The position numbers and the translations under genes were made by a program. Of a DNA stretch of 64,000 nt, positions 1-64,000 are shown one piece after another. The stretch is from NCBI RefSeq assembly GCF_003386095.1, contig NZ_QREG01000001.1:372001-436000 (forward strand), given 5' to 3'. Within the stretch, counting starts at the first letter, position 1. Each line of letters begins with the position of its first letter. The DNA is from Marinoscillum furvescens DSM 4134. Its GTDB lineage: Bacteria > Bacteroidota > Bacteroidia > Cytophagales > Cyclobacteriaceae. The notes beneath the pieces are model-generated. The model was not told the origin of the DNA, did no database searches, and worked only from the letters and a program-made list of their open reading frames with translations.

Positions 1-4
1 ACAG

Positions 5-919
5 ATGAACTACCAACAGGTCATTGAAAGCGTATTTGAAGCGGTAGCCAAAGAAAACCTTCGAGGTAAACTAGCAGACTATATTCCTGAGTTGGCGCGT
101 GTAAACCACGAGCTTTTTGGCGTATGCCTGGTAGATCGCCAGGGCAATACCTATCAATATGGCGACTCTCAGACAGCATTTAGCATACAAAGTATCTCCA
201 AGGCTCACACACTCACCATGGTGTACTCCGACCTGGCAGCGGACCTTTGGAAGCGTGTCAATGTAGAGCCCTCCGGCAACCCCTTCAATAATCTGGCGCA
301 GTTGGAGTATGAAAATGGTATACCCAGAAATCCCTTCATCAACTCTGGAGCACTGGTAACCACTGATGCGCTCATGTCCATGCATGCGGAACCTAAAGAA
401 GCTATTCACCAATTTATCAAAGGCATGACCGGTGGTGAAGATGTATCTGCCAATAAGGCTGTACAGGAGTCTGAGCTGGAATGCGCCGATCGCAACCGAG
501 CAGTGGCACACCTACTGAAATCGTACAACAACCTACACAACGATGTGGAGGAGCTGATGGAGGTCTACACCTATCACTGCGCACTGGAAATGAACTGCGA
601 ACAACTGGCCAAATCATTTCTCTACCTCGCCAACCATGGCCACTGCATCTACACAAATAGACAGGTGCTCGACCGTGGACTTACTAAAAGGATCAATGCA
701 CTCATGCTGACTTGTGGGTTTTATGATGAAGCGGGAGAGTTTGCTTTTAAAGTAGGTCTGGCAGGAAAAAGTGGGGTAGGTGGTGGAGTCATCGCGGTAT
801 TACCCGGAGAATTTAGCATCGCTGTTTACAGTCCAGAGCTCAACGAAAAAGGCAACCCAGTAAAGGCCCTGCGCTTTCTAGAGCTGCTAACTACCGATAT
901 GGGCATTTCGCTTTTTTAA
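5..919 (+). CDS. glsA: glutaminase (GlsA family)
   Basis: Serine-dependent glutaminase, hydrolysing L-glutamine to glutamate and ammonia in the cytoplasm. The 304 residues match the usual family length. The catalytic Ser-x-x-Lys motif is visible as QSISK (Ser63, Lys66), followed by the family blocks EPSGNPFN and NPFINSGAL and the late glycine-rich block GKSGVGGG. There is no signal peptide. The ATG lies 4 bases from the window edge, so upstream context cannot be seen, but the N-terminus (MNYQQVIESV) looks like a normal family start. No co-directional partner is visible; the next gene begins 70 bases downstream. Confidence 0.95.
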   Translation: MNYQQVIESVFEAVAKENLRGKLADYIPELARVNHELFGVCLVDRQGNTYQYGDSQTAFSIQSISKAHTLTMVYSDLAADLWKRVNVEPSGNPFNNLAQLEYENGIPRNPFINSGALVTTDALMSMHAEPKEAIHQFIKGMTGGEDVSANKAVQESELECADRNRAVAHLLKSYNNLHNDVEELMEVYTYHCALEMNCEQLAKSFLYLANHGHCIYTNRQVLDRGLTKRINALMLTCGFYDEAGEFAFKVGLAGKSGVGGGVIAVLPGEFSIAVYSPELNEKGNPVKALRFLELLTTDMGISLF

Positions 920-989
920 GAAGTTGATACAATTACCGCCTTCCTTAAAAGCAGAATTCATACGTTATTCGTAATTTGCATCAAAGCCA

Positions 990-1862
990 ATGACTATGCA
1001 TCAATCAATCACCACCCTGGCAGCCAGCATACTCCTATCTGTATCTGCCCTATCTCAGAGCCTGGCCGACTACTACCCCACTGCTACTCACCAGGTAGTA
1101 GAGCACACCTACTACAGTCTGGAATACAGCGAACCACACGAGCAGGCCAAGTGGGTAATTTACTTTGCAGGAGTGGATGGGGATACCGAACGTAGCGACA
1201 ACTTCAGAGAAGACCCACTGGTCAGCAGCCAATCAGCCACTTTGGACGACTACAAGGCGTCCGGCTATGACCGGGGACACCTGGCTCCAGCCGGAGACAT
1301 GGACTTTAACACCACCGCGATGCGTGAGTCCTTTTATATGTCCAACATGAGCCCTCAAAAGCCGGGGTTTAACAGGGGTATTTGGAAAAGCCTAGAGGCG
1401 CTCACCCGCACCTGGGCCATCAATGCCAACTCCCCGAACGACGTAATCATTACTGGTCCCATACTTACAGAGTCCTGTGGACAAATTGGCCAGAATGTAA
1501 CCGTCCCGTGTGCTTACTACAAAATCTATGTGGACCTCAGCCGCAAAAAAGCCATAGGGTTTGTACTTCCCAACGAATCGTCTTCCCTTCCACTAGAATC
1601 GTTTGTGCACTCTATTGACGAGATAGAAGTAATGACAGGCATTGATTTCTTTCACCTGCTAGATGACACTCTAGAGGCAGATTTTGAAGACGATGAAAAC
1701 ATTGGCGATTGGAACTGGGACCCTGAATTGCAACAAAATAATAACAGCACTCTACCTGAACCTACCGATCTACCCACACAGCAATGCAAAGCATTGACCC
1801 AATCAGGGAAGCAGTGCAGCCGAAAAGCAGGCACTACCGGGTATTGCTGGCAACATGACTAG
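990..1862 (+). CDS. exported DNA/RNA non-specific endonuclease with C-terminal Cys/His finger
   Basis: A ββα-metal nuclease of the NUC1/EndA family, expected to cut DNA and RNA outside the cytoplasm. An N-terminal hydrophobic stretch (about residues 5-25) looks like a signal peptide. The DRGH motif (Asp94-His97, His97 being the general base of the family) is followed by the Mg-binding asparagine region NMSPQKPGFN. After the nuclease domain comes an acidic linker (about 225-255) and a terminal motif with Cys266, Cys276, Cys286 and His289, resembling the small DUF5763-like zinc-binding finger. That finger is an unusual addition to a secreted nuclease. The stop codon overlaps the stop of the convergent kinase gene by four bases (CTAG). 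Confidence 0.88.
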   Translation: MTMHQSITTLAASILLSVSALSQSLADYYPTATHQVVEHTYYSLEYSEPHEQAKWVIYFAGVDGDTERSDNFREDPLVSSQSATLDDYKASGYDRGHLAPAGDMDFNTTAMRESFYMSNMSPQKPGFNRGIWKSLEALTRTWAINANSPNDVIITGPILTESCGQIGQNVTVPCAYYKIYVDLSRKKAIGFVLPNESSSLPLESFVHSIDEIEVMTGIDFFHLLDDTLEADFEDDENIGDWNWDPELQQNNNSTLPEPTDLPTQQCKALTQSGKQCSRKAGTTGYCWQHD

Positions 1863-3784
1863 GCAATACCTGATAAAAAGCTTTCCAAATCAGTATCTCC
1901 AGACAGCTTGAGTTTTTTGCGGAGACGGTAGCGTTTGGTCTCCACACCCCGAATAGACAGATTCATGAGTTCTGCAATCTCTTTGGACGTAAGCTCCATC
2001 ATTACCAACCGGCAGAGGTAGATATCTTCTGCACTCAAACGACTATTGATTTGTTTGAGTCGCTTGTAAAACTCATCCTTTGTGGTTTCTACACGTTCAT
2101 CCAGCTTAGCCCAGTCACGTTCTTTGTGCAGTTGCTGATTGACTCGCGATAGCAGCTGAGCAACAGCTGCCGGGTCTGGATGCTTCTTTAATGACTCCAG
2201 GTCTTGCTGCAAACTAGACAGGAAAGTCTGCACACTTTTAGATTTCATGGTATGAAAAACCTTTTTTTGATCCACACCAGTACCTTTATTCACATCCACC
2301 CTGGTCATGGCTTTTTCCAGGTTCGAAAGCCAAAAATGGTACGCCTGTTCGCATGAAGCCCGGTTTAGCGTAGGCTCAAAAGTCATATAAGGCGCTACCT
2401 GCCCCAGAGCCTCTTCCAAATCCTGATAGATACCAGCACCCACGCCAGAAGCTTTGGCTGCACCTATAGCACCAGTGGTTTCTACCACCTCTATACTGCA
2501 GTCTAGCAAAGAAGCAATGGTAGTGGAAAAAATCTCCGACTGGAACATATTGTCATTCCCTACCCTCAGGGTACTTACCTCCAGCCCCATATCCTTGAGT
2601 AGGTTGATACCATATACAAATGAAAAAGCCACTCCCTCTAAAGCAGCTCGGTACATGTGCGCTCGCGTGTGGCGATTAAACTGCAGATTGATAACCTGAG
2701 AATTGATGTTTTTATTTTCTAATATGCGCTCTGCACCATTTCCAAAAGGCAGTATACACAAGCCATCAGAACCAATAGGAATGCTGGCAGACATTCGCTC
2801 CATGTCGTCATATTTCCTACCACTCAGCGCCACCTGATGTTTCATCCAGGAGTATTGCATGCCCGCACCATTGATGCATAGCAGAACACCTATTCGCTCA
2901 TTGTCTACTGTGTAGTTGGCATGCGCAAAAGCATTGACTCTAGACTTCTCATCAAATCGAGGCTTATCCACCACACCATATACTACCCCAGAGGTACCGC
3001 AAGTTGCAGCCATTTCTCCTGGGTTTACCACATTGAGCGAAAGCGCGTTATTTGGTTGGTCTCCAGCCCGATAGGTAACAGAGATACCTTCTGGCAACCC
3101 GGTATATTCCGAGGCCTCACGGGTGACATAGCCCTGCACATCAAAGGCCCCAATTACTTCTGGAACAAGTTTATGATTAAGCTCAAAATAATCCAGTACT
3201 TCCCAGGCTATGTCTTTGGATTTGAAATCCCAAAGAATGCCTTCTGACAGCCCTGAAATAGTTGTGTAGATATTGTCTGTCAGCTGCATAGAGATGTAAT
3301 CGCCAGGCAGTAAAAACTTATACGCTGACTCGTAGGCTTCAGGCTCGTGATCTTTAACCCATTTCAGCTTTGAAGCTGTAAAGTTCCCCGGGGAGTTTAG
3401 GCAGCTACCCAAACAATACTGAAACCCCAGATCTTCAAATGCTTTGTCGCCAATGGATACTGCGCGGCTGTCACACCAAATAATGGCTGGACGCAAAGGT
3501 CTTTTTTGCTCATTGATGAGCACCAGGCCGTGCATCTGATAGCTAAGCCCTACACTTTTTATCTCCTTGCGATCGATGGACACTGACGTCAGTAGTTTCT
3601 TGGTGGCAAAGCACAGATTTTGCCACCACAGCTCTGGCTGCTGCTCAGCCCAGCCTGATTGGCGGCTAATCATATCCATTTCGGTTTCCGGATATTGTAC
3701 CACCTTCACCGTTTGGTGTGTACGGGCATCTACCAAAGCCGCTTTGATAGACGAACTACCTATGTCATACCCTATGAGATACAT
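1859..3784 (-). CDS. FGGY-family sugar kinase (xylulokinase-like) fused to a LuxR-type HTH domain
   Basis: Residues 1-about 495 form a complete FGGY carbohydrate kinase most like xylulokinase: ATP-binding start GYDIGSSS (Asp7), substrate block SYQMHG, WCDSRA, LLPGDY, and the catalytic-base region RAGDQPNNAL (Asp242). A further 145 residues follow in the same frame: a helical, charged segment (about 510-580) and a LuxR/GerE-type HTH (about 582-636) containing SKEIAELMNLS and VETKRYRLRKKL. That tail resembles the cytoplasmic C-termini of Bacteroidota LuxR-type regulators. The protein is 641 residues against about 490 for ordinary xylulokinases. It could be a kinase whose substrate state controls DNA binding, but this is inferred; the sugar is unproven. 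It lies 39 bases after the amidohydrolase gene. Confidence 0.88.
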   Translation of the reverse strand: MYLIGYDIGSSSIKAALVDARTHQTVKVVQYPETEMDMISRQSGWAEQQPELWWQNLCFATKKLLTSVSIDRKEIKSVGLSYQMHGLVLINEQKRPLRPAIIWCDSRAVSIGDKAFEDLGFQYCLGSCLNSPGNFTASKLKWVKDHEPEAYESAYKFLLPGDYISMQLTDNIYTTISGLSEGILWDFKSKDIAWEVLDYFELNHKLVPEVIGAFDVQGYVTREASEYTGLPEGISVTYRAGDQPNNALSLNVVNPGEMAATCGTSGVVYGVVDKPRFDEKSRVNAFAHANYTVDNERIGVLLCINGAGMQYSWMKHQVALSGRKYDDMERMSASIPIGSDGLCILPFGNGAERILENKNINSQVINLQFNRHTRAHMYRAALEGVAFSFVYGINLLKDMGLEVSTLRVGNDNMFQSEIFSTTIASLLDCSIEVVETTGAIGAAKASGVGAGIYQDLEEALGQVAPYMTFEPTLNRASCEQAYHFWLSNLEKAMTRVDVNKGTGVDQKKVFHTMKSKSVQTFLSSLQQDLESLKKHPDPAAVAQLLSRVNQQLHKERDWAKLDERVETTKDEFYKRLKQINSRLSAEDIYLCRLVMMELTSKEIAELMNLSIRGVETKRYRLRKKLKLSGDTDLESFLSGIA

Positions 3785-3823
3785 CTTACGCCAAAGCTAC
3801 GCCAAACGCCCTCAATGTTGACC

Positions 3824-4948
3824 TTACTGCGGAAACAAATCCCTATTCAACCCCGGAATAATTCGCAATGCATTTTTATAATAGACTTTCTTGAGTACTT
3901 CATCTGGTAAGTTGAGTCCGTACATCCGCCAAAAGGCATGGTACTTTTTGTAGTATGGAAAGTACTCATCGGCTGTTTCCAATACTCTAAAATAGGTGTA
4001 AAACTCTTCGGGGTTGTAAGCATCTTTGGCAAAAAGAATGCGGTCCTGATACTTTTCAAAAAATGCTCTGGCAAACCTGGGATGTCTGCCCAACTCGGCA
4101 ATCACGGCGCCTATTCCTACGTTTACATTGGGATAAGTATCCAAATGTACTGCCAATACCCCCAGGTCATTGGCCATCCACCCCATGTGGGCGTTTACAA
4201 AGGTGGTATTCGGATGGCTCGCAAAGACTCGATGCTGCTCGGCAATGATTTGCTCCCATGGAGCCGGATCTGTGGCCGATCGCTTTCTTCTGGGCTTGAG
4301 TTTCAATTCTAGCCAACGCTCATTTTTCTCATCATGCGGCTCCCAAAACGACTTAGGGTCTGCTGAATGTATCAGGACTGGAATCCCCAGCTCTCCACAC
4401 TTGGCCCATATAGGGTCTAACCTCGGGTCATCTACAGGCACTCTATTACCGTCCACATCATTTATGCCCATGCCCAGGCTTTTGTATATCTTAAGCCCCA
4501 CAGCTCCGTTTTCCACATCTTCTTCGAGCTGTCGTACAGCTTTTTTGGTCCATCCTTTAGTACCTATGTCTTTAAACGACACATTAGTAAACACTGCAAT
4601 TCGCCCAGGAGCTTCGCCTTCTATACGCCTTACCATCCCAGCCAGGTATTCCTGACTACCAATATCACCCGCTTCCCGATCATAGCCCCTACCACTAAGA
4701 TTGACCATTACCGCCATATTCAGCTCATCCATTTCTTCCTCTATTTTGGCAATTTTTTCTTTTGTGAGGTTCCACTGATGACTGTGTACATCTATAAATG
4801 GATATTTCGCTTTTGTTATGGGGTTTTCAGGAACCACGAGCGTAGATGTGGGGTCATAGCTCTCAAAATCCATAGTAGGTGTTTGTTCTTGAGCATATCC
4901 TACCAAAACGGCCATTGACATGGCGGCAATCAAAAATTTTCTCATCAT
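3824..4948 (-). CDS. exported amidohydrolase (amidohydrolase_2 / TIM-barrel metal-dependent hydrolase)
   Basis: Metal-dependent hydrolase or decarboxylase-like enzyme of the amidohydrolase_2 family. A signal peptide covers about residues 1-20 (cleavage near Ala-Gln-Glu). Metal-binding features of the TIM-barrel fold are visible: the HxH in FIDVHSHQW, a lysine in VGLKIYKSLG, the histidines in LIHSAD and NAHMGW, and the late aspartate in LFAKDAYNP. The exact substrate cannot be read from sequence; relatives act on small carboxylated or lactone compounds. It sits 39 bases upstream of the kinase-HTH gene on the same strand, so the two may be co-transcribed. Two ATGs are adjacent at the start. Confidence 0.82.
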   Translation of the reverse strand: MMRKFLIAAMSMAVLVGYAQEQTPTMDFESYDPTSTLVVPENPITKAKYPFIDVHSHQWNLTKEKIAKIEEEMDELNMAVMVNLSGRGYDREAGDIGSQEYLAGMVRRIEGEAPGRIAVFTNVSFKDIGTKGWTKKAVRQLEEDVENGAVGLKIYKSLGMGINDVDGNRVPVDDPRLDPIWAKCGELGIPVLIHSADPKSFWEPHDEKNERWLELKLKPRRKRSATDPAPWEQIIAEQHRVFASHPNTTFVNAHMGWMANDLGVLAVHLDTYPNVNVGIGAVIAELGRHPRFARAFFEKYQDRILFAKDAYNPEEFYTYFRVLETADEYFPYYKKYHAFWRMYGLNLPDEVLKKVYYKNALRIIPGLNRDLFPQ

Positions 4949-5043
4949 AAATCGATTAGCTTTTCACTCACAAACCAAGTATACGCAGGCTTGTGATCAA
5001 AGGTGGTTTTAAAGCTAATAAAAAATTGGACTGGCTATAAACG

Positions 5044-5072
5044 AAAAAAGCCACCCCAAAATTGGAGTGGCT
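5044..5072 (-). terminator. rho-independent terminator of the coiled-coil lipoprotein gene
   Basis: An inverted repeat AGCCACYCCA / TGGRGTGGCT is followed on the minus strand by a run of T (A run at 5044-5049 on the plus strand). It lies 27 bases beyond the stop of the 5099-5530 gene. Confidence 0.8.
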
Positions 5073-5098
5073 AAGTTACCGCTGGTTCCGGTTACTGG

Positions 5099-5530
5099 TT
5101 ATGAGTTAAAAGCCTGTTCTATTTCGTTACCGAGCTCTTCCAGGGACTCCTCTACATCTTCTGAAGTATCTTCAGCGAACTCCTTGGTATCGTGCCAAGC
5201 CTGTTTAGTGGAGTTTTCCACTTTATCGATAGCTCTCTCGAGATCGTCAGCTTTTTCGTCCAGATCATCTTTTACTTCCTCAAGACGTGCTTTGTTCTCG
5301 TCATTTGCATCCTCTATTTTATCTTCGAGATTGTCAATTTCTGACTCTACATCGAGCTTCATTTCTTCCAGCTCGTTTTTCAATTCGTCTCTTTTGTCTT
5401 CAAAATCATCCTGCAGCTCACTCAATTCACGATTGTCAGAACGATTTTGATTTCCATCACATGCTACCACCATAGTGGCAATCATTGCTATCCCGAATAT
5501 GTGTGCTAAGGTTTTCATGGTCGATTTCAT
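5099..5530 (-). CDS. coiled-coil lipoprotein, unknown function
   Basis: A 143-residue protein with a signal sequence ending in a lipobox-like VVAC, so probably a lipoprotein. Nearly all of the mature chain is a highly charged Glu/Asp/Lys heptad-like coiled coil. The pattern resembles small envelope lipoproteins and apolipoprotein-like stress proteins, but no family assignment is safe. Either Met1 or Met5 could be the start; Met5 gives the more typical signal peptide. It has its own terminator and no close operon partner. Its neighbour across the intergenic region is a PspC-type envelope stress pair, which fits an envelope role by inference only. Confidence 0.7.
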   Translation of the reverse strand: MKSTMKTLAHIFGIAMIATMVVACDGNQNRSDNRELSELQDDFEDKRDELKNELEEMKLDVESEIDNLEDKIEDANDENKARLEEVKDDLDEKADDLERAIDKVENSTKQAWHDTKEFAEDTSEDVEESLEELGNEIEQAFNS

Positions 5531-5809
5531 AGTTTATCAAATTTTATTGTTAGCTATGCCATCCTACATGTAATTATCGTTCCACAATCCCATCTTATTG
5601 TTTATCAGTACTTTACGATTTTTAAGCAATAGCTAAAACTCCCAAATTGAGATTATTTTTCTTAAAATGGTATGATAACTTTCTTTAGAAGTGTCCGCTC
5701 AGGTGTACACCATGTGATCGAAAAGTGTGCGATTGTGAACGCATACGGACACCTATAAAACCAGAAAAATTCCTATACTACTGTATACTAGATAGTTACA
5801 GTTTTTGGC
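5531..5809. promoter_or_regulatory. 279-base divergent intergenic region with nested dyads
   Basis: This is the longest non-coding stretch in the window, between the divergent coiled-coil lipoprotein and the PspC-associated pair. It is AT-rich apart from a block at 5691-5752. There GTGTCCG (5691-5697) is inverted at 5746-5752 (CGGACAC), with a perfect palindrome GGTGTACACC inside (5702-5711) and shorter dyads around GATCG/CGATT and TGCG/CGCA. No T run follows, so it looks more like an operator or a structured leader than a terminator. I see no RNA gene here. Confidence 0.4.
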
Positions 5810-6112
5810 ATGAGCCTTGTCAATAAAATGATCGTTATGCTACTTAAAAACTCTAACCTTAAAGGCGGACTTGCCAAAACACTACTGATCATTATAGGAG
5901 TAATCATAGCTCTCCTGATGACTCTCGGTAGACCTCTTTTTATGGCAGAAACTCTCGCCACTCCTCAAGTACCGAGTGAACCACAGCCAGTGGCTCAAAA
6001 AACCACACCAGTAGCCGAACGCCAGATAGCAACACAGCCAATAGAGCTAAACTCAGCTACGAGGATGTTTCATATCTTTACGAATCATCTACCGTACCTC
6101 AACAATAAATAA
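5810..6112 (+). CDS. small single-pass membrane protein upstream of the PspC gene
   Basis: A 100-residue protein with one strong transmembrane segment (about residues 20-42) and a Pro/Gln/Thr-rich outer region. The stop is two bases before the ATG of the PspC-domain gene, so the two are probably translated together. I do not recognise a family. Position suggests a partner in the same envelope-stress function. The start is uncertain: an in-frame ATG at 5828 is also possible, since no clear ribosome site separates them. Confidence 0.6.
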   Translation: MSLVNKMIVMLLKNSNLKGGLAKTLLIIIGVIIALLMTLGRPLFMAETLATPQVPSEPQPVAQKTTPVAERQIATQPIELNSATRMFHIFTNHLPYLNNK

Positions 6113-6114
6113 TT

Positions 6115-6306
6115 ATGAGTAAACGACTTTTTAGATCTAAATCAGACTCCATGCTTGCCGGAGTATGTGGGGGAATTGCTGAGTATTTTGAGCTCGACCC
6201 TACGCTTGTGCGCATCGCTTACATTTTGGTTTCTATATTAAGTGCAGCCTTTCCTGGCTTGCTCGTATACATCATTCTCTGGATAGTAATTCCTGAGCAA
6301 CACTAA
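6115..6306 (+). CDS. PspC-domain envelope stress protein
   Basis: A 63-residue stand-alone PspC domain: basic start KRLFRSKSD, the signature MLAGVCGGIAEYF, then a hydrophobic membrane segment ending LWIVIPEQ. PspC proteins sense or respond to inner-membrane stress in phage-shock-type systems. The usual PspA and PspB partners are not in the window. The stop codon overlaps the stop of the convergent arginase-like gene by four bases (6303-6306). Confidence 0.88.
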   Translation: MSKRLFRSKSDSMLAGVCGGIAEYFELDPTLVRIAYILVSILSAAFPGLLVYIILWIVIPEQH

Positions 6307-7469
6307 ATCATCTTGGAGTAGGTATTGATCCAGCGGGCAGGCACTTCCCCGTTTAAAGCCAATTCATAGTCTGAATAGCTACATGGTATCATTCTGCTCC
6401 GCAAAAACCCTCCAGCTTCCTCTGGGTGTGGGACTTCCATCCACCATTTTTCGGAGATCTTGCTCTTATAAAATTTGATTGACGATGGCTCGCCTCCCAG
6501 AGGCACTTCATAGATCAGGTAATCATTGGAGCGAAAGTTTTTACTGTCTTTGCGGTTATAAAAGCCTTCTATAAAATACCATATCATGGTAGCCAGAACA
6601 AATGCTGACTTACGGTCTTCTGTGTCTTTGGCCACATCATACTCATAGAAGCCAATAGAGCTAAGCTTATCATTTAGTCCAGCATACCAGCACAATTGAC
6701 ATGCTTCTTCTCCGGTAAGCCCGTACACCTTGGAGTCGGTAGCACCAGGACAATAGTGCGCCTGAATAGCGGACAAGTCGAAGGTAAGCATGTCTGCATC
6801 ACGCACTATAGGTTCCAGCTCCTTGATATTTTCTTTGACTACACCCAGTCGTACCGCTTCGAAATACAGTTTTTCTAAAAGCTCTGCTTCTTTTACTTCC
6901 ACCAGGTATGACTGATGCGCCAGATGGTAGTAGCTAAATAAAAAATTCGGATCATGTTTGAATATCCGATGAATATGTGATGCGTTTGGTAAAGGGCCTT
7001 TTGGGTCAGCAAGATCCAGCTTGTTGTCTACGTTCAGTACGGTGATAATTTTTTCGAGGTTTTCATAGGCCTGATACTGACCGATATCCAGATCATGGCT
7101 TCCCCCTATAATGAGCGGCAACACTTCATTTTCCATAAGGTAAGCACACACCTCCTGTAAGCGCTGATAGGTATCTTCTAGCTCTGGGCCATTTCTAAAG
7201 TTGCCCAGATCCACAATTTTCAGGTTTCCAGAACCTTTTTTCAGACCGTAAAAGCTTTTACGAACTTCATCCGCTGAAATACTGATCCCTTGCTGATTGA
7301 CTTTATCAGCTCCTCTAGCCTCTTGTAAACCAATGATTGCAATGTCTTTTTCGTCCACATCAGGCATTTTGTTTTCATTGATGTAGAGAGAATGTGCAAT
7401 GGCCGATGATGGCAACTTGTTAAGTGACACTTCCGGCGAGATCGGATCAAAAAAAAGTTTCAGGTCCAT
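6303..7469 (-). CDS. arginase/formimidoylglutamase-fold protein with missing metal ligands
   Basis: A 388-residue protein of the ureohydrolase (arginase, agmatinase, formimidoylglutamase) fold. The first metal-binding block is present as GGSHD, but the second, normally DAHxD, reads NVDNKLDLAD (the histidine is lysine), and the third, normally DxD, reads FDLSAIQAHYCPG (second Asp is Ser). Two of the six canonical Mn ligands therefore appear lost. It may be a non-catalytic member or use a different metal arrangement. An upstream in-frame TTG at 7487 exists, but the ATG at 7469 gives the natural start. The C-terminal 70 residues (WWMEVP onward) go beyond the usual barrel end. Confidence 0.75.
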   Translation of the reverse strand: MDLKLFFDPISPEVSLNKLPSSAIAHSLYINENKMPDVDEKDIAIIGLQEARGADKVNQQGISISADEVRKSFYGLKKGSGNLKIVDLGNFRNGPELEDTYQRLQEVCAYLMENEVLPLIIGGSHDLDIGQYQAYENLEKIITVLNVDNKLDLADPKGPLPNASHIHRIFKHDPNFLFSYYHLAHQSYLVEVKEAELLEKLYFEAVRLGVVKENIKELEPIVRDADMLTFDLSAIQAHYCPGATDSKVYGLTGEEACQLCWYAGLNDKLSSIGFYEYDVAKDTEDRKSAFVLATMIWYFIEGFYNRKDSKNFRSNDYLIYEVPLGGEPSSIKFYKSKISEKWWMEVPHPEEAGGFLRSRMIPCSYSDYELALNGEVPARWINTYSKMI

Positions 7470-7522
7470 GGGGGTAGGTAGTTTCAAACAAATCTAACCA
7501 AAATGTGGAGTTCAGCAGGCAC

Positions 7523-7547
7523 AAAAAAAGGGTGCACATGGCACCCT
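7523..7547 (-). terminator. terminator of nqrF
   Basis: The stem AGGGTGC / GCACCCT with a 5-base loop is followed on the minus strand by seven T (plus-strand A run 7523-7529). It lies about 30 bases after the nqrF stop. Confidence 0.8.
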
Positions 7548-7577
7548 CCTTTTCTATTTTGTAATAACGTTTAGAGA

Positions 7578-8876
7578 TTATCCTCCAAAGTCATCAAATC
7601 GGATATTTTCATCTGGAATTCCAAAATCTTCACCCATTTTCTGAACAGCAGCATTCATCAATGGAGGTCCACAGAAGTAGAGCTCGATTTCTTCAGGCTG
7701 ATCGTGTTTGCTTAGGTACTGATCGATCACCGCCTGGTGCACGAATCCAAGGAAACCATCTCCATCTTTGTCATGCACGTCTTTCTTCTCTTTCCAGTTG
7801 TCTTCAGGTAGAGGCTCAGACAATACTACGTAGAAACTGAAGTTAGGAAACTCTTTTTCCAGCTGATAGAAGTGATCCAGATAGAACAGCTCACGCTTTG
7901 AACGTCCTCCGTACCAGTAAGTCACTTTTCTACCAGTTTTCAATGTTTTGAAGAGATGATAAAGGTGTGATCGCATTGGCGCCATTCCTGCTCCACCACC
8001 TACATAAAGCATCTCTGCATCTGATGGGTTGATAAAGAACTCCCCATAAGGTCCAGAAATAGTCACTTTATCTCCTTTCTTTCTAGAGAAAATGTAGCTG
8101 GAAGCAATACCAGGATTTACTTTCATCCAACCGTTTGCGCTTCGATCCCATGGTGGAGTAGCTACACGAACGTTGAGCATGATTTCACGCCCCTCTGCAG
8201 GGTAAGAAGCCATTGAATAAGCTCTTTCGATGGTCTCATCATTTTTCATTTTGAGATCCCAAAGACCAAACTTATCCCACTCGAGCTTAAATTTCTCAGG
8301 ATCATCATGCTCTTCAGGGTGAGCCGTGATGTCAATATCTTTATAGTCTACCTCGCACTTAGGTACTTCAATCTGGATATATCCTCCAGCCTGATAGTCC
8401 ATGTCTTCAGGTATTTCTACAACAAATTCTTTGATAAACGAAGCTACGTTGTAATTTCTCACTACAGTAGCTTCCCATTTTTTGATTCCGAAGATTTCCT
8501 CTGGAATCTCAATACGCATATCCTGCTTTACCTTTACCTGGCAACCCAAACGAACACCTTCTTTCTGCTCAGAGCGGCTGAGGTGACCTACCTCAGTAGG
8601 AAGTACATCTCCTCCTCCTTCTTTCACAGTACACTTACACTGGGCACAAGTACCGCCCCCTCCGCATGCAGAAGGAAGAAATAATTTTTGACCTGAAAGT
8701 GTAGACAGCAGGGAAGATCCTGCAGGTGCAGTGATGGGATTATCTTCATCTCCATTTACAATGATCTTCACTGGACCAGACTGAACCAGCTTGGACTGAG
8801 CAAACAACAGGATGAAAACCAACAACAGAATTACTGCAGTAAATGCAATAATGGACGTGATAATGACTGATGACAT
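7578..8876 (-). CDS. nqrF: Na+-translocating NADH:quinone reductase subunit F
   Basis: The NADH-oxidising subunit of Na+-NQR, carrying FAD and a 2Fe-2S cluster at the inner face of the cytoplasmic membrane. In order: one N-terminal membrane helix, a ferredoxin-type domain with the cluster cysteines in [14 protein letters not shown] and LGCQV, the FAD-binding RAYSMAS block, and the NADH-binding part with [14 protein letters not shown] and FCGPP. The ATG at 8876 is chosen because the chain then begins with the membrane helix as in the family, and because a promoter -7 box (8913-8920) overlaps the earlier ATG at 8915. nqrA-E are not adjacent, unlike the common nqrABCDEF operon. Confidence 0.95.
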
Positions 8877-8912
8877 GGGTCTTAAGCCTTTTGATTTAGT
8901 TTGATTTGGTGG

Positions 8913-8943
8913 CAAATATAACCGATAAACGCTTGTGATTAAA
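8913..8943 (-). promoter_or_regulatory. Bacteroidota-type promoter of nqrF
   Basis: On the minus strand, -33 TTTA (8940-8943), 19 bases, then -7 TATATTTG (8913-8920). Transcription would begin near 8906, downstream of the alternative ATG at 8915, which supports the shorter nqrF start. Confidence 0.65.
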
Positions 8944-9004
8944 GTGTGCTACCGCTTTATATTCCCGACCACTTAACAGAATGTTTTCTTTAATGTTCGA
9001 GGAT

Positions 9005-9844
9005 TTAATAGACCATTTTCAATAGAGTAGTGAGCTTGTTCTTGAGCTGTCTACGGTCTACGATAAAATCCAGAAAACCGTGCTCTAGCACAAATTCAGA
9101 ACTTTGAAAGCCTTTCGGTAGGTCTTTTCCTATGGTTTCTCTAATCACACGTGGACCTGCAAACCCAATCAGTGCTCCAGGCTCTGCGATATTAAAATCA
9201 CCAAGCATCGCAAATGAAGCCGTCACACCACCTGTAGTAGGGTCTGTGAGCAGAGAGATATACGGAATTTTTGCTTCAGATAGCTGAGCCAACTTAGCTG
9301 AAGTCTTGGCCATTTGCATCAGCGAAAAACCCGCCTCCATCATACGTGCACCTCCAGATTTAGAGATCATCAGGAAAGGCACTTTCTTTTTTAGTGAGTG
9401 ATCTATACCACGAGCAATTTTCTCACCGACTACAGAGCCCATAGATCCTCCGATAAAGGAAAAATCCATACAGCAAATGGTAATATCTTTTCCATTCATT
9501 TTACCATACGCTGTACGCACGGCATCTTTTAGGTCAGTCTTCTTCTGTGATGCCGCTATACGATCCGGGTATTTTTTACTATCCGTAAATTTCAGAGGAT
9601 CCGCAGACATTAGGTCAGCATCCAACTCTGTGAATTTATTGTCGTCAAAAAGAATCTCGAAGTATTCTTTTGAGCCTATTCTTACGTGGTAATCATCGTC
9701 TGGACATACATATGAGTTGTTTTTCAACTCACGCATGTGAATGATATTTCCGCTAGGGGTTTTATACCACAGCCCATCAGGGGCTTCTTTCTTTTTCTCA
9801 GTAGGAGTGTGTATTCCTTTGTCTTGTCTTTTAAACCAAGCCAT
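9005..9844 (-). CDS. accD: acetyl-CoA carboxylase carboxyltransferase subunit beta
   Basis: The beta half of the carboxyltransferase that moves CO2 from biotin to acetyl-CoA in the first step of fatty acid synthesis. Crotonase-like features are clear: [26 protein letters not shown], the [16 protein letters not shown] oxyanion region and GFAGPRVI. The N-terminal four-cysteine zinc ribbon of E. coli AccD is not kept: the region [10 protein letters not shown] to [12 protein letters not shown] has a single cysteine. I recall similar loss in other Bacteroidota AccD proteins, so this is probably lineage-typical. accA is not in the window. Confidence 0.95.
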
Positions 9845-9865
9845 GTGCTGATGTTATGTGAACTG

Positions 9866-9894
9866 CAAAACTAAGGGATGCGAACTAAATGAAA
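9866..9894 (-). promoter_or_regulatory. probable accD promoter
   Basis: On the minus strand, a -7 box TAGTTTTG (9866-9873) lies 22 bases upstream of the accD ATG. TTTC at 9891-9894 is a possible -33 box, but the spacing of 17 bases is shorter than usual. Confidence 0.4.
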
Positions 9895-9975
9895 CAGGTG
9901 TGATGCCAATTATCATTTTCGAACTTGATGAAAGCACTGAATCCCTGTGTTTTTGTTATGTTTTTATCAAATAAA

Positions 9976-10001
9976 CAAAGGTTGAGTCTCCCCAACCTTT
10001 G
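9976..10001 (-). terminator. terminator of the carB / DUF4834 transcript
   Basis: A perfect 9-base stem CAAAGGTTG (9976-9984) / CAACCTTTG (9993-10001), T-rich on the minus strand beyond it. A second short stem, AAGAGGTT / AACCTCTT (10054-10073), overlaps the stop codon of the upstream gene. Confidence 0.65.
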
Positions 10002-10059
10002 CTCTTACATATTTTAGGATCCTTTGGATGGGGGCAATTACTACCGGCCTACCAAGAGG

Positions 10060-10320
10060 TTATTTAACCTCTTCGTAATCCACATAGTCGCCACCCTGAA
10101 AATCCTTATCACTTTTTTCTTCTTTTCGAGGCACATAGTCAATGTTTACATTGCTACCTGGTGCTTTTCGGCTTTGATGAGCTTGCTCACGATAGCGCTG
10201 GTTTTGATACTGCGTTCGCTGCTGCTGAGATGCTCCTAAAAAGAACATTCTAAACAGCGCGCCACCAACTTTGAAAAACACGTAGGCTATGAGCCCGATT
10301 ATTATCAGAAATTTTAACAT
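10060..10320 (-). CDS. DUF4834-like small membrane protein
   Basis: An 86-residue protein with an N-terminal membrane segment (about residues 2-28) and a polar Gln/Arg-rich tail ending in FQGGDYVDYEEVK. The architecture and the closing DYVDYEEV-type motif match the DUF4834 family, which is known mainly from Bacteroidota and has no assigned function. It starts 14 bases after the carB stop and was probably co-transcribed with it, ending at the hairpin near 9976-10001. Confidence 0.7.
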   Translation of the reverse strand: MLKFLIIIGLIAYVFFKVGGALFRMFFLGASQQQRTQYQNQRYREQAHQSRKAPGSNVNIDYVPRKEEKSDKDFQGGDYVDYEEVK

Positions 10321-10334
10321 ACTACTCCTTTAAC

Positions 10335-13148
10335 TTATCTACTCAGGTAGAGGTTTCGCTCAGAGTAAATTTCCAGGAAGTAATCGTCCATCAAGTCATC
10401 GATAAAGTAGATAGCTTCTCCTGTAGACTTCATCTCAGGCCCGAGCTCTTTATTTACATTCGGGAACTTATGGAAAGAGAATACCGGCTCTTTGATCGCA
10501 TAGCCGTGCTTGTAAGGTTTGAAATCAAAGTCTTTCACCTTCTTCTCTCCGAGCATCACCTTCGTAGCGTAGTTTACATACGGCTCACGGTATGCCTTAC
10601 AGATAAATGGCACCGTACGAGAAGCCCGTGGGTTTGCCTCGATAATGTATACCTTATCATCTTTGATCGCAAACTGTATATTGATCAGACCAACTGTCTT
10701 CAGCGCCTTAGCGATTTTCACCGTATACTCTTCGATTTGTCTCATGACAAAATCTCCCAGGTTGTACGGAGGAAGCACTGCATAAGAATCCCCAGAGTGA
10801 ATACCTGCAGGCTCTATATGCTGCATGATCCCGATGATGTGAACATCTTCACCATCACAAATGGCATCGGCCTCTGCCTCGATGGCACCTTCCAGGAAGT
10901 GATCCAAAAGGATTACTCCATCAGGCTTATCCTTGAGCAGATTAACTACATGCTCTTCAAGCTCTTGCTCATTGATGACGATCTTCATGTTTTGTCCACC
11001 CAATACATAGCTAGGTCGCACCAACAGCGGGAAACCTATCTCTTTAGATAGCTCTATGGCTTCTTCTGCATCATTGATGGTTCCGTACTGAGGATAAGGG
11101 ATCTCCTGCTCTTTGAGCAAATCTGAAAAACGCCCTCTATCCTCTGCCAAATCCAGTGCTTCGAAACTGGTACCAATGATTTTGATTCCATATCTATGAA
11201 GCTTCTCAGCAAGTTTCAGTGCTGTCTGTCCTCCTAGCTGTACGATGACTCCTTCCGGCTTTTCATGCAGAATGATATCGTAAATATGCTCCCAGAATAC
11301 GGGCTCAAAGTATAGCTTATCCGCTGTATCAAAATCTGTAGATACAGTCTCCGGGTTACAGTTAATCATGATGGTTTCATAGCCACACTCTTTGGCAGCC
11401 AGCACCCCGTGCACACAGGAGTAATCAAACTCTATACCTTGACCAATTCGGTTTGGACCTGATCCCAGCACAATGATTTTCTTCTTATCTGTGGCGTGAG
11501 ATTCGTTTTCTTCATCGAATGCGGAGTAGTAATAAGGAGTCTTAGCCTCAAACTCCGCCGCACACGTGTCCACCAGTTTGTATACCCGCTTGATACCTAG
11601 CTCATTTCTTTTGCTATAAACCTCACTTTCCAGGCATTTTAGCAGATGCGCTATTTGTCTGTCAGCGTAGCCCTTTTCTTTGGCTTCACGGAGCAATGCT
11701 TTAGGCAGGTCTTCCAATGTGTGACTCGAGATTTCCTTTTCGAGCAAGATCAACTCCTCGATTTGGTGCAGGAACCAGGGGTCAATTTTTGTAAGCTTAT
11801 GGATGGTTTTAAATGGAATCCCCAGTTTAAAAGCATCATATATATGGAAGAGTCTGTTCCAGCTTGGGTTTTCCAGGCTGTAGAGGATCTCTTGCTGATC
11901 GGTAAGCTCTCTACCGTCTGCACCCAGTCCATTACGTTTGATCTCCAGTGACTGACATGCTTTCTGTAGTGCCTCCTGGAAGTTTCTACCGATACCCATA
12001 GCTTCACCCACCGACTTCATCTGTAGGCCTAGCTTTCGCTCTGCTCCCTGGAATTTATCAAAGTTCCAGCGTGGGATTTTCACAATCACATAATCCAGCG
12101 CAGGCTCAAAAAATGCCGATGTAGTTTTGGTGATTTGGTTTTCCAGCTCATCGAGGTTATATCCTATGGCTAGCTTCGCAGCTATTTTAGCAATAGGGTA
12201 ACCTGTAGCCTTAGACGCAAGCGCAGAAGAACGGGACACACGAGGGTTGATCTCGATACCGATGATTTCGTCTGTGTCTGGATGTACAGCAAACTGCACA
12301 TTACACCCTCCTGCAAACTGACCGATAGCATTCATCATGATTTTGGCCAGGTCTCTCATTTTCTGATAGACTGTATCTGGAAGCGTCATGGCTGGAGCTA
12401 CTGTGATAGAATCTCCAGTATGCACACCCATAGGATCAAAGTTTTCGATGCTACAGATGATAATGATGTTGCCGATATTATCTCTAAGTAGCTCCAACTC
12501 GTATTCTTTCCATCCGAGAATACTTTGCTCCACTAATACTTCATGGATCGGTGAAGCCTGCAGCCCGGAGTTCAGTGCTTTATCAAACTCTTCTGGAGTA
12601 TTGACAAAACCTCCTCCGTAACCTCCAAGCGTATATGAAGGACGAATCACCAACGGGAAGCCGATCTCCTGGGCAATTTCTTTACCTTTAAGAAATGAGG
12701 TAGCAGTCTCTCCTTTACACGTGCCTACTCCGATTTCCGCCATTTTCAAGCGGAATTTTTCACGATCTTCGGTAGTCTCAATAGCATCAATGTCTACGCC
12801 GATGATTTTCACACCATACTTTTCCCAAATACCTGCCTTGTCACAGTCGATAGCCAGGTTGAGCGCAGTTTGTCCACCCTGGGTAGGCAGCACCGCATCT
12901 ACCTTATGCTTTTCCAGTATTTCTTTGATGGACTTTTTGGTGAGTGGCTTTAAGTAGACATGATCTGCTGTCACAGGATCCGTCATGATCGTAGCTGGGT
13001 TGCTATTGATCAGGATTACTTCTATACCCTCTTCCCGCAATGATCTGGCGGCTTGCGAACCAGAATAGTCAAACTCACATGCTTGTCCAATGATGATCGG
13101 ACCACTTCCAATAATTAGTATTGATTTGATACTGGGATCTTTCGGCAT
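10335..13148 (-). CDS. carB: carbamoyl-phosphate synthase large subunit, lacking the C-terminal allosteric domain
   Basis: It makes carbamoyl phosphate from ammonia (delivered by CarA), bicarbonate and two ATP for pyrimidines and arginine. Two tandem halves are visible, each with a biotin-carboxylase-like ATP-grasp: LIIGSGPIIIGQACEFDYSG near the start, and the second half beginning at VLGSGPNRIGQGIEFDYSC (about residue 560). Both contain NPRxSR metal-binding loops (EINPRVSRSSA, EANPRASRTVP). The chain stops at 937 residues, just after the second carboxyphosphate/carbamate unit; the about 130-residue MGS-like domain that binds UMP, IMP or ornithine in E. coli CarB is absent. carA is not nearby. 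Confidence 0.95.
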   Translation of the reverse strand: MPKDPSIKSILIIGSGPIIIGQACEFDYSGSQAARSLREEGIEVILINSNPATIMTDPVTADHVYLKPLTKKSIKEILEKHKVDAVLPTQGGQTALNLAIDCDKAGIWEKYGVKIIGVDIDAIETTEDREKFRLKMAEIGVGTCKGETATSFLKGKEIAQEIGFPLVIRPSYTLGGYGGGFVNTPEEFDKALNSGLQASPIHEVLVEQSILGWKEYELELLRDNIGNIIIICSIENFDPMGVHTGDSITVAPAMTLPDTVYQKMRDLAKIMMNAIGQFAGGCNVQFAVHPDTDEIIGIEINPRVSRSSALASKATGYPIAKIAAKLAIGYNLDELENQITKTTSAFFEPALDYVIVKIPRWNFDKFQGAERKLGLQMKSVGEAMGIGRNFQEALQKACQSLEIKRNGLGADGRELTDQQEILYSLENPSWNRLFHIYDAFKLGIPFKTIHKLTKIDPWFLHQIEELILLEKEISSHTLEDLPKALLREAKEKGYADRQIAHLLKCLESEVYSKRNELGIKRVYKLVDTCAAEFEAKTPYYYSAFDEENESHATDKKKIIVLGSGPNRIGQGIEFDYSCVHGVLAAKECGYETIMINCNPETVSTDFDTADKLYFEPVFWEHIYDIILHEKPEGVIVQLGGQTALKLAEKLHRYGIKIIGTSFEALDLAEDRGRFSDLLKEQEIPYPQYGTINDAEEAIELSKEIGFPLLVRPSYVLGGQNMKIVINEQELEEHVVNLLKDKPDGVILLDHFLEGAIEAEADAICDGEDVHIIGIMQHIEPAGIHSGDSYAVLPPYNLGDFVMRQIEEYTVKIAKALKTVGLINIQFAIKDDKVYIIEANPRASRTVPFICKAYREPYVNYATKVMLGEKKVKDFDFKPYKHGYAIKEPVFSFHKFPNVNKELGPEMKSTGEAIYFIDDLMDDYFLEIYSERNLYLSR

Positions 13149-13182
13149 TTGATTTTTTTATTTACGTAGGTACAAATTGGGG

Positions 13183-13190
13183 CAAATTTA
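13183..13190 (-). promoter_or_regulatory. -7 box of the carB promoter
   Basis: TAAATTTG on the minus strand, 35 bases upstream of the carB ATG, matches the Bacteroidota TAnnTTTG element. The -33 position is poor (TTCC). Confidence 0.4.
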
Positions 13191-13291
13191 AGTCAGCAAT
13201 TTCACACAGGGAAGGTAAAATTTTGAAATCTCATAAAATAGTTCACTTTGTTTCGGCGAGCCTTCAAAAAACGCACTGTAAATTTGGGAAT

Positions 13292-14269
13292 ATGAACCGT
13301 ATAGACCGCCTTACTGCCATTCTCATCCACCTGCAATCCAAGCGCCGTGTACCGCTACTGGAGCTGGAAGATCGATTTGAGGTGAGCAGAAGAACGGTAT
13401 TTAGGGATATTAGAAGTCTTATGGATGCCGGCGTACCTATTGGGGGAGATGCCAGTGAGGGGTATTTCATTGTAGAGGGTTATCACTTGCCTCCGGTCAT
13501 GTTTGACCAAAATGAAGCCGCTGCGCTTCTGGTGGCCGGCAAAGTGATGGAAAGAAATGGTGACTCGGGACTGGCCACCAATTTTCAAAATGCACTGCTG
13601 AAAATAAAGGCAGTTTTGCGCTACAGCGACAAAGAGTACCTGGAAAAGCTCGACGAACAAATAGCCGTAATGGTACCCAAACTCCCAGACCATCTCTCTC
13701 AAAACTCATTTACCTCCGAAATACAACAAGCCATAGCTCTTCGTAAACAGCTGAAAATAGAATACTACTCCAGCTACTCTCAGGAGGTAAATCAGCGAAT
13801 AATCGAGCCACTCGGATTGGTGTTTTACTCGAATAGATGGCACCTCATAGCCCACTGCCAAATGCGAAAAGCTCTTCGAGATTTTCGAACAGACAGAATA
13901 CGCCAGCTTTCTATCCTCAGTACCTCCTACAATCCGGATGACTATCCAAACTACATTGAATACCTAAACAGGTCTATGGAAGGCTCTCAATCCTATGAAG
14001 TAGTGGTAGATTTTAGCAAAAAGGCCGCACACATCATTCAGGATCAGCGTTACTATCAGGGCTTTATTGAAGAAGAGAAACTGGAGAGCAAGGTGCGAAT
14101 GAAATTTCTCACCCCATCACTAGATTATTTTGCACGTTGGCTAATGATGTTTTGCAGTGATGCCCATGTGGTGAGTCCTCCTGCTTTGCTAGAAAAGCTG
14201 CACGACTATACCGTAGAACTTTCTACACATTTAGAAAAAATAGAGGACGCAACCAAAGCAGTGACATAG
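13292..14269 (+). CDS. YafY-type HTH/WYL-domain transcriptional regulator
   Basis: A DNA-binding regulator with an N-terminal winged HTH (about residues 1-55: RIDRLTAILIHLQ, ELEDRFEVSRRTVFRDIRSL) and a C-terminal ligand-binding WYL domain (about 140-215, GLVFYSNRWHLIAHC, then RDFRTDRI). The ORF can be extended upstream to 13223, but the ATG at 13292 (MNRIDRL) matches the family start. It is followed by GyrI-like and VOC genes, a combination often seen in small-molecule or stress response clusters, so it probably controls them; the ligand is unknown. Confidence 0.88.
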   Translation: MNRIDRLTAILIHLQSKRRVPLLELEDRFEVSRRTVFRDIRSLMDAGVPIGGDASEGYFIVEGYHLPPVMFDQNEAAALLVAGKVMERNGDSGLATNFQNALLKIKAVLRYSDKEYLEKLDEQIAVMVPKLPDHLSQNSFTSEIQQAIALRKQLKIEYYSSYSQEVNQRIIEPLGLVFYSNRWHLIAHCQMRKALRDFRTDRIRQLSILSTSYNPDDYPNYIEYLNRSMEGSQSYEVVVDFSKKAAHIIQDQRYYQGFIEEEKLESKVRMKFLTPSLDYFARWLMMFCSDAHVVSPPALLEKLHDYTVELSTHLEKIEDATKAVT

Positions 14270-14323
14270 GGCTGTCACTCGTACGCTTTTCTTTGAAGTA
14301 CTACCAAATAATCAGAACAAATT

Positions 14324-14959
14324 ATGGAACTACTTCAAAAGACAAATCTGGCAAAAACAGACCCGACGTATTACTCAGCGAAGAAAACTCCCCAAATACT
14401 GCAGCTGGGTGAGTACCCTTATTTAACGATAAGTGGCCAATGTGCCCCCGAAGACCCTGCGTTTTGGCAAGCCATAGAGGCCATTTATGCGTATGCGTAT
14501 GCCATAAAATTTAGCGCCAAGGCTAATGACATGGACTTTGTGGTACCAAAAATGGAATGCCAGTGGTGGATATCCGGAGGGCTGGAAGCTCAGCACCTGT
14601 TTACCCAAACTCCCCGCGAAGAGTGGCACTGGAAGATTGCCATCCGTATGCCCGACTTCATTGAGCCATCCAACTTTGAGCAGGCAAGCAGCATGGTATC
14701 AACAAAAAAAGCCAAAAGCCATCTACCGTTACAAAAGGTAAACTACGAACTAATAGACCTGGGCGAATGCATACAAATACTGCATGTGGGGAGTTACGAA
14801 GAAGAGCTTCCATCCATTGAGAAAATGATTTCCTGCTTATCGGATTCTGCCTATGCGTTTGCCGGGTATCATACAGAAATCTACCTGTCTGATCCTAGAA
14901 GGACTCCTGAACCGCGCCGAAAAACAATACTCCGGTATCAGGTAAAGCCTCAAAACTGA
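14324..14959 (+). CDS. GyrI-like small-molecule-binding domain protein
   Basis: A stand-alone GyrI-like (effector-binding SHS2-type) protein of 211 residues. Recognisable blocks are DFVVPKMECQWWISGG, EWHWKIAIRMPDF and the closing SYEEELPSIEKM, followed by AYHTEIYLSDPRRTPE-like residues (GYHTEIYLSDPRRT). Such proteins bind or hydrolyse small hydrophobic compounds and often sit with WYL or MerR regulators. It lies 54 bases after the regulator, and its TGA directly abuts the ATG of the VOC gene. Confidence 0.82.
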   Translation: MELLQKTNLAKTDPTYYSAKKTPQILQLGEYPYLTISGQCAPEDPAFWQAIEAIYAYAYAIKFSAKANDMDFVVPKMECQWWISGGLEAQHLFTQTPREEWHWKIAIRMPDFIEPSNFEQASSMVSTKKAKSHLPLQKVNYELIDLGECIQILHVGSYEEELPSIEKMISCLSDSAYAFAGYHTEIYLSDPRRTPEPRRKTILRYQVKPQN

Positions 14960-15400
14960 ATGAAAATGGGAATCCTATCTCAAGGTCTGCGAACGACAAT
15001 CTACAAAGTAGAAGATCTGCAAGTTGCCAAAAAATGGTACAGTGAGGCCTTTGGCACCAATCCATACTACGAGGACCCAAAATATGTGGGGTTTAACATC
15101 GCCGGTTATGAACTGGGGCTTTTACATGAAAAAGTCGAAACTCCTCGCACCACTAACGTACTCTCCTACTGGGGAGTACGTGACATTACTGATGCCTTTG
15201 ATAAGATGGTGACTACAGGAGCCATAGAGCTGGAAGCCCCCAACGAAGTAGGTGGAGGAGTAAAAGTAGCACTACTAAGAGACCCCTGGCAAAACGTGAT
15301 TGGACTAATCTACAACCCGCATTTTCAGCCGCAGGTGGATGAAAAGCTTTTGGATGAAGTACGTGGAGTTGATCCCCGAATGGAGGCCGCTTTTGATTAG
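14960..15400 (+). CDS. VOC-superfamily (glyoxalase/bleomycin-resistance-like) protein
   Basis: A 146-residue protein of the vicinal oxygen chelate fold, with two βαβββ units: RTTIYKVEDLQVAKKWYSEA, GFNIAGYELGL in the first and VLSYWGVRDITDAFDKM, LLRDPWQNVIGLIYNP in the second. Members bind metal and act on small molecules (glyoxalases, dioxygenases) or sequester antibiotics. Substrate is unknown. The start codon directly follows the stop of the GyrI-like gene (TGAATG), indicating translational coupling; an ATG at codon 3 is an alternative. Confidence 0.88.
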   Translation: MKMGILSQGLRTTIYKVEDLQVAKKWYSEAFGTNPYYEDPKYVGFNIAGYELGLLHEKVETPRTTNVLSYWGVRDITDAFDKMVTTGAIELEAPNEVGGGVKVALLRDPWQNVIGLIYNPHFQPQVDEKLLDEVRGVDPRMEAAFD

Positions 15401-15464
15401 TAGCCTGATCGATTGATGATTTTTCAGTAAGTTGAGGTAAAATAGAACCCAAACTTAGATAACT

Positions 15465-15683
15465 ATGAAAAGCGGATTGATCAGAGGCATTGCCCTTATA
15501 GCTATAGGCATATTCCTCATTTACTGGGCACAGTCACACTCACCCAAAGATCTGGGACAGATGATCGGAAATGAACTTACAGGGTCTTACACCCTTTCTG
15601 AAACCTGGTACTATATCTGTATGGGTGGGGGCATCCTCCTAGGTGTTGTGGGAGTACTTAGGACCTTCAAATCCATGAAATAA
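15465..15683 (+). CDS. small two-helix membrane protein (DUF3185-like)
   Basis: A 72-residue protein with two transmembrane segments (about residues 5-23 and 47-65) joined by a short polar loop containing LTGSYTLSETWYYI. The pattern resembles DUF3185 membrane proteins of unknown function. It ends at a strong bidirectional hairpin shared with the convergent gene. Confidence 0.6.
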   Translation: MKSGLIRGIALIAIGIFLIYWAQSHSPKDLGQMIGNELTGSYTLSETWYYICMGGGILLGVVGVLRTFKSMK

Positions 15684-15684
15684 A

Positions 15685-15710
15685 AAAATGCCGGCATGTG
15701 CCGGCATTTT
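15685..15710. terminator. bidirectional terminator
   Basis: A near-perfect palindrome AAAATGCCGGCA (15685-15696), a two-base loop, then TGCCGGCATTTT (15699-15710), with T runs on both strands. It separates the plus-strand DUF3185-like gene from the minus-strand gltX operon. Confidence 0.9.
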
Positions 15711-15920
15711 TCATTCTTTTTCTTTCTTCTTTTTCAGCTCTTCCAAATCTTCCCGGTCTCTCAGCTTTTTATCATCCACGTTTCTGTTCAGAAACAAATT
15801 GATCTTATCGATATCCACTGTAGAACTGATTTCACCAAAAGAGTTGATTTTGATATCAAACCCTTCCAGTTCCTTATTCACTTTAGGTTTTTCCGGTTTG
15901 TTTTCAGATGCTTTGCTCAT
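15711..15920 (-). CDS. small charged conserved protein downstream of gltX
   Basis: A 69-residue hydrophilic protein with a Lys/Glu-rich N-terminus, a middle GFDIKINSFGEISSTVDIDK, and a highly charged Lys/Glu tail. It begins 22 bases after the gltX stop and ends at the shared terminator, which supports it being a real last gene of that transcript. I do not recognise a characterised family; the NVDDKKLRDREDL segment suggests a small cytosolic accessory protein. Confidence 0.65.
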   Translation of the reverse strand: MSKASENKPEKPKVNKELEGFDIKINSFGEISSTVDIDKINLFLNRNVDDKKLRDREDLEELKKKKEKE

Positions 15921-15942
15921 AGTAGTAAGCGTTTAGTTCCTA

Positions 15943-17469
15943 CTACTTTAACTGATCTATGCTGTATTTGATTCGTTCAGCTACTGCTTTTCCTCCCATC
16001 AGGGAAATAATCGCCATCAAATCCGGCCCTGAGCCCTCTCCAGTGACTACCATGCGTAGGGCCTGCATGTTTTTTCCTGCTTTAATATCATTGGCCTCCA
16101 TGGTGGTAAAAAACAAGTCTTTCGCACCTTCTGGTGAAATTTCATCCTGATGTTCGAGAGCATTGGCATAAAGTGTCACAGCTTTTTCGGCTTCTTCATT
16201 CCACTTTTTTCTCACCACCTTTTCGTCATATTCTTCAGGCGCATAAAAGAGGTACAGTGCATTTGGTGCCATCTCATGAGGAAAAGTCACACGCTCCTTC
16301 AGTAAATCTACAATAGCCAGGGCAGTGGTCTCAGAACACTCTATTTGATATTTCGCATGTAAGTCATTCTTTACCGTTTCAGCAAGCTGATTAGGATCTG
16401 TACTCTTGAGGTACTGCTGGTTAAACCACTTGGCCTTCTCCACGTCAAATTTGGTCCCCGCCTTGTTTACTTTTTCTATGCCAAATGCTTGTATGAGCTC
16501 TTCTCTTGAGAAAAGCTCCTGCTCAGTACCAGGATTCCACCCCAGGAAGGCCAGGAAGTTGATCAGAGCGTCCGGTAGAAATCCTTCTTCACGGAATCCC
16601 ACAGAGAGCTCGCCTGACTCAGGGTCATTCCAATTGAGTGGAAAAATAGGAAAACCAGCCTTATCTGCAGCTCGCTTACTGAGTTTGCCATTGCCATCCG
16701 GCTTAAGAATTAGCGGAAGGTGAGCAAACTGCGGCATGGTTTCTTCAAAACCGAGATACTTATACAACAACACGTGCAATGGTGCAGAAGGCAACCATTC
16801 TTCACCACGGATTACATGGGTGATTTTCATCAAATGATCATCTACGATATTGGCCAGATGATAGGTGGGCAGCCCATCTGACTTCATGAGCACCTTGTCA
16901 TCCAACGTGGAGCCATGCACATGTACCCACCCACGAATCATATCGTTTAGGCGCACTTCCTCTTTAGGGTCTACCTTAAAGCGCACTACATATGGTTCGC
17001 CAGCATCCATTTTTGCCTGCACTTCTTCTGCCGAGAGGGTCAGTGAGTTTTTCATGGTCATACGGGCAGCGGCATTGTACTGAGGGTTGGCCACTCCGGC
17101 TTCCTTCAACCGCTCGCGCATGACGTCCAGTTCCTCCGGGGTATCAAAGGCATAGTATGCGTTGCCTTCATCGAGCAATTTTTGTGCGTACTTTTGATAG
17201 ATCTCTTTTCGTTGGCTCTGGTGGTATGGACCAAAATCTCCAGGTTTCCACGGACTTTCGTCAGGTTCTATCCCACACCATTCAAGTGATTCTTTGATGT
17301 AAGCCTCCGCTCCTTCTACAAACCGTGTCTGATCAGTATCTTCGATTCTGAGGATGAAAGTACCATTGTTTTTCTTTGCAAAAAGATAATTAAACAAGGC
17401 TGTGCGAACTCCCCCAATGTGTAGCGCCCCTGTTGGGCTGGGAGCAAATCTTACTCTCACTTGATCCAT
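15943..17469 (-). CDS. gltX: glutamyl-tRNA synthetase
   Basis: It charges tRNA-Glu with glutamate in the cytoplasm. The class I HIGH motif is HIGG at residues 17-20 (RFAPSPTGALHIGGVRTALF) and the KMSKS loop is KLSKR. The Rossmann core and the C-terminal helical anticodon-binding part make 508 residues, normal for the family. A Bacteroidota promoter lies directly upstream; a small charged-protein gene follows on the same transcript. Confidence 0.96.
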   Translation of the reverse strand: MDQVRVRFAPSPTGALHIGGVRTALFNYLFAKKNNGTFILRIEDTDQTRFVEGAEAYIKESLEWCGIEPDESPWKPGDFGPYHQSQRKEIYQKYAQKLLDEGNAYYAFDTPEELDVMRERLKEAGVANPQYNAAARMTMKNSLTLSAEEVQAKMDAGEPYVVRFKVDPKEEVRLNDMIRGWVHVHGSTLDDKVLMKSDGLPTYHLANIVDDHLMKITHVIRGEEWLPSAPLHVLLYKYLGFEETMPQFAHLPLILKPDGNGKLSKRAADKAGFPIFPLNWNDPESGELSVGFREEGFLPDALINFLAFLGWNPGTEQELFSREELIQAFGIEKVNKAGTKFDVEKAKWFNQQYLKSTDPNQLAETVKNDLHAKYQIECSETTALAIVDLLKERVTFPHEMAPNALYLFYAPEEYDEKVVRKKWNEEAEKAVTLYANALEHQDEISPEGAKDLFFTTMEANDIKAGKNMQALRMVVTGEGSGPDLMAIISLMGGKAVAERIKYSIDQLK

Positions 17470-17497
17470 TTTCTGTGTTGTTATTTTTTTTGGAGTG

Positions 17498-17528
17498 CAA
17501 AACTATCAAATAGATAATGGCTGAGAAA
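17498..17528 (-). promoter_or_regulatory. gltX promoter
   Basis: On the minus strand, -33 TTTC (17525-17528), 19 bases, -7 TAGTTTTG (17498-17505), with the ATG 28 bases downstream of the -7 box. Confidence 0.6.
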
Positions 17529-17539
17529 GCAAAACGTTT

Positions 17540-18010
17540 TTATTCGCCTACCTGAGCAAGGATCTCCTCCAGGTCGCTAACAGCCTGCTGAGCACGCATC
17601 CGAAAATTGACATATAAAATGAGGTAGTTGATAATGCCCAGACCAAAAGCAATGCAAGCGTTAGAAAATTGCGGAGATAGCAGCAGAAAAATCATCCCCA
17701 CGAGCATGCAGAGCAGAGTTGACACCTTTAAATACAACACGCCTGCCGGAAATAAACGAATGGTCAGAAAAATAATACTCCCTCTGGAAGTGTCTTCTAC
17801 CTTACCAACAAGCAGAGGCACGGCATTTTGGGGAGTTCGGATTTTTGGGGAAATCCGAAAAGAGGCATTAAAAAAACGCCCGTTGAAGCGGGCGTTTTCT
17901 GTAATATATTCGTCATCAATGACCTGCGTAGACTGCTCTATTTGATACAGCACTTCAGCACAGGAAAGCCCTGACACCAAAGTGTGCCGCATCACAGGAG
18001 CAAACCTCAT
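17540..18010 (-). CDS. two-helix membrane protein, unknown function
   Basis: A 156-residue protein with a hydrophilic N-terminal half and two adjacent membrane segments (about residues 92-112 and 117-135), then a short helical cytoplasmic tail ending in SDLEEILAQVGE. The start overlaps the ridA stop by four bases (ATGA), so it is probably the last gene of the glgA-like/DUF4270/glmS/ridA transcript. I do not recognise a family. Confidence 0.6.
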   Translation of the reverse strand: MRFAPVMRHTLVSGLSCAEVLYQIEQSTQVIDDEYITENARFNGRFFNASFRISPKIRTPQNAVPLLVGKVEDTSRGSIIFLTIRLFPAGVLYLKVSTLLCMLVGMIFLLLSPQFSNACIAFGLGIINYLILYVNFRMRAQQAVSDLEEILAQVGE

Positions 18011-18387
18011 CCTACGTAGGCGATGCAGCTAATTTCCACATTTACGTCTTTGGGCAACCTACTCACCTCAACGGTCTCGCGTGCTGGTGGGTTTTCAGCA
18101 AAGTACTTACCATAGACCTCATTGATTTTCGCAAAGTTGCCCATGTCTGATACAAAAATGCTGCACTTGATAATTTGACTAAAATCAGCGCCTGCTTCTT
18201 TCAATATAAGTCCCAGGTTTTTCATCACCTGATTAGTCTCATCTTCGATGTTTGCCGTGATCAGATCGCCTGTTGCCTGATCAATGGCAATTTGACCTGA
18301 GACATAAACAGTATTACCATAGATCACTGCCTGGCTATAAGGTCCTATTGGTGCCGGTGCAGCTGGAGCTAAAACGATTTTTTTCAT
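18007..18387 (-). CDS. ridA: RidA-family enamine/imine deaminase
   Basis: It hydrolyses reactive 2-aminoacrylate and related imines formed by PLP enzymes, protecting cell metabolism. The 126-residue chain is a complete family member: PAAPAPIGPYSQAV, VYVSGQIAIDQATG, and the active-site arginine in PPARETVEVSRLPKDV. It lies 19 bases downstream of glmS and overlaps the next gene, indicating co-transcription. Confidence 0.93.
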   Translation of the reverse strand: MKKIVLAPAAPAPIGPYSQAVIYGNTVYVSGQIAIDQATGDLITANIEDETNQVMKNLGLILKEAGADFSQIIKCSIFVSDMGNFAKINEVYGKYFAENPPARETVEVSRLPKDVNVEISCIAYVG

Positions 18388-18406
18388 AGTGGTTGATTTT
18401 TAACTT

Positions 18407-20245
18407 TTATTCTACTGTCACAGATTTGGCCAGGTTTCTTGGCTGGTCTACGTTACATCCGCGCATCAGTGCAATGTGATAGGACAGCAACTGTAGCGGA
18501 ATCACCGAAACCAACGGCATCAAGGCCTCGTGGGTTGCGGGAACTTCTATTACAAAATCGGCCATTTTAGGAATCAGCACATCACCTTCCGTTACGATGG
18601 CAATCACTTTACCTTTCCTGGATTTTACTTCTTGTATATTCGATACGATTTTATCGTAAGAGCTATCTCGTGTAGCAATGAATACCACGGGCATGTTTTC
18701 ATCGATCAATGCGATAGGTCCATGTTTCATTTCTGCAGCAGGGTAACCTTCTGCATGAATGTAAGAGATTTCCTTAAGTTTGAGCGCTCCCTCCAGAGCC
18801 ACCGGAAAGTTGTAGCCTCTCCCCAGATAAAGGAAGTTATGGGCATCTTTAAAGAGTTCAGAAATTTCACGAATCTGATCATCACTTTTCAAGGCCTTTT
18901 CCACCTTTTGAGGGACACTCTCTAGTTCTATCAGAAGCTCTCTGAATCGGCTCTCTGCGATAGTACCTTTTCTTTTAGCTAACTTCAGAAATACCATGAT
19001 CAGCACCGTCAGCTGTGCTGTAAATGCTTTGGTGGATGCCACCCCTATTTCGGGGCCTGCATGCAGGTAAGCACCTTCATGCGTAGCACGAGCTATAGAC
19101 GATCCCACGGTATTTACAATACCGAAGACAATAGCTCCTTTGGCCTTTGCCAGCTCTATGGCCGCCAGGGTATCGGCTGTCTCGCCAGATTGGGAAATCG
19201 CTATTAGGATATCTCCTTCTTTAATTACTGGATTTCGATACCGAAACTCCGAGGCATACTCTACCTCCACGGGAATTCGGCACATATCTTCGATGAAGTA
19301 CTCCGCTACCAGGCCTGCATGCCAGGATGTACCACACGCCACTATAATGATACGGTCTGCCTGAGCAAGGGCTTCTGCATAGTTTTGAATCCCTCCCAAT
19401 GTGAGTTCACCTGCCGAAGCATTGAGTCTTCCTCGCATGCAATCCGCAATGGATTTGGGTTGCTCAAAGATTTCCTTGAGCATAAAATGCTCATACCCGC
19501 CTTTTTCGATGGCTTCCAGCTTGAGGTCCAACTTATGAATTTCAGGTTGTTGGGGTACTTCCTGAGTATCCATAATCTCCAATCCATCTCGACTGATAAT
19601 TGCCAACTCCTCATCTTTGAGATAGATTACCTCATTGGTATATTCAATGATGGGCGAGGCATCAGAAGCCACATAATATTCGTCCTTGCCCAGGCCTATC
19701 ACCATTGGACTGCCTTTGCGTGCGGCTATTAGGCGATTTGGGTCATCTTTTGACATGATCACTATCGCATAGGCCCCCACTACTTTTGTAAGAGCGATGC
19801 GAACAGCTTCCTCAAGGCTTACGTTCAAAGTCTTTTGAAGGTCGCTGATAAACGTTATGAATACCTCAGTATCGGTATCACTTCTAAACTCGTATCCTTC
19901 AGCCTCTAATTCGGTTTTGAGGGTACCATAGTTTTCAATGATTCCATTATGAATCATTGCCAGGTTTTGGTCAGCAGAAAAGTGAGGGTGTGCATTGGCA
20001 TCATTCGGTTCTCCATGGGTAGCCCAGCGAGTATGACCTATTCCTAAAGTACTTGAAAAGGACCGTCCGTTTACCAGATCTTCGAGCTCTTGCACTTTCC
20101 CTTTACGCTTGTGAACCTGTAGCTCATTTTGCTCCAGGAGAGCCACTCCTGCACTATCGTATCCTCGATATTCGAGGCGTTTTAAGCCTTTGATCAATAA
20201 TGGAAATGCCGGTCGATGACCGATGTATCCAACGATTCCGCACAT
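18407..20245 (-). CDS. glmS: glutamine-fructose-6-phosphate aminotransferase (isomerising)
   Basis: It makes glucosamine-6-phosphate from fructose-6-phosphate and glutamine, the first committed step to UDP-GlcNAc for peptidoglycan and LPS. The N-terminal nucleophile amidotransferase begins MCGIVGYIG (Cys2), followed by GYDSAG and the two SIS sugar-isomerase domains (ACGTSWHAG, SQSGETADT, GRGYNFPVALEGALKLKE); the C-terminus PRNLAKSVTVE is typical. It starts 8 bases after the DUF4270 stop. No glmS ribozyme-like leader space exists, since the intergenic gap is too small. Confidence 0.96.
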   Translation of the reverse strand: MCGIVGYIGHRPAFPLLIKGLKRLEYRGYDSAGVALLEQNELQVHKRKGKVQELEDLVNGRSFSSTLGIGHTRWATHGEPNDANAHPHFSADQNLAMIHNGIIENYGTLKTELEAEGYEFRSDTDTEVFITFISDLQKTLNVSLEEAVRIALTKVVGAYAIVIMSKDDPNRLIAARKGSPMVIGLGKDEYYVASDASPIIEYTNEVIYLKDEELAIISRDGLEIMDTQEVPQQPEIHKLDLKLEAIEKGGYEHFMLKEIFEQPKSIADCMRGRLNASAGELTLGGIQNYAEALAQADRIIIVACGTSWHAGLVAEYFIEDMCRIPVEVEYASEFRYRNPVIKEGDILIAISQSGETADTLAAIELAKAKGAIVFGIVNTVGSSIARATHEGAYLHAGPEIGVASTKAFTAQLTVLIMVFLKLAKRKGTIAESRFRELLIELESVPQKVEKALKSDDQIREISELFKDAHNFLYLGRGYNFPVALEGALKLKEISYIHAEGYPAAEMKHGPIALIDENMPVVFIATRDSSYDKIVSNIQEVKSRKGKVIAIVTEGDVLIPKMADFVIEVPATHEALMPLVSVIPLQLLSYHIALMRGCNVDQPRNLAKSVTVE

Positions 20246-20253
20246 AATGTCTA

Positions 20254-21558
20254 TTAGTTATTTTCTACAGTTGCGTAATAAACCGTCAATTTAATATCAG
20301 ATTTGATAAAAGTGGTCTGGCCAAGCCCAATAGTTTCAGGACTGGTTATCACTAATTTTTCTGCCAGGTAATCATCTTCATTGTCTGAATTGTCTGACAA
20401 GATTTGGGTAAAAAGAGTAATATCAGCCTCATAGCTCACGCTATCCGTAGCCAGCCCCAGAGTGAGTGCGCTAACATTGGAAGAACCTGGCCGATATGCG
20501 CCTTCAGAAAGCAGCACATTGTTTACAAGACTTCCATTAACCACTGCACCTCCATTGATTCTTCCTGAGCTATTTGGATAATAAAACTGAATAAAGTCCA
20601 CGGGAGAATTTTCACCTTCTTCAAACGCCAGACGTAGTGAAGCCCTATTGATAATAATTTGCTGATGGGATTCGGCAAACTCCAGATAAGGAGCCAGATC
20701 TAGCTGAGTATAGACACCCGAAAGCAAATTTAAATATGCCTGTTCATTCAGCACTTCTTCCTGGTAATCTGAGTTAAATACGCTCAAAGGTGTTCCGGAC
20801 CGGTCGCGTTCGAGTGAAGCAAAGTGTTCGTTTTTGAGGTCCCACTGAAAATACTCGAGTGCTCCTGATCCGTTAGTCATCTCCACATAAATACCTGTGG
20901 TATCGTCATCCAAATCAATCGAGTAGAGCGCCGCATTTCCAGACCCCGGATTAAACGCCAATGGCGGGTAGTCGTATTTGTTTTGAAGCAAAGAATCCTG
21001 ATTGTCACCAGTATCACTTCCTTTTACCAGCAGATCAAAAAGCCATGTTCCATAAGCTTCTGAAAGGGGGACATTGATAATGGTATCTCCAAGCGGGTCG
21101 TAGGTAAAATCATGAGTAGCAATCACTTCATCCTTTTGTTCTAACGAATTTGAGGCGAAGTACTTGACGTCCGAGTGGATTTGCTCGTTGCACTCCCGAA
21201 CTTCTATGCGCTCATTTCCCACGATCCCATCTGCCTTTGCTTCTTTGATTTTAAGAATCAAGAACACATCGCTATAATCCAGGGTATCTCCTGGGAGTGT
21301 GCCACTGGCCACGCTATAGCTGTGATAAGAAGTGGCAGTCACTTCACCGAAGACAGGGTCCTGATACCGCCCAAAAAGTGAAGTTGTAAAATGCTCTGTC
21401 CTCAAACTATCTATATACAGCGTGGAGGCAGGTATTACCGTCTCAAATTTATGGAGTTGAAGTGGGTTGTTGTCGCTTTCTAGTTCCAATCCCAGGTCGC
21501 TGGGATCATCACAGGCAAAAAAAAACGGGACCAGCAGAAGAGCTAGTCCCGACTTCAT
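20254..21558 (-). CDS. DUF4270 lipoprotein
   Basis: A 434-residue exported lipoprotein of the DUF4270 family. The start at 21558 gives a signal peptide with the lipobox FFAC (Cys16) followed by DDPSDLGLEL, and falls 13 bases after the stop of the glycogen-synthase-like gene; the ORF can be read from 21624, but that would overlap the neighbour. The mature part is β-rich, with the family block TSLFGRYQDPVFGEVTA. The function is unknown in the family. It sits between a half-length glycogen-synthase-like gene and glmS. Confidence 0.88.
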   Translation of the reverse strand: MKSGLALLLVPFFFACDDPSDLGLELESDNNPLQLHKFETVIPASTLYIDSLRTEHFTTSLFGRYQDPVFGEVTATSYHSYSVASGTLPGDTLDYSDVFLILKIKEAKADGIVGNERIEVRECNEQIHSDVKYFASNSLEQKDEVIATHDFTYDPLGDTIINVPLSEAYGTWLFDLLVKGSDTGDNQDSLLQNKYDYPPLAFNPGSGNAALYSIDLDDDTTGIYVEMTNGSGALEYFQWDLKNEHFASLERDRSGTPLSVFNSDYQEEVLNEQAYLNLLSGVYTQLDLAPYLEFAESHQQIIINRASLRLAFEEGENSPVDFIQFYYPNSSGRINGGAVVNGSLVNNVLLSEGAYRPGSSNVSALTLGLATDSVSYEADITLFTQILSDNSDNEDDYLAEKLVITSPETIGLGQTTFIKSDIKLTVYYATVENN

Positions 21559-21571
21559 AGAGTTTGTTAAT

Positions 21572-22381
21572 TTATCCAACAAGGTCATTATACAAGTTGT
21601 AGTACGATTCTTCGAAATTTTCATCCTGTTCTATAGACTCGATACGCTTGCCAGCCATATCATCCATCAATTTCTTGAAACTTTCGGTAGATTCTTCATT
21701 TGCATTGATCACAGCATCTGCATACTCAACCCCCATTTTCACGAAGCCTTCATAATCGGCTGTTTTTAGTGGGCCTAACATGCTATCATCAATATCAATC
21801 ATCTTCACTTTGTCTAGCAAGTCGTCCCCAAATTTATGGCTAAAATTATTACCATAAATAGTGAATACTGTTTTAGATTCTTTGAAGATTGGATCGTTTT
21901 TATAAGTAGTCTTTACGTATAAAGGAATCAAACTTGTCATCCAGTCATTGCAATGAATGATGTCTGGAGACCATCCTAGTTTCTTTACAGTCTCTAAAAC
22001 GCCTTTACAGAAGAATATTGCGCGCTCGTCATTGTCTTCATAAAAATTATCTTCTTTATCAAAGAAGACTGACTTTCTGTGGAAATAATCCTCGTTATCA
22101 ATAAAATACACCTGCAGCTTAGCATTAGGTATAGATGCCACTTTGATGACCAATGGTTTCTCCTCATCACCAACAGAAATGTTGATACCTGACAACCGAA
22201 CCACCTCGTGGAGTCGGTTTTTCCTCTCGTTAATTAACCCAAACCTCGGTACCAAGATTCTGATCTCCATTCCACGTTCCTGCATGGCCTGAGGAAGTCT
22301 CCTCACAAAGTCGGCCACCTCAGTAGTTTTCAGAAATGGATTGATCTCACTTGCTACATAAAGGATTCTCAAATTCGACAT
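21572..22381 (-). CDS. half-length glycogen/starch-synthase-like protein (GT5 N-terminal domain only)
   Basis: A 269-residue protein matching only the N-terminal Rossmann half of GT5 glycogen synthases: ILYVASEINPFLKTTEVADF, then DIIHCNDWMTSLIPLYVKT and YADAVINAN. The C-terminal half that binds the ADP-glucose donor is missing, and the KxGGL glucan-synthase motif is changed to KTTEV. It therefore probably does not make glycogen and may be a structural or sensor protein. The reading frame is intact and ends cleanly 13 bases before the DUF4270 start, so it is not an obvious broken gene. It is divergent from panC. Confidence 0.82.
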   Translation of the reverse strand: MSNLRILYVASEINPFLKTTEVADFVRRLPQAMQERGMEIRILVPRFGLINERKNRLHEVVRLSGINISVGDEEKPLVIKVASIPNAKLQVYFIDNEDYFHRKSVFFDKEDNFYEDNDERAIFFCKGVLETVKKLGWSPDIIHCNDWMTSLIPLYVKTTYKNDPIFKESKTVFTIYGNNFSHKFGDDLLDKVKMIDIDDSMLGPLKTADYEGFVKMGVEYADAVINANEESTESFKKLMDDMAGKRIESIEQDENFEESYYNLYNDLVG

Positions 22382-22420
22382 AGATGTGCTTTTTTTATTG
22401 GGGATTGTCTAAAATGACCT

Positions 22421-22451
22421 CAAAATTACCATAAATTTGCCATATAATCAA
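22421..22451 (-). promoter_or_regulatory. probable promoter of the glgA-like/DUF4270/glmS transcript
   Basis: On the minus strand, TTGA (22448-22451), 19 bases, then TAATTTTG (22421-22428). A possible plus-strand -7 box for panC, TAAATTTG, overlaps the same region at 22432-22439. Confidence 0.45.
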
Positions 22452-22489
22452 CGTTTTCAATAAGTTAGGCAACATTAATTATCCATTTG

Positions 22490-23335
22490 ATGCAGGTCAT
22501 CCAATCCCCTGGAGAGGTCCAAAAACTCACTCTTGACCACAAATTTCAACGAAAATCCATCGGACTTGTCCCCACTATGGGTGCTCTTCATCAGGGACAT
22601 TTTTCTTTGATAGAAAAAGCCAGAAGGTCAACCGATGTGGTGGTTGTAAGCATTTTTGTTAACCCGCTTCAGTTTAACAACACTGAAGACCTCCAAAACT
22701 ATCCACGAACGCTTCAAAAAGATTTGGACGCTCTCGAAAAGCTGGGTGTAGACATAGCCTACACACCATCGGAGGACGCAATGTATACGAATAAGCCCGT
22801 GGTATCCATAGATTTTGGTGAATTGGCCATACCCATGGAAGGAGGCTTTCGTCCCGGTCACTTTGGAGGAGTGGGCGTAGTAGTGGCAAAGCTTTTTCAT
22901 CAGACTCACCCTGACAAAGCTTACTTTGGCTTGAAGGACCTTCAACAGTTTCTTCTCATTCGCAAAATGAGTCAGGATCTGTCATTTCCTGTAGAAGTGA
23001 TCGGCATGCCCATCATCCGTGAGGAATCGGGTCTTGCCATGTCCAGCAGAAACCAGCGTCTTTCTGATAAAGGCAAATTACAAGCAGCCGCCTTATATCA
23101 AGGCTTGCAGCTGGCGAAAAGTCAATGGAAGCTGAAATCCTCTCCTGAGGAAACTAAAAAGACTGCAATTGCTTTCTATAACCAGCAAGAAGGGCTAACA
23201 ATAGAATACTTTGAAATAGTAGACCCTGAAACCCTCCAAACAGCAGAAAACCATACCGAACAGGTAGCCATGTGCGTAGCGGGATACGTAGAAGGGGTAA
23301 GACTTATTGATAACCTATATTTGCGGCAAGATTGA
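22490..23335 (+). CDS. panC: pantothenate synthetase
   Basis: It joins pantoate and beta-alanine with ATP to give pantothenate for CoA synthesis. The class I nucleotidyl-transfer signature is present as [14 protein letters not shown], with [19 protein letters not shown] and SSRNQRLS following. ATG at 22490 is the start; a TTG directly before it is not needed. The ORF encodes 281 residues, the normal length. panD follows after 7 bases, so both steps of the pathway are co-transcribed. Confidence 0.96.
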
Positions 23336-23342
23336 GTCAGAA

Positions 23343-23693
23343 ATGCATATAGAAGTACTAAAATCAAAAATACACCGAGTAAAAATCACAGAAGCGGAGT
23401 TACACTATGTAGGGTCCATCACAATAGATGAGGATCTCATGGATGCCGCAGATTTGGTAGAGAATGAAAAGGTGCAGATTGTCAACATCAACAATGGTGA
23501 GCGACTGGAAACCTATGTGATCAAAGGAGAACGTGGAAGTGGACAAATCTGCCTGAACGGACCTGCTGCTCGCAAAGCGCAGGTTGGAGACATTGTGATT
23601 ATAATCTCATACTGCTCAATACCGAAGGAAGAAGCTAGCACACACAAACCCGTTGTAATTTTTCCGGATGAAAAAAATAGCGTAAGCTCCTAG
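23343..23693 (+). CDS. panD: aspartate 1-decarboxylase
   Basis: It decarboxylates aspartate to beta-alanine for pantothenate. The pro-enzyme is self-cleaved between Gly24 and Ser25 (HYVGS) to give a pyruvoyl group, and Lys9 in SKIHRVKIT is also conserved. The 116-residue length is normal. The start at 23343 ([12 protein letters not shown]) matches the family; the ORF extends upstream only through a TTG that would overlap panC. Confidence 0.96.
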
Positions 23694-23704
23694 CACTTCC
23701 AGCA

Positions 23705-24697
23705 ATGAAAAAACTCCTAGCCGTAGCCAAGTACTCGATTTCCCTGGTAGTGGCCGGCCTCCTCCTGTATTTTGCATTTAGAAATATCGATTTTGCAGAA
23801 TTCTGGGAAAGGGCTGCATTGGTGGATTATAGCTGGGTAGTTTACTCTATCCTACTGTCGATGGTGGCATATTACGCCAGAGCATATCGGTGGAATATTT
23901 TACTAAAGCCATTGGGTCATACCAACCTGAACATACACCGGACCAACCTTGCCATTTTAGTAGGCTACCTGGCAAACCTCGCTTTCCCCAGACTGGGAGA
24001 GGTTACAAGGTGTGGCATGCTCAAGCGGAGCGATGATGTGCCCGTTTCCAATGCGCTCGGCACAGTAATAACCGAGCGAGTGATTGACCTCTTTACATTG
24101 ATAGGCCTATTCTTGTTCGCACTGATCGCTGAGTATGACCGACTCATTACTTTTTTTGCAACCACTATGGGCGACTATGATGTCTCTCAGGCTCTCATTT
24201 GGAAAATTTCATTGATTGCTGCTTTAGGAGGTATCATAGCACTTCTCGTGGCATATTTTGCTTATCTAAAGTTTCCAAAAGTTAAAAACTTCGTCAATGA
24301 GCTTTTTCGTGGACTACTGTCGCTCAAAGACATTAAAAATCCTCTCGGATTTGTACTTTCTACTGTAATCCTGTGGACAACCTATTATTTCATGTCCTAC
24401 ATCATCGTGTTTTCCATACCAGAAACAGCACATTTGTCATGGATGGTAGGCGTCATGCTACTGGTCACAGGAGGAATAGCACTGGCTTTGCCTGTGCAAG
24501 GCGGTATAGGCACCTACCATGCATTTATTAGTGCTATGTTGGTGTTATACGCTGTAGACGATACCACGGGCGTTTTTTTGGCCACGCTTCTTCATACCAG
24601 TCAGGTTGTAGCCATTGCGCTTTTTGGCGGATTGGCATTGATTGCATCGTTATTTATCAAAAAACATGAACAGTCAGCAGAAAATACACACCACTGA
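23705..24697 (+). CDS. flippase-like integral membrane protein (UPF0104 / LPG synthase TM domain)
   Basis: A 330-residue inner-membrane protein with about eight hydrophobic segments, of the UPF0104 family related to the membrane domain of lysylphosphatidylglycerol synthase. Family blocks are YYARAYRWNILL, LANLAFPRLGEVTRCGML and the ALPVQGGIGTYHAF glycine motif. It lacks the soluble aminoacyl-transferase domain, so lipid transport or flipping is the more likely role. It starts 11 bases after panD and its end overlaps the next gene by 32 bases. Confidence 0.85.
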   Translation: MKKLLAVAKYSISLVVAGLLLYFAFRNIDFAEFWERAALVDYSWVVYSILLSMVAYYARAYRWNILLKPLGHTNLNIHRTNLAILVGYLANLAFPRLGEVTRCGMLKRSDDVPVSNALGTVITERVIDLFTLIGLFLFALIAEYDRLITFFATTMGDYDVSQALIWKISLIAALGGIIALLVAYFAYLKFPKVKNFVNELFRGLLSLKDIKNPLGFVLSTVILWTTYYFMSYIIVFSIPETAHLSWMVGVMLLVTGGIALALPVQGGIGTYHAFISAMLVLYAVDDTTGVFLATLLHTSQVVAIALFGGLALIASLFIKKHEQSAENTHH

Positions 24698-25154
24698 CCA
24701 GCTCATAAACCTGGTGGCGGACTGGCACCACTCCAACAAATCCATCGTTTTTACCAATGGCTGCTTTGACTTGCTACACCCCGGACATGTAGAGTGTCTT
24801 GAAAAAGCCAAAAACCTTGGAGATCACCTGATAGTTGCTGTAAATTCGGACCTGTCTGTAAAACGGCTAAAAGGAGCGTCCCGACCAATCACTCCAGAAG
24901 ACAGTAGAGCCCGAGTAATTGCAGGATTACAAGCTGTAGATGCTGTAGTGCTTTTTGATCAGGATACACCCGAAAAACTCATACAGGCAATAAAACCATC
25001 CGTACTTGTGAAAGGTGGGGATTATCAGCTGAGCAACATTGCCGGAGCAGAATTCGTAATACAGTCAGGAGGAAAAGTAGTGACCATTCCACTCGTGTCT
25101 GACTATTCTTCCTCGGCGATAATTAACAAATTAAAAAAGACTCAAAATCAATAA
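24666..25154 (+). CDS. rfaE2: RfaE2-type sugar-phosphate adenylyltransferase
   Basis: A nucleotidyltransferase of the cytidylyltransferase-like fold, most like D-glycero-β-D-manno-heptose 1-phosphate adenylyltransferase, acting in heptose/LPS precursor synthesis. The GxFDxxHxGH motif is visible as NGCFDLLHPGHVECL, then AVNSDLSVKRLKG and KGGDYQ. The kinase half found in E. coli HldE is absent, so the enzyme is the stand-alone form. ATG at 24666 overlaps the flippase-like gene by 32 bases. Confidence 0.88.
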   Translation: MNSQQKIHTTDQLINLVADWHHSNKSIVFTNGCFDLLHPGHVECLEKAKNLGDHLIVAVNSDLSVKRLKGASRPITPEDSRARVIAGLQAVDAVVLFDQDTPEKLIQAIKPSVLVKGGDYQLSNIAGAEFVIQSGGKVVTIPLVSDYSSSAIINKLKKTQNQ

Positions 25155-25160
25155 ATAACT

Positions 25161-25856
25161 ATGCTATTCGTCATCATTATTGGATTTATGATTGCCAGCC
25201 TGGTCGTGAGTACCCGGCTGAAAAACAAGTTTAAAAAATACTCCCAAATTCCACTATCCTCAGGCCTATCCGGTAGAGAGATAGCTGAACTGATGCTGGC
25301 AGATAATGGCCTCCACGATGTGCAGGTTACCAGCGTACAAGGCCAGCTCACAGACCACTACAATCCTGCCAACAAAACCGTAAACCTTAGCCAGGATGTA
25401 TACCATGGCAGGTCTGCGGCAGCTGCGGCAGTAGCTGCCCACGAATGCGGTCATGCGGTGCAACATGCCAATGCATACAGCTTTTTGGAGTTTAGGTCCG
25501 CTATGGTACCCATCCAAAATGTGAGTGCCAAAATCATCAACATTGTTTTCATGATGATGTTTTTTGGAGCATTCCTGCTACCACAGGTCATCCCTTTTAA
25601 TTTGGCCATACTGGTAATCATAGCGTGTTATGGTGTTTTCACCCTGTTCGCATTTATCACGCTTCCTGTGGAGTTTGATGCCAGCAAACGGGCATTGGCA
25701 TGGATCCAAAACCGAAACATCGTTAACAGTGGTGAACATGACATGGCCAAGGATGCCCTTAACACAGCGGCTCAAACCTATGTAATCGCTGCACTTTCAT
25801 CATTGGCTACGCTACTTTACTGGGTCATGATCTTTTTGAGCGGAAGCAGAGATTAA
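25161..25856 (+). CDS. membrane-bound neutral zinc metallopeptidase (Zn_peptidase_2)
   Basis: A 231-residue integral membrane protein of the Zn_peptidase_2 (YugP-like) family. An N-terminal hydrophobic segment is followed by the cytosolic or membrane-associated region with HExxH as AAHECGHAVQHA, and by further hydrophobic segments (about residues 113-180 and 205-225). The family has no well-defined substrate. It begins 6 bases after rfaE2 and ends the panC operon at a strong terminator. Confidence 0.88.
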   Translation: MLFVIIIGFMIASLVVSTRLKNKFKKYSQIPLSSGLSGREIAELMLADNGLHDVQVTSVQGQLTDHYNPANKTVNLSQDVYHGRSAAAAAVAAHECGHAVQHANAYSFLEFRSAMVPIQNVSAKIINIVFMMMFFGAFLLPQVIPFNLAILVIIACYGVFTLFAFITLPVEFDASKRALAWIQNRNIVNSGEHDMAKDALNTAAQTYVIAALSSLATLLYWVMIFLSGSRD

Positions 25857-25882
25857 GACCAAATCCAAAGATTATTCTAAGA

Positions 25883-25909
25883 AAAGCCTCAACACCAGAG
25901 GCTTTTTTT
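25883..25909 (+). terminator. terminator of the panC-panD operon
   Basis: The stem AAAGCCTC / GAGGCTTT with a short loop is followed by a long T run on the plus strand, about 30 bases after the peptidase stop. Confidence 0.85.
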
Positions 25910-25923
25910 GGTTTTTAGATAGT

Positions 25924-25954
25924 ATGCATGCATAATAAAAATGCATTAAATTTG
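25924..25954 (+). promoter_or_regulatory. promoter region of the acyl-CoA dehydrogenase gene with a palindrome
   Basis: A -7 box TAAATTTG (25947-25954) lies 38 bases upstream of the ATG. The expected -33 position is covered by a perfect palindrome ATGCATGCAT (25924-25933), echoed by ATGCAT at 25941-25946. This could be an operator for a fatty-acid-responsive repressor. Confidence 0.4.
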
Positions 25955-25992
25955 TCTGAACAGAAACAACATATAACCCTAAAATAGAGCAG

Positions 25993-27132
25993 ATGAATTT
26001 TAACTTGACTGAGGAGCAGCAAGCCGTACGTGATGCTGCAAGAGAATTCGCAGAAAAGGAACTCCTCCCCGGAGTAATAGAACGTGACAATGAGCAGCGC
26101 TTTCCCACAGAGGAAATAAAAAAGATGGGTGAGCTTGGCTTTATGGGAATGATGGTAGACCCTAAATATGGTGGAGGCGGAATGGATTCTGTTTCTTATG
26201 TACTGGCGATGGAAGAGATCTCCAAAATAGATGCATCAGCCTCTGTATGCATGTCTGTAAACAACAGTCTGGTATGTTGGGGAATCGAAAAATTCGGAAC
26301 AGAAGAGCAAAAACAAAAATACCTACCAAAGCTAACGAGTGGTGAGTGGATTGGGGGCTTTTGCCTCTCCGAACCAGAAGCTGGGTCAGATGCTACTTCT
26401 CAGCGCACTACCGCTGAGGACAAAGGCGATCACTACCTCCTCAATGGCACTAAAAACTGGATCACCAACGGCAACAGCGGTTCTGTCTTTTTGGTAATGG
26501 CACAAACTAACCCTGAGAAAAAACACAAAGGGATCAATTGCCTAATAGTGGAGAAAGACATGGAAGGTTTCACGGTAGGTAAAAAAGAGGATAAGCTTGG
26601 AATCCGTGGATCCGACACTCATTCGCTAATGTTTACAGATGTGAAAGTGCCAAAAGAAAACCGAATAGGCGAAGACGGTTTTGGCTTTACATTTGCAATG
26701 AGTACGCTAAACGGAGGACGTATAGGCATAGCATCACAAGCGCTGGGCATAGCCTCTGGTGCTCTGGAGCGATCCATAGCCTATTCTAAAGAACGCAAGG
26801 CATTTGGTAAGGAAATCTCCCAGCACCAGGCCATTCAGTTTAAACTAGCCGATATGGCCACTAAAGTGGAAGCTGCTCGCCTACTTTGCCTAAAAGCAGC
26901 AGTGCTAAAAGACCAGGAGCAAGACTACTCTCAAGCCAGTGCCATGGCCAAACTATACGCCTCTGAAGTAGCTATGGCAAATGCCGTAGAAGCCGTACAA
27001 ATACATGGTGGATATGGATATGTAAAGGAATATCACGTAGAACGAATGCTCAGGGATGCGAAGATCACACAGATCTATGAAGGCACCTCGGAAATCCAAA
27101 AAATCGTGATTTCTCGTGGTTTATTAAAATAA
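25993..27132 (+). CDS. acyl-CoA dehydrogenase
   Basis: A 379-residue FAD-dependent acyl-CoA dehydrogenase, catalysing the first step of β-oxidation or of branched-chain amino acid breakdown. Family blocks are EEQQAVRDAAREFAEKEL, FCLSEPEAGSDA, TKNWITNG, and the C-terminal catalytic region with QIHGGYGYVKEYHVERMLRD and IYEGTSEIQKIVISR. The catalytic glutamate is in YEGTSE. Chain length is not read from sequence. It is followed by a terminator and by an AraC-type regulator. Confidence 0.93.
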   Translation: MNFNLTEEQQAVRDAAREFAEKELLPGVIERDNEQRFPTEEIKKMGELGFMGMMVDPKYGGGGMDSVSYVLAMEEISKIDASASVCMSVNNSLVCWGIEKFGTEEQKQKYLPKLTSGEWIGGFCLSEPEAGSDATSQRTTAEDKGDHYLLNGTKNWITNGNSGSVFLVMAQTNPEKKHKGINCLIVEKDMEGFTVGKKEDKLGIRGSDTHSLMFTDVKVPKENRIGEDGFGFTFAMSTLNGGRIGIASQALGIASGALERSIAYSKERKAFGKEISQHQAIQFKLADMATKVEAARLLCLKAAVLKDQEQDYSQASAMAKLYASEVAMANAVEAVQIHGGYGYVKEYHVERMLRDAKITQIYEGTSEIQKIVISRGLLK

Positions 27133-27141
27133 TATAACTTT

Positions 27142-27170
27142 ATATCAGGGGTTTAAAGCCCCTGATATTT
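27142..27170 (+). terminator. terminator of the acyl-CoA dehydrogenase gene
   Basis: A perfect 10-base stem ATATCAGGGG (27142-27151) / CCCCTGATAT (27159-27168), followed by TTT. Confidence 0.7.
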
Positions 27171-27210
27171 GGATTATTCCCCCAATTAATATTAGTTTTA
27201 TACAATAATA

Positions 27211-27235
27211 CGGACGCATCCGCGCCCTTCGTCCG
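27211..27235. promoter_or_regulatory. dyad upstream of the AraC-type regulator
   Basis: CGGACG (27211-27216) is inverted as CGTCCG (27230-27235), with an internal CGGA/TCCG dyad. It lies 38 bases before the ATG and has no T run, so it is a candidate operator or leader hairpin. Confidence 0.35.
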
Positions 27236-27273
27236 CAATAAATCATATTAGAGAATTGGTGGAAGACTATAAC

Positions 27274-28173
27274 ATGATCATCGAATCTCTTAGTGTCAGG
27301 TTCGTAAAAGCTAAGAATATTAATATTTTAAAGCCTGTCACTATTGAGAACAACTACGACATTGAGAACTCACTCATTCTAGTCAATGGCGGTACGCTAT
27401 CCTTTGGCCCGGATCACGAAACCTGCCAGGAGGGTGATGTTTTCTTCATTCCAGGCGGCCGTCAGGTATCCATTACATACGGCACGCACAACCCGATAAG
27501 TCTCTCGAAAGATGATTTCCTAAACCACAAAGAAGAATATTTTAAAAGCTACGAGCACGAAGCAGAAACCGAAGAGCATTATAGCTATGTATCCTTCGAA
27601 GCAAAAGCTTTTGACTCGGTAAACTTTTTTGCGTCTTTAGACATCCCACCTTTCAAAATTCATGATGCCGACAAAGTACGGTCACTCATACGCAGTATCA
27701 ATGGCGAAATGAACGACAATGCTCCCGGCAAAGGGCGAATCATCAAAGTACTGACAGAGCATCTCGTAGTAGAGCTCATTCGTTATATATTAAAACAAGG
27801 ACTGTTTGTTGAACAATTTGCCACCAACAGCACTTATTTTAAAGACCCCCGTCTTATCGATATCTTCACTTTCATCAAAGAAAATTTAGGTGAAGACCTG
27901 TCGAACAAAGTACTGGCCAATGTAGCCAATGTATCAGAAGATTATGTTGGTCAGTATTTTAAAATGCTTACAGGAATCAACCCTCAAGACTACATCGAAT
28001 ACCAGCGAATGGAACAAGCGGTCAACTTGCTGCGCACCTCCAAGAAAAGTATTCGGGAAATCGGAAAAGAAGTCGGCTACAAAGACACGGCGTATTTTTG
28101 CCGTAGATTCAAAATGATGTTTGGGATTCCAGCAGGAAAAATGCGTCGGAGAGAATCTCTTATCAATGTCTAA
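27274..28173 (+). CDS. AraC-family transcriptional regulator
   Basis: A regulator with an N-terminal cupin-like sensing domain (GPDHETCQEGDVFFIPGGRQVSI-type segment, about residues 45-75) and a C-terminal AraC double HTH (about 195-295; LANVANVSEDYVGQYFKMLTG, IREIGKEVGYKDTAYFCRRFK). ATG at 27274 (MIIESLSVRF) is preferred to the upstream TTG at 27256. It is separated from the acyl-CoA dehydrogenase gene by a terminator, so it has its own promoter. The effector is unknown. Confidence 0.9.
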   Translation: MIIESLSVRFVKAKNINILKPVTIENNYDIENSLILVNGGTLSFGPDHETCQEGDVFFIPGGRQVSITYGTHNPISLSKDDFLNHKEEYFKSYEHEAETEEHYSYVSFEAKAFDSVNFFASLDIPPFKIHDADKVRSLIRSINGEMNDNAPGKGRIIKVLTEHLVVELIRYILKQGLFVEQFATNSTYFKDPRLIDIFTFIKENLGEDLSNKVLANVANVSEDYVGQYFKMLTGINPQDYIEYQRMEQAVNLLRTSKKSIREIGKEVGYKDTAYFCRRFKMMFGIPAGKMRRRESLINV

Positions 28174-28179
28174 CGGACA

Positions 28180-28605
28180 TTAATTCGTTTCCGATTCGGA
28201 TTCATCATCGGCTACTCCAAATTTCTTTGAGAGCATTATAGCTAGCTGAGCTCCTATGAATTTCAAGGCTACCATGGCCAGCTTTTCAAGCACCATGCGT
28301 TTAAAACTGAATCCAGAAGAATGATTAGTTCCTGATTCAGCCCCAGCTTCTTTTACTACTTCTTGCTTCTCCTTACTCTTTACAACTACCTTTTGCTTTT
28401 TGCTCTTTTCGCCTCCGCTAAAGCTTTTGTACAATGAATAACCTGCCAGTGCCACCAGGCCTACGGTAAGTCCTACACCTACCCCCACTTTTACCCGATG
28501 CTCCAGGTCTGAAGACACTTCCTCCAGAGCATCTTTTACTTCTTCCTCCTGCTGAACCACACGATTGCGATGACGCAACCACGTCTGAGACCTATACTTC
28601 TCCAT
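28180..28605 (-). CDS. small membrane protein, partner of the holin-III-like gene
   Basis: A 141-residue protein with a charged N-terminus, one glycine-rich membrane segment (VGVGVGLTVGLVALAGYSLY), a Lys-rich linker, a second hydrophobic stretch (LEKLAMVALKFIGAQLAIML) and an acidic tail. ATG at 28605 overlaps the upstream gene by 14 bases; a GTG at 28623 would add six residues. The arrangement is like envelope gene pairs (YqjE-type plus small membrane partner). Function is unknown. Confidence 0.65.
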   Translation of the reverse strand: MEKYRSQTWLRHRNRVVQQEEEVKDALEEVSSDLEHRVKVGVGVGLTVGLVALAGYSLYKSFSGGEKSKKQKVVVKSKEKQEVVKEAGAESGTNHSSGFSFKRMVLEKLAMVALKFIGAQLAIMLSKKFGVADDESESETN

Positions 28606-28945
28606 CGTCAGAAATGTTTTCACTCAGGTTGACAAACAAAACTTCGAGCCATTGCTGTATGCGATTGCTCCTCAAGAGAAGCAAAATAACAACGAAGACT
28701 ACCAGGTAAAATCCCGAAACGATCAAATAGCCATAATGCGGACTGTCCAGCAAGTAATTGAGATAGGAGGATAAAGCAAGAGATAAAAATACGAGTAAAA
28801 ACAAGCCGATAATTGCTAGTGTCATAAAAGCAACAAAGTGTGCCAGCAAACGCGACACCTGAGCAATAATGTCCAGCTTTAGTTTCTCTCCTTTTATTCG
28901 GATATACTCCGAAAGCTTGTCTACGAGGTTGTTGATGATCGACAT
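28592..28945 (-). CDS. phage-holin-III / YqjE-like membrane protein
   Basis: A 117-residue protein with an amphipathic N-terminal helix (NNLVDKLSEYIRIKGEKLKLDI) and two long membrane segments (about residues 38-62 and 72-92), matching the Phage_holin_3_6 / DUF1469 architecture. Despite the name, these are ordinary chromosomal envelope proteins and not phage lysis genes; no phage gene is nearby. It overlaps the next gene. Confidence 0.75.
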   Translation of the reverse strand: MSIINNLVDKLSEYIRIKGEKLKLDIIAQVSRLLAHFVAFMTLAIIGLFLLVFLSLALSSYLNYLLDSPHYGYLIVSGFYLVVFVVILLLLRSNRIQQWLEVLFVNLSENISDDGEV

Positions 28946-29012
28946 CTTAAGATTTTGAATTACGTCTAAGTCTCAAGATATACAATATCCAAATCGTCGG
29001 AATTGTTTAGAG

Positions 29013-30161
29013 CTAATTATTTGAAAATAGCTCTACCTGACTCCTGCGGACTGTATTTTCTTGTTTTTCACTTTTTGACTGGCTAAAATAAATCAGGGTA
29101 AAAGGAAGTATGAAAAACAACACCAAAATGTATGCAAATGCCGTGATTTTGTAGCGTAAAGACACGGCGCCCAGGCGATCTGCCAGATACATTGGAATTT
29201 TATTGAGAAAAGGAACAGCTATAAAAAGCAATACCCCGACACTATTGAACAAAAAGTGGGCTATTGCAAGACTGATGGCCGCCTCACTTTTGAGCAAAGC
29301 TGCAAGCAAGGCCGTAATTGTAGTCCCGAGGTTAGCTCCCATCACAAACTCAAATGCTCGCTTCAGGTTTACCTTACCAGTAGCCACCAATGGCACGATT
29401 AACGAAGTAGTGAGCGAACTACTCTGAATGGCAGATGTAAGTACAAACCCCCAACTAAAGGACTTAAATGAGTTTTTAAAAGCAACCTGCTCAAAGCGAT
29501 TGCGAGCATCCCCAATGAGCCTTTTATACAGCATATTAGAAATGTACTTCACCGTAGAAAACAATAAAACTACAGCAATAAAAATAACCAGATAGGGCCC
29601 CGTCCACGAGATCAGCTGAGCACCAAATTCCTCGAATAATTTATAAAAGAAAAAACTTTCTACCGCAGGAGCGTTGCCCGATGCGATGTAGAGCGAAGAC
29701 GCTATAGAGTGACTAACTTCACTCAACAAACCATATTTTACCTCTAAGGGAAACAATACCAGGCACACCAACACATTGAAAATATCGTGTACACAACCAG
29801 CAGAGATTGCCTTACGAAACTCAGCCACCTTGGTAACATAACTCATAGAAACTACGGTACTGGTAAGTGTGGTTCCGATATTAGCTCCCATAATGAGTGG
29901 GATGGCATTTTCAAGAGTCAAAGACCCTGCCGCCACCGCAGCCACTGCCATTGAGGTAGTAGTGGAGCTACTTTGCAGAATGGCCGTTAGCAAGAGCCCA
30001 ATAAACAAGCCAATAGATGGATTGGATAAAGTGAGCTCAAATACGCCCGATAGTCCTTTACCTATTTCTTGCAATCCAGCTCCTAGAAGCTGAATAGACA
30101 TGAAAAAGGACAGAATTGCCACTGCAATGGCAAAAATATGCTTGCCCCAATTAGTTTTCAT
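29013..30161 (-). CDS. Na/Pi cotransporter family protein (no PhoU domain)
   Basis: A membrane transporter of the NptA/PNaS family, importing phosphate with sodium. The inverted repeat structure is visible as two QSSS motifs: AILQSSSTTTSMAV and AIQSSSLTTSLIV, each followed by an MGANIGTT/MGANLGTT motif. ATG at 30161 is used (the preceding TTG is an extension). It lies 33 bases after the stop of a second Na/Pi transporter, so the two form an operon. It lacks the C-terminal PhoU part of its partner. Confidence 0.9.
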   Translation of the reverse strand: MKTNWGKHIFAIAVAILSFFMSIQLLGAGLQEIGKGLSGVFELTLSNPSIGLFIGLLLTAILQSSSTTTSMAVAAVAAGSLTLENAIPLIMGANIGTTLTSTVVSMSYVTKVAEFRKAISAGCVHDIFNVLVCLVLFPLEVKYGLLSEVSHSIASSLYIASGNAPAVESFFFYKLFEEFGAQLISWTGPYLVIFIAVVLLFSTVKYISNMLYKRLIGDARNRFEQVAFKNSFKSFSWGFVLTSAIQSSSLTTSLIVPLVATGKVNLKRAFEFVMGANLGTTITALLAALLKSEAAISLAIAHFLFNSVGVLLFIAVPFLNKIPMYLADRLGAVSLRYKITAFAYILVLFFILPFTLIYFSQSKSEKQENTVRRSQVELFSNN

Positions 30162-30197
30162 CAAGACCTAATCGACTAACGTAGCTTTGGCATAAGA

Positions 30198-31919
30198 TCA
30201 TACCAGTTCGCTTTCTTTCTTAAGGTGTCTTTCGGTCTCTCCAGTAATCCCTTCCGTAACGTTGATTACATGGTCACCCACTTTTTCCATAGACTGAAAC
30301 AGATCTTTATATAGCGCCCCTACCTCTATATCATAATCTTTTGCCTGCATCTGGAGGATATGATCTTCTCTTAGTTTATCTCTAAGTTTATCAATGGCTT
30401 GCTCTTTAGCTAGCGCGCCATCCAGAGTTACCTGATCGTAACGGCTATCCAGGTTATCTACCATCACTTTTATAGCTTCATCTAGCAGCTCTACCATCTT
30501 AAACAGGTTGGAAGTCTGGCGCTTAGTGAAGCTTATCTTATCCTTCTTTTTCATTTCAAAGTCTTTTGACATTTGGAAAAAGACGTCACCAATTCTCTCC
30601 AAATCATTGATAATACTCATCAAACTCACCACCCGAGCAGATGCATGCGAGCTCAGAGAACCATCTGAAACTTTTGCCAGGTAGCCCGCTATTTCTTCTT
30701 CCAATCGGTCGGTGATTTCCTCGTACTTACGCATTTTCTTGATTAGCTTCTTCTGCTTTTTAGACTTAGGTTCGTTGAGGAGTTGCTTGAGAAAACCAGA
30801 CATTTTGGCTACGGTTTGCCCAAAAGCAGCAGTTTCTTTCTGCGCTTCTTCCAACGACAACTCAGCAGTATTCAGCAATCCAGTACCTATGTATTCCAAT
30901 CTAAACTCATCGGCATCACCACCTTTGGATCCGACCACACGCTCCACTATTTTGGCAATTTGCCTTACCAACCCTACTAGAAAGAGGGTATTGAGTATAT
31001 TGAACGTAGTGTGGAAAATAGATAGCGCTATAGGAATAGATTGCGCATTGGTCTCAGGGGAAAGCCCTGTAGAATAGACGAGGTACGACGAGATAGCACT
31101 CAGCACAGGCGACATGAAAATCAATATCCATATCACTCCGAATACATTAAAAATCAAATGAGCAAATGCAGCGCGCTTCGCGTGAACATTCCCGACCAGG
31201 GCTGCCAGGTTTGCTGTAATTGTAGTTCCAATGTTTTCACCCAAAACCATAGCTGCTGCAAGCTCCAAAGGAATCCAGCCATTGTTGGCCATAACGAGTG
31301 TAAGTGCCATGGCGGCACTCGATGATTGCACAATGACCGTAAGAAGTGTACCAATGGCCACAAAAAGGATAACCGACACAAATCCCAAATCAGAGTACGC
31401 ACTCAAAAAGGATAAAATCTCTGGATTGGATTTTAGATCTGGCACTGCGTCCTTCAAATAAGCCAGCCCCATAAACAAGAGCGCAAATCCAATAAACACC
31501 TCTCCCCATGTCTTAACCTTGTCCCTGCTAAAGAATAGTAATGGGAATGCCAGGGCAATGATGACCAAAGCATATGAAGAAATCTTTACTTTAAAGCCAA
31601 TTATGGAAATCAGCCATGCGGTAATTGTGGTACCAATATTGGCTCCCATAATCACGCCTATAGACTCCACCAGAGAGAGCAGCCCTGCATTTACAAAACT
31701 CACCACCAACACTGTGGTAGCTGAGGAAGACTGAACCAGACTGGTGATCAAAAAACCAGTCAAAACGCCCTTAAACCTATTGGAAGTCATTGAGCTTAGT
31801 ATCTGCCTCATTTGTGACCCTGCTACCCGCTGAATGGCCTCACTCATAATCTTCATTCCATAGATGAAGAAAGCTAATGAACCTAACAGGTTCAGGAAGT
31901 CCATTAATCCAAATTCCAT
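30198..31919 (-). CDS. Na/Pi cotransporter with C-terminal PhoU-like domain
   Basis: A 573-residue protein: an N-terminal Na/Pi cotransporter (about residues 1-310, QSSSATT and QSSSAAM repeats with MGANIGTT and LGENIGTT motifs) joined to a C-terminal PhoU-like helical bundle (about 345-560). PhoU-like parts probably adjust uptake to internal phosphate. It is the first gene of a two-transporter operon, divergent from an OprO/P porin gene, which supports a phosphate role. A -7 box TAGCTTTG (minus strand 31949-31956) lies 29 bases upstream. Confidence 0.92.
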   Translation of the reverse strand: MEFGLMDFLNLLGSLAFFIYGMKIMSEAIQRVAGSQMRQILSSMTSNRFKGVLTGFLITSLVQSSSATTVLVVSFVNAGLLSLVESIGVIMGANIGTTITAWLISIIGFKVKISSYALVIIALAFPLLFFSRDKVKTWGEVFIGFALLFMGLAYLKDAVPDLKSNPEILSFLSAYSDLGFVSVILFVAIGTLLTVIVQSSSAAMALTLVMANNGWIPLELAAAMVLGENIGTTITANLAALVGNVHAKRAAFAHLIFNVFGVIWILIFMSPVLSAISSYLVYSTGLSPETNAQSIPIALSIFHTTFNILNTLFLVGLVRQIAKIVERVVGSKGGDADEFRLEYIGTGLLNTAELSLEEAQKETAAFGQTVAKMSGFLKQLLNEPKSKKQKKLIKKMRKYEEITDRLEEEIAGYLAKVSDGSLSSHASARVVSLMSIINDLERIGDVFFQMSKDFEMKKKDKISFTKRQTSNLFKMVELLDEAIKVMVDNLDSRYDQVTLDGALAKEQAIDKLRDKLREDHILQMQAKDYDIEVGALYKDLFQSMEKVGDHVINVTEGITGETERHLKKESELV

Positions 31920-31948
31920 AATCCGCCTTTTCGTGGTTAAAGTGTCTG

Positions 31949-31956
31949 CAAAGCTA
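31949..31956 (-). promoter_or_regulatory. -7 box of the Na/Pi transporter operon
   Basis: TAGCTTTG on the minus strand fits TAnnTTTG, 29 bases before the ATG. The -33 position is weak. I saw no PHO-box-like direct repeats, though Bacteroidota Pho boxes are not well enough known to me to exclude one. Confidence 0.35.
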
Positions 31957-32062
31957 CAGCGCTCATATTACCCCAATGTTAAGAAACAGACATCTTCTTC
32001 CTAAGTTTCCGTATCCTTTTACTAACATTGAGGCTCTAACTAAAAACTCTCAACAACCTGTC

Positions 32063-33232
32063 ATGCGGCATTTTTCCTGCGCTTTTTTTACCACCTGTTT
32101 TCTTTTCATTGCTTCTATCTCATCTGGCCAGCAAGTCATGAACTATTCCTTCGGAGAAGGATTGAAATTTGTGGCTGAGGACAATTCGTTTGCTGTAAAG
32201 TGTAATTTCAGATTTCAAACTCTTTACCAGGGCCGGTATTTTGAAACTGGAGACTGGACCGAATCCCTAATGATCCGAAGGTCTCGATTAAAGTTTGGCG
32301 GTCACGCCTTTAGACCTAACATCAAGTATAAACTAGAGCTGGGACTTTCTAACCGCGATGTAGGCTCTGGAAACATCCCCGAAAGTGGACCTACAGCCAA
32401 CATCGTATTGGATGCAGTGGTCAAATGGCAGTTTGCCGAAAACTGGCAACTCTGGGTGGGACAAACCAAACTTCCTGGAAACCGGGAGCGTGTTTTTTCT
32501 TCTCAGGAATTGCAATTTGTAGATCGGAGCCGGGTAAATAGCCGATACACACTGGACCGTGACATAGGTATCCAGCTTCACGGCAAGCACAAAATAGGGA
32601 GATGTGCTGTGATAGAAGAAAAATTAGCTATTTCTACTGGAGAAGGTAGAAACATCATAGTGAACAATCCATACAATGGCCGTCAGTATACAGCTCGTTT
32701 CGAATGGTTGCCATTTGGCAGTTTTGCAAATGATGGCGACTACTTCGGTGCCGATCTGGAGCGAGAAGATAACGTAAAGTTGTCTCTAGGAATTACTGCG
32801 GACTACAACCACAATACCGTAAGGTCTCGTGGCAACCTGGGAAGTTTTGTGCGAGAAGGAGAAGAATATGTGGCCTCAAACCTCAACACCCTATTTATAG
32901 ACGCTTTGCTCAAGTATCGGGGATTTTCGGCAAGTGGAGAATATGCCCACAGAAGTACGTTTGACTCCAAAAACCCCGAATTTGGCTATGGACAAGGAAT
33001 TGCGCTGGCAGCTGGCTACCTGCTTCCATCTGACTGGGAACTATCGGGAAGATTCACCGAAATTTCACCCGCCAACGTCAGCTCCATCAATCAGGCATCT
33101 GAATACCTGATAGGTATATCAAAGTATGTGTCTGGCCATTCACTGAAAATTCAAAGTGATTTTTCCTATACCACACGTAAGCTAGACCGTGATTTTTTCA
33201 TGATGCGCGTGCAGGTAGAAGTAGCTCTGTAA
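32063..33232 (+). CDS. OprO/OprP-type phosphate-selective porin
   Basis: An outer-membrane β-barrel, 389 residues from the ATG at 32063. The signal peptide spans about residues 1-24 (FLFIASISSGQQ). The mature barrel has features of the phosphate-selective porin family: an early RRSRLKFGG block, then ELGLSNRD, WQLWVGQTKLPGNRERV and the terminal VQVEVAL with aromatic/hydrophobic alternation. The ORF is open to 31976, but the longer reading adds no plausible signal sequence. Divergence from two Na/Pi transporters supports a phosphate-uptake role; anion specificity is inferred. Confidence 0.85.
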   Translation: MRHFSCAFFTTCFLFIASISSGQQVMNYSFGEGLKFVAEDNSFAVKCNFRFQTLYQGRYFETGDWTESLMIRRSRLKFGGHAFRPNIKYKLELGLSNRDVGSGNIPESGPTANIVLDAVVKWQFAENWQLWVGQTKLPGNRERVFSSQELQFVDRSRVNSRYTLDRDIGIQLHGKHKIGRCAVIEEKLAISTGEGRNIIVNNPYNGRQYTARFEWLPFGSFANDGDYFGADLEREDNVKLSLGITADYNHNTVRSRGNLGSFVREGEEYVASNLNTLFIDALLKYRGFSASGEYAHRSTFDSKNPEFGYGQGIALAAGYLLPSDWELSGRFTEISPANVSSINQASEYLIGISKYVSGHSLKIQSDFSYTTRKLDRDFFMMRVQVEVAL

Positions 33233-33240
33233 AGAGCTAC
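33221..33240. terminator. hairpin shared by convergent stop codons
   Basis: A perfect palindrome GTAGCTCT (33221-33228), loop GTAA, AGAGCTAC (33233-33240). It contains the stop codons of both the porin and the convergent M20 gene. There is no T run on either side, so this is a weak but compact bidirectional terminator candidate. Confidence 0.5.
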
Positions 33241-34433
33241 CCATTGTTCAGCTCAGCCATAGTAAGCCACGCAAAGAGCCCCATACCGATCTTCAGTGCA
33301 GACTCGTCTATATCAAACGTCGGTGTGTGCACCCCCGATACGATCCCTTTTTCTTCGTTTCGGGTACCTAATCGGTAAAAGCAAGCGTCTACTTCTTGAG
33401 AATAGTAAGCAAAGTCTTCACCAGCAAGCCACATATCGATCTCTTGTACGTTTTCATCACCAAGGTAGGCTTTGGCTGCCTGGATGTTGGCTGCTGTATA
33501 TTCTGGATGGTTCTTGAGGTGTGGGTAGCCTTTCATTACCTGAAACTCACAGGTAGCTCCCATGGACTCAGCGATACCTTCTGCCATTTTGGTCATGCGC
33601 TGGTGTGCATCTGCTCTCCACTCCTCATCATACGTGCGAAATGTTCCCTGCACTTTCACTTCATTGGGGATCACATTGGTAGCTCCATTTGCTTCTACTT
33701 TACCAAAAGAAAGCACCGAGGGGATTTTCGGACTACAATTCCTACTAACGATCTGCTGCAAGGCCACAATGATATGACTGGTGATCAGTACAGGATCAAT
33801 GGCATTTTCGGGCATGGCTGCATGCCCCCCTTTGCCCTTCACGGTAAAGTATATCTCATCTGCACTGGCCATGTACATGCCTTTGCGAAACCCAACTTTG
33901 CCTGCAGGAATGAGCGGCATTACATGCTGCCCTAGCATACGATGAGGCTTTGGATTTTCGAGCACTCCTTCCTTAATCATGAGCGAGGCTCCTCCAGGAA
34001 GCTTTTCTTCTCCGGGCTGAAACACTACCTTGACGGTACCCGAGTAATGGTCTTTTAGTTCCTTGAGTATGCGTACGGCTCCTAGTAAACTAGAAGTGTG
34101 AACATCGTGTCCACAAGCATGCATGACCCCTTCATTTTTAGACTTATAAGGCACCTCATTGGCTTCCGTGATAGGCAGCGCATCTATGTCGGCACGCATG
34201 GCTACCACTTTACCATTGTCTTCCTTGCCTTTCAGCAAAAAGGTGATACCTGTTTCTGCTTTGCGCTCGAAATCAGTAATCCCCATGTCACGCAATTGCT
34301 GCTCGATAAAATCAGCTGTCTTGTGCTCCTGGAAAGACAACTCCGGGTGGCTATGAAGATGCCTTCTAATGGACAATACATCTTCAAAGTAGCTTTCAGA
34401 CAGTTGTTTGATTTTATCTATGGTATCAGTCAT
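33237..34433 (-). CDS. M20-family amidohydrolase (peptidase M20D type)
   Basis: A 398-residue zinc hydrolase related to N-acyl-amino-acid or hippurate hydrolases and N-acetyl-diaminopimelate deacetylase. Metal and catalytic blocks are HACGHDVHTSSLLGA (with the aspartate two residues after it), the catalytic glutamate in QPGEEKLPGGA, and HAAMPENAID. It is the last gene of the dapF-secA run, overlapping the SPOR-like lipoprotein gene by 8 bases. A diaminopimelate link through dapF is possible but unproven. Confidence 0.9.
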   Translation of the reverse strand: MTDTIDKIKQLSESYFEDVLSIRRHLHSHPELSFQEHKTADFIEQQLRDMGITDFERKAETGITFLLKGKEDNGKVVAMRADIDALPITEANEVPYKSKNEGVMHACGHDVHTSSLLGAVRILKELKDHYSGTVKVVFQPGEEKLPGGASLMIKEGVLENPKPHRMLGQHVMPLIPAGKVGFRKGMYMASADEIYFTVKGKGGHAAMPENAIDPVLITSHIIVALQQIVSRNCSPKIPSVLSFGKVEANGATNVIPNEVKVQGTFRTYDEEWRADAHQRMTKMAEGIAESMGATCEFQVMKGYPHLKNHPEYTAANIQAAKAYLGDENVQEIDMWLAGEDFAYYSQEVDACFYRLGTRNEEKGIVSGVHTPTFDIDESALKIGMGLFAWLTMAELNNG

Positions 34434-34929
34434 AATCTATTCTTATCCTTTCTGGTAACATCAGAGCAAGTGGAAAGTAAACTTTGATGGCCTCAAAAAC
34501 CTCATGAGCTCTAAGCCTACTCACATACTGCCCTACCTTTACTTTATAATTTGGCTGGTGGTACTGCATGGATGCATCTAGTTCTGGAAAATAAACCTGT
34601 ACGGTATCCAAAGCCATTTGAGCCTGCTCCCGGTCACTACCGGTATAAATCTGTATGGTATGACCATCCACGTAACGCTGCCTGCGGTTTTGCTCAGCAA
34701 TAATCTGACTGACACTATCGAGTTCAGCACGCAGATGTCCGGCCGGTACTTTAGGCAGCTCATTAGCCTCTAAAGGTTCAGCAGCTTCTTCCTCCACGGT
34801 CAATTCCGGCCTCAGCACACTCAGGTCCTCACTATAGGACCTGGTAGTAGAGCTGGTCACTTTTTTGGAGGACTTACACCCTACCGCCAGCACTACACAT
34901 ACACAGATTAAGAGTCGAGCAGTACGCAT
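34426..34929 (-). CDS. SPOR-like lipoprotein
   Basis: A 167-residue protein with a signal peptide and lipobox (LAVGC), a low-complexity Ser/Thr/Glu/Pro linker, and a C-terminal SPOR-like domain: [19 protein letters not shown], then [25 protein letters not shown] domains bind denuded peptidoglycan. Its start overlaps the secA stop by 22 bases, and it overlaps the M20 gene by 8 bases at the other end, indicating tight operon structure. Confidence 0.82.
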
Positions 34930-37900
34930 TTGTTGTTTTTTAAATCCTCTTCTACGGTCTTGTATTTCACATCCTTTTTAACCGACCCATCAGAATACTG
35001 CACTGAAACTCGCTGGTTTCTACTGGCAATCTTTACGGTTTTGGCAGGCTGTACTTTTTCTGCAGGAGGACGGTTGGTTTGTTGCTGCCCTCTGTTTAGC
35101 ACAGAGCCGCTATCCTCTTTGCTTTCGCTGTAGTTGCGCTCAGATCGCTGTGCACGAGCTTCCTGAACTTCACTAGGGTCTTTCACCGGGATATGTGCCT
35201 TCATCAAAAATGAGGTACACTCTTCATTCACTTTACCCAGAAAAGCTTTAAACAATTCAAATCCCTCAAACTTGTAAATGATCAACGGATCCTTTTGCTC
35301 GTAGACAGCATTTTGTACGGATTGCTTCAAGTCGTCCATTTCACGCAGGTGCTCTTTCCAGGTCTGATCTATGATCGCCAGTGTAATCATTTTTTCCATG
35401 GAACGAATCATCTCACGACCTTCGGTTTCTACCGACTTATCGAGCGGAGCAGCTACATTTATTTGTTTTTTACCATCTGTAAATGGCACCAACACGTCTT
35501 TTATGGTAGCTCCTTTGTCTTTCTGAATTTGCTTGAGCAATGGCAGTGCTCTCTCGGCTATACTGGCATTTTTTTCCTGGTAGTGCTTTTGTGCTTCGTC
35601 GTAGAGCTTTTGTGCCAGCTCACCTTCGGTAGCCTTGGCCAGCTCCTCGTCGGTAATCTGAAAGTCTATGCCCAACACACTAATGGTATTGAGTTTGAGC
35701 GCGTCCATGTTATTGTCTCCTTTAGCATTTAGCGCTATATCCTCACAGGTATCAAATAACATGTTGTTGATGTCCAGCTCCAGACGCTCTCCAAAAAGAG
35801 CATTTTTTCTTCGCTTGTAGATCACCTCACGCTGGGCGTTCATCACATCATCATACTCCAGCAATCGCTTACGGATAGCAAAGTTGTTTTCCTCCACCTT
35901 CTTCTGCGCTCGCTCGATGGATTTGGTAATCATGCTGTGCTGGATCACCTCGCCCTCCTGTAGTCCCAGGCGGTCCATGATTTTCGCCACCTTGTCTGAC
36001 ATGAAGAGTCGCATAAGGTTATCTTCCAGCGACACATAAAACTGAGACGACCCAACATCTCCCTGACGACCTGCTCGTCCTCGTAGCTGACGATCTACAC
36101 GTCGGGATTCGTGGCGCTCTGTACCGATAATCGCCAATCCACCTGCAGCTTTTGCTTCGGGTGTCAGTTTAATATCTGTACCACGACCTGCCATGTTGGT
36201 AGCTATGGTCACGGTGCCTGGCTTACCAGCCTCTGCCACTACGTCAGCCTCTTTGGCATGCTGCTTGGCATTGAGCACCTGATGATTGATGTTTCTGATT
36301 TTCAGCATTCGGCTGAGCACCTCTGAGATTTCCACGGATGTGGTACCCACGAGTATCGGTCTGCCAGCCTCGCGCAGCTCCACAATTTCGTCTACTACGG
36401 CATTGAATTTTTCCCGAATGGTTTTATAAACCTTATCATGACGGTCGTCACGAGCAATTGGCCTGTTGGTAGGGATGACTACCACATCAAGTTTATAGAT
36501 ATCCCAAAGCTCACCTGCTTCGGTCTCTGCCGTACCCGTCATACCAGCAAGTTTGTGGTACATACGGAAGTAGTTTTGGAGCGTAATGGTGGCGTACGTT
36601 TGCGTGGCATCTTCCACCTTCACATTTTCTTTTGCCTCTATGGCCTGGTGCAATCCATCAGAGTATCGGCGGCCATCCATCACACGACCGGTCTGCTCAT
36701 CTACGATTTTCACCTTATCGTCTACTACGATGTACTCCGTATCCTTTTCGTAAAGGCAGTAAGCTCTCAAAAGCTGATTGACACTGTGGATACGCTGTGC
36801 TTTTACGCTGTAGTCAGCTATTACTTCTTCTTTGCGCTTGAGCTTATCGCTTTCCTCTATGTCATTGTTGTTTTCCAGCTTTGCTACTTCATCACCTATA
36901 TCTGGCAAGATGAAGAAATTTGGATCTTCACCCGCACCCGTGATCAGGTCAATGCCTTTTTCAGTGAGATCGATGCTATTGTGTTTTTCATCAATAGTGA
37001 AATAGAGTGGCTCATCTGCTTCAGGCATCATTTTTTGATTGTCCTGCAGATAGAAGTTTTCTGTTTTTTGGAGTACAGCTCTAATACCCGTTTCACTCAA
37101 AAACTTAATCAAAGGCTTATACTTGGGCAAACCTCTGTAAGCTCTAAAAAGAGGCAATCCTGCTTCAGCTTCGTTGCCCTCTTTGATATGTTTTTTGGCC
37201 TGGATGAGGTAATCCGAAACGATTTTCTTTTGAGCTTCTACCAGGCGTGAAATCCTGGGCTTAAGATCGTAAAACTCATGCTCATCGCCTTTAGGGATAG
37301 GACCTGAAATGATCAGAGGAGTACGTGCCTCATCGATCAAGACCGAATCCACCTCATCGACCATCGCAAAATGGTGCTTGCGCTGAACGAGTTCTTCCGG
37401 GTTTCGGGTCATGTTGTCACGCAGATAGTCAAACCCAAATTCGTTGTTGGTTCCGTAGATGATGTCCGCTTCGTATGCCTGCTTTCTATCCACGGAGTTT
37501 GGCTGATGCCTATCAATACAGTCTACGCGCAGGCCATGAAACTCAAATAGTGGAGCATTCCACTCAGAATCTCGCTTGGCGAGGTAGTCGTTGACCGTCA
37601 CCACATGCACGCCTCTCCCTGCAAGTGCATTGAGGTAGGCAGGCAGCGTAGCGACGAGGGTTTTACCTTCACCTGTAGCCATCTCAGCAACTTTGCCCTG
37701 GTGCAGTACCACACCACCGATGAGCTGTACATCATAGTGTACCATGTTCCACTCCACATCGTTTCCGGCTGCTTTCCACTTGTTGAGCCAGGTGGCCGTT
37801 TCCCCACTGATCTGAACGTTTTCTTTGCGTAGCGCCAGCTCCTTATCCATCATAGTGGCGGTCACCACTAGTTGCTTGTTTTCAGCCAGGCGGCGGGCAG

Positions 37901-38264
37901 TTTCTTTCACTACGGCATAAGCTACAGGCTGTATTTCATTAAGTACACCTTCCAGCTCTTCATCACGCTTTTCCTCCAGCGCATCAATCTTTTCGAAAAT
38001 AGCTTCCTTTTCATGGATATCCAGTCCTTCTTCCTGCTCTACACGATCGTGCAGTGCTTGCAGCTCATCATCGATGTGCTTGAGTTTATCGGCAATGATT
38101 CCCTTGAGCTTTGCAGTTTTGCCACGCAGCTCGTCATCGGTGAGGGAGCTAAGCTTAGCAAATTCCGCATTGATTTGAGCCACGATTGGCGTTATCAACT
38201 TGATATCTTTCTCGGCTTTGGTTCCGAAGATTTTTGCGATTCCCTTGGAGACTATATCTAACAT
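34908..38264 (-). CDS. secA: preprotein translocase ATPase SecA
   Basis: It drives Sec-dependent export at the inner membrane. DEAD-like motor blocks are clear: [11 protein letters not shown] region after MATGEGKTL (Walker A), [21 protein letters not shown], and the second motor domain with [12 protein letters not shown] and [11 protein letters not shown]. 1118 residues with a long Bacteroidota-type insertion. The start is the ATG at 38264; reading on to 38435 would run into dapF. The C-terminus ends [20 protein letters not shown], so the Cys/His zinc motif (SEC-C) that binds SecB in many bacteria is absent. Confidence 0.96.
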
Positions 38265-38292
38265 GTATCTTTTATCTAAATTGGGTCTAAAG

Positions 38293-39087
38293 TTAAGATG
38301 GAATTTCGTTTTGAACAGGCACTTCCACGATGCCTTCAAAGACTTTTTTGGCTGGGCCTGCGAGGTAGATATTTTCGAAGTGCTGCTCGCCTTTTTTCTC
38401 AAAAGAAACCGACAGCTGCCCACCTTTGGTTTCAACGCTTACAGGACTTTCATAGTTTAGAAAACTAGCAGCTAGTGCACAAGCCGTTACTCCCGTTCCG
38501 CAGGATAGTGTTTCGCCCTCTACACCACGCTCATAGGTGCGGACACTGATCTGGCTTTCCTGCTGCTGCAAGAAATTCACATTAGTGCCTCCCGGGCTGT
38601 ATTTTTCGTCATAGCGAATAGCTGAACCTTCACTTACAATCTCTACTGCAGCCACATCTTCTACCAATTGTACATGGTGAGGTGAGCCTGTATCTATAAA
38701 AAAATCATTTCCCTGGTGCTCCACAGTATTTACATCATGAAGGTGGAAATGAACAATTTCTCCCTGGATGAAGGCATCGTGCACACCATCAGTAGTTTCA
38801 AAAACCGTTTTATCCCCTATCATGCCCAGCGCTTTGGCAAAAGCTATCGCACATCGGCTGCCGTTTCCACAAAGACTTTTACTACCATCGGGGTTGTAAT
38901 AAATCATACGAAAATCGTGCTCCGGATGCTCCTGAATCAGGATGACACCATCGGCACCAACTCCCATCTTACGATCGCACAAAAAGCCGATTACTTCGCT
39001 ATTGTCCTCAGGAAATGTTCTCTGTCGATCATCGATCATCACAAAGTCATTGCCTGTACCCTGATATTTATGAAATGAGATTTGCAT
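38293..39087 (-). CDS. dapF: diaminopimelate epimerase
   Basis: It interconverts LL- and meso-diaminopimelate for peptidoglycan and lysine synthesis. The two catalytic cysteines lie in [11 protein letters not shown] and [13 protein letters not shown]. The start ATG is 39087 ([19 protein letters not shown], the standard N-terminus); a TTG at 39105 is a spurious extension. It is first in an apparent dapF-secA-SPOR lipoprotein-M20 run, with 28 bases to secA. Confidence 0.96.
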
Positions 39088-39195
39088 GGTTGATTGGTTG
39101 GTCAAAAACCGTACTCAGCTAAAAAGAGCAGCAAATTAAGTGATATTTCTGCCAAATAGACAGTGAGCAGCCCAAATGTCACCTGACAAAAACAG

Positions 39196-39226
39196 AAAAA
39201 GCCAACTTCGTTGCTGAAGTTGGCTT
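39196..39226 (-). terminator. terminator of rplS
   Basis: An AAGCCAACTTC-type stem (39199-39208) pairs with GAAGTTGGCTT (39216-39226), followed on the minus strand by a T run (plus-strand A run at 39196-39200). Confidence 0.85.
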
Positions 39227-39251
39227 AGAGCATATCTTTTGTAAACCTCTC

Positions 39252-39605
39252 TTAGAGTTTTTCTTTGATACGAGCAGCTTTTCCTTTTCGTCCTCTCAGG
39301 TAGAATAGTCTCGCTCTTCTTACGCGACCTCTTCTTACCAAATCGATCTTTTCGATATTAGGCGAAAGGATAGGAAAGATTCTTTCCACTGCAATACCAC
39401 TTGATATTTTTCTTACTGTGAAAGTTTCACCATTAGATCCCTGGTTTCTTACCTGAAGTACAGTACCCTGGAACTGCTGAACTCTTTCTTTATTACCTTC
39501 TTTAATCTTGTAGTGTACGTTGATAGTATCTCCGGCACCAAAAGCAGGCAACTTCTCTTTTACTGCTTTACTTTCCGCCTCTACAAATTTTATTAATTCG
39601 CTCAT
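39252..39605 (-). CDS. rplS: 50S ribosomal protein L19
   Basis: A 117-residue ribosomal protein with the typical L19 blocks [43 protein letters not shown] and [13 protein letters not shown]. The start at 39605 ([12 protein letters not shown]) is standard; longer readings are not needed. In the classical order rpsP-rimM-trmD-rplS it follows trmD. Here it lies on the same strand but about 17.8 kb downstream of trmD, with its own promoter and terminator. Confidence 0.97.
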
Positions 39606-39644
39606 GTCTTTACTCGGTCTGGAGTGTTTTCTCAAAAAGGAGTG

Positions 39645-39675
39645 CAAATATAGGGAAATTTTTCACAAGAATAAA
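39645..39675 (-). promoter_or_regulatory. rplS promoter
   Basis: On the minus strand, -33 TTTA (39672-39675), 19 bases, -7 TATATTTG (39645-39652), 39 bases before the rplS ATG. It shows rplS can be transcribed without trmD. Confidence 0.65.
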
Positions 39676-39756
39676 TGGAGTCCATTAATTTTTAAACGGA
39701 CAACATCCTGCGCCAACAAATCCCTCCAAAATACAGTTGACAAGTTAGCTCAATTC

Positions 39757-40374
39757 CTACAAAAGATCGTTTTTCAGGCAGTATTGCACGGCTTGCGAGC
39801 TATTGTGAACATTGAGCTTTTTCAGGATATTTTTACGATGGGTCTTAATGGTGTGGTCAGACAAAAACAATTTGCCCGCAATCTCCGAACTGGTAAGTCC
39901 CTCAGCCATCAAACGTATGACCTCTAGCTCTCGCTCACTGAGCTTATACTGAGCCACTTCTTCTTCATCTGAATTAAATGCAGCAATACGATCATAATAC
40001 TGCCCTCCGCCCATCACTCGGAGCACTGCATCAATCAGCTCTTTTCCCGTATTGTTTTTGAGCAGGCACCCATCGATGCCTATCTTGAGGATTTCATCTA
40101 CGAACGATCGCTGCGCATACATGGTGAGCACAATGATCTTCACGTCCGGATGTTCTTTTTTGAGATGTCTTGCACAAGTAATCCCATCCATCACCGGCAT
40201 GTTGATGTCCAGCACTACGATATCCACGTGATTTCCTCTCACAAACCGGAGCACTTCTTCTCCGTTCATCACTGTGCCTACCACCGTGATCTCTTCATCG
40301 GCGCCCAACACCTCTTTGAGTCCTTCCATCACGATAGCGTGATCATCTGCTAGTAGTATCTTGATATTTCTCAT
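39757..40374 (-). CDS. NarL/LuxR-type response regulator
   Basis: A 205-residue response regulator: receiver domain (residues 1-120; DD at 10-11, phospho-acceptor Asp56 in DIVVLDINMPVMDG, Thr/Lys switch region) followed by a LuxR HTH (about 140-200; SEREVIRLMAEGLTSSEIAGKL, TIKTHRKNILKKL). It overlaps the histidine kinase gene by four bases (ATGA) and is the last gene of a four-gene signalling operon. Confidence 0.95.
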   Translation of the reverse strand: MRNIKILLADDHAIVMEGLKEVLGADEEITVVGTVMNGEEVLRFVRGNHVDIVVLDINMPVMDGITCARHLKKEHPDVKIIVLTMYAQRSFVDEILKIGIDGCLLKNNTGKELIDAVLRVMGGGQYYDRIAAFNSDEEEVAQYKLSERELEVIRLMAEGLTSSEIAGKLFLSDHTIKTHRKNILKKLNVHNSSQAVQYCLKNDLL

Positions 40375-41168
40375 GCCAGTGGTATTTCTATGATCGTGGT
40401 GGTTCCCTTATTTTTTTGGCTGTCCAGCGTGATGGTCCCGCCCAGACGCTCTACTCTCGACTCAAGGTTTCTCAGCCCCATGCCTTTAGGCGTTTGCCCA
40501 TTTTGCTGAAATCCTATGCCATTGTCTTCAAATATAAGACTCAAATTGTCCTTAATCTGGTTTAGATCAATATTGATTTTGGAAGCCTGCGCATGCTTCA
40601 AGGTATTATTGATAAGCTCTTGCAGGATGCGGTAAATGTTGAGACTCACCTCACTGTCCAGCTTGTCTTCAATCTGAATATGACTAGAAACCGACAGAGT
40701 ATGCGACTCTCCTACAGCATCTACCAGCTCTTGCACGGCCGTAGCCAGTCCAAAATGTTTCAATACGCCCGAATCCAGGCTATGGGAAATCTTTCGGGTT
40801 GCTTCATTGGCCACCTGTGCCACTTCGCTGATCTTTTGAGCCAGCTTTTTTAGGTCATCGGGATTGGTCTTTTTCTGGAGCGTATCAGCGAACATATTCA
40901 GCGTAACCAATATGCTACCCAGGTTATCGTGCAGCTCTTCTGCTATGCGCTTATGCGCTTTTTCTTGTCCTGCCAGCATGGCATAGGCCGACTTGAGTTC
41001 CTGCTTTTTGAGTAGGTCTTCGATTTTCTGATACTCCAACTTACGCTTGATCAGCTTCCGCTGGTAGAGGTATATAAAAATGGCAATGGCTGCTGTGAGC
41101 AGCAGCATCCCACTGGTACCGAGTATAAGTACCAACTCGGCATTTAAGCTACTGCTCTGGCTTTCCAT
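40371..41168 (-). CDS. NarX-type sensor histidine kinase, single membrane helix
   Basis: A 265-residue kinase with one N-terminal membrane helix (about residues 12-37), a coiled linker, the HisKA_3-type phospho-acceptor His80 in RIAEELHDNLGS, and an HATPase with LQELINNTLKHA and DNGIGFQQN. It has no extracellular sensory domain of its own, so sensing probably depends on partners. It overlaps the upstream membrane-protein gene by 25 bases and the response regulator by 4. Confidence 0.92.
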   Translation of the reverse strand: MESQSSSLNAELVLILGTSGMLLLTAAIAIFIYLYQRKLIKRKLEYQKIEDLLKKQELKSAYAMLAGQEKAHKRIAEELHDNLGSILVTLNMFADTLQKKTNPDDLKKLAQKISEVAQVANEATRKISHSLDSGVLKHFGLATAVQELVDAVGESHTLSVSSHIQIEDKLDSEVSLNIYRILQELINNTLKHAQASKINIDLNQIKDNLSLIFEDNGIGFQQNGQTPKGMGLRNLESRVERLGGTITLDSQKNKGTTTIIEIPLA

Positions 41169-41773
41169 AGTCCGATTGCAAATAAGATGTTTTTGAGGAT
41201 ATTGGCGATATTGTGAAAGGCCCAGGAATACTCAATAACGATTTCTTCCTGAGAGAGTATATCCTCGCTTAGAATAAATGTAAATAAGGCTCCTGAAAAA
41301 TATGTCAGCAGACCGATTACATACCAAAAACCACTAAAACTCTCAATAAAAATGTCTGTCTCATTCTGATAATAGAACTTAAGAGTTAAAAAACATATGA
41401 GTATTGAAATTAACGCTGTTACCGCAAGGAATGAACCATGATAGTCGTTAAAACCGCTCACAGCATTAATAAAAATAAATAATATGGCCAAAATGCTGTA
41501 TAAGACAATGTAAAACCGATTGGCCACAATTTCGCTAATAATCACTCCTACAAATATCAACTCAACAATTGAATAAGCATTTATAATTAAATAGTTATGA
41601 CCGAAATGAATTGCCATCACTAATGACGAAATATCAGAAACAAATGATACTATAACTAATAGCCAAATAATTTTCGAAACAGTGGGCAATTCACTTCTCA
41701 CAAATCGTTTAATCCCAATCAATATTGCTGGTAATGGAGATAAATTTGATCCATAAATCAGCAGATACAACAT
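41144..41773 (-). CDS. multi-pass membrane protein of the signalling operon
   Basis: A 209-residue hydrophobic protein with about six membrane segments. The ATG at 41773 overlaps the stop of the lipoprotein gene (TAATG); the ORF can be read from a TTG at 41782, but the overlap arrangement supports ATG. No family recognised. The gene is visibly AT-richer than its neighbours. Being between a lipoprotein and a short kinase suggests a signal-relay or sensing partner. Confidence 0.7.
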   Translation of the reverse strand: MLYLLIYGSNLSPLPAILIGIKRFVRSELPTVSKIIWLLVIVSFVSDISSLVMAIHFGHNYLIINAYSIVELIFVGVIISEIVANRFYIVLYSILAILFIFINAVSGFNDYHGSFLAVTALISILICFLTLKFYYQNETDIFIESFSGFWYVIGLLTYFSGALFTFILSEDILSQEEIVIEYSWAFHNIANILKNILFAIGLWKARAVA

Positions 41774-42402
41774 TATGGACAAAGGTTAGGACAGGGATTC
41801 GATGAATTCAAAGAGCCTGAACTCGAGGCTGAAGCTGTAGTAGTACTCGAGGATGGTAAATCAAAATATTGAATCATATCATCTCTAAACACAGACAACC
41901 CCGACTTAGTCACTGGTGTCAAAAAAACATCCACATATGGGAAATCTGTACCACTTATTTCAATTGAATCCATCCCCATATGAATTCGAATTCCTGTTAT
42001 AGGATCACTCATTCGTCCTAAACTCTGATTCATTTTATTTATATCCTTGAGAAGCTCCTGAATTTCTGCTAACCCAAAAGAGTACGAACTCGATAGAATA
42101 ACACCTTCACTGTTTAGACACGATTTAATTCTTCTGCGGAAATCTAAAAAAGCTGCAGTATCATTTTTAACCTCATCAAGTTCTATCCTAGAACCTAAGT
42201 TGATATTCACACGCCTATCGTCAAGAGCTTTCTCCGCCAGAGCAAAAGACTCTTGCATTTTCTTTGTTGGCTTTGGAATCAATGTCATGCTTTCAAGTGA
42301 GTCAATTTTAGCTTGCAGTCGCTTCAGCTTTGAGCTTTCACTCATTTCACACCCCATCAAACTAGACACGATGCAGACTAGTAATACAAAATTTTTCATC
42401 AT
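41773..42402 (-). CDS. lipoprotein of the signalling operon
   Basis: A 209-residue protein with a signal peptide and lipobox (SSLMGC), an early coiled segment (SSKLKRLQAKIDSLESM), a mixed middle containing IHMGMDSIEISGTDFPYVDVFL, and a Ser/Thr-rich Cys-containing tail. No family recognised. It is the first gene of the operon; a dyad and a promoter lie directly upstream. Envelope location plus gene order suggest the sensory input for the downstream kinase. Confidence 0.65.
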   Translation of the reverse strand: MMKNFVLLVCIVSSLMGCEMSESSKLKRLQAKIDSLESMTLIPKPTKKMQESFALAEKALDDRRVNINLGSRIELDEVKNDTAAFLDFRRRIKSCLNSEGVILSSSYSFGLAEIQELLKDINKMNQSLGRMSDPITGIRIHMGMDSIEISGTDFPYVDVFLTPVTKSGLSVFRDDMIQYFDLPSSSTTTASASSSGSLNSSNPCPNLCP

Positions 42403-42438
42403 TCAATAATTTAAGGTTAGGTATAGATTTAACTACAC

Positions 42439-42469
42439 TGAAAATACGAGTATTTATCAGCTTATCAAA
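42439..42469 (-). promoter_or_regulatory. promoter of the signalling operon
   Basis: On the minus strand, -33 TTTG (42466-42469), 19 bases, then TATTTTCA (42439-42446), which matches TAnnTTTG less well, as would suit an activator-dependent promoter. Confidence 0.5.
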
Positions 42470-42480
42470 GATGAAAGCAA

Positions 42481-42520
42481 ACGGAGGGATTGTAAATACC
42501 TATTTAGAGGTAAAATCCGT
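42481..42520. promoter_or_regulatory. nested dyad upstream of the signalling operon
   Basis: Outer arms ACGGA (42481-42485) and TCCGT (42516-42520) enclose inner arms TACCT (42497-42501) and AGGTA (42508-42512). It lies just upstream of the -33 box, where a NarL-type regulator would bind. It is also before the nagA stop, with no T run. Confidence 0.5.
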
Positions 42521-42597
42521 GAAGTCTGATGAAATGGGCAAGTACGCCACATTTTAGCTCGCTTAGCATTTGAGCCCAAAAGCGCGGCAGTGAACGA

Positions 42598-43770
42598 TTA
42601 TCTTAGTGGTTCTTTGTAGGAGATGGATTGGCCAGCTATGTACGTCTTGCGGACGGTGATTAGGTTTACTTCCTGTACGAATTGCACAAGATTGGCAGGT
42701 TGTCCGATATGGAATGATGTTTCCGGTTTTCCCGAAAGTAGACTAAGAGGCATTGTAGATGCTTTCTTCCATGTGTCAGCCGGAGGCAATAGTTTTTTGC
42801 TAATGACATGATTGACACACCATAGTAATGACTGAGCCGAACCGGCCAGCAATTCTGGTTGACTGGCAAGGTGCAGGCGGCCTTCTCGGGTTAAGACCAC
42901 CTCACCTCCAATGTGCGTTTTGTGCTTCCCAGCCATCAATCCCGCAAATTGGGTGCAGTCGCTCACTAGTACGGAGTTGTCCGGTTTCGCTCTGAAAAGC
43001 ACTTTTAGGAATGAGTCTGGTAGATGAAAGCCGTCAGCAATCGCAGAAGCCCACAGCTGATCCTGAGCTAGCTGCTCCCAAATGTAATTGGGGTGTCTGG
43101 GTAGCATCAGATGGGCAGCATTACCAAGATGAGTAGACATGCGAGCTCCTGCCTTTACGGCAGTGTCTATTTGGGCTGGTGTGGCTGATGTATGTCCAAT
43201 AGACACTATCACATCATTTTCAACGCATTTCGTGATAAAAGCCGGTGCACTGTCCCACTCCGGTGATAGGGTGATGATTTTGATTTTACCTTCAGCTTTT
43301 TCCTGCCATTTAAGAAAAAGCTCCCAATCTGGCGCACACACATGAGCCAGGTCATGAGCTCCTCTGGCTCCATCGTCTTTAGAGATAAATGGCCCCTCCA
43401 GGTGAATGCCCCCGACAGCCTGATCGATCAAAGAGTTTGACTGACATGCTTGAGAAATGTTTGAAAGGAGGTCTCCGGTGGCTTGTGGAGAATTGGTGAT
43501 TACTGTAGGAAAAAAAGAGGTTACCCCCTCTGCAGCTAAAAGTCTCACGGTTTTTTCGAAATCTAAAGTCGTGATAGGAAAGGTGTTGAAATCTACGCCA
43601 CCGTATCCATTGACCTGAAGATCTACAAGTCCCGGTGCGATAAAAGGTAAATCATCTTGAGCTTGAGTAAGCGGGTTTACACTTTGGATGACACCTTTTA
43701 CAATTTCAATTTTTATAGGGTTTCCTGTTTCAAGATCCTTGCCGGTGATGTACTCTGGAGCTGCTGGCAT
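42598..43770 (-). CDS. nagA: N-acetylglucosamine-6-phosphate deacetylase
   Basis: It removes acetate from GlcNAc-6-P to give GlcN-6-P for NagB. Amidohydrolase blocks are FIAPGLVDLQVNGYGG, the metal glutamate in GIHLEGPFI, the histidines in IVSIGHTSA and STHLGNAA, and the late VLVSDC aspartate. ATG at 43770 (MPAAPEYITG) is used because the longer ORF would overlap the transporter stop at 43778. It lies at the left end of the glycan locus, in the order lacI, transporter, nagA. Confidence 0.92.
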   Translation of the reverse strand: MPAAPEYITGKDLETGNPIKIEIVKGVIQSVNPLTQAQDDLPFIAPGLVDLQVNGYGGVDFNTFPITTLDFEKTVRLLAAEGVTSFFPTVITNSPQATGDLLSNISQACQSNSLIDQAVGGIHLEGPFISKDDGARGAHDLAHVCAPDWELFLKWQEKAEGKIKIITLSPEWDSAPAFITKCVENDVIVSIGHTSATPAQIDTAVKAGARMSTHLGNAAHLMLPRHPNYIWEQLAQDQLWASAIADGFHLPDSFLKVLFRAKPDNSVLVSDCTQFAGLMAGKHKTHIGGEVVLTREGRLHLASQPELLAGSAQSLLWCVNHVISKKLLPPADTWKKASTMPLSLLSGKPETSFHIGQPANLVQFVQEVNLITVRKTYIAGQSISYKEPLR

Positions 43771-43777
43771 TGTGTTG

Positions 43778-45238
43778 TTAACTTGGAGTTGTTGATTCTT
43801 TTGTTGTGAGAGAGTTGTCCTTTCCGCTAATAAATCCAATCACAGTATAGAGAACGAGTGATGCGAGCATTGGAGTCGCAACCTGTAGCGCCAGGTTGGT
43901 GACGGTGAAAAGCTTGGTAGCAATAAAGGCAGCAAGTCCTCCTGCAATGGAAATGAGCGCTGCATTGCTTCCACTTTTGCGAAATGGTGGTAGTAGTCCC
44001 AATATCATAGGAATGGCAATTGGCCCCAGCAATGCGGCAAACCAAGAAATGATCAACCCAAACACTCCTCCGAAATGGCTGGCATTGAGGGCTACAAGTA
44101 TGGTGAGGGCGGTGAAAGTGAAGGTGGTTACGCGTGCTAGAATTAGAGATTTTTTCGAGTCAAATTTTCTGACGGAAGGAAAAATCACAGGAAGAATATC
44201 TCTGGTTATCACTGCTGACACGGTGTTGGAGTCGGATGATGTCATGGAAAGGGTATTGGCAAACATTGATGCCAAGACAAGTCCGATAAGTCCGGCAGGT
44301 AAAAATTCCATAGCCATTTTACCATAAGATACTGTAGGGTCTTCAAGATCTGTGAAAAATACCGGAGCGGCAAACATCGGGAATAGCAGGATCAGTGGCC
44401 AGAAGAAGTAAAGTGCAGAAGATAGAATTCCGGCTTTCCGAGCTTCTTTTTTGTTAGTGGAAGAGATGAACCTCGTGGACAGATTCCAGGTGCCTCCACT
44501 ATAGCTGAAGAAATTGATCAGCAGCATGCTGAGTGCAAAAGCTGGCGTGTACGGATCACTAAAAAGCTGTGAGTTAGATTCTGGAAGCCTGTCCCATACA
44601 GAAAACACACCACCAATGCCATCATCCAGCTTGATCAGTATCATAATGAACATAGTCAACCCGGCGAGAAGCTGTATGACAAACTGTGCAAAATCGTTCC
44701 ATACGTCTGCCCAGAGCCCGCCGATTATAATGTACAGTAGAGAGACCCCTCCGGTTAATAAAATCCCAAAGGTGAGAGAGCTCCCGGTGAAAGTATTGAG
44801 TAACACTGCAATAGCCGCTAGTTTGGCTCCCACATCAAATACTTTGGTAAGAGATCCACTCCAGGCGATGATTTGTTGCACTGGTAAATTATAGCGTTGC
44901 AGTAGATATTCTGTCGGCGACTGTATATTGGCTTCTATCCGCAGGTTTGCCCATCGTGGAGCGACCCAAATGGCGGCAAGTAATGTTGCCAGCCCAACTC
45001 CACAAGCCCACCAAACATAGAGCGAAAATCCGTGTGTGTAAGCAATGCCTGCATAAGCCACGAATACTGCTCCACTGTATCCTGAAACGTGATGCGATAT
45101 ACCCGAAAGCCACCATGGCAATTTGCCGCCGGCGGTGAAGAAATCTGCCGAATCTTTTACTTTCCAGTACGCGAAAAGACCGATCCCGAAAATAATTGCA
45201 AAATAAAGGATCAGTATGATCCAGTCTATTACCTGCAT
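43778..45238 (-). CDS. sodium:solute symporter (SSS family)
   Basis: A 486-residue SSS-family carrier with about 13 membrane segments; family blocks are FAYWKVKDSADFFTAGGKLPWW near the start, with sodium-site region in SSDSNTVSAVI. It probably carries a monosaccharide, most likely GlcNAc or another amino sugar given nagA seven bases downstream and the locus content. Specificity is inferred from context only. lacI ends 41 bases upstream, so the three genes are probably one operon. Confidence 0.88.
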   Translation of the reverse strand: MQVIDWIILILYFAIIFGIGLFAYWKVKDSADFFTAGGKLPWWLSGISHHVSGYSGAVFVAYAGIAYTHGFSLYVWWACGVGLATLLAAIWVAPRWANLRIEANIQSPTEYLLQRYNLPVQQIIAWSGSLTKVFDVGAKLAAIAVLLNTFTGSSLTFGILLTGGVSLLYIIIGGLWADVWNDFAQFVIQLLAGLTMFIMILIKLDDGIGGVFSVWDRLPESNSQLFSDPYTPAFALSMLLINFFSYSGGTWNLSTRFISSTNKKEARKAGILSSALYFFWPLILLFPMFAAPVFFTDLEDPTVSYGKMAMEFLPAGLIGLVLASMFANTLSMTSSDSNTVSAVITRDILPVIFPSVRKFDSKKSLILARVTTFTFTALTILVALNASHFGGVFGLIISWFAALLGPIAIPMILGLLPPFRKSGSNAALISIAGGLAAFIATKLFTVTNLALQVATPMLASLVLYTVIGFISGKDNSLTTKESTTPS

Positions 45239-45279
45239 ATTCTTAGTTTTTTTAAGCTTCCCGACTCACGTAGGAGTCG

Positions 45280-46314
45280 TTATTTATTGCTGGCTTTGCG
45301 AATGGATGATTCGCGTACGATCAGCTCCGTATTGAGTGTTATTATTTCTGACCCTATGTAGTTTTCCTCGTCTTCAATCTGGCGCGTCAGCAACCTAGCT
45401 GCGGCTTCACCCATCTGAAATGCACGGTCATTGACAGTGGTGAGGTTGGGTTCTATGATCCCTGAGATAGGATAGTTACTAAACCCGACAATAGCCACAT
45501 CCTTTGGTATATTGATGCCCGCTTTTCTAAACACCTGGATCACACTCACTGCCGTGTAGTCATTGGCGCAGAACACACCATCTGGGCGGCTCTCCATTTC
45601 CAGATATTTATTTGCACAAATCACACCTTCTTCATAGCTCAGGTTGTTAGTGGGCAAGATCAGGTCTGGGTCAATTTTCAGATGATGCTTTTTTAAAGCC
45701 GCAGTATATCCTTTTAGACGTTCTTTGAAAATATCCGTGTTTTGACTTCCGGCGATGTGAGCTATTCGTTTGCAGTTGTTCTTGATCAAGTGCTCTGTAG
45801 CTGTGAAGGCCGACTCAAAGTCATTCACAATAATTTTATTGGCATCTAGTGAAGACGGTACGCGATCATAAAAAACGAGTGGCATGCCCAGCTTTTTAAA
45901 CCTTTTGAAATGTTCGTAATCCTGTGTTTCTATAGAGAGACATACAATGATGCCTTCCACCATTCTGTTTTGTAGGATTTTGGTTATCTCCTTTTCTCTG
46001 ACGAAAGAATCTTTAGATTGAAAAATGGTGACATTATAACCAGTCTTATAAGCAAACTCTTCAATACCACTAATTACCCTTGAGTGGAAGTGAACGTCGA
46101 TCCTTGGGACTATTATGCCAATAGATTTTGTTTTTTTCTTCCGAAAACTTGCTGCGATCGAATTAGGGGTGAATCCCACTTCTTCCGCTTTTTCACGGAC
46201 TCTTTTTTTGGTCTCTTCACCTATAGAGTGGTGGTCTGCCAGCGCTCGAGAAATCGTGGAAGGCGATAAGTTTAATTTTTTTGCTAAGTCTTTAAGGGTG
46301 ATTCTTGAGCTCAT
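45280..46314 (-). CDS. LacI-family transcriptional repressor of the glycan locus
   Basis: A 344-residue LacI/GalR regulator: N-terminal HTH (ITLKDLAKKLNLSPSTISRALADH, with the hinge at about 50-60) and a periplasmic-binding-protein-like sensor (FCANDYTAVSVIQVF, VAIVGFSN). The ATG at 46314 is used; the ORF could be read further from 46398, but the HTH begins right at the chosen start. It is divergent from susC, and two palindromic operator candidates lie between, so it probably represses both operons and itself. The inducer is likely an amino sugar, unproven. Confidence 0.93.
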   Translation of the reverse strand: MSSRITLKDLAKKLNLSPSTISRALADHHSIGEETKKRVREKAEEVGFTPNSIAASFRKKKTKSIGIIVPRIDVHFHSRVISGIEEFAYKTGYNVTIFQSKDSFVREKEITKILQNRMVEGIIVCLSIETQDYEHFKRFKKLGMPLVFYDRVPSSLDANKIIVNDFESAFTATEHLIKNNCKRIAHIAGSQNTDIFKERLKGYTAALKKHHLKIDPDLILPTNNLSYEEGVICANKYLEMESRPDGVFCANDYTAVSVIQVFRKAGINIPKDVAIVGFSNYPISGIIEPNLTTVNDRAFQMGEAAARLLTRQIEDEENYIGSEIITLNTELIVRESSIRKASNK

Positions 46315-46320
46315 TGATAA

Positions 46321-46332
46321 ACAAACGTTTGT
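46321..46332. promoter_or_regulatory. LacI operator candidate O1 (lacI side)
   Basis: A perfect 12-base palindrome ACAAACGTTTGT, 6 bases upstream of the lacI ATG. A -7-like TATATTTA lies on the minus strand at 46334-46341, so bound repressor would block lacI initiation. Confidence 0.7.
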
Positions 46333-46342
46333 GTAAATATAA

Positions 46343-46377
46343 TGCAATAAAATTTTATTTGAGCGAGTTTTATTGCA
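46343..46377. repeat. inverted repeat in the lacI-susC control region
   Basis: TGCAATAAAA (46343-46352) is inverted as TTTTATTGCA (46368-46377) with a 15-base spacer. It differs from the LacI palindromes and may bind a second regulator, for example one of global carbon control. Confidence 0.45.
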
Positions 46378-46450
46378 ATAAATAGCTCCTTTAGCCATAT
46401 ATATAGTCTAACATAAGGATGTTTAATGTTTTTGCTGCGCATCTTTTTAC

Positions 46451-46462
46451 ACAAACGTTTGC
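46451..46462. promoter_or_regulatory. LacI operator candidate O2 (susC side)
   Basis: ACAAACGTTTGC, identical to O1 in 11 of 12 bases. Its TTTG (46458-46461) is also the -33 box of the susC promoter. Confidence 0.75.
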
Positions 46463-46489
46463 GTTAATGTTCCCTAAATTTTATATTTG
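46458..46489 (+). promoter_or_regulatory. susC promoter
   Basis: -33 TTTG (46458-46461), 20 bases, -7 TATATTTG (46482-46489): an essentially consensus Bacteroidota promoter, overlapped by operator O2 and 50 bases upstream of the susC ATG. Confidence 0.7.
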
Positions 46490-46539
46490 GATTACAGACA
46501 TTCCACCATGCTGTCATTGTACATCAACTTGTAAAATTT

Positions 46540-49500
46540 ATGGAGAGAAAAAAACAAGAAGGCACCCTCAGGAGTGGCAAGCTCGGGAAGTTTCCGACTT
46601 TGCTGCTTTTGATGATTCTGGGGTTGCTAACCCTGCACGGAAATGCACAGAGCCTTTCTGTTTCAGGAACGATCACTGACGGTGATAGTGGTGAGCCCTT
46701 GGTTGGGGTTACGGTCATTTTAAAAGGTACGTTCCGAGGGGTTACCTCGGATATCGATGGGCGCTACAGTATAGAGGTAGATGGTCCTTCTGACACACTA
46801 ACATTTTCTTATATAGGCTATGCGCCTCAGGATGTGTTAGTAGGTAATCAGACAGAATTGGATGTTTCTATGAAGTCTGCTGTAAATGAGCTGAATGAGC
46901 TTGTGGTAGTGGGTTATGGTGAGCAGAAAAAGAAAAACCTTACCGGGTCGGTAGTCTCTGTGGGTGGTGAAGCCATCGCTCAGACGAACATTCAGGATCC
47001 TATCTCGGTGCTGCAGGGTAGAGCAGCTGGTGTTCAGGTTGTTTCCAATTCTGGTGCTCCCGGTGGTGGTATGTCTATTCAGGTGAGAGGTAGTTCTTCA
47101 CTCAATGCAGGAAATGGTCCTTTATATGTAGTGGATGGTGTGCCGATAGAGTCGAGTACAATGTCGTCACTCAATGGTACAGAAAACTTTGGGCTGAATC
47201 CTCTGGCAGATATAAACCCAAAAGATATTGCTTCAATAGAAGTACTTAAGGATGCTGCATCCACTGCAATTTATGGATCGCGAGCAGCCAATGGTGTGGT
47301 TATGATCACTACAAAGAGAGGGCAGGAAGGAAAAGCTCAGCTCAACGTTGAATTCAGCACAGGAGTAAGCGAGGTAACCAGAACACTCGATGTTCTCAAT
47401 GCCAGCCAATACCGACAAGTGATTTTGGATGCATATGCAAACATGGCCAACCCTGTAGAGCCTACCTGGGCGCTGATCGATTCCCTAAGCCCGAGAAATA
47501 ATGGAGATGTAGACTGGCAAAACGAAGTATACCATAAGGCTAGACAGCACCAAATAGATGTTTCTGTTCGTGGTGGTTCAAAAAACATGAAGTATGCATG
47601 GAGTTCTTCTTACCTGGATCAGGATGGTATCATTCTCAACTCCAACTATAAAAGAATCACTTCTCGTTTGAATGTTGATTTTAATATGTCCGAGCATGTA
47701 AGAGCGGGCCAAAGCATCTCTTTTACTCATGGGATCAACAACAGAATCAATGCTGCAGGGTCAGGAAACCTGAGTGTGGTACGGGAGCTTTTGATTCGTC
47801 CTCCGACATATTCTATGTATTTGCCGGATGGCTCACTCAATGGGTATCAGTTTGGGAAACGAAACCCTGTCGGTCTGGCAGAACTGGCTACACACCTCAA
47901 TACCAGCAATCGTATCATTGGCAATCAATACCTCGAGTTTGATATTGTCGAAGATTTGAAATTTAGAAGTAATCTAAACCTGGATGTGATCACGATGGAC
48001 GAAGATGAGTTCGTTCCGTCAACACTGGATTATAGAGAAGGATACAACACCGGATCGGTAAGAGCAACTAACAATATAACATGGGGTAATGAGAACTATT
48101 TCAGTTTTCAGAAAACGTTTGGTGGAAGTCACAATCTTGGGGCTATCGCTGGTATGAGTTTCCAGAAATGGAGCTACAGAAGAACCGGACTAGATGGTAT
48201 GTATTTCTCTAGTGATAAGATACGAACGCTCAATGGAGCTGGTACCATTTCCAATCAGGAAGTCAATGTTGCCTCTGCACATTCTATGCTGTCTTATTTC
48301 GGACGGGTTTCTTACGATTATAAAGGGAAATACCTTTTTGAAGCAAATATGAGAGCTGATGGATCGTCCAGATTTGGTAAAGATCAGCGATTCGGATACT
48401 TCCCTTCTGCTTCCGTTGGGTGGAGATTTTCGGAAGAAGCAGTCTTCAGTGGGCTGTCATTTTTGGATGATGCCAAGCTGAGATTCAGCGCAGGACAGAC
48501 CGGAAATGAAGCCATCGGAAACTACACTTCTCAGGGAGAATTTGTAGTAGGCACAAACTATCTGGACTACTCAGGGGCTGCTCCATCTGTGATGCCAAAC
48601 TCTGGCCTTACATGGGAAACTACCACACAGTACGATGCAGGATTGGATCTGTCTCTACTTAGAAACAGAGTCATTTTAAATGCAGACGTGTACTTGAAAG
48701 TAACTGACGACCTGCTTTACAATGTGCCGATCCCTCGCACAACTGGATTTTCATACATCACCCAAAACATCGGAAGTATTGAGAATAAAGGGGTTGAGTT
48801 TTTCGTGAGCACCAAGAACCTTGTGAATGAGTTTAAGTGGAACACTAGTTTCAACATTAGTACCAACAAAAACAAGGTGAAAGATCTGCCAGACGAATTG
48901 TTGACTAATGGTTATATCCAAAATGGATCTTTCCACATTCTACAGGAAGGCATGCCTATTGGAACATTTTATGGATGGAAATTCGAAGGGGTTTACTCAA
49001 GGGATGAAGACAATGTAAATGGTGTAACTAACGGTGCTTTAGGTCCGGTCTATCAGGGCGGTGACCCAATCTGGGACGACCTGAACGGAGATCATATCAT
49101 TGATGAAGATGACAGACAGGTTATTGGCAATGCTCAGGCAGACTTTTTCGGAGGTATAACCAATGACTTCTCATATAAGAATTTCACTTTAAGTGTATTC
49201 TTCCAGTTCACCTATGGCAATGAAATCTACAGCGAGATCAATCACCAGAGAAACTCGGTGGTTCGCTACAACAACCTCTCTACAGCTGCGCTCAACAGAT
49301 GGCGTGAGCAGGGAGACGTTACAGATTTCCCGAGACCGGTTTTTGACGATCCATTACAGTCAGATAGCAGGGTGCAAAGCCGCTGGATAGAAGACGGCTC
49401 TTACATCAAACTTAAAAATGTGAACCTTAGCTACAGCGTGCCTTCAGTTTTGATTAACCGTGTTGGGCTAAGCACAATGACCGCATATGTCAATGCTACT

Positions 49501-49635
49501 AACTTGGTGACATGGACGAAATATACAGGTTATGATCCAGATGTAAACTCGCACAGTGGTTTGAGAATGGGTATAGACGAAGGCTCTTATCCACAGAGTC
49601 GTACGGTGATTGTAGGGTTAAAATTCGGATTTTAA
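46540..49635 (+). CDS. SusC/RagA-family TonB-linked outer membrane transporter
   Basis: A 1031-residue outer-membrane glycan importer. Order: signal peptide (to about residue 37), carboxypeptidase-D-like regulatory domain (about 40-115, GTITDGDSGEPLVGVTVILKG-type start), plug domain beginning LNELVVVGYGEQKKK and containing the RGxSSLNAGNGPLYVVDG-type motif (VRGSSSLNAGNGPLYVVDG), and a β-barrel ending VIVGLKFGF. It is the first gene of the right operon and partners SusD, 12 bases downstream. Substrate is inferred from the locus as an amino-sugar-containing oligosaccharide. Confidence 0.95.
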   Translation: MERKKQEGTLRSGKLGKFPTLLLLMILGLLTLHGNAQSLSVSGTITDGDSGEPLVGVTVILKGTFRGVTSDIDGRYSIEVDGPSDTLTFSYIGYAPQDVLVGNQTELDVSMKSAVNELNELVVVGYGEQKKKNLTGSVVSVGGEAIAQTNIQDPISVLQGRAAGVQVVSNSGAPGGGMSIQVRGSSSLNAGNGPLYVVDGVPIESSTMSSLNGTENFGLNPLADINPKDIASIEVLKDAASTAIYGSRAANGVVMITTKRGQEGKAQLNVEFSTGVSEVTRTLDVLNASQYRQVILDAYANMANPVEPTWALIDSLSPRNNGDVDWQNEVYHKARQHQIDVSVRGGSKNMKYAWSSSYLDQDGIILNSNYKRITSRLNVDFNMSEHVRAGQSISFTHGINNRINAAGSGNLSVVRELLIRPPTYSMYLPDGSLNGYQFGKRNPVGLAELATHLNTSNRIIGNQYLEFDIVEDLKFRSNLNLDVITMDEDEFVPSTLDYREGYNTGSVRATNNITWGNENYFSFQKTFGGSHNLGAIAGMSFQKWSYRRTGLDGMYFSSDKIRTLNGAGTISNQEVNVASAHSMLSYFGRVSYDYKGKYLFEANMRADGSSRFGKDQRFGYFPSASVGWRFSEEAVFSGLSFLDDAKLRFSAGQTGNEAIGNYTSQGEFVVGTNYLDYSGAAPSVMPNSGLTWETTTQYDAGLDLSLLRNRVILNADVYLKVTDDLLYNVPIPRTTGFSYITQNIGSIENKGVEFFVSTKNLVNEFKWNTSFNISTNKNKVKDLPDELLTNGYIQNGSFHILQEGMPIGTFYGWKFEGVYSRDEDNVNGVTNGALGPVYQGGDPIWDDLNGDHIIDEDDRQVIGNAQADFFGGITNDFSYKNFTLSVFFQFTYGNEIYSEINHQRNSVVRYNNLSTAALNRWREQGDVTDFPRPVFDDPLQSDSRVQSRWIEDGSYIKLKNVNLSYSVPSVLINRVGLSTMTAYVNATNLVTWTKYTGYDPDVNSHSGLRMGIDEGSYPQSRTVIVGLKFGF

Positions 49636-49647
49636 ACAGTGAGAATC

Positions 49648-51024
49648 ATGAAGAAATTAATACAAATCTATCTTGGAGTCCTCACGTTGACCATGGTGTC
49701 CTGTGAGATTTTGGACGAAGAACCTGTGAGTAGTTTCTCTGCGCAGGGTTTTTATCAAACGGCAAGCGATGCTCAGGCCGGAGTATATGGAATATACGAT
49801 GGGCTACAGTCTACGCTTTCCAGAAACTTCGCTTTTTGGGGAGAGGGCAGAGGCGATGCGGTTAATACCAGTCACTCTGGAGACCCGCTGGCCTTGATGC
49901 AAAACAACTTGAACACCACCTTGAATTCTGCAAGCTGGAATACGCTATATGAGACCATCAGTAGAGCAAACTATGCGATCAAGTACGTGCCGCAAGTATT
50001 CAATGGTGAAAGTGAAAATGGACAGCAGTTGCTTGGGCAGGCCAGAGCACTCCGTGCGTTGTGTTACTTCTATGCGGTGAGAGTATGGGGAGATGTGCCT
50101 TTGGTTACAGAGCCGTACGAAAGTATAGATCAGGATATCTTCATCGAGAAGACAGATCGTGAGCTTGTGCTCGATCAGGTAGTGGAAGATTTATTGTTTG
50201 CTTCTGAAAACTGTCGTGCAACCTTTGGAGGAGAGCGTGATCGCATCTTGTTTACTCAGGGTGGAGCAGACGCTTTGCTTACCCATGTGTACATGTGGAG
50301 ACACGAATATGCGCTGGCTATCGAAACGGCCGATCGAGTATTGAATAACTCACTTTACTCGCTAGTAACGATCAGTGAATGGTCCAGTATTTTCACTACA
50401 GGTTTGAGTCGCGAAACCATTTTCGAAATAGGTTACAATGAGACTCAGACAAACTTCCTGAGAGTGCTTTATGCTTTGGGCTCGGATAGTGACTACTTCC
50501 CAAGCGAAGACTTTATGGACTCATTTGAGGAGGGAGACGAGCGTCAGACACTCATTTACGATGTGACACTAGAACAGCCAAGACAAATCTGGAAGTTTTT
50601 CGGTAAAGGTTTTAGCGACGAAAGTGCCGATCCTTCTCAAAACAATATCGTGCTATTGAGACTGGCAGATATCATGTTGCTAAAAGCTGAAGCACATGCA
50701 AATCTGATAGAAACGGATGCCAGTAATGTGGACGAGGCATTGAGTCTGCTCAATACCATCAGAACTCGTGCTGGTCTGGATGAGTTGACACAAAGCGATG
50801 CAGAGACCCTCTACGGAGATATCGAATCTGCTATACTTCACGAACGATCTATCGAGCTTTCATACGAAGGACACAGATGGTTTGACCTTGTAAGAAACAA
50901 CAAGGCGGTAGAAGTGATGGGGCCATTAAATGGTCTAAGTGATGAGCTCAACCTGGTTTGGCCAATACATCAGGATGCGATCAATAGAAACCCTAATCTA
51001 TTGCAGAATGACTTCTACAGATAG
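49648..51024 (+). CDS. SusD/RagB-family glycan-binding lipoprotein
   Basis: A 458-residue outer-membrane lipoprotein that captures glycan over the SusC barrel. The lipobox cysteine is Cys19 (TMVSC). Family features: RALRALCYFYAVRVWGDVPL, TPR-like helices, and the C-terminal ILHERSIELSYEGHRWFDLVR. ATG at 49648 is preferred over a GTG at 49639. It directly follows susC. Confidence 0.95.
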   Translation: MKKLIQIYLGVLTLTMVSCEILDEEPVSSFSAQGFYQTASDAQAGVYGIYDGLQSTLSRNFAFWGEGRGDAVNTSHSGDPLALMQNNLNTTLNSASWNTLYETISRANYAIKYVPQVFNGESENGQQLLGQARALRALCYFYAVRVWGDVPLVTEPYESIDQDIFIEKTDRELVLDQVVEDLLFASENCRATFGGERDRILFTQGGADALLTHVYMWRHEYALAIETADRVLNNSLYSLVTISEWSSIFTTGLSRETIFEIGYNETQTNFLRVLYALGSDSDYFPSEDFMDSFEEGDERQTLIYDVTLEQPRQIWKFFGKGFSDESADPSQNNIVLLRLADIMLLKAEAHANLIETDASNVDEALSLLNTIRTRAGLDELTQSDAETLYGDIESAILHERSIELSYEGHRWFDLVRNNKAVEVMGPLNGLSDELNLVWPIHQDAINRNPNLLQNDFYR

Positions 51025-51062
51025 GATTCCATTATTTGTTAGATCCAAACGAAATATCTAAA

Positions 51063-52517
51063 ATGAAAAGAAATAAACTAAATATACCTTTCGGATGGTT
51101 GCAGTCAATGTTGCTAGTGCTACTAACATTGTCCAGCTGCGAAACCCAGGACGATTTCGAATATAAAAAGAGCAACTCAACGGGTGAGCTCGGAGTTTCG
51201 GCGTGGGAGTACATTCAGAGTAGCGAGTACTTCACACTTTTGGAAGAGGCTATCAACATTACAGAGCTACAGTCTTACTACTCTGGAGAAACGGCCAAAA
51301 CGTTCATTATTCCTACAAATACTGCATTTGAGGAATATCTGGAGAGCAACTCTTACACCAGTCTGGACGAGGTGCCCGTGCCAATCCTTCGCAATGCACT
51401 CATGTACCACATAGTGAATGCCGAGGTGATTTTTACGGATCCAGAACTGTTTTCCAGCAATAAGCCTATTGCTTATGAGACTGGCAATGGTCAGACTATG
51501 TACCTATCGCACAATAGCAACTTTGTCGGTTACGTAAATGAAGGCACCAGCAAGCAATGGGATATCAGCACTTCTAACCTTGAATCTACCAATGGCATTA
51601 TACATATCGTAAATTCGGTCGTGTACTTCTCTGCTCCTATTGGAGATCTGTCAGTGCCAGACCCTACGATAGAGCGGGACACAGCTTTTGTACTTTATGA
51701 TACTTACGTAAACGGTGGTTCACAATCAGGCACCAATTTCGGAACGAATGCTAAAATCTTAATGAAAAATGCTTCCGGAGATGGCGGGCTTTATCAGAGA
51801 AGACCATTTCTAATGTTTGATCTTCGTGATCTGAATAAAGAGGGTGTTATAACCGACCTAGAGTTACAACTTTCTATTTCATTCACGCATGGAAAAGGTG
51901 TAGGCCTGTATGTATATGAGACAGATACCAACTGGACAGAGATGGGGCTCAATTGGAACAATGCGCCTTTCCCTACTGGTGAAGCGATTAGCTCTATCAC
52001 TTCTGTGAAGCTGGCTGCAGGGGAATACTTCGCTTTTAATCTCACCGATTATTATCAGTCTTTGGATGGTAAGAAAAGGATTTCTCTAATGCTTGATGCG
52101 GATGAGGAAAGCAATGAGACTGATGAGTTTGGTTCGAAAGAAAACGGCACACTTGCTATGCCTATGCTTATCGCTACCATTGCTACAGGTGTCAATTCAC
52201 TAGAACTGGCAACCAACACCGGATTCACCGTAGAGGCTGAGGGTTCGTACGCCTGGAATACTGAGATGCTGGAAGCAACAGGAGCGGCGGCTATTGATCT
52301 TATCTACACGGTGGAGGAAATCCCTACAGCGGGCTGGCTTGTAAAAGGAGCGAGCATTCTGAGCGTGGGAGATCGTTTCACGCAAAATGATATCGACGTG
52401 ATGAGTCTGCTCTACATCAATGATGGTACAGGTCCGTCTGATAAAGTGGTTTTGACAGCAAAAGACCGTACTGGTGGCAGTATTGATTCATTCGAAGTAG
52501 CCATTAGCATACAGTAG
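51063..52517 (+). CDS. surface lipoprotein: fasciclin + DNRLRE + cadherin-like domains
   Basis: A 484-residue lipoprotein (lipobox cysteine Cys26, TLSSC) in the position normally held by a SusE/SusF-type surface glycan-binding protein. Domains in order: a fasciclin-like region (about 40-190: FTLLEEAINITELQ, FIIPTNTAFEEYL, IIHIVNSVVYF), a DNRLRE/CBM96-like jelly roll (about 205-370: DTYVNGGSQSGTNFGTNAKI, FLMFDLRDL, NWTEMGLNWNNAP), and a CSPG/cadherin-3-like repeat (about 385-484: FTQNDIDVMSLLYINDG, VVLTAKDRTGG). The combination is unusual and could bind glycans or other matrix. ATG at 51063 gives the signal peptide. Confidence 0.8.
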   Translation: MKRNKLNIPFGWLQSMLLVLLTLSSCETQDDFEYKKSNSTGELGVSAWEYIQSSEYFTLLEEAINITELQSYYSGETAKTFIIPTNTAFEEYLESNSYTSLDEVPVPILRNALMYHIVNAEVIFTDPELFSSNKPIAYETGNGQTMYLSHNSNFVGYVNEGTSKQWDISTSNLESTNGIIHIVNSVVYFSAPIGDLSVPDPTIERDTAFVLYDTYVNGGSQSGTNFGTNAKILMKNASGDGGLYQRRPFLMFDLRDLNKEGVITDLELQLSISFTHGKGVGLYVYETDTNWTEMGLNWNNAPFPTGEAISSITSVKLAAGEYFAFNLTDYYQSLDGKKRISLMLDADEESNETDEFGSKENGTLAMPMLIATIATGVNSLELATNTGFTVEAEGSYAWNTEMLEATGAAAIDLIYTVEEIPTAGWLVKGASILSVGDRFTQNDIDVMSLLYINDGTGPSDKVVLTAKDRTGGSIDSFEVAISIQ

Positions 52518-52528
52518 ATAAATCAAAG

Positions 52529-53293
52529 ATGAAAAAAACATTAAGAACCTCTGGGATAAAACTACTCGTACTGATCACGCTAACATTTAGTGGATGTTCG
52601 GAAGGGCACACGGCCAATGACACGCCTCCTGAGCCGGAATCCCAAACCAGAATCATCGAATTTTCTGGTTATGAGTGGGTGGTTAGAAATTCCAATAATG
52701 AAACAGTGGGCCCTGGTCCAAACTATTTTTCTGATTCGGAAGAAAACGTATGGGTTGACGACAAGGGGAGGTTGCATTTAAAAATTGTACAGCAAGGTGG
52801 AATTTGGTACTGTTCAGCAATCTCCCTGCGTCGTTCACTTGGTTACAACAAATATGTGTTTTACGTCGGTAGTCGAGTAGATCAGCTAGATCAAAATGTG
52901 GTTGGAGGCTTGTTTACCTATATGAATGACTATGAGGAGATCGATATCGAATTTTCCCGATGGTCAGATCCCGACAATCAGGATGCACAGTTTGCAGTGC
53001 AGCCATCACATGAGTCTGGAAATAAAACGAGGTTCGACCTTGCTATTACTGACAGTCTGACCACTCATTACTTTGACTGGCAGCCTGACAAAATAGATTT
53101 TGCCAGCTACAGAGGTCATACGCTCGAGCCGGCAGACAGTAGTGCTATAATCAGTTCGTGGAATTATACAGGAAACAGTGTTCCCCCAGACAGTGAAGAG
53201 CGATTGAAAATCAATCTATGGCTTTTCAGAGGAAGAATGCCATCTAATCTTCAGGAGCAAGAAATGATTATAGACAGGGTAGAGATATACTGA
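52529..53293 (+). CDS. GH16-like glycoside hydrolase lipoprotein
   Basis: A 254-residue lipoprotein (lipobox Cys23, FSGC) of the GH16-like β-jelly-roll family. The catalytic motif ExDxE is visible as EIDIE (Glu137, Asp139, Glu141), followed by FSRW and an AQFAVQPSH segment. GH16 enzymes cut internal β-1,3/1,4 bonds, including laminarin, agar, keratan/poly-LacNAc and mucin O-glycans. In this amino-sugar locus a keratan- or O-glycan-like target is possible, but that is inferred. It is in line with susC-susD. Confidence 0.82.
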   Translation: MKKTLRTSGIKLLVLITLTFSGCSEGHTANDTPPEPESQTRIIEFSGYEWVVRNSNNETVGPGPNYFSDSEENVWVDDKGRLHLKIVQQGGIWYCSAISLRRSLGYNKYVFYVGSRVDQLDQNVVGGLFTYMNDYEEIDIEFSRWSDPDNQDAQFAVQPSHESGNKTRFDLAITDSLTTHYFDWQPDKIDFASYRGHTLEPADSSAIISSWNYTGNSVPPDSEERLKINLWLFRGRMPSNLQEQEMIIDRVEIY

Positions 53294-53315
53294 TTTAATA
53301 ACCAGAGATTGGAAT

Positions 53316-53339
53316 GCCTGGAGTCCCCTAACTCCAGGC
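53316..53339 (+). terminator. intercistronic hairpin between the GH16-like gene and nagB
   Basis: A perfect 9-base stem GCCTGGAGT (53316-53324) / ACTCCAGGC (53331-53339) with a six-base loop. The T tract after it is weak, so it may partly terminate or stabilise the upstream mRNA and lower nagB/GH20 expression. Confidence 0.55.
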
Positions 53340-53389
53340 CTATTTCAGATACTCAGCTCACTTTTTAATTGAAATAATTAGCATAAAGA

Positions 53390-54145
53390 ATGACAGAATT
53401 AGATAGAGATATCCATGTTTTTCCTTCTGCCCTTTCGGCAGGAACCGCCATAGGAGAAGCTATCGAGAAGTGCATAGTCAAGCTGCAGAAGAATAAGAAG
53501 ACGATTCGGATGATTTTTGCGGCTGCACCTTCGCAGAATTATATGTTGGAGTATTTGACCAAATCTACCAGCATCAACTGGTCTCAGATAGAAGCTTTTC
53601 ATATGGATGAATACCTGGGGTTGCCAGCACAGGCGCCACAGCTTTTTTCCAGTTATTTGGAGGAAAGACTTTTCTCAAAAGTGAATTTCAAAGCCAGTCA
53701 TAAGATAGACAGCCATAAGGAGATATCTGAAGAGATAGCGCACTATTCGAATCTTATTACAGCACATCCAATTGATATTGTCTGCCTGGGAATAGGTGAA
53801 AATGGTCACATTGCTTTCAACGATCCTCCGGTAGCGGATTTCGATGATCCGGTGGTCATGAAAGAAGTGGTTTTGGATGAAGCATGTCGCATGCAGCAGG
53901 TTCACGACGGATGTTTTGGTAGTATAGATGAAGTGCCAAAGACCGCATTGACGCTTACGATACCTACACTTTTGGATGCAGAAAACCTGTTTTGTATCGT
54001 ACTTGGAAAGAACAAGAGCGAAGCTGTAAGAGATACTTTGAAAGGATCTATTTCAACGGATTGTCCGGCTTCCATCCTTACCCGGCATCCTAATTGTCAG
54101 TTCTATTTTGATGAAGAAGCATTTGGAGAAGTAACGGACATTTAG
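53390..54145 (+). CDS. nagB: glucosamine-6-phosphate deaminase
   Basis: It converts glucosamine-6-phosphate to fructose-6-phosphate and ammonia. The 251-residue chain has the family blocks FHMDEYLG, the conserved GIGENGHIAFNDPP and the C-terminal FCIVLGKNKSEAV with PASILTRHPN. It would complete the pathway from NagA. It begins 96 bases after the GH16-like gene, past a hairpin, and leads directly to two hexosaminidases. Confidence 0.94.
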   Translation: MTELDRDIHVFPSALSAGTAIGEAIEKCIVKLQKNKKTIRMIFAAAPSQNYMLEYLTKSTSINWSQIEAFHMDEYLGLPAQAPQLFSSYLEERLFSKVNFKASHKIDSHKEISEEIAHYSNLITAHPIDIVCLGIGENGHIAFNDPPVADFDDPVVMKEVVLDEACRMQQVHDGCFGSIDEVPKTALTLTIPTLLDAENLFCIVLGKNKSEAVRDTLKGSISTDCPASILTRHPNCQFYFDEEAFGEVTDI

Positions 54146-54154
54146 AAACTAGAT

Positions 54155-55723
54155 ATGACGATCAAAACAGGAATATCAACAGGTTTAAAATTCGGGTTGC
54201 TGGTATGCTGTCTGGCAGTGATGCTCTCTTTTGGCGTTTATGCGCAGGGTAGTGAGTCGGCAGGTTTTCCGGTCAAGGGATTTCATCTTGATCTCCGAAT
54301 TCAGGTAATGACGCCAGAGGCACTTAAGTCTTTTACTGATCAATTGTCTGAGATGGGAATGAATACCTTGGTGATGGAGTGGGAAGGAACCTATCCATTT
54401 GAAAAACATGCGACCATCTCCAATGAGTATTCTTACACCCGCGAAGAAATACTTGATTTCGTGGCATATTGTGAAAACCTGGGCATTGATGTGATTCCCT
54501 TGCAACAGAGCCTTGGTCATGTGGAGTATATTCTGAGAAATCCTCGGTATAGCCACCTGAAGGAGGATAGGAAAGACATTTCTCAGATCTGTCCGATGAA
54601 AAGCGCTGAAAGTAAAGCTCTTTTCACAGACCTCTTTTCAGACCTGGTTTCCACTCACGACTCAGACTTTATTCATATCGGCGGAGATGAGACTAAGCTA
54701 CTGGGACACTGTCCGGTTTGTGCTGCCAGAGTAGAGGAAGTAGGTAAGTCAAAGCTTTTTGTAGATCATATGAAGATGATCGCTGAGATCGTAATTGACC
54801 TTGGCAAAAAACCTGTCATGTGGGCGGATATTATTTTGAAGTATCCAGAAGCAGCGGAGGAGCTACCTGCCGAGACCATTTTCATTGATTGGAACTACGG
54901 TTGGCGAATCAATCACTTTGGAAATATTTCTGACTTGCAGGAAAAGGGCTTTGTTTTTTGGGGAGCGCCTTCGATCAGATGTCATCCAGATAACTGGTTT
55001 GTTACTGATTGGCCCACGCATTTCAAGAATCAAAAAGAGTTCATTCCATATGCCCGTGAAGCAGGCTATGAAGGCATGATCATGACATCCTGGTCTACGA
55101 CTGGTGTGTATGGTTTCACTTGGGATGTAGGCTATGATGTCATAGACATGGTTCAAATTCGAAATACCTACCCTATGTCAGGTTTTCGTGTTTTGATGGC
55201 TAGTTATGATCAGACGCTGGACCAAAGCGAGGTTTTCGATCCAGAAACGTTTGTCTTGAAATATGCCAAAGAGAGGTTTGGTTTGAAGAAGCAGGACGCT
55301 GCTACGTTATGGCAGTTTCTTTCAGTTCGCCCAGAACTTATAGCCAATGGTAAGCCCCAATGGAGTGAGAGCGTTTCACAAATGGCAGAGAAATATGCTG
55401 CAGTGAGAGATCCATTGGTTTCGGTCAAGCCAAATAAAAATGAAGAGGAGTTCGATCACTTCAAATTGATGGCGGATTTGCGCATGCATTATCTGGACTT
55501 CAAACAAGTAGAGGCACGATACAATTCAGAGATCTATACACCTGATCAAGCTGCTGGTCTCCTTTCCGAGCTGGATAGAATTTTGGCAGAGGCCAAAGCT
55601 TTGGACGCGAGGTTTACAGAGCTGAATAAAGGCTTTTTGTATGATTCAGAGCTTCAGGAGCAAAACGAACTGAGGGTACAGCAAATCCACGTACTATACG
55701 ATCGCCTTGCTAAATTAAAATAA
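54155..55723 (+). CDS. GH20 β-N-acetylhexosaminidase, short form without the GH20b domain
   Basis: A 522-residue exported enzyme (signal peptide to about residue 31, FGVYAQ). It begins directly with the TIM-barrel GH20 domain: HLDLRIQ, LQQSLGHVEYIL, and the catalytic Asp178-Glu179 pair in FIHIGGDETK. The N-terminal zincin-like GH20b domain of most hexosaminidases is absent, as in the HexD-like type. A C-terminal helical region follows (about 360-522). It removes terminal GlcNAc or GalNAc; preference is unknown. It lies nine bases after nagB. Confidence 0.88.
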   Translation: MTIKTGISTGLKFGLLVCCLAVMLSFGVYAQGSESAGFPVKGFHLDLRIQVMTPEALKSFTDQLSEMGMNTLVMEWEGTYPFEKHATISNEYSYTREEILDFVAYCENLGIDVIPLQQSLGHVEYILRNPRYSHLKEDRKDISQICPMKSAESKALFTDLFSDLVSTHDSDFIHIGGDETKLLGHCPVCAARVEEVGKSKLFVDHMKMIAEIVIDLGKKPVMWADIILKYPEAAEELPAETIFIDWNYGWRINHFGNISDLQEKGFVFWGAPSIRCHPDNWFVTDWPTHFKNQKEFIPYAREAGYEGMIMTSWSTTGVYGFTWDVGYDVIDMVQIRNTYPMSGFRVLMASYDQTLDQSEVFDPETFVLKYAKERFGLKKQDAATLWQFLSVRPELIANGKPQWSESVSQMAEKYAAVRDPLVSVKPNKNEEEFDHFKLMADLRMHYLDFKQVEARYNSEIYTPDQAAGLLSELDRILAEAKALDARFTELNKGFLYDSELQEQNELRVQQIHVLYDRLAKLK

Positions 55724-55745
55724 CATTCTAACGAGATTCTAAAAC

Positions 55746-57347
55746 ATGCATATATTCAAATCATTGATTGTAATGGTTTTTGCTTTATCCTTTTGTCAGG
55801 TGAGCGCTCAAGCAGTAAAAATCATACCAGAGCCGGAATCCATTGTTTATGGAGAGGGTGTTTTCAAACTAGGTACTCAAACTAAGGTCATAGCATCTCC
55901 CGAGCTGGAAAATGAAGCTGATTTTCTAGTTGGTATTTTGGAAAGCGGATTTGGATCAAAACCTAAAACCGCTAAAAAAGGAAAAGGAATAGTTCTTCAA
56001 TTTGACAACTCGCTGTTAGAATCAATGGGCGAAGAGGGATACTCTCTTTCTGTAACTTCTGGTGGTGTAAATATTTCTGCGGCAACTCCCGCAGGAGTGT
56101 TCTATGGTATACAGTCCTTTCGTCAACTGCTCCCACAGGATTTCGAATTTGTAAATTGTGAAGGAGTTGAAATCCCCGTTCTCGATATCAGTGATAGTCC
56201 CAGATTTCCATGGAGAGCATTTATGCTGGACGAGTCTCGTCATTTCAAAGGAATGGCAGAAGTGAAAAAGCTGTTGGATCAGATGGCTTTACTCAAACTC
56301 AATACTTTTCACTGGCATCTTACAGATGATCAGGGCTGGCGGATTGAGATAAAAAAATATCCAAAGCTCACGGAAGTTGGAGGTAAACGAAAGGATACTC
56401 AAACCAGCTTCAGAAGTGAAGAGCGCACCGGAGTGCCTCACGAAGGTTTTTATACCCAGGAACAGATCAAAGAGGTTATCGCTTACGCTGCTGACCGTCA
56501 TATTACCATAGTGCCAGAGATAGAAATGCCTGGGCATGCCATGGCTGCTGTGGCTGCTTATCCGTGGTTAGGTTCGCTGGGAACGACTACCGAAGTGTCT
56601 GAGATTTTCGGTAAAATGGATGACTCTTTCCGGATTTCAGATCCTGAAGTTGTGAGTTTCCTCAAAGATGTACTGGATGAGGTGATGGCGTTGTTCCCAG
56701 GAGAGGTAATCCATGTAGGGGGTGATGAAGTAAACCTAAAACCATGGGAGGAGTCGGAAGATGTTCAGGCATTTATGAAAGCCAAAGACTTGAATTCCCC
56801 TGTCGACTTACAGATATATTTTACCAATGAGATTTCCAGCTATGTCGATGCTGCAGGTAAGCGTATGATGGGATGGAATGACATCATGGGAGATGATATT
56901 CATGAAGAGAGAGAAGGGCAAGATACCAAAGTGGAACAGGAGCTCGCAAAATCTGCGATCGTACATTTTTGGAAAGGTGACCTGAAACTAATCACACGAG
57001 CGGTGCAGGATGGTTACGATGTGGTGAACTCCAATCACTGGGATACTTATCTCGACTACACATTTAAGCGTACTCCATTGTCTAAGTCTTACGCTTTCAA
57101 TCCTATTCCAGAAGGTTTAGATGAAAAATACCATCATCATATACTTGGTCTGGGCACGCAGATGTGGAGCGAATGGATACCAGAAGTGTCTCAAATGCAG
57201 CGTCAGGTTTTTCCTCGACTAGCCATTTATGCAGAAGTAGGCTGGACACAATTGGAAAATAAGGATTTCGATCGCTTTAGCGAATCACTGGAATCTTTAA
57301 AAACCAGGTGGAAGCTAGAAGGGATAAACTATTATGATGGCGAATAG
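55746..57347 (+). CDS. GH20 β-N-acetylhexosaminidase, classical two-domain form
   Basis: A 533-residue exported enzyme (signal peptide to about residue 21). It has the zincin-like GH20b domain (about 25-150) and the GH20 barrel with FHWHLTDDQGWRIEIKKYP, PEIEMPGHAMAA and the catalytic Asp327-Glu328 in HVGGDEVN. It releases terminal GlcNAc or GalNAc. Together with the short GH20 gene upstream it gives two different exo-hexosaminidases in one operon, suggesting two linkage types in the target glycan. A terminator follows. Confidence 0.95.
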   Translation: MHIFKSLIVMVFALSFCQVSAQAVKIIPEPESIVYGEGVFKLGTQTKVIASPELENEADFLVGILESGFGSKPKTAKKGKGIVLQFDNSLLESMGEEGYSLSVTSGGVNISAATPAGVFYGIQSFRQLLPQDFEFVNCEGVEIPVLDISDSPRFPWRAFMLDESRHFKGMAEVKKLLDQMALLKLNTFHWHLTDDQGWRIEIKKYPKLTEVGGKRKDTQTSFRSEERTGVPHEGFYTQEQIKEVIAYAADRHITIVPEIEMPGHAMAAVAAYPWLGSLGTTTEVSEIFGKMDDSFRISDPEVVSFLKDVLDEVMALFPGEVIHVGGDEVNLKPWEESEDVQAFMKAKDLNSPVDLQIYFTNEISSYVDAAGKRMMGWNDIMGDDIHEEREGQDTKVEQELAKSAIVHFWKGDLKLITRAVQDGYDVVNSNHWDTYLDYTFKRTPLSKSYAFNPIPEGLDEKYHHHILGLGTQMWSEWIPEVSQMQRQVFPRLAIYAEVGWTQLENKDFDRFSESLESLKTRWKLEGINYYDGE

Positions 57348-57381
57348 AGCCGTTAAGCTTTAGTTTCGGAGAGAGATGTAT

Positions 57382-57419
57382 TAAGTGTGGCTGTCGATGA
57401 TGGTCGCACTTATTTTTTT
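57382..57419 (+). terminator. terminator of the susC operon
   Basis: The stem TAAGTGTG (57382-57389) / CGCACTTA (57405-57412), with one T-G pair, is followed by seven T (57413-57419). It overlaps the stop of the convergent trmD gene. Confidence 0.8.
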
Positions 57420-58092
57420 AATCAAGAAGGTCTGGTCGTCTTTCTTCAGTTCGCTTCACGGCCTGATCGTGGCGCCATTTTTCGATATTGGCCTCATGTC
57501 CGGAGGTTAGTACTTCAGGCACTTTCCAGCCTTTGTACTCTACGGGGCGGCTATAGACTGGAGGGGCCAGTAGATTATCCTGAAAAGAATCGGTGAGCGC
57601 GGAAGATTCGTCATTGAGAACGCCCGGCACCAAACGAATAAGCGCATCAGCCAGCACCATAGCTGCCAGCTCTCCACCTGAGAGCACATAATCACCTATG
57701 CTGATTTCTTTGGTCACCAGATGATCTCGCACACGCTGATCCACTCCTTTATAATGTCCACAGAGCAAAATCATGTTTTCATTTAGCGAAAGCTGATTCG
57801 CCATTCGCTGATTGAGCGTTTCCCCATCGGGGGTGAGGTAGATGACTTCTTCGTAGGTTCTTTGCTCCTTAAGACCGGAGATGCACTTATCTATCGGCTC
57901 TACAGAAAGCACCATACCTGCTCCACCACCGTAGGCATAGTCATCCACATTCTTGTGCTTGTTAGTGGCATAGTCACGCAGGTTATGTATCGCAATCTCC
58001 ACATGCCCCTTGGTTTGTGAGCGCTTTACAATGCTCTGATTCATTGGGCCATCGAATAGATCAGGCAAGCAAGTGATGATGTCTAGTCTCAT
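57418..58092 (-). CDS. trmD: tRNA (guanine-37-N1)-methyltransferase
   Basis: It methylates G37 of tRNAs to prevent frameshifting, using SAM. The trefoil-knot blocks are [28 protein letters not shown] and [11 protein letters not shown]. 224 residues, normal. It overlaps rimM by four bases (ATGA) and is the last gene on the minus strand before the glycan locus; rplS, its classical follower, is 17.8 kb away. Confidence 0.97.
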
Positions 58093-58619
58093 GATTTGTC
58101 CTCCAGGTATACATCCAGCAAGCCATCGGGCAATTCTGCCTTGATCACCTTTTCTTTCAAGTCTACCGACTGGATGATACCATCTTCGGCAGGGACCAAC
58201 ACTTCTACTCCCTGATGATCTACGTTGAGCAGGTGATAAGTGGGCAACTCGTAGATCGCCGTAACGGCACCTATTAATTGATCTCTGTCATAAAGCTCAA
58301 AACCAACCAACTGATGAAAATAATACTTGCCTTCGGGGAGTTGTGGCAAGCGATCGAGCGGTAGAAAAAGGTTTTTACCCACCAGAGGTTTAGCATCCTC
58401 TATAGACTCGATCTCTTCCAGGGCTACGATGGCTCGCTCTCCCTGGAGATGAAAGGATTCAACAAAAAATGGAACCAGTTTACCGCTGAGCTCAACGAAC
58501 ACTGATTCCATTTCCTGATATTGTTCGGGAAAATCCACATCGAGGAAAAACACAAGCTCCCCTCGAAGACCATGAGTCTTGACTACATTACCAAGCTGGT
58601 AGCATTCATCAAAACCCAT
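58089..58619 (-). CDS. rimM: 16S rRNA processing protein RimM
   Basis: A 176-residue ribosome maturation factor that helps assemble the 30S head with S19. Blocks: [18 protein letters not shown] at the start and the PRC-barrel part (about 95-170, [28 protein letters not shown]). It sits between rpsP (11 bases) and trmD (4-base overlap), as in the classical operon. Confidence 0.95.
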
Positions 58620-58630
58620 CTACTACTGGA

Positions 58631-59233
58631 TTAGTCCTTTTTTTCTTCTTCAGAAAACTCGTCTGCAGCTTTAGCTTCTGCTTCCTCTACAGCCTCTGAC
58701 CCTTCTTCCTCTAGCGCTTTTTCTTCTTCGCTAGCTCCAGCCTCTGCTACTTCAGCAGCAAGTGCTTCTTCTGCTGCCTTCTTACGCGCAGCAATCGCCT
58801 CAGCTCTGGCATCAGACACTTTCTTCTCAGCTTCAAGTCTTGCTTTCGCTTTTGCAGCCTTGTCTGATGAAAGTTGATCCAATTTACCTTGAATCTTAGC
58901 ATCCTTCTCCTTCACCCATGCCTCGAATTTCTTGTCGGCCTCTTCTTGCGTGATCGCTCCTTTGTTCACACCTACTTGCAAGTGCTTCTTCATAAGGATA
59001 CCACGGTAAGAGAGCATAGCGCGTACAGTATCTGTAGGCTGTGCACCTTTCATTACCCAGTCAAATGCTTTTTCTTCATTCAAAGAAATTGACGCTGGGT
59101 CAGTATTTGGATTATAAGTCCCAATCTTCTCAATAAATCTACCATCTCGTGGTGCTCTTGAGTCTGCCACTACTACATCGTACATGGCTTGTTTTTTGCG
59201 TCCGCGACGCGCTAATCTGATTTTTACAGGCAT
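58631..59233 (-). CDS. rpsP: 30S ribosomal protein S16 with long acidic C-terminal extension
   Basis: The first about 85 residues are a standard S16 ([41 protein letters not shown]). A 115-residue Ala/Glu/Lys-rich tail follows, making 200 residues against about 82 in E. coli. Such tails occur in other Bacteroidota S16 proteins. It is first in the rpsP-rimM-trmD operon. Confidence 0.96.
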
Positions 59234-59286
59234 AACTTTTTCTTTTGTTTATGGAACTCGTCCATGCAAAGATTTTTAAAGAGCCG

Positions 59287-59317
59287 CAAAGATACACTGT
59301 TTTCCACACTTTTGAAA
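59287..59317 (-). promoter_or_regulatory. rpsP operon promoter
   Basis: On the minus strand, -33 TTTC (59314-59317), 19 bases, -7 TATCTTTG (59287-59294), 53 bases upstream of the rpsP ATG. Confidence 0.6.
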
Positions 59318-59372
59318 GCCATGATTTAACTCTCAGTATTTACCCTGATATTTGTGTAAGCGGGTAGGCGAT

Positions 59373-59403
59373 TTTAATCTTAAACATTCGTTCCATATAT
59401 TTG
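59373..59403 (+). promoter_or_regulatory. sucA promoter
   Basis: -33 TTTA (59373-59376), 19 bases, -7 TATATTTG (59396-59403), 38 bases upstream of the sucA ATG; divergent from the rpsP promoter. Confidence 0.65.
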
Positions 59404-59441
59404 TTTCTCAGAAACTAACGCTTTAACAACGCCCATAGATA

Positions 59442-62156
59442 ATGGACAAATATTCATACATCTCCAATGCCGATGTGGGCTACATCGACGACCTCTATCA
59501 GTCTTTCAAAGAAAACCCTGAAAATATTGACGAATCCTGGAGGAAATTCTTTGAGGGATTTGAGTTTTCACAACAAAGATATGGTGACAATGGCGCTCCA
59601 GGAGCTGCCTTAGAGGGTTCCAAAGAAATTAAAGTCCGAAACTTAATCTATGCTCACAGATCCAGAGCACATCTAAAGTCGGACACCAACCCTGTACGCC
59701 CACGACGTAAGCACAACGTGCGGCTGGAGCTGGACAACTTCGGACTTTCGGAAGATGACCTAAACGAAGAGTTTGAAGTAGGCAGTGAGATTGGTCTTGG
59801 CAAAGCATCCCTAAAAACCATTCGCGAGCGACTAGCCAAAATATATCTTGGTCATATTGGGTATGAATACAACCACCTGCGCAATTCGGACATTTTCGAA
59901 TGGATGAAAAACAAGGTGGAAACAGAAGGGGTAGACATCAACCCTCCGAAAGATGAAAAAAAACGTATCCTTTCTAAGCTTAATGAAGCGGTAGTTTTTG
60001 AAAACTTCCTGCACACAAAGTTTTTGGGCCAAAAGCGATTTTCACTAGAAGGTGGAGAAAACACCATCCCCGCGCTGGACAAAATCATCCGCAGAGCTGC
60101 GGAGCTGGATGCAGAGGAAGTAGTGATCGGAATGGCCCACCGCGGACGTCTCAACGTCCTGGCCAACATCATGGGCAAGACCTACGAAGAAATTTTTGCG
60201 GAGTTTGAAGGCAATACCGATCCTGACCTCACAATGGGTGATGGCGATGTAAAATATCACCTTGGCTACTCCAGCCACATACAGGTCAACGGCAAAAAAA
60301 TCTATGTAAAGCTGGCACCAAACCCTTCACACCTGGAGGCAGTAGACCCTGTAGTTCTGGGCTACACCAGAGCTCAGATAGATGATGAGTATCGTGGAGA
60401 TATGAAAAAGGCCGTTCCGGTGTTGATTCATGGAGATGCAGCCGTAGCAGGACAAGGAGTGGTGTATGAGTGCATCCAGATGTCGTTGTTAGATGGCTAC
60501 CGATCAGGAGGCACTATCCACTTTGTGATCAACAACCAGGTAGGCTTTACTACCGATTACGACGATGCCCGCTCCTCTATATATTGTACCGATCTGGCCA
60601 AGATTGTAGATGCACCGGTGATCCACGTAAACGGTGACGATCCAGAAGCTGTAAACTTTGCTGCGAACCTGGCCATCGAATACCGCCAGACATTTAACAA
60701 AGACTTTTTCATAGACCTCCTCTGCTACAGAAGACACGGTCATAACGAAAGCGACGAGCCTAAATTCACACAGCCGAAGCTTTACAACCTTATCGCCAAG
60801 CATGCCAATCCACGTGAAATCTACGTGAAGCAGCTAGTAGAGCGAAAAGACATAGACAAAGCTGAAGCTGAAAAGCTAGACAAAGAATTTAAAAAACAAC
60901 TTCAGGATCGTCTGGATGAGGTAAAACAAAAACCTCTTCCATACAAGCCACAAAAAATTGAAGAGGAGTGGCACTTTCTAAGAAGAAGTAAGCTCGAGGA
61001 CTTTGACAAGTCACCAGATACCAGCATTTCGAAAGATACGCTTGAAAAAGTAGCCAAGGCACTTACCACAATACCTGATGGATTCAAGCCGCTTCGTCAG
61101 ATCGAAAAGCTGCTTAAAGAACGCAACAACCATTTCTATGAGGAAAAATCACTGAACTGGGCAGATGCAGAGCTTTTGGCTTACGGATCACTTCTTTCTG
61201 AAAAGAAAATCGTGCGGATGTCTGGACAGGACGTGAAGCGTGGGACGTTTTCTCACCGCCACTCATACCTGTTCGACTCCAACACCAACGAGCCGTACTG
61301 CAACCTCGACCATATCCAGGAAGATCAGGAGCCATTTAGAATTTTCAACTCCCTCCTTTCCGAATATGCGGTTTTAGGCTTTGAGTATGGATATGCCATG
61401 GCCACTCCAAATGCCCTGGTGATCTGGGAAGCACAGTTTGGAGACTTCTCTAATGGCGCACAGGTGATGATCGACCAGTTTATCACCAGTGCAGAAACCA
61501 AGTGGCAGCGCATGAACGGACTGGTAATGCTACTACCTCATGGCTATGAAGGCCAGGGACCAGAGCACTCTAGTGCCCGCATGGAAAGATTCCTGCAGAT
61601 GACTGCTCAGGAAAATATGATCATTGCAGACATTACCACTCCGGCCAACTTCTTCCACCTGATCCGAAGACAACTCACGTGGGAATTTAGAAAGCCATGT
61701 GTGGTCTTTTCGCCAAAGTCACTACTCAGACATCCTAAGGTTGTTTCGCCTATCGAAGAGTTTACGAAAGGAAGCTTCCAGGAAGTTCTTGGTGACGACT
61801 ATGTGACCAACAAAAACGTAAAGAAAGTCTTACTATGTACTGGCAAGGTATATTTCGACCTGTTGGAGGAGCAGCAAAAGCGCAAAGCCAAAGACGTAGC
61901 AATTGTACGACTGGAGCAGCTGTATCCTTATCCTAAAAAACAACTGGAGAAAATACTGAAGAAATATAGCAAGCCTAAATTGGTATGGGTACAAGAAGAA
62001 CCCGAAAACATGGGAGCCTGGAGCTTTATGCTGCGAATCTCAGGTCTGGACCTCACACTTGTTTCGCGCAAGTCGATGGCTTCACCTGCTACAGGGTATT
62101 CCAAAGTACACAAAGAAGAACAAGCACAAATCGTTAACAAAGCATTCGAAATATAA
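59442..62156 (+). CDS. sucA: 2-oxoglutarate dehydrogenase E1 component
   Basis: The thiamine-diphosphate-dependent E1 of the TCA-cycle 2-oxoglutarate dehydrogenase complex. 904 residues with the E1 blocks [47 protein letters not shown], ThDP-binding [13 protein letters not shown] and [13 protein letters not shown], and the C-terminal transketolase-like [16 protein letters not shown]. It is 11 bases before sucB, giving the usual sucAB pair. Confidence 0.97.
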
Positions 62157-62167
62157 CCAAGACAATT

Positions 62168-63703
62168 ATGAGCCTTGAAATGAAAGTACCGGCTGTAGGT
62201 GAGTCGATCACCGAAGTGACCATTGCCCAATGGATGAAAAGCGATGGGGATTTGGTAGAAATGGACGAGGTGATCTGTGAGCTCGAATCCGACAAAGCCA
62301 CCTTTGAAGTGACCGCCGAAGCTGCCGGCCAGCTATCCATCAAAGCCCAGGAGGGCGACACATTAGATATAGGAGCGGTGCTTTGTGAAATCGATGAGTC
62401 TAAAGCAGAGCAAAAAGAAGAACCTAAAGAAGAGCCCAAGCAGGAAGAAAGCAAACCTACCGGCGAAATCAAAGAAATGCATGTGCCTGCAGTAGGTGAG
62501 TCTATCAACGAAGTGACCATCTCCAACTGGACTAAGCAATCTGGAGATACGGTAGAACTCGACGAGGTGATCGCCGAAATAGAGTCTGACAAAGCCACCT
62601 TTGAGCTTACGGCCGAAGCTAGTGGCAAACTGGAAATCATAGCAGAAGAAGGAGAAACACTCGAAATAGGTGCCCTCATCTGCAAGATAGAAGTTAGCGA
62701 GTCTGCTGGCTCCTCTGCCAGCAGTTCAGATGCTGCATCAGACAGTTCCGAATCCAGCGCTTCATCAGATGACAATTACGCAGCAGGGCACGCATCGCCA
62801 GCAGCAGCCAAAATCCTGAAGGAAAAAGGAATAGATCCGGCAGATGTAAAAGGTACAGGCAAAGACGGCCGCATCACCAAAGAAGATGCCATGAAAGCCG
62901 AAAAACCTGCTCCGAAGAAAGAAGCACCTAAAAAAGAAGCTCCAAAGCAAGAGCAAAAGTCTAAGCCGAGCTACGACGCACCAGAAATCAAAACAGGTGC
63001 CAGCCGAGAGCAAAACCGTGAGAAAATGACCTCACTGAGAAAGACCATCTCCAAGCGTCTGGTTTCAGTGAAAAATGAAACGGCCATGCTCACCACCTTC
63101 AACGAGGTGAACATGCAGCCGATCATGGACATCCGCAAAAAATACAAAGAGAGCTTCAAAGACAAACACGAAGTAGGCTTAGGCTTCATGTCATTCTTTA
63201 CCAAAGCTGCTTGTATGGCACTACAGGATTGGCCGGCAGTGAATGCTGCCATCGATGGTGAGGAGCTGGTATTCCACGACTATTGTGACGTATCGATAGC
63301 CGTATCTACTCCAAAAGGTCTGGTAGTGCCGGTAATCAGAAACGCTGAGTCGCTCAGCTTCGATCAGGTGGAAAAAGAAGTCATCCGCCTGGCTACCAAA
63401 GCTCGCGATGGCAAGCTCAGCATCGATGAAATGCAGGGTGGCACCTTTACCATCACCAACGGTGGTATTTTCGGGTCTATGCTCTCCACCCCGATCATCA
63501 ACGCGCCTCAGTCTGCTATCCTTGGGATGCACAACATCGTAGAGCGTCCCGTGGTAGAAAACGGAGAAATTGTGGTGAGACCAATCATGTATGTGGCGCT
63601 CTCTTACGATCACCGCATCATTGATGGACGTGAGTCTGTAAGCTTCCTGGTACGCATGAAGCAACTCCTCGAAGATCCTACCAGAATCTTACTAGGCGTG
63701 TAA
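62168..63703 (+). CDS. sucB: 2-oxoglutarate dehydrogenase E2 (dihydrolipoyl succinyltransferase) with two lipoyl domains
   Basis: The E2 core of the same complex. Two lipoyl domains (about residues 2-77 and 103-180; lipoyl lysines Lys43 and Lys142, each in ESDKATFE) are followed by a Ser-rich linker, a peripheral subunit-binding domain (about 210-245, [15 protein letters not shown]), a Lys/Pro linker, and the catalytic acyltransferase ending with [12 protein letters not shown] (catalytic His). SucB usually has one lipoyl domain; two gives 511 residues. Confidence 0.95.
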
Positions 63704-63704
63704 A

Positions 63705-64000
63705 ATGACAAAGGCAAACGACATAGCGAAGCAGCAGGATCGAAAAGCTGAAGTTTTACGGCAAATCGGAATCGCTGCGGCTGTTTGCCTCCCAGCAGAA
63801 ACAGAAGTCTTTATTTACGGTAGTCAGGCAAATCTAGAGCATTTGATTCCCGCAGATATAGACTTGGGGCTGCTACATACTGATAAAATACCCATGGAAG
63901 CGCTAGCAGATTTTATGATCATGTTGGATGCGCTTCCTATTTTATACCAGTTTGATGTCACTGACTTTCGTTCGGTCAGTGACAGTTTTCGGAGTGTTGC
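63705..64000 (+). CDS. MNT-type nucleotidyltransferase, cut by the window end
   Basis: The visible 98 codons read MTKANDIAKQQDRK..., with FIYGSQAN followed by ADIDLGLL: the GSxA...SDxDL-type nucleotidyltransferase signature (here Ala replaces Ser before DxD), and later LPILYQFDVTDF. This is like the MNT proteins that form HEPN-MNT (HepT/MntA) toxin-antitoxin pairs, where MNT is the antitoxin that AMPylates the toxin. The partner would be past the edge and is not seen. It begins one base after the sucB stop. The reading frame stays open to the window end. Confidence 0.75.
   Translation, partial: MTKANDIAKQQDRKAEVLRQIGIAAAVCLPAETEVFIYGSQANLEHLIPADIDLGLLHTDKIPMEALADFMIMLDALPILYQFDVTDFRSVSDSFRSV

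What the first reader, a model, noticed from the sequence alone, without database searches (positions are those of the whole stretch)
42598..57347. Self-contained amino-sugar glycan locus with an unusual enzyme set
Seen: LacI regulator, SSS carrier, NagA, SusC/SusD, a fasciclin-DNRLRE-cadherin-like lipoprotein, GH16-like, NagB and two structurally different GH20 enzymes. Known: GH20 and NagA/NagB point to GlcNAc or GalNAc; GH16 includes keratanases and O-glycan-active enzymes. Inference: the target is a GH16-cleavable, hexosamine-rich polymer (for example poly-LacNAc, keratan- or O-glycan-like), not chitin, since no GH18 or GH19 gene is present. No GlcNAc kinase is in the locus either.
Basis: partly seen in the sequence, partly recalled or inferred. 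Interest (0 to 1): 0.7.

Follow-up and report, generated by a model that had tools for sequence, protein, structure and literature searches.

The report
Amino-sugar eating locus with GH16-like enzyme
A bacterium of the Bacteroidota group carries a self-regulated set of ten genes that appears to capture, cut up and burn sugar chains made of N-acetylglucosamine, using an uncharacterised enzyme where a known relative uses chitinases; the enzyme's target is predicted, not proven.

Summary
The ten genes are present and intact, in two divergent operons (LacI-SSS-NagA; SusC-SusD-lipoprotein-GH16-like-NagB-GH20-GH20). The unit is real: of seven homologous loci in distant Bacteroidota, five keep all ten genes and all seven keep five of them. 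A LacI-type operator occurs twice in the divergent promoter, and the exact motif occurs nowhere else in the genome.

The GH16-like protein has a predicted lichenase-like fold and an intact ExDxE motif, but no Pfam match. It belongs to an uncharacterised family most of whose other members lie beside GH3. This locus's branch lacks a glutamate kept by 33 of 34 relatives and by lichenases.

The genome encodes GH18 proteins on another contig, and its only detected NagA is here. Best reading: a locus for chitin-like beta-GlcNAc oligo/polymer, the GH16-like protein being the surface endo-enzyme; a complete relative genome has the locus and no detected GH18, though five of six have one. Substrate is inferred. 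New variant of a known kind.

The parts
42598..43770 (-). NagA-like N-acetylglucosamine-6-phosphate deacetylase (probable start ATG at 43770; the listed ORF begins at 43839)
   Evidence: TIGR00221 E 2.9e-52, below cut-off; translation from 43770; only NagA-like gene found in the genome with this protein as query
43778..45238 (-). SSS-family sodium:solute symporter, probable inner-membrane amino-sugar carrier
   Evidence: PF00474 E 3.3e-33; substrate inferred
45280..46314 (-). LacI-family regulator (probable start at Met29 of the listed ORF, which runs to 46398)
   Evidence: PF00356, PF13377; operator lies just upstream of Met29
46321..46334 (.). operator 2 (ACAAACGTTTGTGT), in front of lacI
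   Evidence: exact match; second sites at the lacI end of the intergenic region in L009 and L010
46449..46464 (.). operator 1 (ACACAAACGTTTGCGT), in front of susC; its TTG (46459-46461) could be the -33 element
   Evidence: exact match; present upstream of susC in L008, L009, L010 and L041, altered at one central base in L042, not seen in L006
46482..46489 (+). TATATTTG, fits the Bacteroidota -7 box TAnnTTTG (consensus recalled)
   Evidence: sequence; TAnnTTTG at the same aligned position in four of five loci
46540..49635 (+). SusC/RagA TonB-linked outer-membrane importer
   Evidence: TIGR04056 906.5 bits
49639..51024 (+). SusD-like surface glycan-binding lipoprotein (probable start ATG at 49648)
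   Evidence: PF07980 E 4.7e-27
51036..52517 (+). Fasciclin-CBM96-Cadherin_3 lipoprotein, probable surface glycan-binding protein (probable start ATG at 51063)
   Evidence: PF02469, PF24517, PF16184; present in all seven loci
52529..53293 (+). GH16-like lipoprotein, motif E137-x-D139-x-E141; residue 97 is Ala where lichenases and 33 of 34 relatives outside the locus have Glu; candidate surface endo-enzyme
   Evidence: no Pfam match; profile hit to lichenases; fold; clade-specific residue
53390..54145 (+). NagB-like glucosamine-6-phosphate deaminase
   Evidence: PF01182 E 2e-18; TIGR00502 125 bits, below cut-off
54155..55723 (+). GH20 nearest to HEX-2 and GH20C, predicted periplasmic from its signal (my reading)
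   Evidence: PF00728 partial; best solved relative 8qk1 by sequence and by fold
55746..57347 (+). classical two-domain GH20 beta-N-acetylhexosaminidase, predicted periplasmic from its signal (my reading)
   Evidence: PF00728 E 1.5e-103 and PF02838

Best explanation
A self-regulated N-acetylglucosamine-glycan utilization locus, organised like the chitin locus of Flavobacterium johnsoniae but with a GH16-like lipoprotein in place of GH18 chitinases. Proposed route: the SusD-like and Fasciclin-CBM96 lipoproteins hold the glycan at the cell surface; the GH16-like lipoprotein cuts it internally; SusC imports the pieces; two periplasmic GH20 enzymes of different types release single GlcNAc (and perhaps GalNAc) from the ends; the SSS carrier brings the sugar inside; a kinase from elsewhere (ROK type likely) phosphorylates it; NagA and NagB turn it into fructose-6-phosphate. 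A LacI repressor sits on two operators in the divergent promoter. The likely substrate is a chain of beta-linked GlcNAc, chitin or chitin-like, since no enzyme for any other sugar is present. Shown by calls: gene set, conservation, operator sequences, predicted fold class, intact catalytic motif, single detected NagA. Inferred: cellular locations, repressor binding and inducer, reaction order, and above all that the GH16-like enzyme cuts GlcNAc chains.
For: Ten genes intact. The same ten occur in Gramella KN1008, Gramella AN32, Zobellia uliginosa and G614; seven in G329; six in G204. Five are in 7 of 7 loci: SusC, SusD, Fasciclin-CBM96 lipoprotein, GH16-like, HEX-2-type GH20. The NagA here is the only one detected in the own genome, and the matching locus gene is the only one in G614, G670 and G671. 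The exact operator pattern occurs in the 6 Mb genome only at the two sites here and recurs in relatives. G329, one contig and 100% complete, has the locus and no GH18 match. GH16-like protein: E-D-E of the motif kept in 41 of 41 sequences; lichenase-like fold. The locus members form one side of a branch with support 100/98, with Ala/Gly at residue 97 in 7 of 7, against Glu in 33 and Gln in 1 of 34 others; the loss could make room for an N-acetyl group. ExDxE GH16 enzymes acting on chitin exist: Crh (PMC6458159, passages read). The glutamate's place in lichenase subsite -2 is recalled.
Against: No assay, transcript or ligand evidence. Most family members outside the locus lie beside a GH3 (22 of 35 contexts by BLAST); the five checked by Pfam carry the GH3 C-terminal and Fn3 domains, as beta-glucosidases do (recalled), which suggests an ancestral beta-glucan role. 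Its closest folds are beta-glucanases; Crh5 ranks only 50th. The residue-97 change maps to a single branch: one event, no independent test. NagA and NagB score below curated cut-offs. Five of six searched genomes with the locus also have at least one GH18, so GH18 enzymes could make the first cut. The HEX-2 relative prefers GalNAc (PMC11308363), so GlcNAc alone is not certain.
Confidence: 0.5

Rival explanations
1. Salvage arm for chitin digestion: secreted GH18 proteins on contig C6 cut chitin; this locus only imports and finishes the chito-oligosaccharides. The GH16-like protein is accessory or trims something else.
For: The own genome has a 1505-aa protein with two GH18 domains and CBM5/12 and a 782-aa GH18-CBM5/12 protein, both with type IX tails; BLAST against the window's proteins found no NagA, GH20 or SusC/SusD partner in the fetched stretch around them. 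The only detected NagA and two of three GH20 are in this locus. Five of six searched genomes with the locus have a GH18.
Against: G329 (complete) has the locus but no detected GH18. The GH16-like gene is in 7 of 7 loci; but these loci were found through that gene, so its constancy is by construction and weighs little.
Confidence: 0.22
2. The GH16-like enzyme is still a beta-glucanase; the locus attacks chitin-glucan or glucan-coated material, freeing GlcNAc-rich pieces while glucose is used by other loci.
For: Best sequence and fold matches are lichenases; family members lie beside GH3 in 22 of 35 contexts. A fungal-cell-wall locus with GH18 and GH16 is known in Chitinophaga pinensis (PMC10449523, abstract and passages read).
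Against: No beta-glucosidase among the ten genes and no GH3-type neighbour in L041/L042 by BLAST (the other loci were not searched for GH3); a glutamate kept in 33 of 34 others is lost in this clade.
Confidence: 0.16
3. The target contains beta-GalNAc (for example LacdiNAc-type or another GalNAc/GlcNAc polymer), with the HEX-2-type GH20 removing GalNAc.
For: Second GH20 is nearest to Trichuris suis HEX-2, which prefers GalNAc, including in LacdiNAc motifs (PMC11308363 abstract and passages).
Against: No tagatose-phosphate pathway gene among the ten; NagB scores better as glucosamine- than as galactosamine-phosphate enzyme (125 against 79 bits).
Confidence: 0.08
4. One reading: keratan, poly-LacNAc or mucin O-glycan locus.
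For: GH16 O-glycanases (6t2o and relatives) appear in the fold list; GH20 enzymes can remove GlcNAc from such glycans.
Against: No galactosidase, sulfatase, fucosidase or sialidase among the ten genes; the motif is ExDxE, not the ExDxxE recalled for GH16_3.
Confidence: 0.04

Closest known systems
Flavobacterium johnsoniae chitin utilization locus (ChiUL; PMC5127042, passages read)
   Same: SusC/SusD-type import, periplasmic GH20, NagB and an inner-membrane sugar carrier in one locus; route GlcNAc to fructose-6-phosphate
   Different: ChiUL has GH18 chitinases ChiA and ChiB, two CusC/D pairs and a two-component regulator, with NagA elsewhere; here a GH16-like protein, one SusC/D pair, LacI, NagA inside, and two GH20 types
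GH16_21 lichenases (1GBG, 1MAC)
   Same: predicted jelly-roll fold, ExDxE motif, FTY segment where lichenases have FTY
   Different: 17-20% identity in the structural alignments to lichenases; the glutamate of the lichenase DCAEYRS/DCGENRS segment is Ala/Gly in the locus clade; longer protein with a lipoprotein-type signal
Fungal Crh chitin transglycosylases (GH16_18/19; PMC6458159, PMC6827312, passages read)
   Same: ExDxE GH16 fold; shows that such a fold can act on chitin
   Different: not among the sequence matches; Crh5 only rank 50 by fold, 12% identity; fungal, transglycosylase
Chitinophaga pinensis fungal cell wall locus (PMC10449523, abstract and passages read)
   Same: pairs hexosamine-glycan enzymes with a GH16 in one locus
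   Different: its GH16 is a beta-1,3-glucanase with CBM6 and works beside GH18
Trichuris suis HEX-2 (GH20 subfamily 1) and S. pneumoniae GH20C
   Same: nearest fold and sequence for the second GH20; catalytic D-E pair (D178-E179) and W223, W246, Y248 kept in 7 of 7
   Different: 16% identity in the fold alignment, model pLDDT only 78; bacterial, in a PUL

Membership tests
Polysaccharide utilization locus (PUL) | adjacent susC-susD pair | tested here: met
   TIGR04056 and PF07980 over cut-off
Polysaccharide utilization locus (PUL) | linked glycoside hydrolases and regulator | tested here: met
   two GH20 and LacI over cut-off, plus GH16-like
Polysaccharide utilization locus (PUL) | induction by the target glycan | not testable with these tools
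   no transcript data
Chitin utilization locus (ChiUL) | linked multimodular GH18 chitinase (ChiA) | tested here: not met
   no GH18 in the window locus; own GH18 are on contig C6
Chitin utilization locus (ChiUL) | GH20, NagB, inner-membrane sugar carrier | tested here: met
   (NagB below its equivalog cut-off; carrier substrate inferred)
GH16 | catalytic E-x-D-x(-x)-E | tested here: met
   EIDIE here; E, D and E kept in 41 of 41 sequences
GH16 | Pfam PF00722 match | tested here: not met
   none for P0007 or any of 5 orthologues; of 4 relatives outside the locus scanned, 2 match, E 4e-5 (over cut-off) and 8e-4 (under), and 2 do not
GH16 | jelly-roll fold close to solved GH16 | tested here: met
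   model pLDDT 86; 49 of the 50 listed matches appear to be GH16 (one is a lectin); best hit E 3e-9, TM 0.59/0.69
GH16_21 (lichenase subfamily) | assignment by CAZy subfamily HMM | not testable with these tools
   no CAZy models on hand
GH16_3 (O-glycanases) | ExDxxE bulge motif (recalled for this subfamily) | tested here: not met
   motif is ExDxE in all 33 aligned members
GH20 | PF00728 over cut-off | tested here: met
   both proteins
GH20 subfamily 1 (HEX-2/HEXD) | closest to HEX-2, with catalytic D-E and pocket residues | tested here: inconclusive
   best sequence and fold hit 8qk1; D178, E179, W223, W246, Y248 invariant in 7 of 7; no tree of GH20 was made
NagA equivalog | TIGR00221 over 225.65 bits | tested here: not met
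   177.9 bits
NagB equivalog | TIGR00502 over 236.9 bits | tested here: not met
   125.4 bits

The most novel reading that the evidence does not exclude
The GH16-like protein founds a bacterial GH16 branch that cuts chitin-type beta-GlcNAc chains by the ordinary carboxylate-nucleophile mechanism of GH16, rather than by the substrate-assisted mechanism of GH18 and GH20. It would let some Bacteroidota live on chitin-like polymer without any GH18, as genome G329 suggests. The switch from a beta-glucanase ancestor would be marked by loss of the conserved glutamate at position 97.
Probability: 0.35. Interest if true: 0.75.

Novelty: new variant of a known kind. Interest (0 to 1): 0.5.

Why it matters
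Chitin is a very large nitrogen-rich carbon pool, and genomes are usually scored as chitin users by GH18/GH19. If GH16-like enzymes can replace them, such genomes are miscounted, and an enzyme group with a different chemistry is available. Even if not, the locus gives a clean test case: a ten-gene unit with its own operators, found in at least four families, and one substitution that predicts a change of substrate.

Tried and rejected
Keratan/poly-LacNAc/O-glycan: rejected for lack of the other exo-enzymes and for the motif type. Chance neighbourhood: rejected, the unit recurs in distant genomes. A wider LacI regulon including a kinase: exact operator matches lie only at this locus (3 hits on 2 palindromic sites); with one mismatch allowed the genome has 13 hits in all against 18 for the backward-pattern control, so near matches are not above background and no kinase could be assigned. 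ROK kinases: eight matches; two (L081, L082) score best as fructokinase/GlcNAc kinase but below cut-offs. GH19: no match in six genomes, but the control rang nowhere, so this proves nothing. A conserved RNA hairpin between the GH16-like gene and nagB: strong in the window and L008, not in L009, L010, L041. Paper on 8PXU (nearest solved relative of the classical GH20): one irrelevant hit. Literature for this gene set: searches listed nothing I could recognise as describing it; 36 found no paper, the lists of 76, 99 and 102 were capped (12 of 284, 10 of 34, 8 of 91 shown), and the library is open-licence only. PULDB was not searchable.

Corrections: notebook entry 2 speaks of two tandem HEX-2-type GH20 in G329; that is one gene seen in two overlapping loci. 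Entry 3 calls the longer SusC of G204 STN-extended; Pfam found no STN domain there.
Full report
What is there. The interval 42598-57347 holds ten intact genes in two divergent operons. Leftward: lacI, an SSS symporter, nagA. Rightward: susC, susD, a Fasciclin-CBM96-Cadherin_3 lipoprotein, a GH16-like lipoprotein, nagB, a HEX-2-type GH20 and a classical GH20. The flanks are unrelated: trmD, rimM, rpsP and 2-oxoglutarate dehydrogenase on the right; on the left two ORFs without Pfam match (41144-42402), a histidine kinase and response regulator, and secA (not every left-hand ORF was scanned). The locus is therefore self-contained. NagA and NagB are recognised but score below their equivalog cut-offs.

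Is it a real unit? Close copies of the GH16-like protein are rare: 2 of 291 genomes of the order, the own genome included, and 3 named loci from a scan of the GTDB species collection, which reaches close relatives only. Two more came from a profile search of the class. Seven loci are thus known: window, Gramella KN1008 (L008), Gramella AN32 (L009), Zobellia uliginosa (L010), G614 (L041/L090), G204 (L006/L007) and G329 (L042/L089). All were found through the GH16-like gene. Five of seven have all ten genes, in partly different order. G204 (77% complete) has six: SusC, SusD, lipoprotein, GH16-like and both GH20. It lacks lacI; a sigma-70-type factor and a FecR protein lie in front of an N-terminally longer SusC instead, and no NagA was found in that genome. 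G329 has seven, plus an MFS carrier and a 25-27% identical amidohydrolase, and no classical GH20 in the fetched stretch. SusC, SusD, the lipoprotein, the GH16-like protein and the HEX-2-type GH20 are in 7 of 7.

Regulation. A palindrome around CAAACGTTTG lies in front of susC (46449-46464) and again in front of the probable lacI start (46321-46334). The first is followed by TATATTTG, a fit to the recalled Bacteroidota -7 box, and could supply the -33 element. The susC-side site is present in L008, L009, L010 and L041, and altered at one central base in L042; it was not seen in front of susC in L006, where lacI is missing. In the own genome the exact pattern occurs only at these two sites; near matches are at background. 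The LacI regulon is thus likely confined to this locus. Binding and inducer are not known.

The GH16-like protein. No Pfam or NCBIfam model reports it. A profile of 33 sequences hits lichenases at E 2e-8, and the predicted model (pLDDT 86) has GH16 folds at the top, lichenases first (3o5s, E 3e-9), with Crh5 at rank 50. E137, D139 and E141 are invariant in the 33 aligned sequences and in the 8 left out of that alignment. It is the ExDxE type. The passages read of PMC6827312 say that ExDxE and ExDxxE divide the family, with lichenases and XTH on the ExDxE side; that GH16_3, which holds the O-glycanases, is ExDxxE is recalled. The protein begins with a lipoprotein-type signal whose cysteine is invariant in the five orthologues first aligned.

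Its family. The profile search found matches in 36 of 395 genomes of the class. Of the 38 matches one is the window; the other 37 were fetched with flanks as L041-L077, and two of these are further copies of this locus. Of the other 35 contexts, 22 have a GH3-like neighbour, 17 a CBM30-type lipoprotein, 6 a XerD-like neighbour only, 1 two GH18 proteins in a SusC locus (L054), and 1 a GH20 (L064); one (L077, the weakest hit) shows no GH16-like ORF. These assignments are BLAST hits at E <= 1e-10 to 18 reference proteins; Pfam was run on five of the GH3 proteins, and all five have GH3 N, GH3 C and Fn3 domains. Several contigs are only 3-5 kb long, so the counts are lower bounds. The seven locus members form one side of a branch, 100/98 (tree of 33). 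At residue 97 they have Ala or Gly (7 of 7); the others have Glu (33) or Gln (1) of 34 (first seen on 26 of them). The HMM alignment puts that Glu on the glutamate in the lichenase segment DCAEYRS/DCGENRS; its role in subsite -2 is recalled, not read. The change is on one branch, so it is suggestive only.

The GH20 pair. The classical enzyme has both GH20 domains. The other matches part of the catalytic model; its nearest solved relative by sequence and by fold is Trichuris suis HEX-2 (8qk1), followed in the fold list by S. pneumoniae GH20C (model pLDDT 78). HEX-2 prefers GalNAc but also takes GlcNAc (PMC11308363, abstract and passages). D178, E179, W223, W246 and Y248 are invariant in 7 of 7. 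At E <= 1e-60 this GH20 occurs in 5 of 395 genomes of the class; in the two without this locus (G059, G401) it again lies near NagB- and NagA-like genes, which supports a role in amino-sugar catabolism.

The genome around it. GH20: three in the genome, two here; the third is next to a SusC/SusD pair. GH18: two proteins on contig C6, both with CBM5/12 and type IX tails; BLAST against the window's proteins showed no SusC/SusD, NagA or GH20 in the fetched stretch. NagA: only this one detected. ROK: eight matches. The locus NagA is also the only one detected in G614, G670 and G671. G329, a single complete contig, has no GH18 hit; the other five of six searched genomes with the locus do (the genome of L008 was not held).

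Reading. With only exo-hexosaminidases, one GH16-like endo candidate and the GlcNAc pathway, the simplest substrate is a chain of beta-linked GlcNAc: chitin, chito-oligosaccharides or a chitin-like polymer. GH16 enzymes with ExDxE do act on chitin in fungi (PMC6458159, passages). Whether the bacterial protein is itself the chain cutter, or GH18 enzymes make the cuts and it is accessory, cannot be settled from sequence. G329 favours the first; the GH3-linked relatives, the lichenase-like fold and the GH18 genes of the other genomes favour caution.

Novelty. The kind of system (a SusC/D locus for GlcNAc glycans) is known from the F. johnsoniae ChiUL (PMC5127042, passages). The replacement of GH18 by this GH16 branch, LacI with paired operators, and two GH20 types make it a new variant. 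The literature searches listed nothing I could recognise as this gene set, within an open-licence library and partly capped lists.

Noticed in passing
L006/L007 (G204:C113): In this relative the lacI gene is missing, and a sigma-70-type factor and a FecR protein lie in front of a susC with a longer N-terminus: the same locus seems to have changed its regulator.
   Followed up: partly
window 53294-53389: Strong hairpin (-23.9 kcal/mol, z -2.9) between the GH16-like gene and nagB; also in L008, not in L009, L010, L041.
   Followed up: yes
L044-L047, L049, L057: A GH16-like gene of the same family sits beside a XerD-like recombinase in six genomes (five of them of family f81), with none of the other 16 reference proteins nearby.
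   Followed up: partly
L054 (G582:C6): A member of the GH16-like family in a SusC locus with two GH18 proteins, a second possible GlcNAc-glycan association; it keeps the glutamate at position 97.
   Followed up: partly
L048-L076: A recurrent cluster: GH16-like with GH3 (22 contexts), a CBM30-type lipoprotein (17) and two proteins of about 570 and 630 aa (17 and 15); both lack Pfam matches in L052, and the larger also in L064.
   Followed up: partly
L092/L093 (own contig C6): Secreted two-GH18 protein with CBM5/12 downstream of a GH16 that resembles kappa-carrageenase (below the NCBIfam cut-off) and a CBM6 protein, all with type IX tails.
   Followed up: partly
L114/L115 (own contig C3 near 132920): A second LacI gene next to an ORF that looks like a TonB-dependent receptor, with a near-identical palindrome (TTACAAACGTTTGCAA) between them: possibly a paralogous regulator with a similar operator.
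   Followed up: partly
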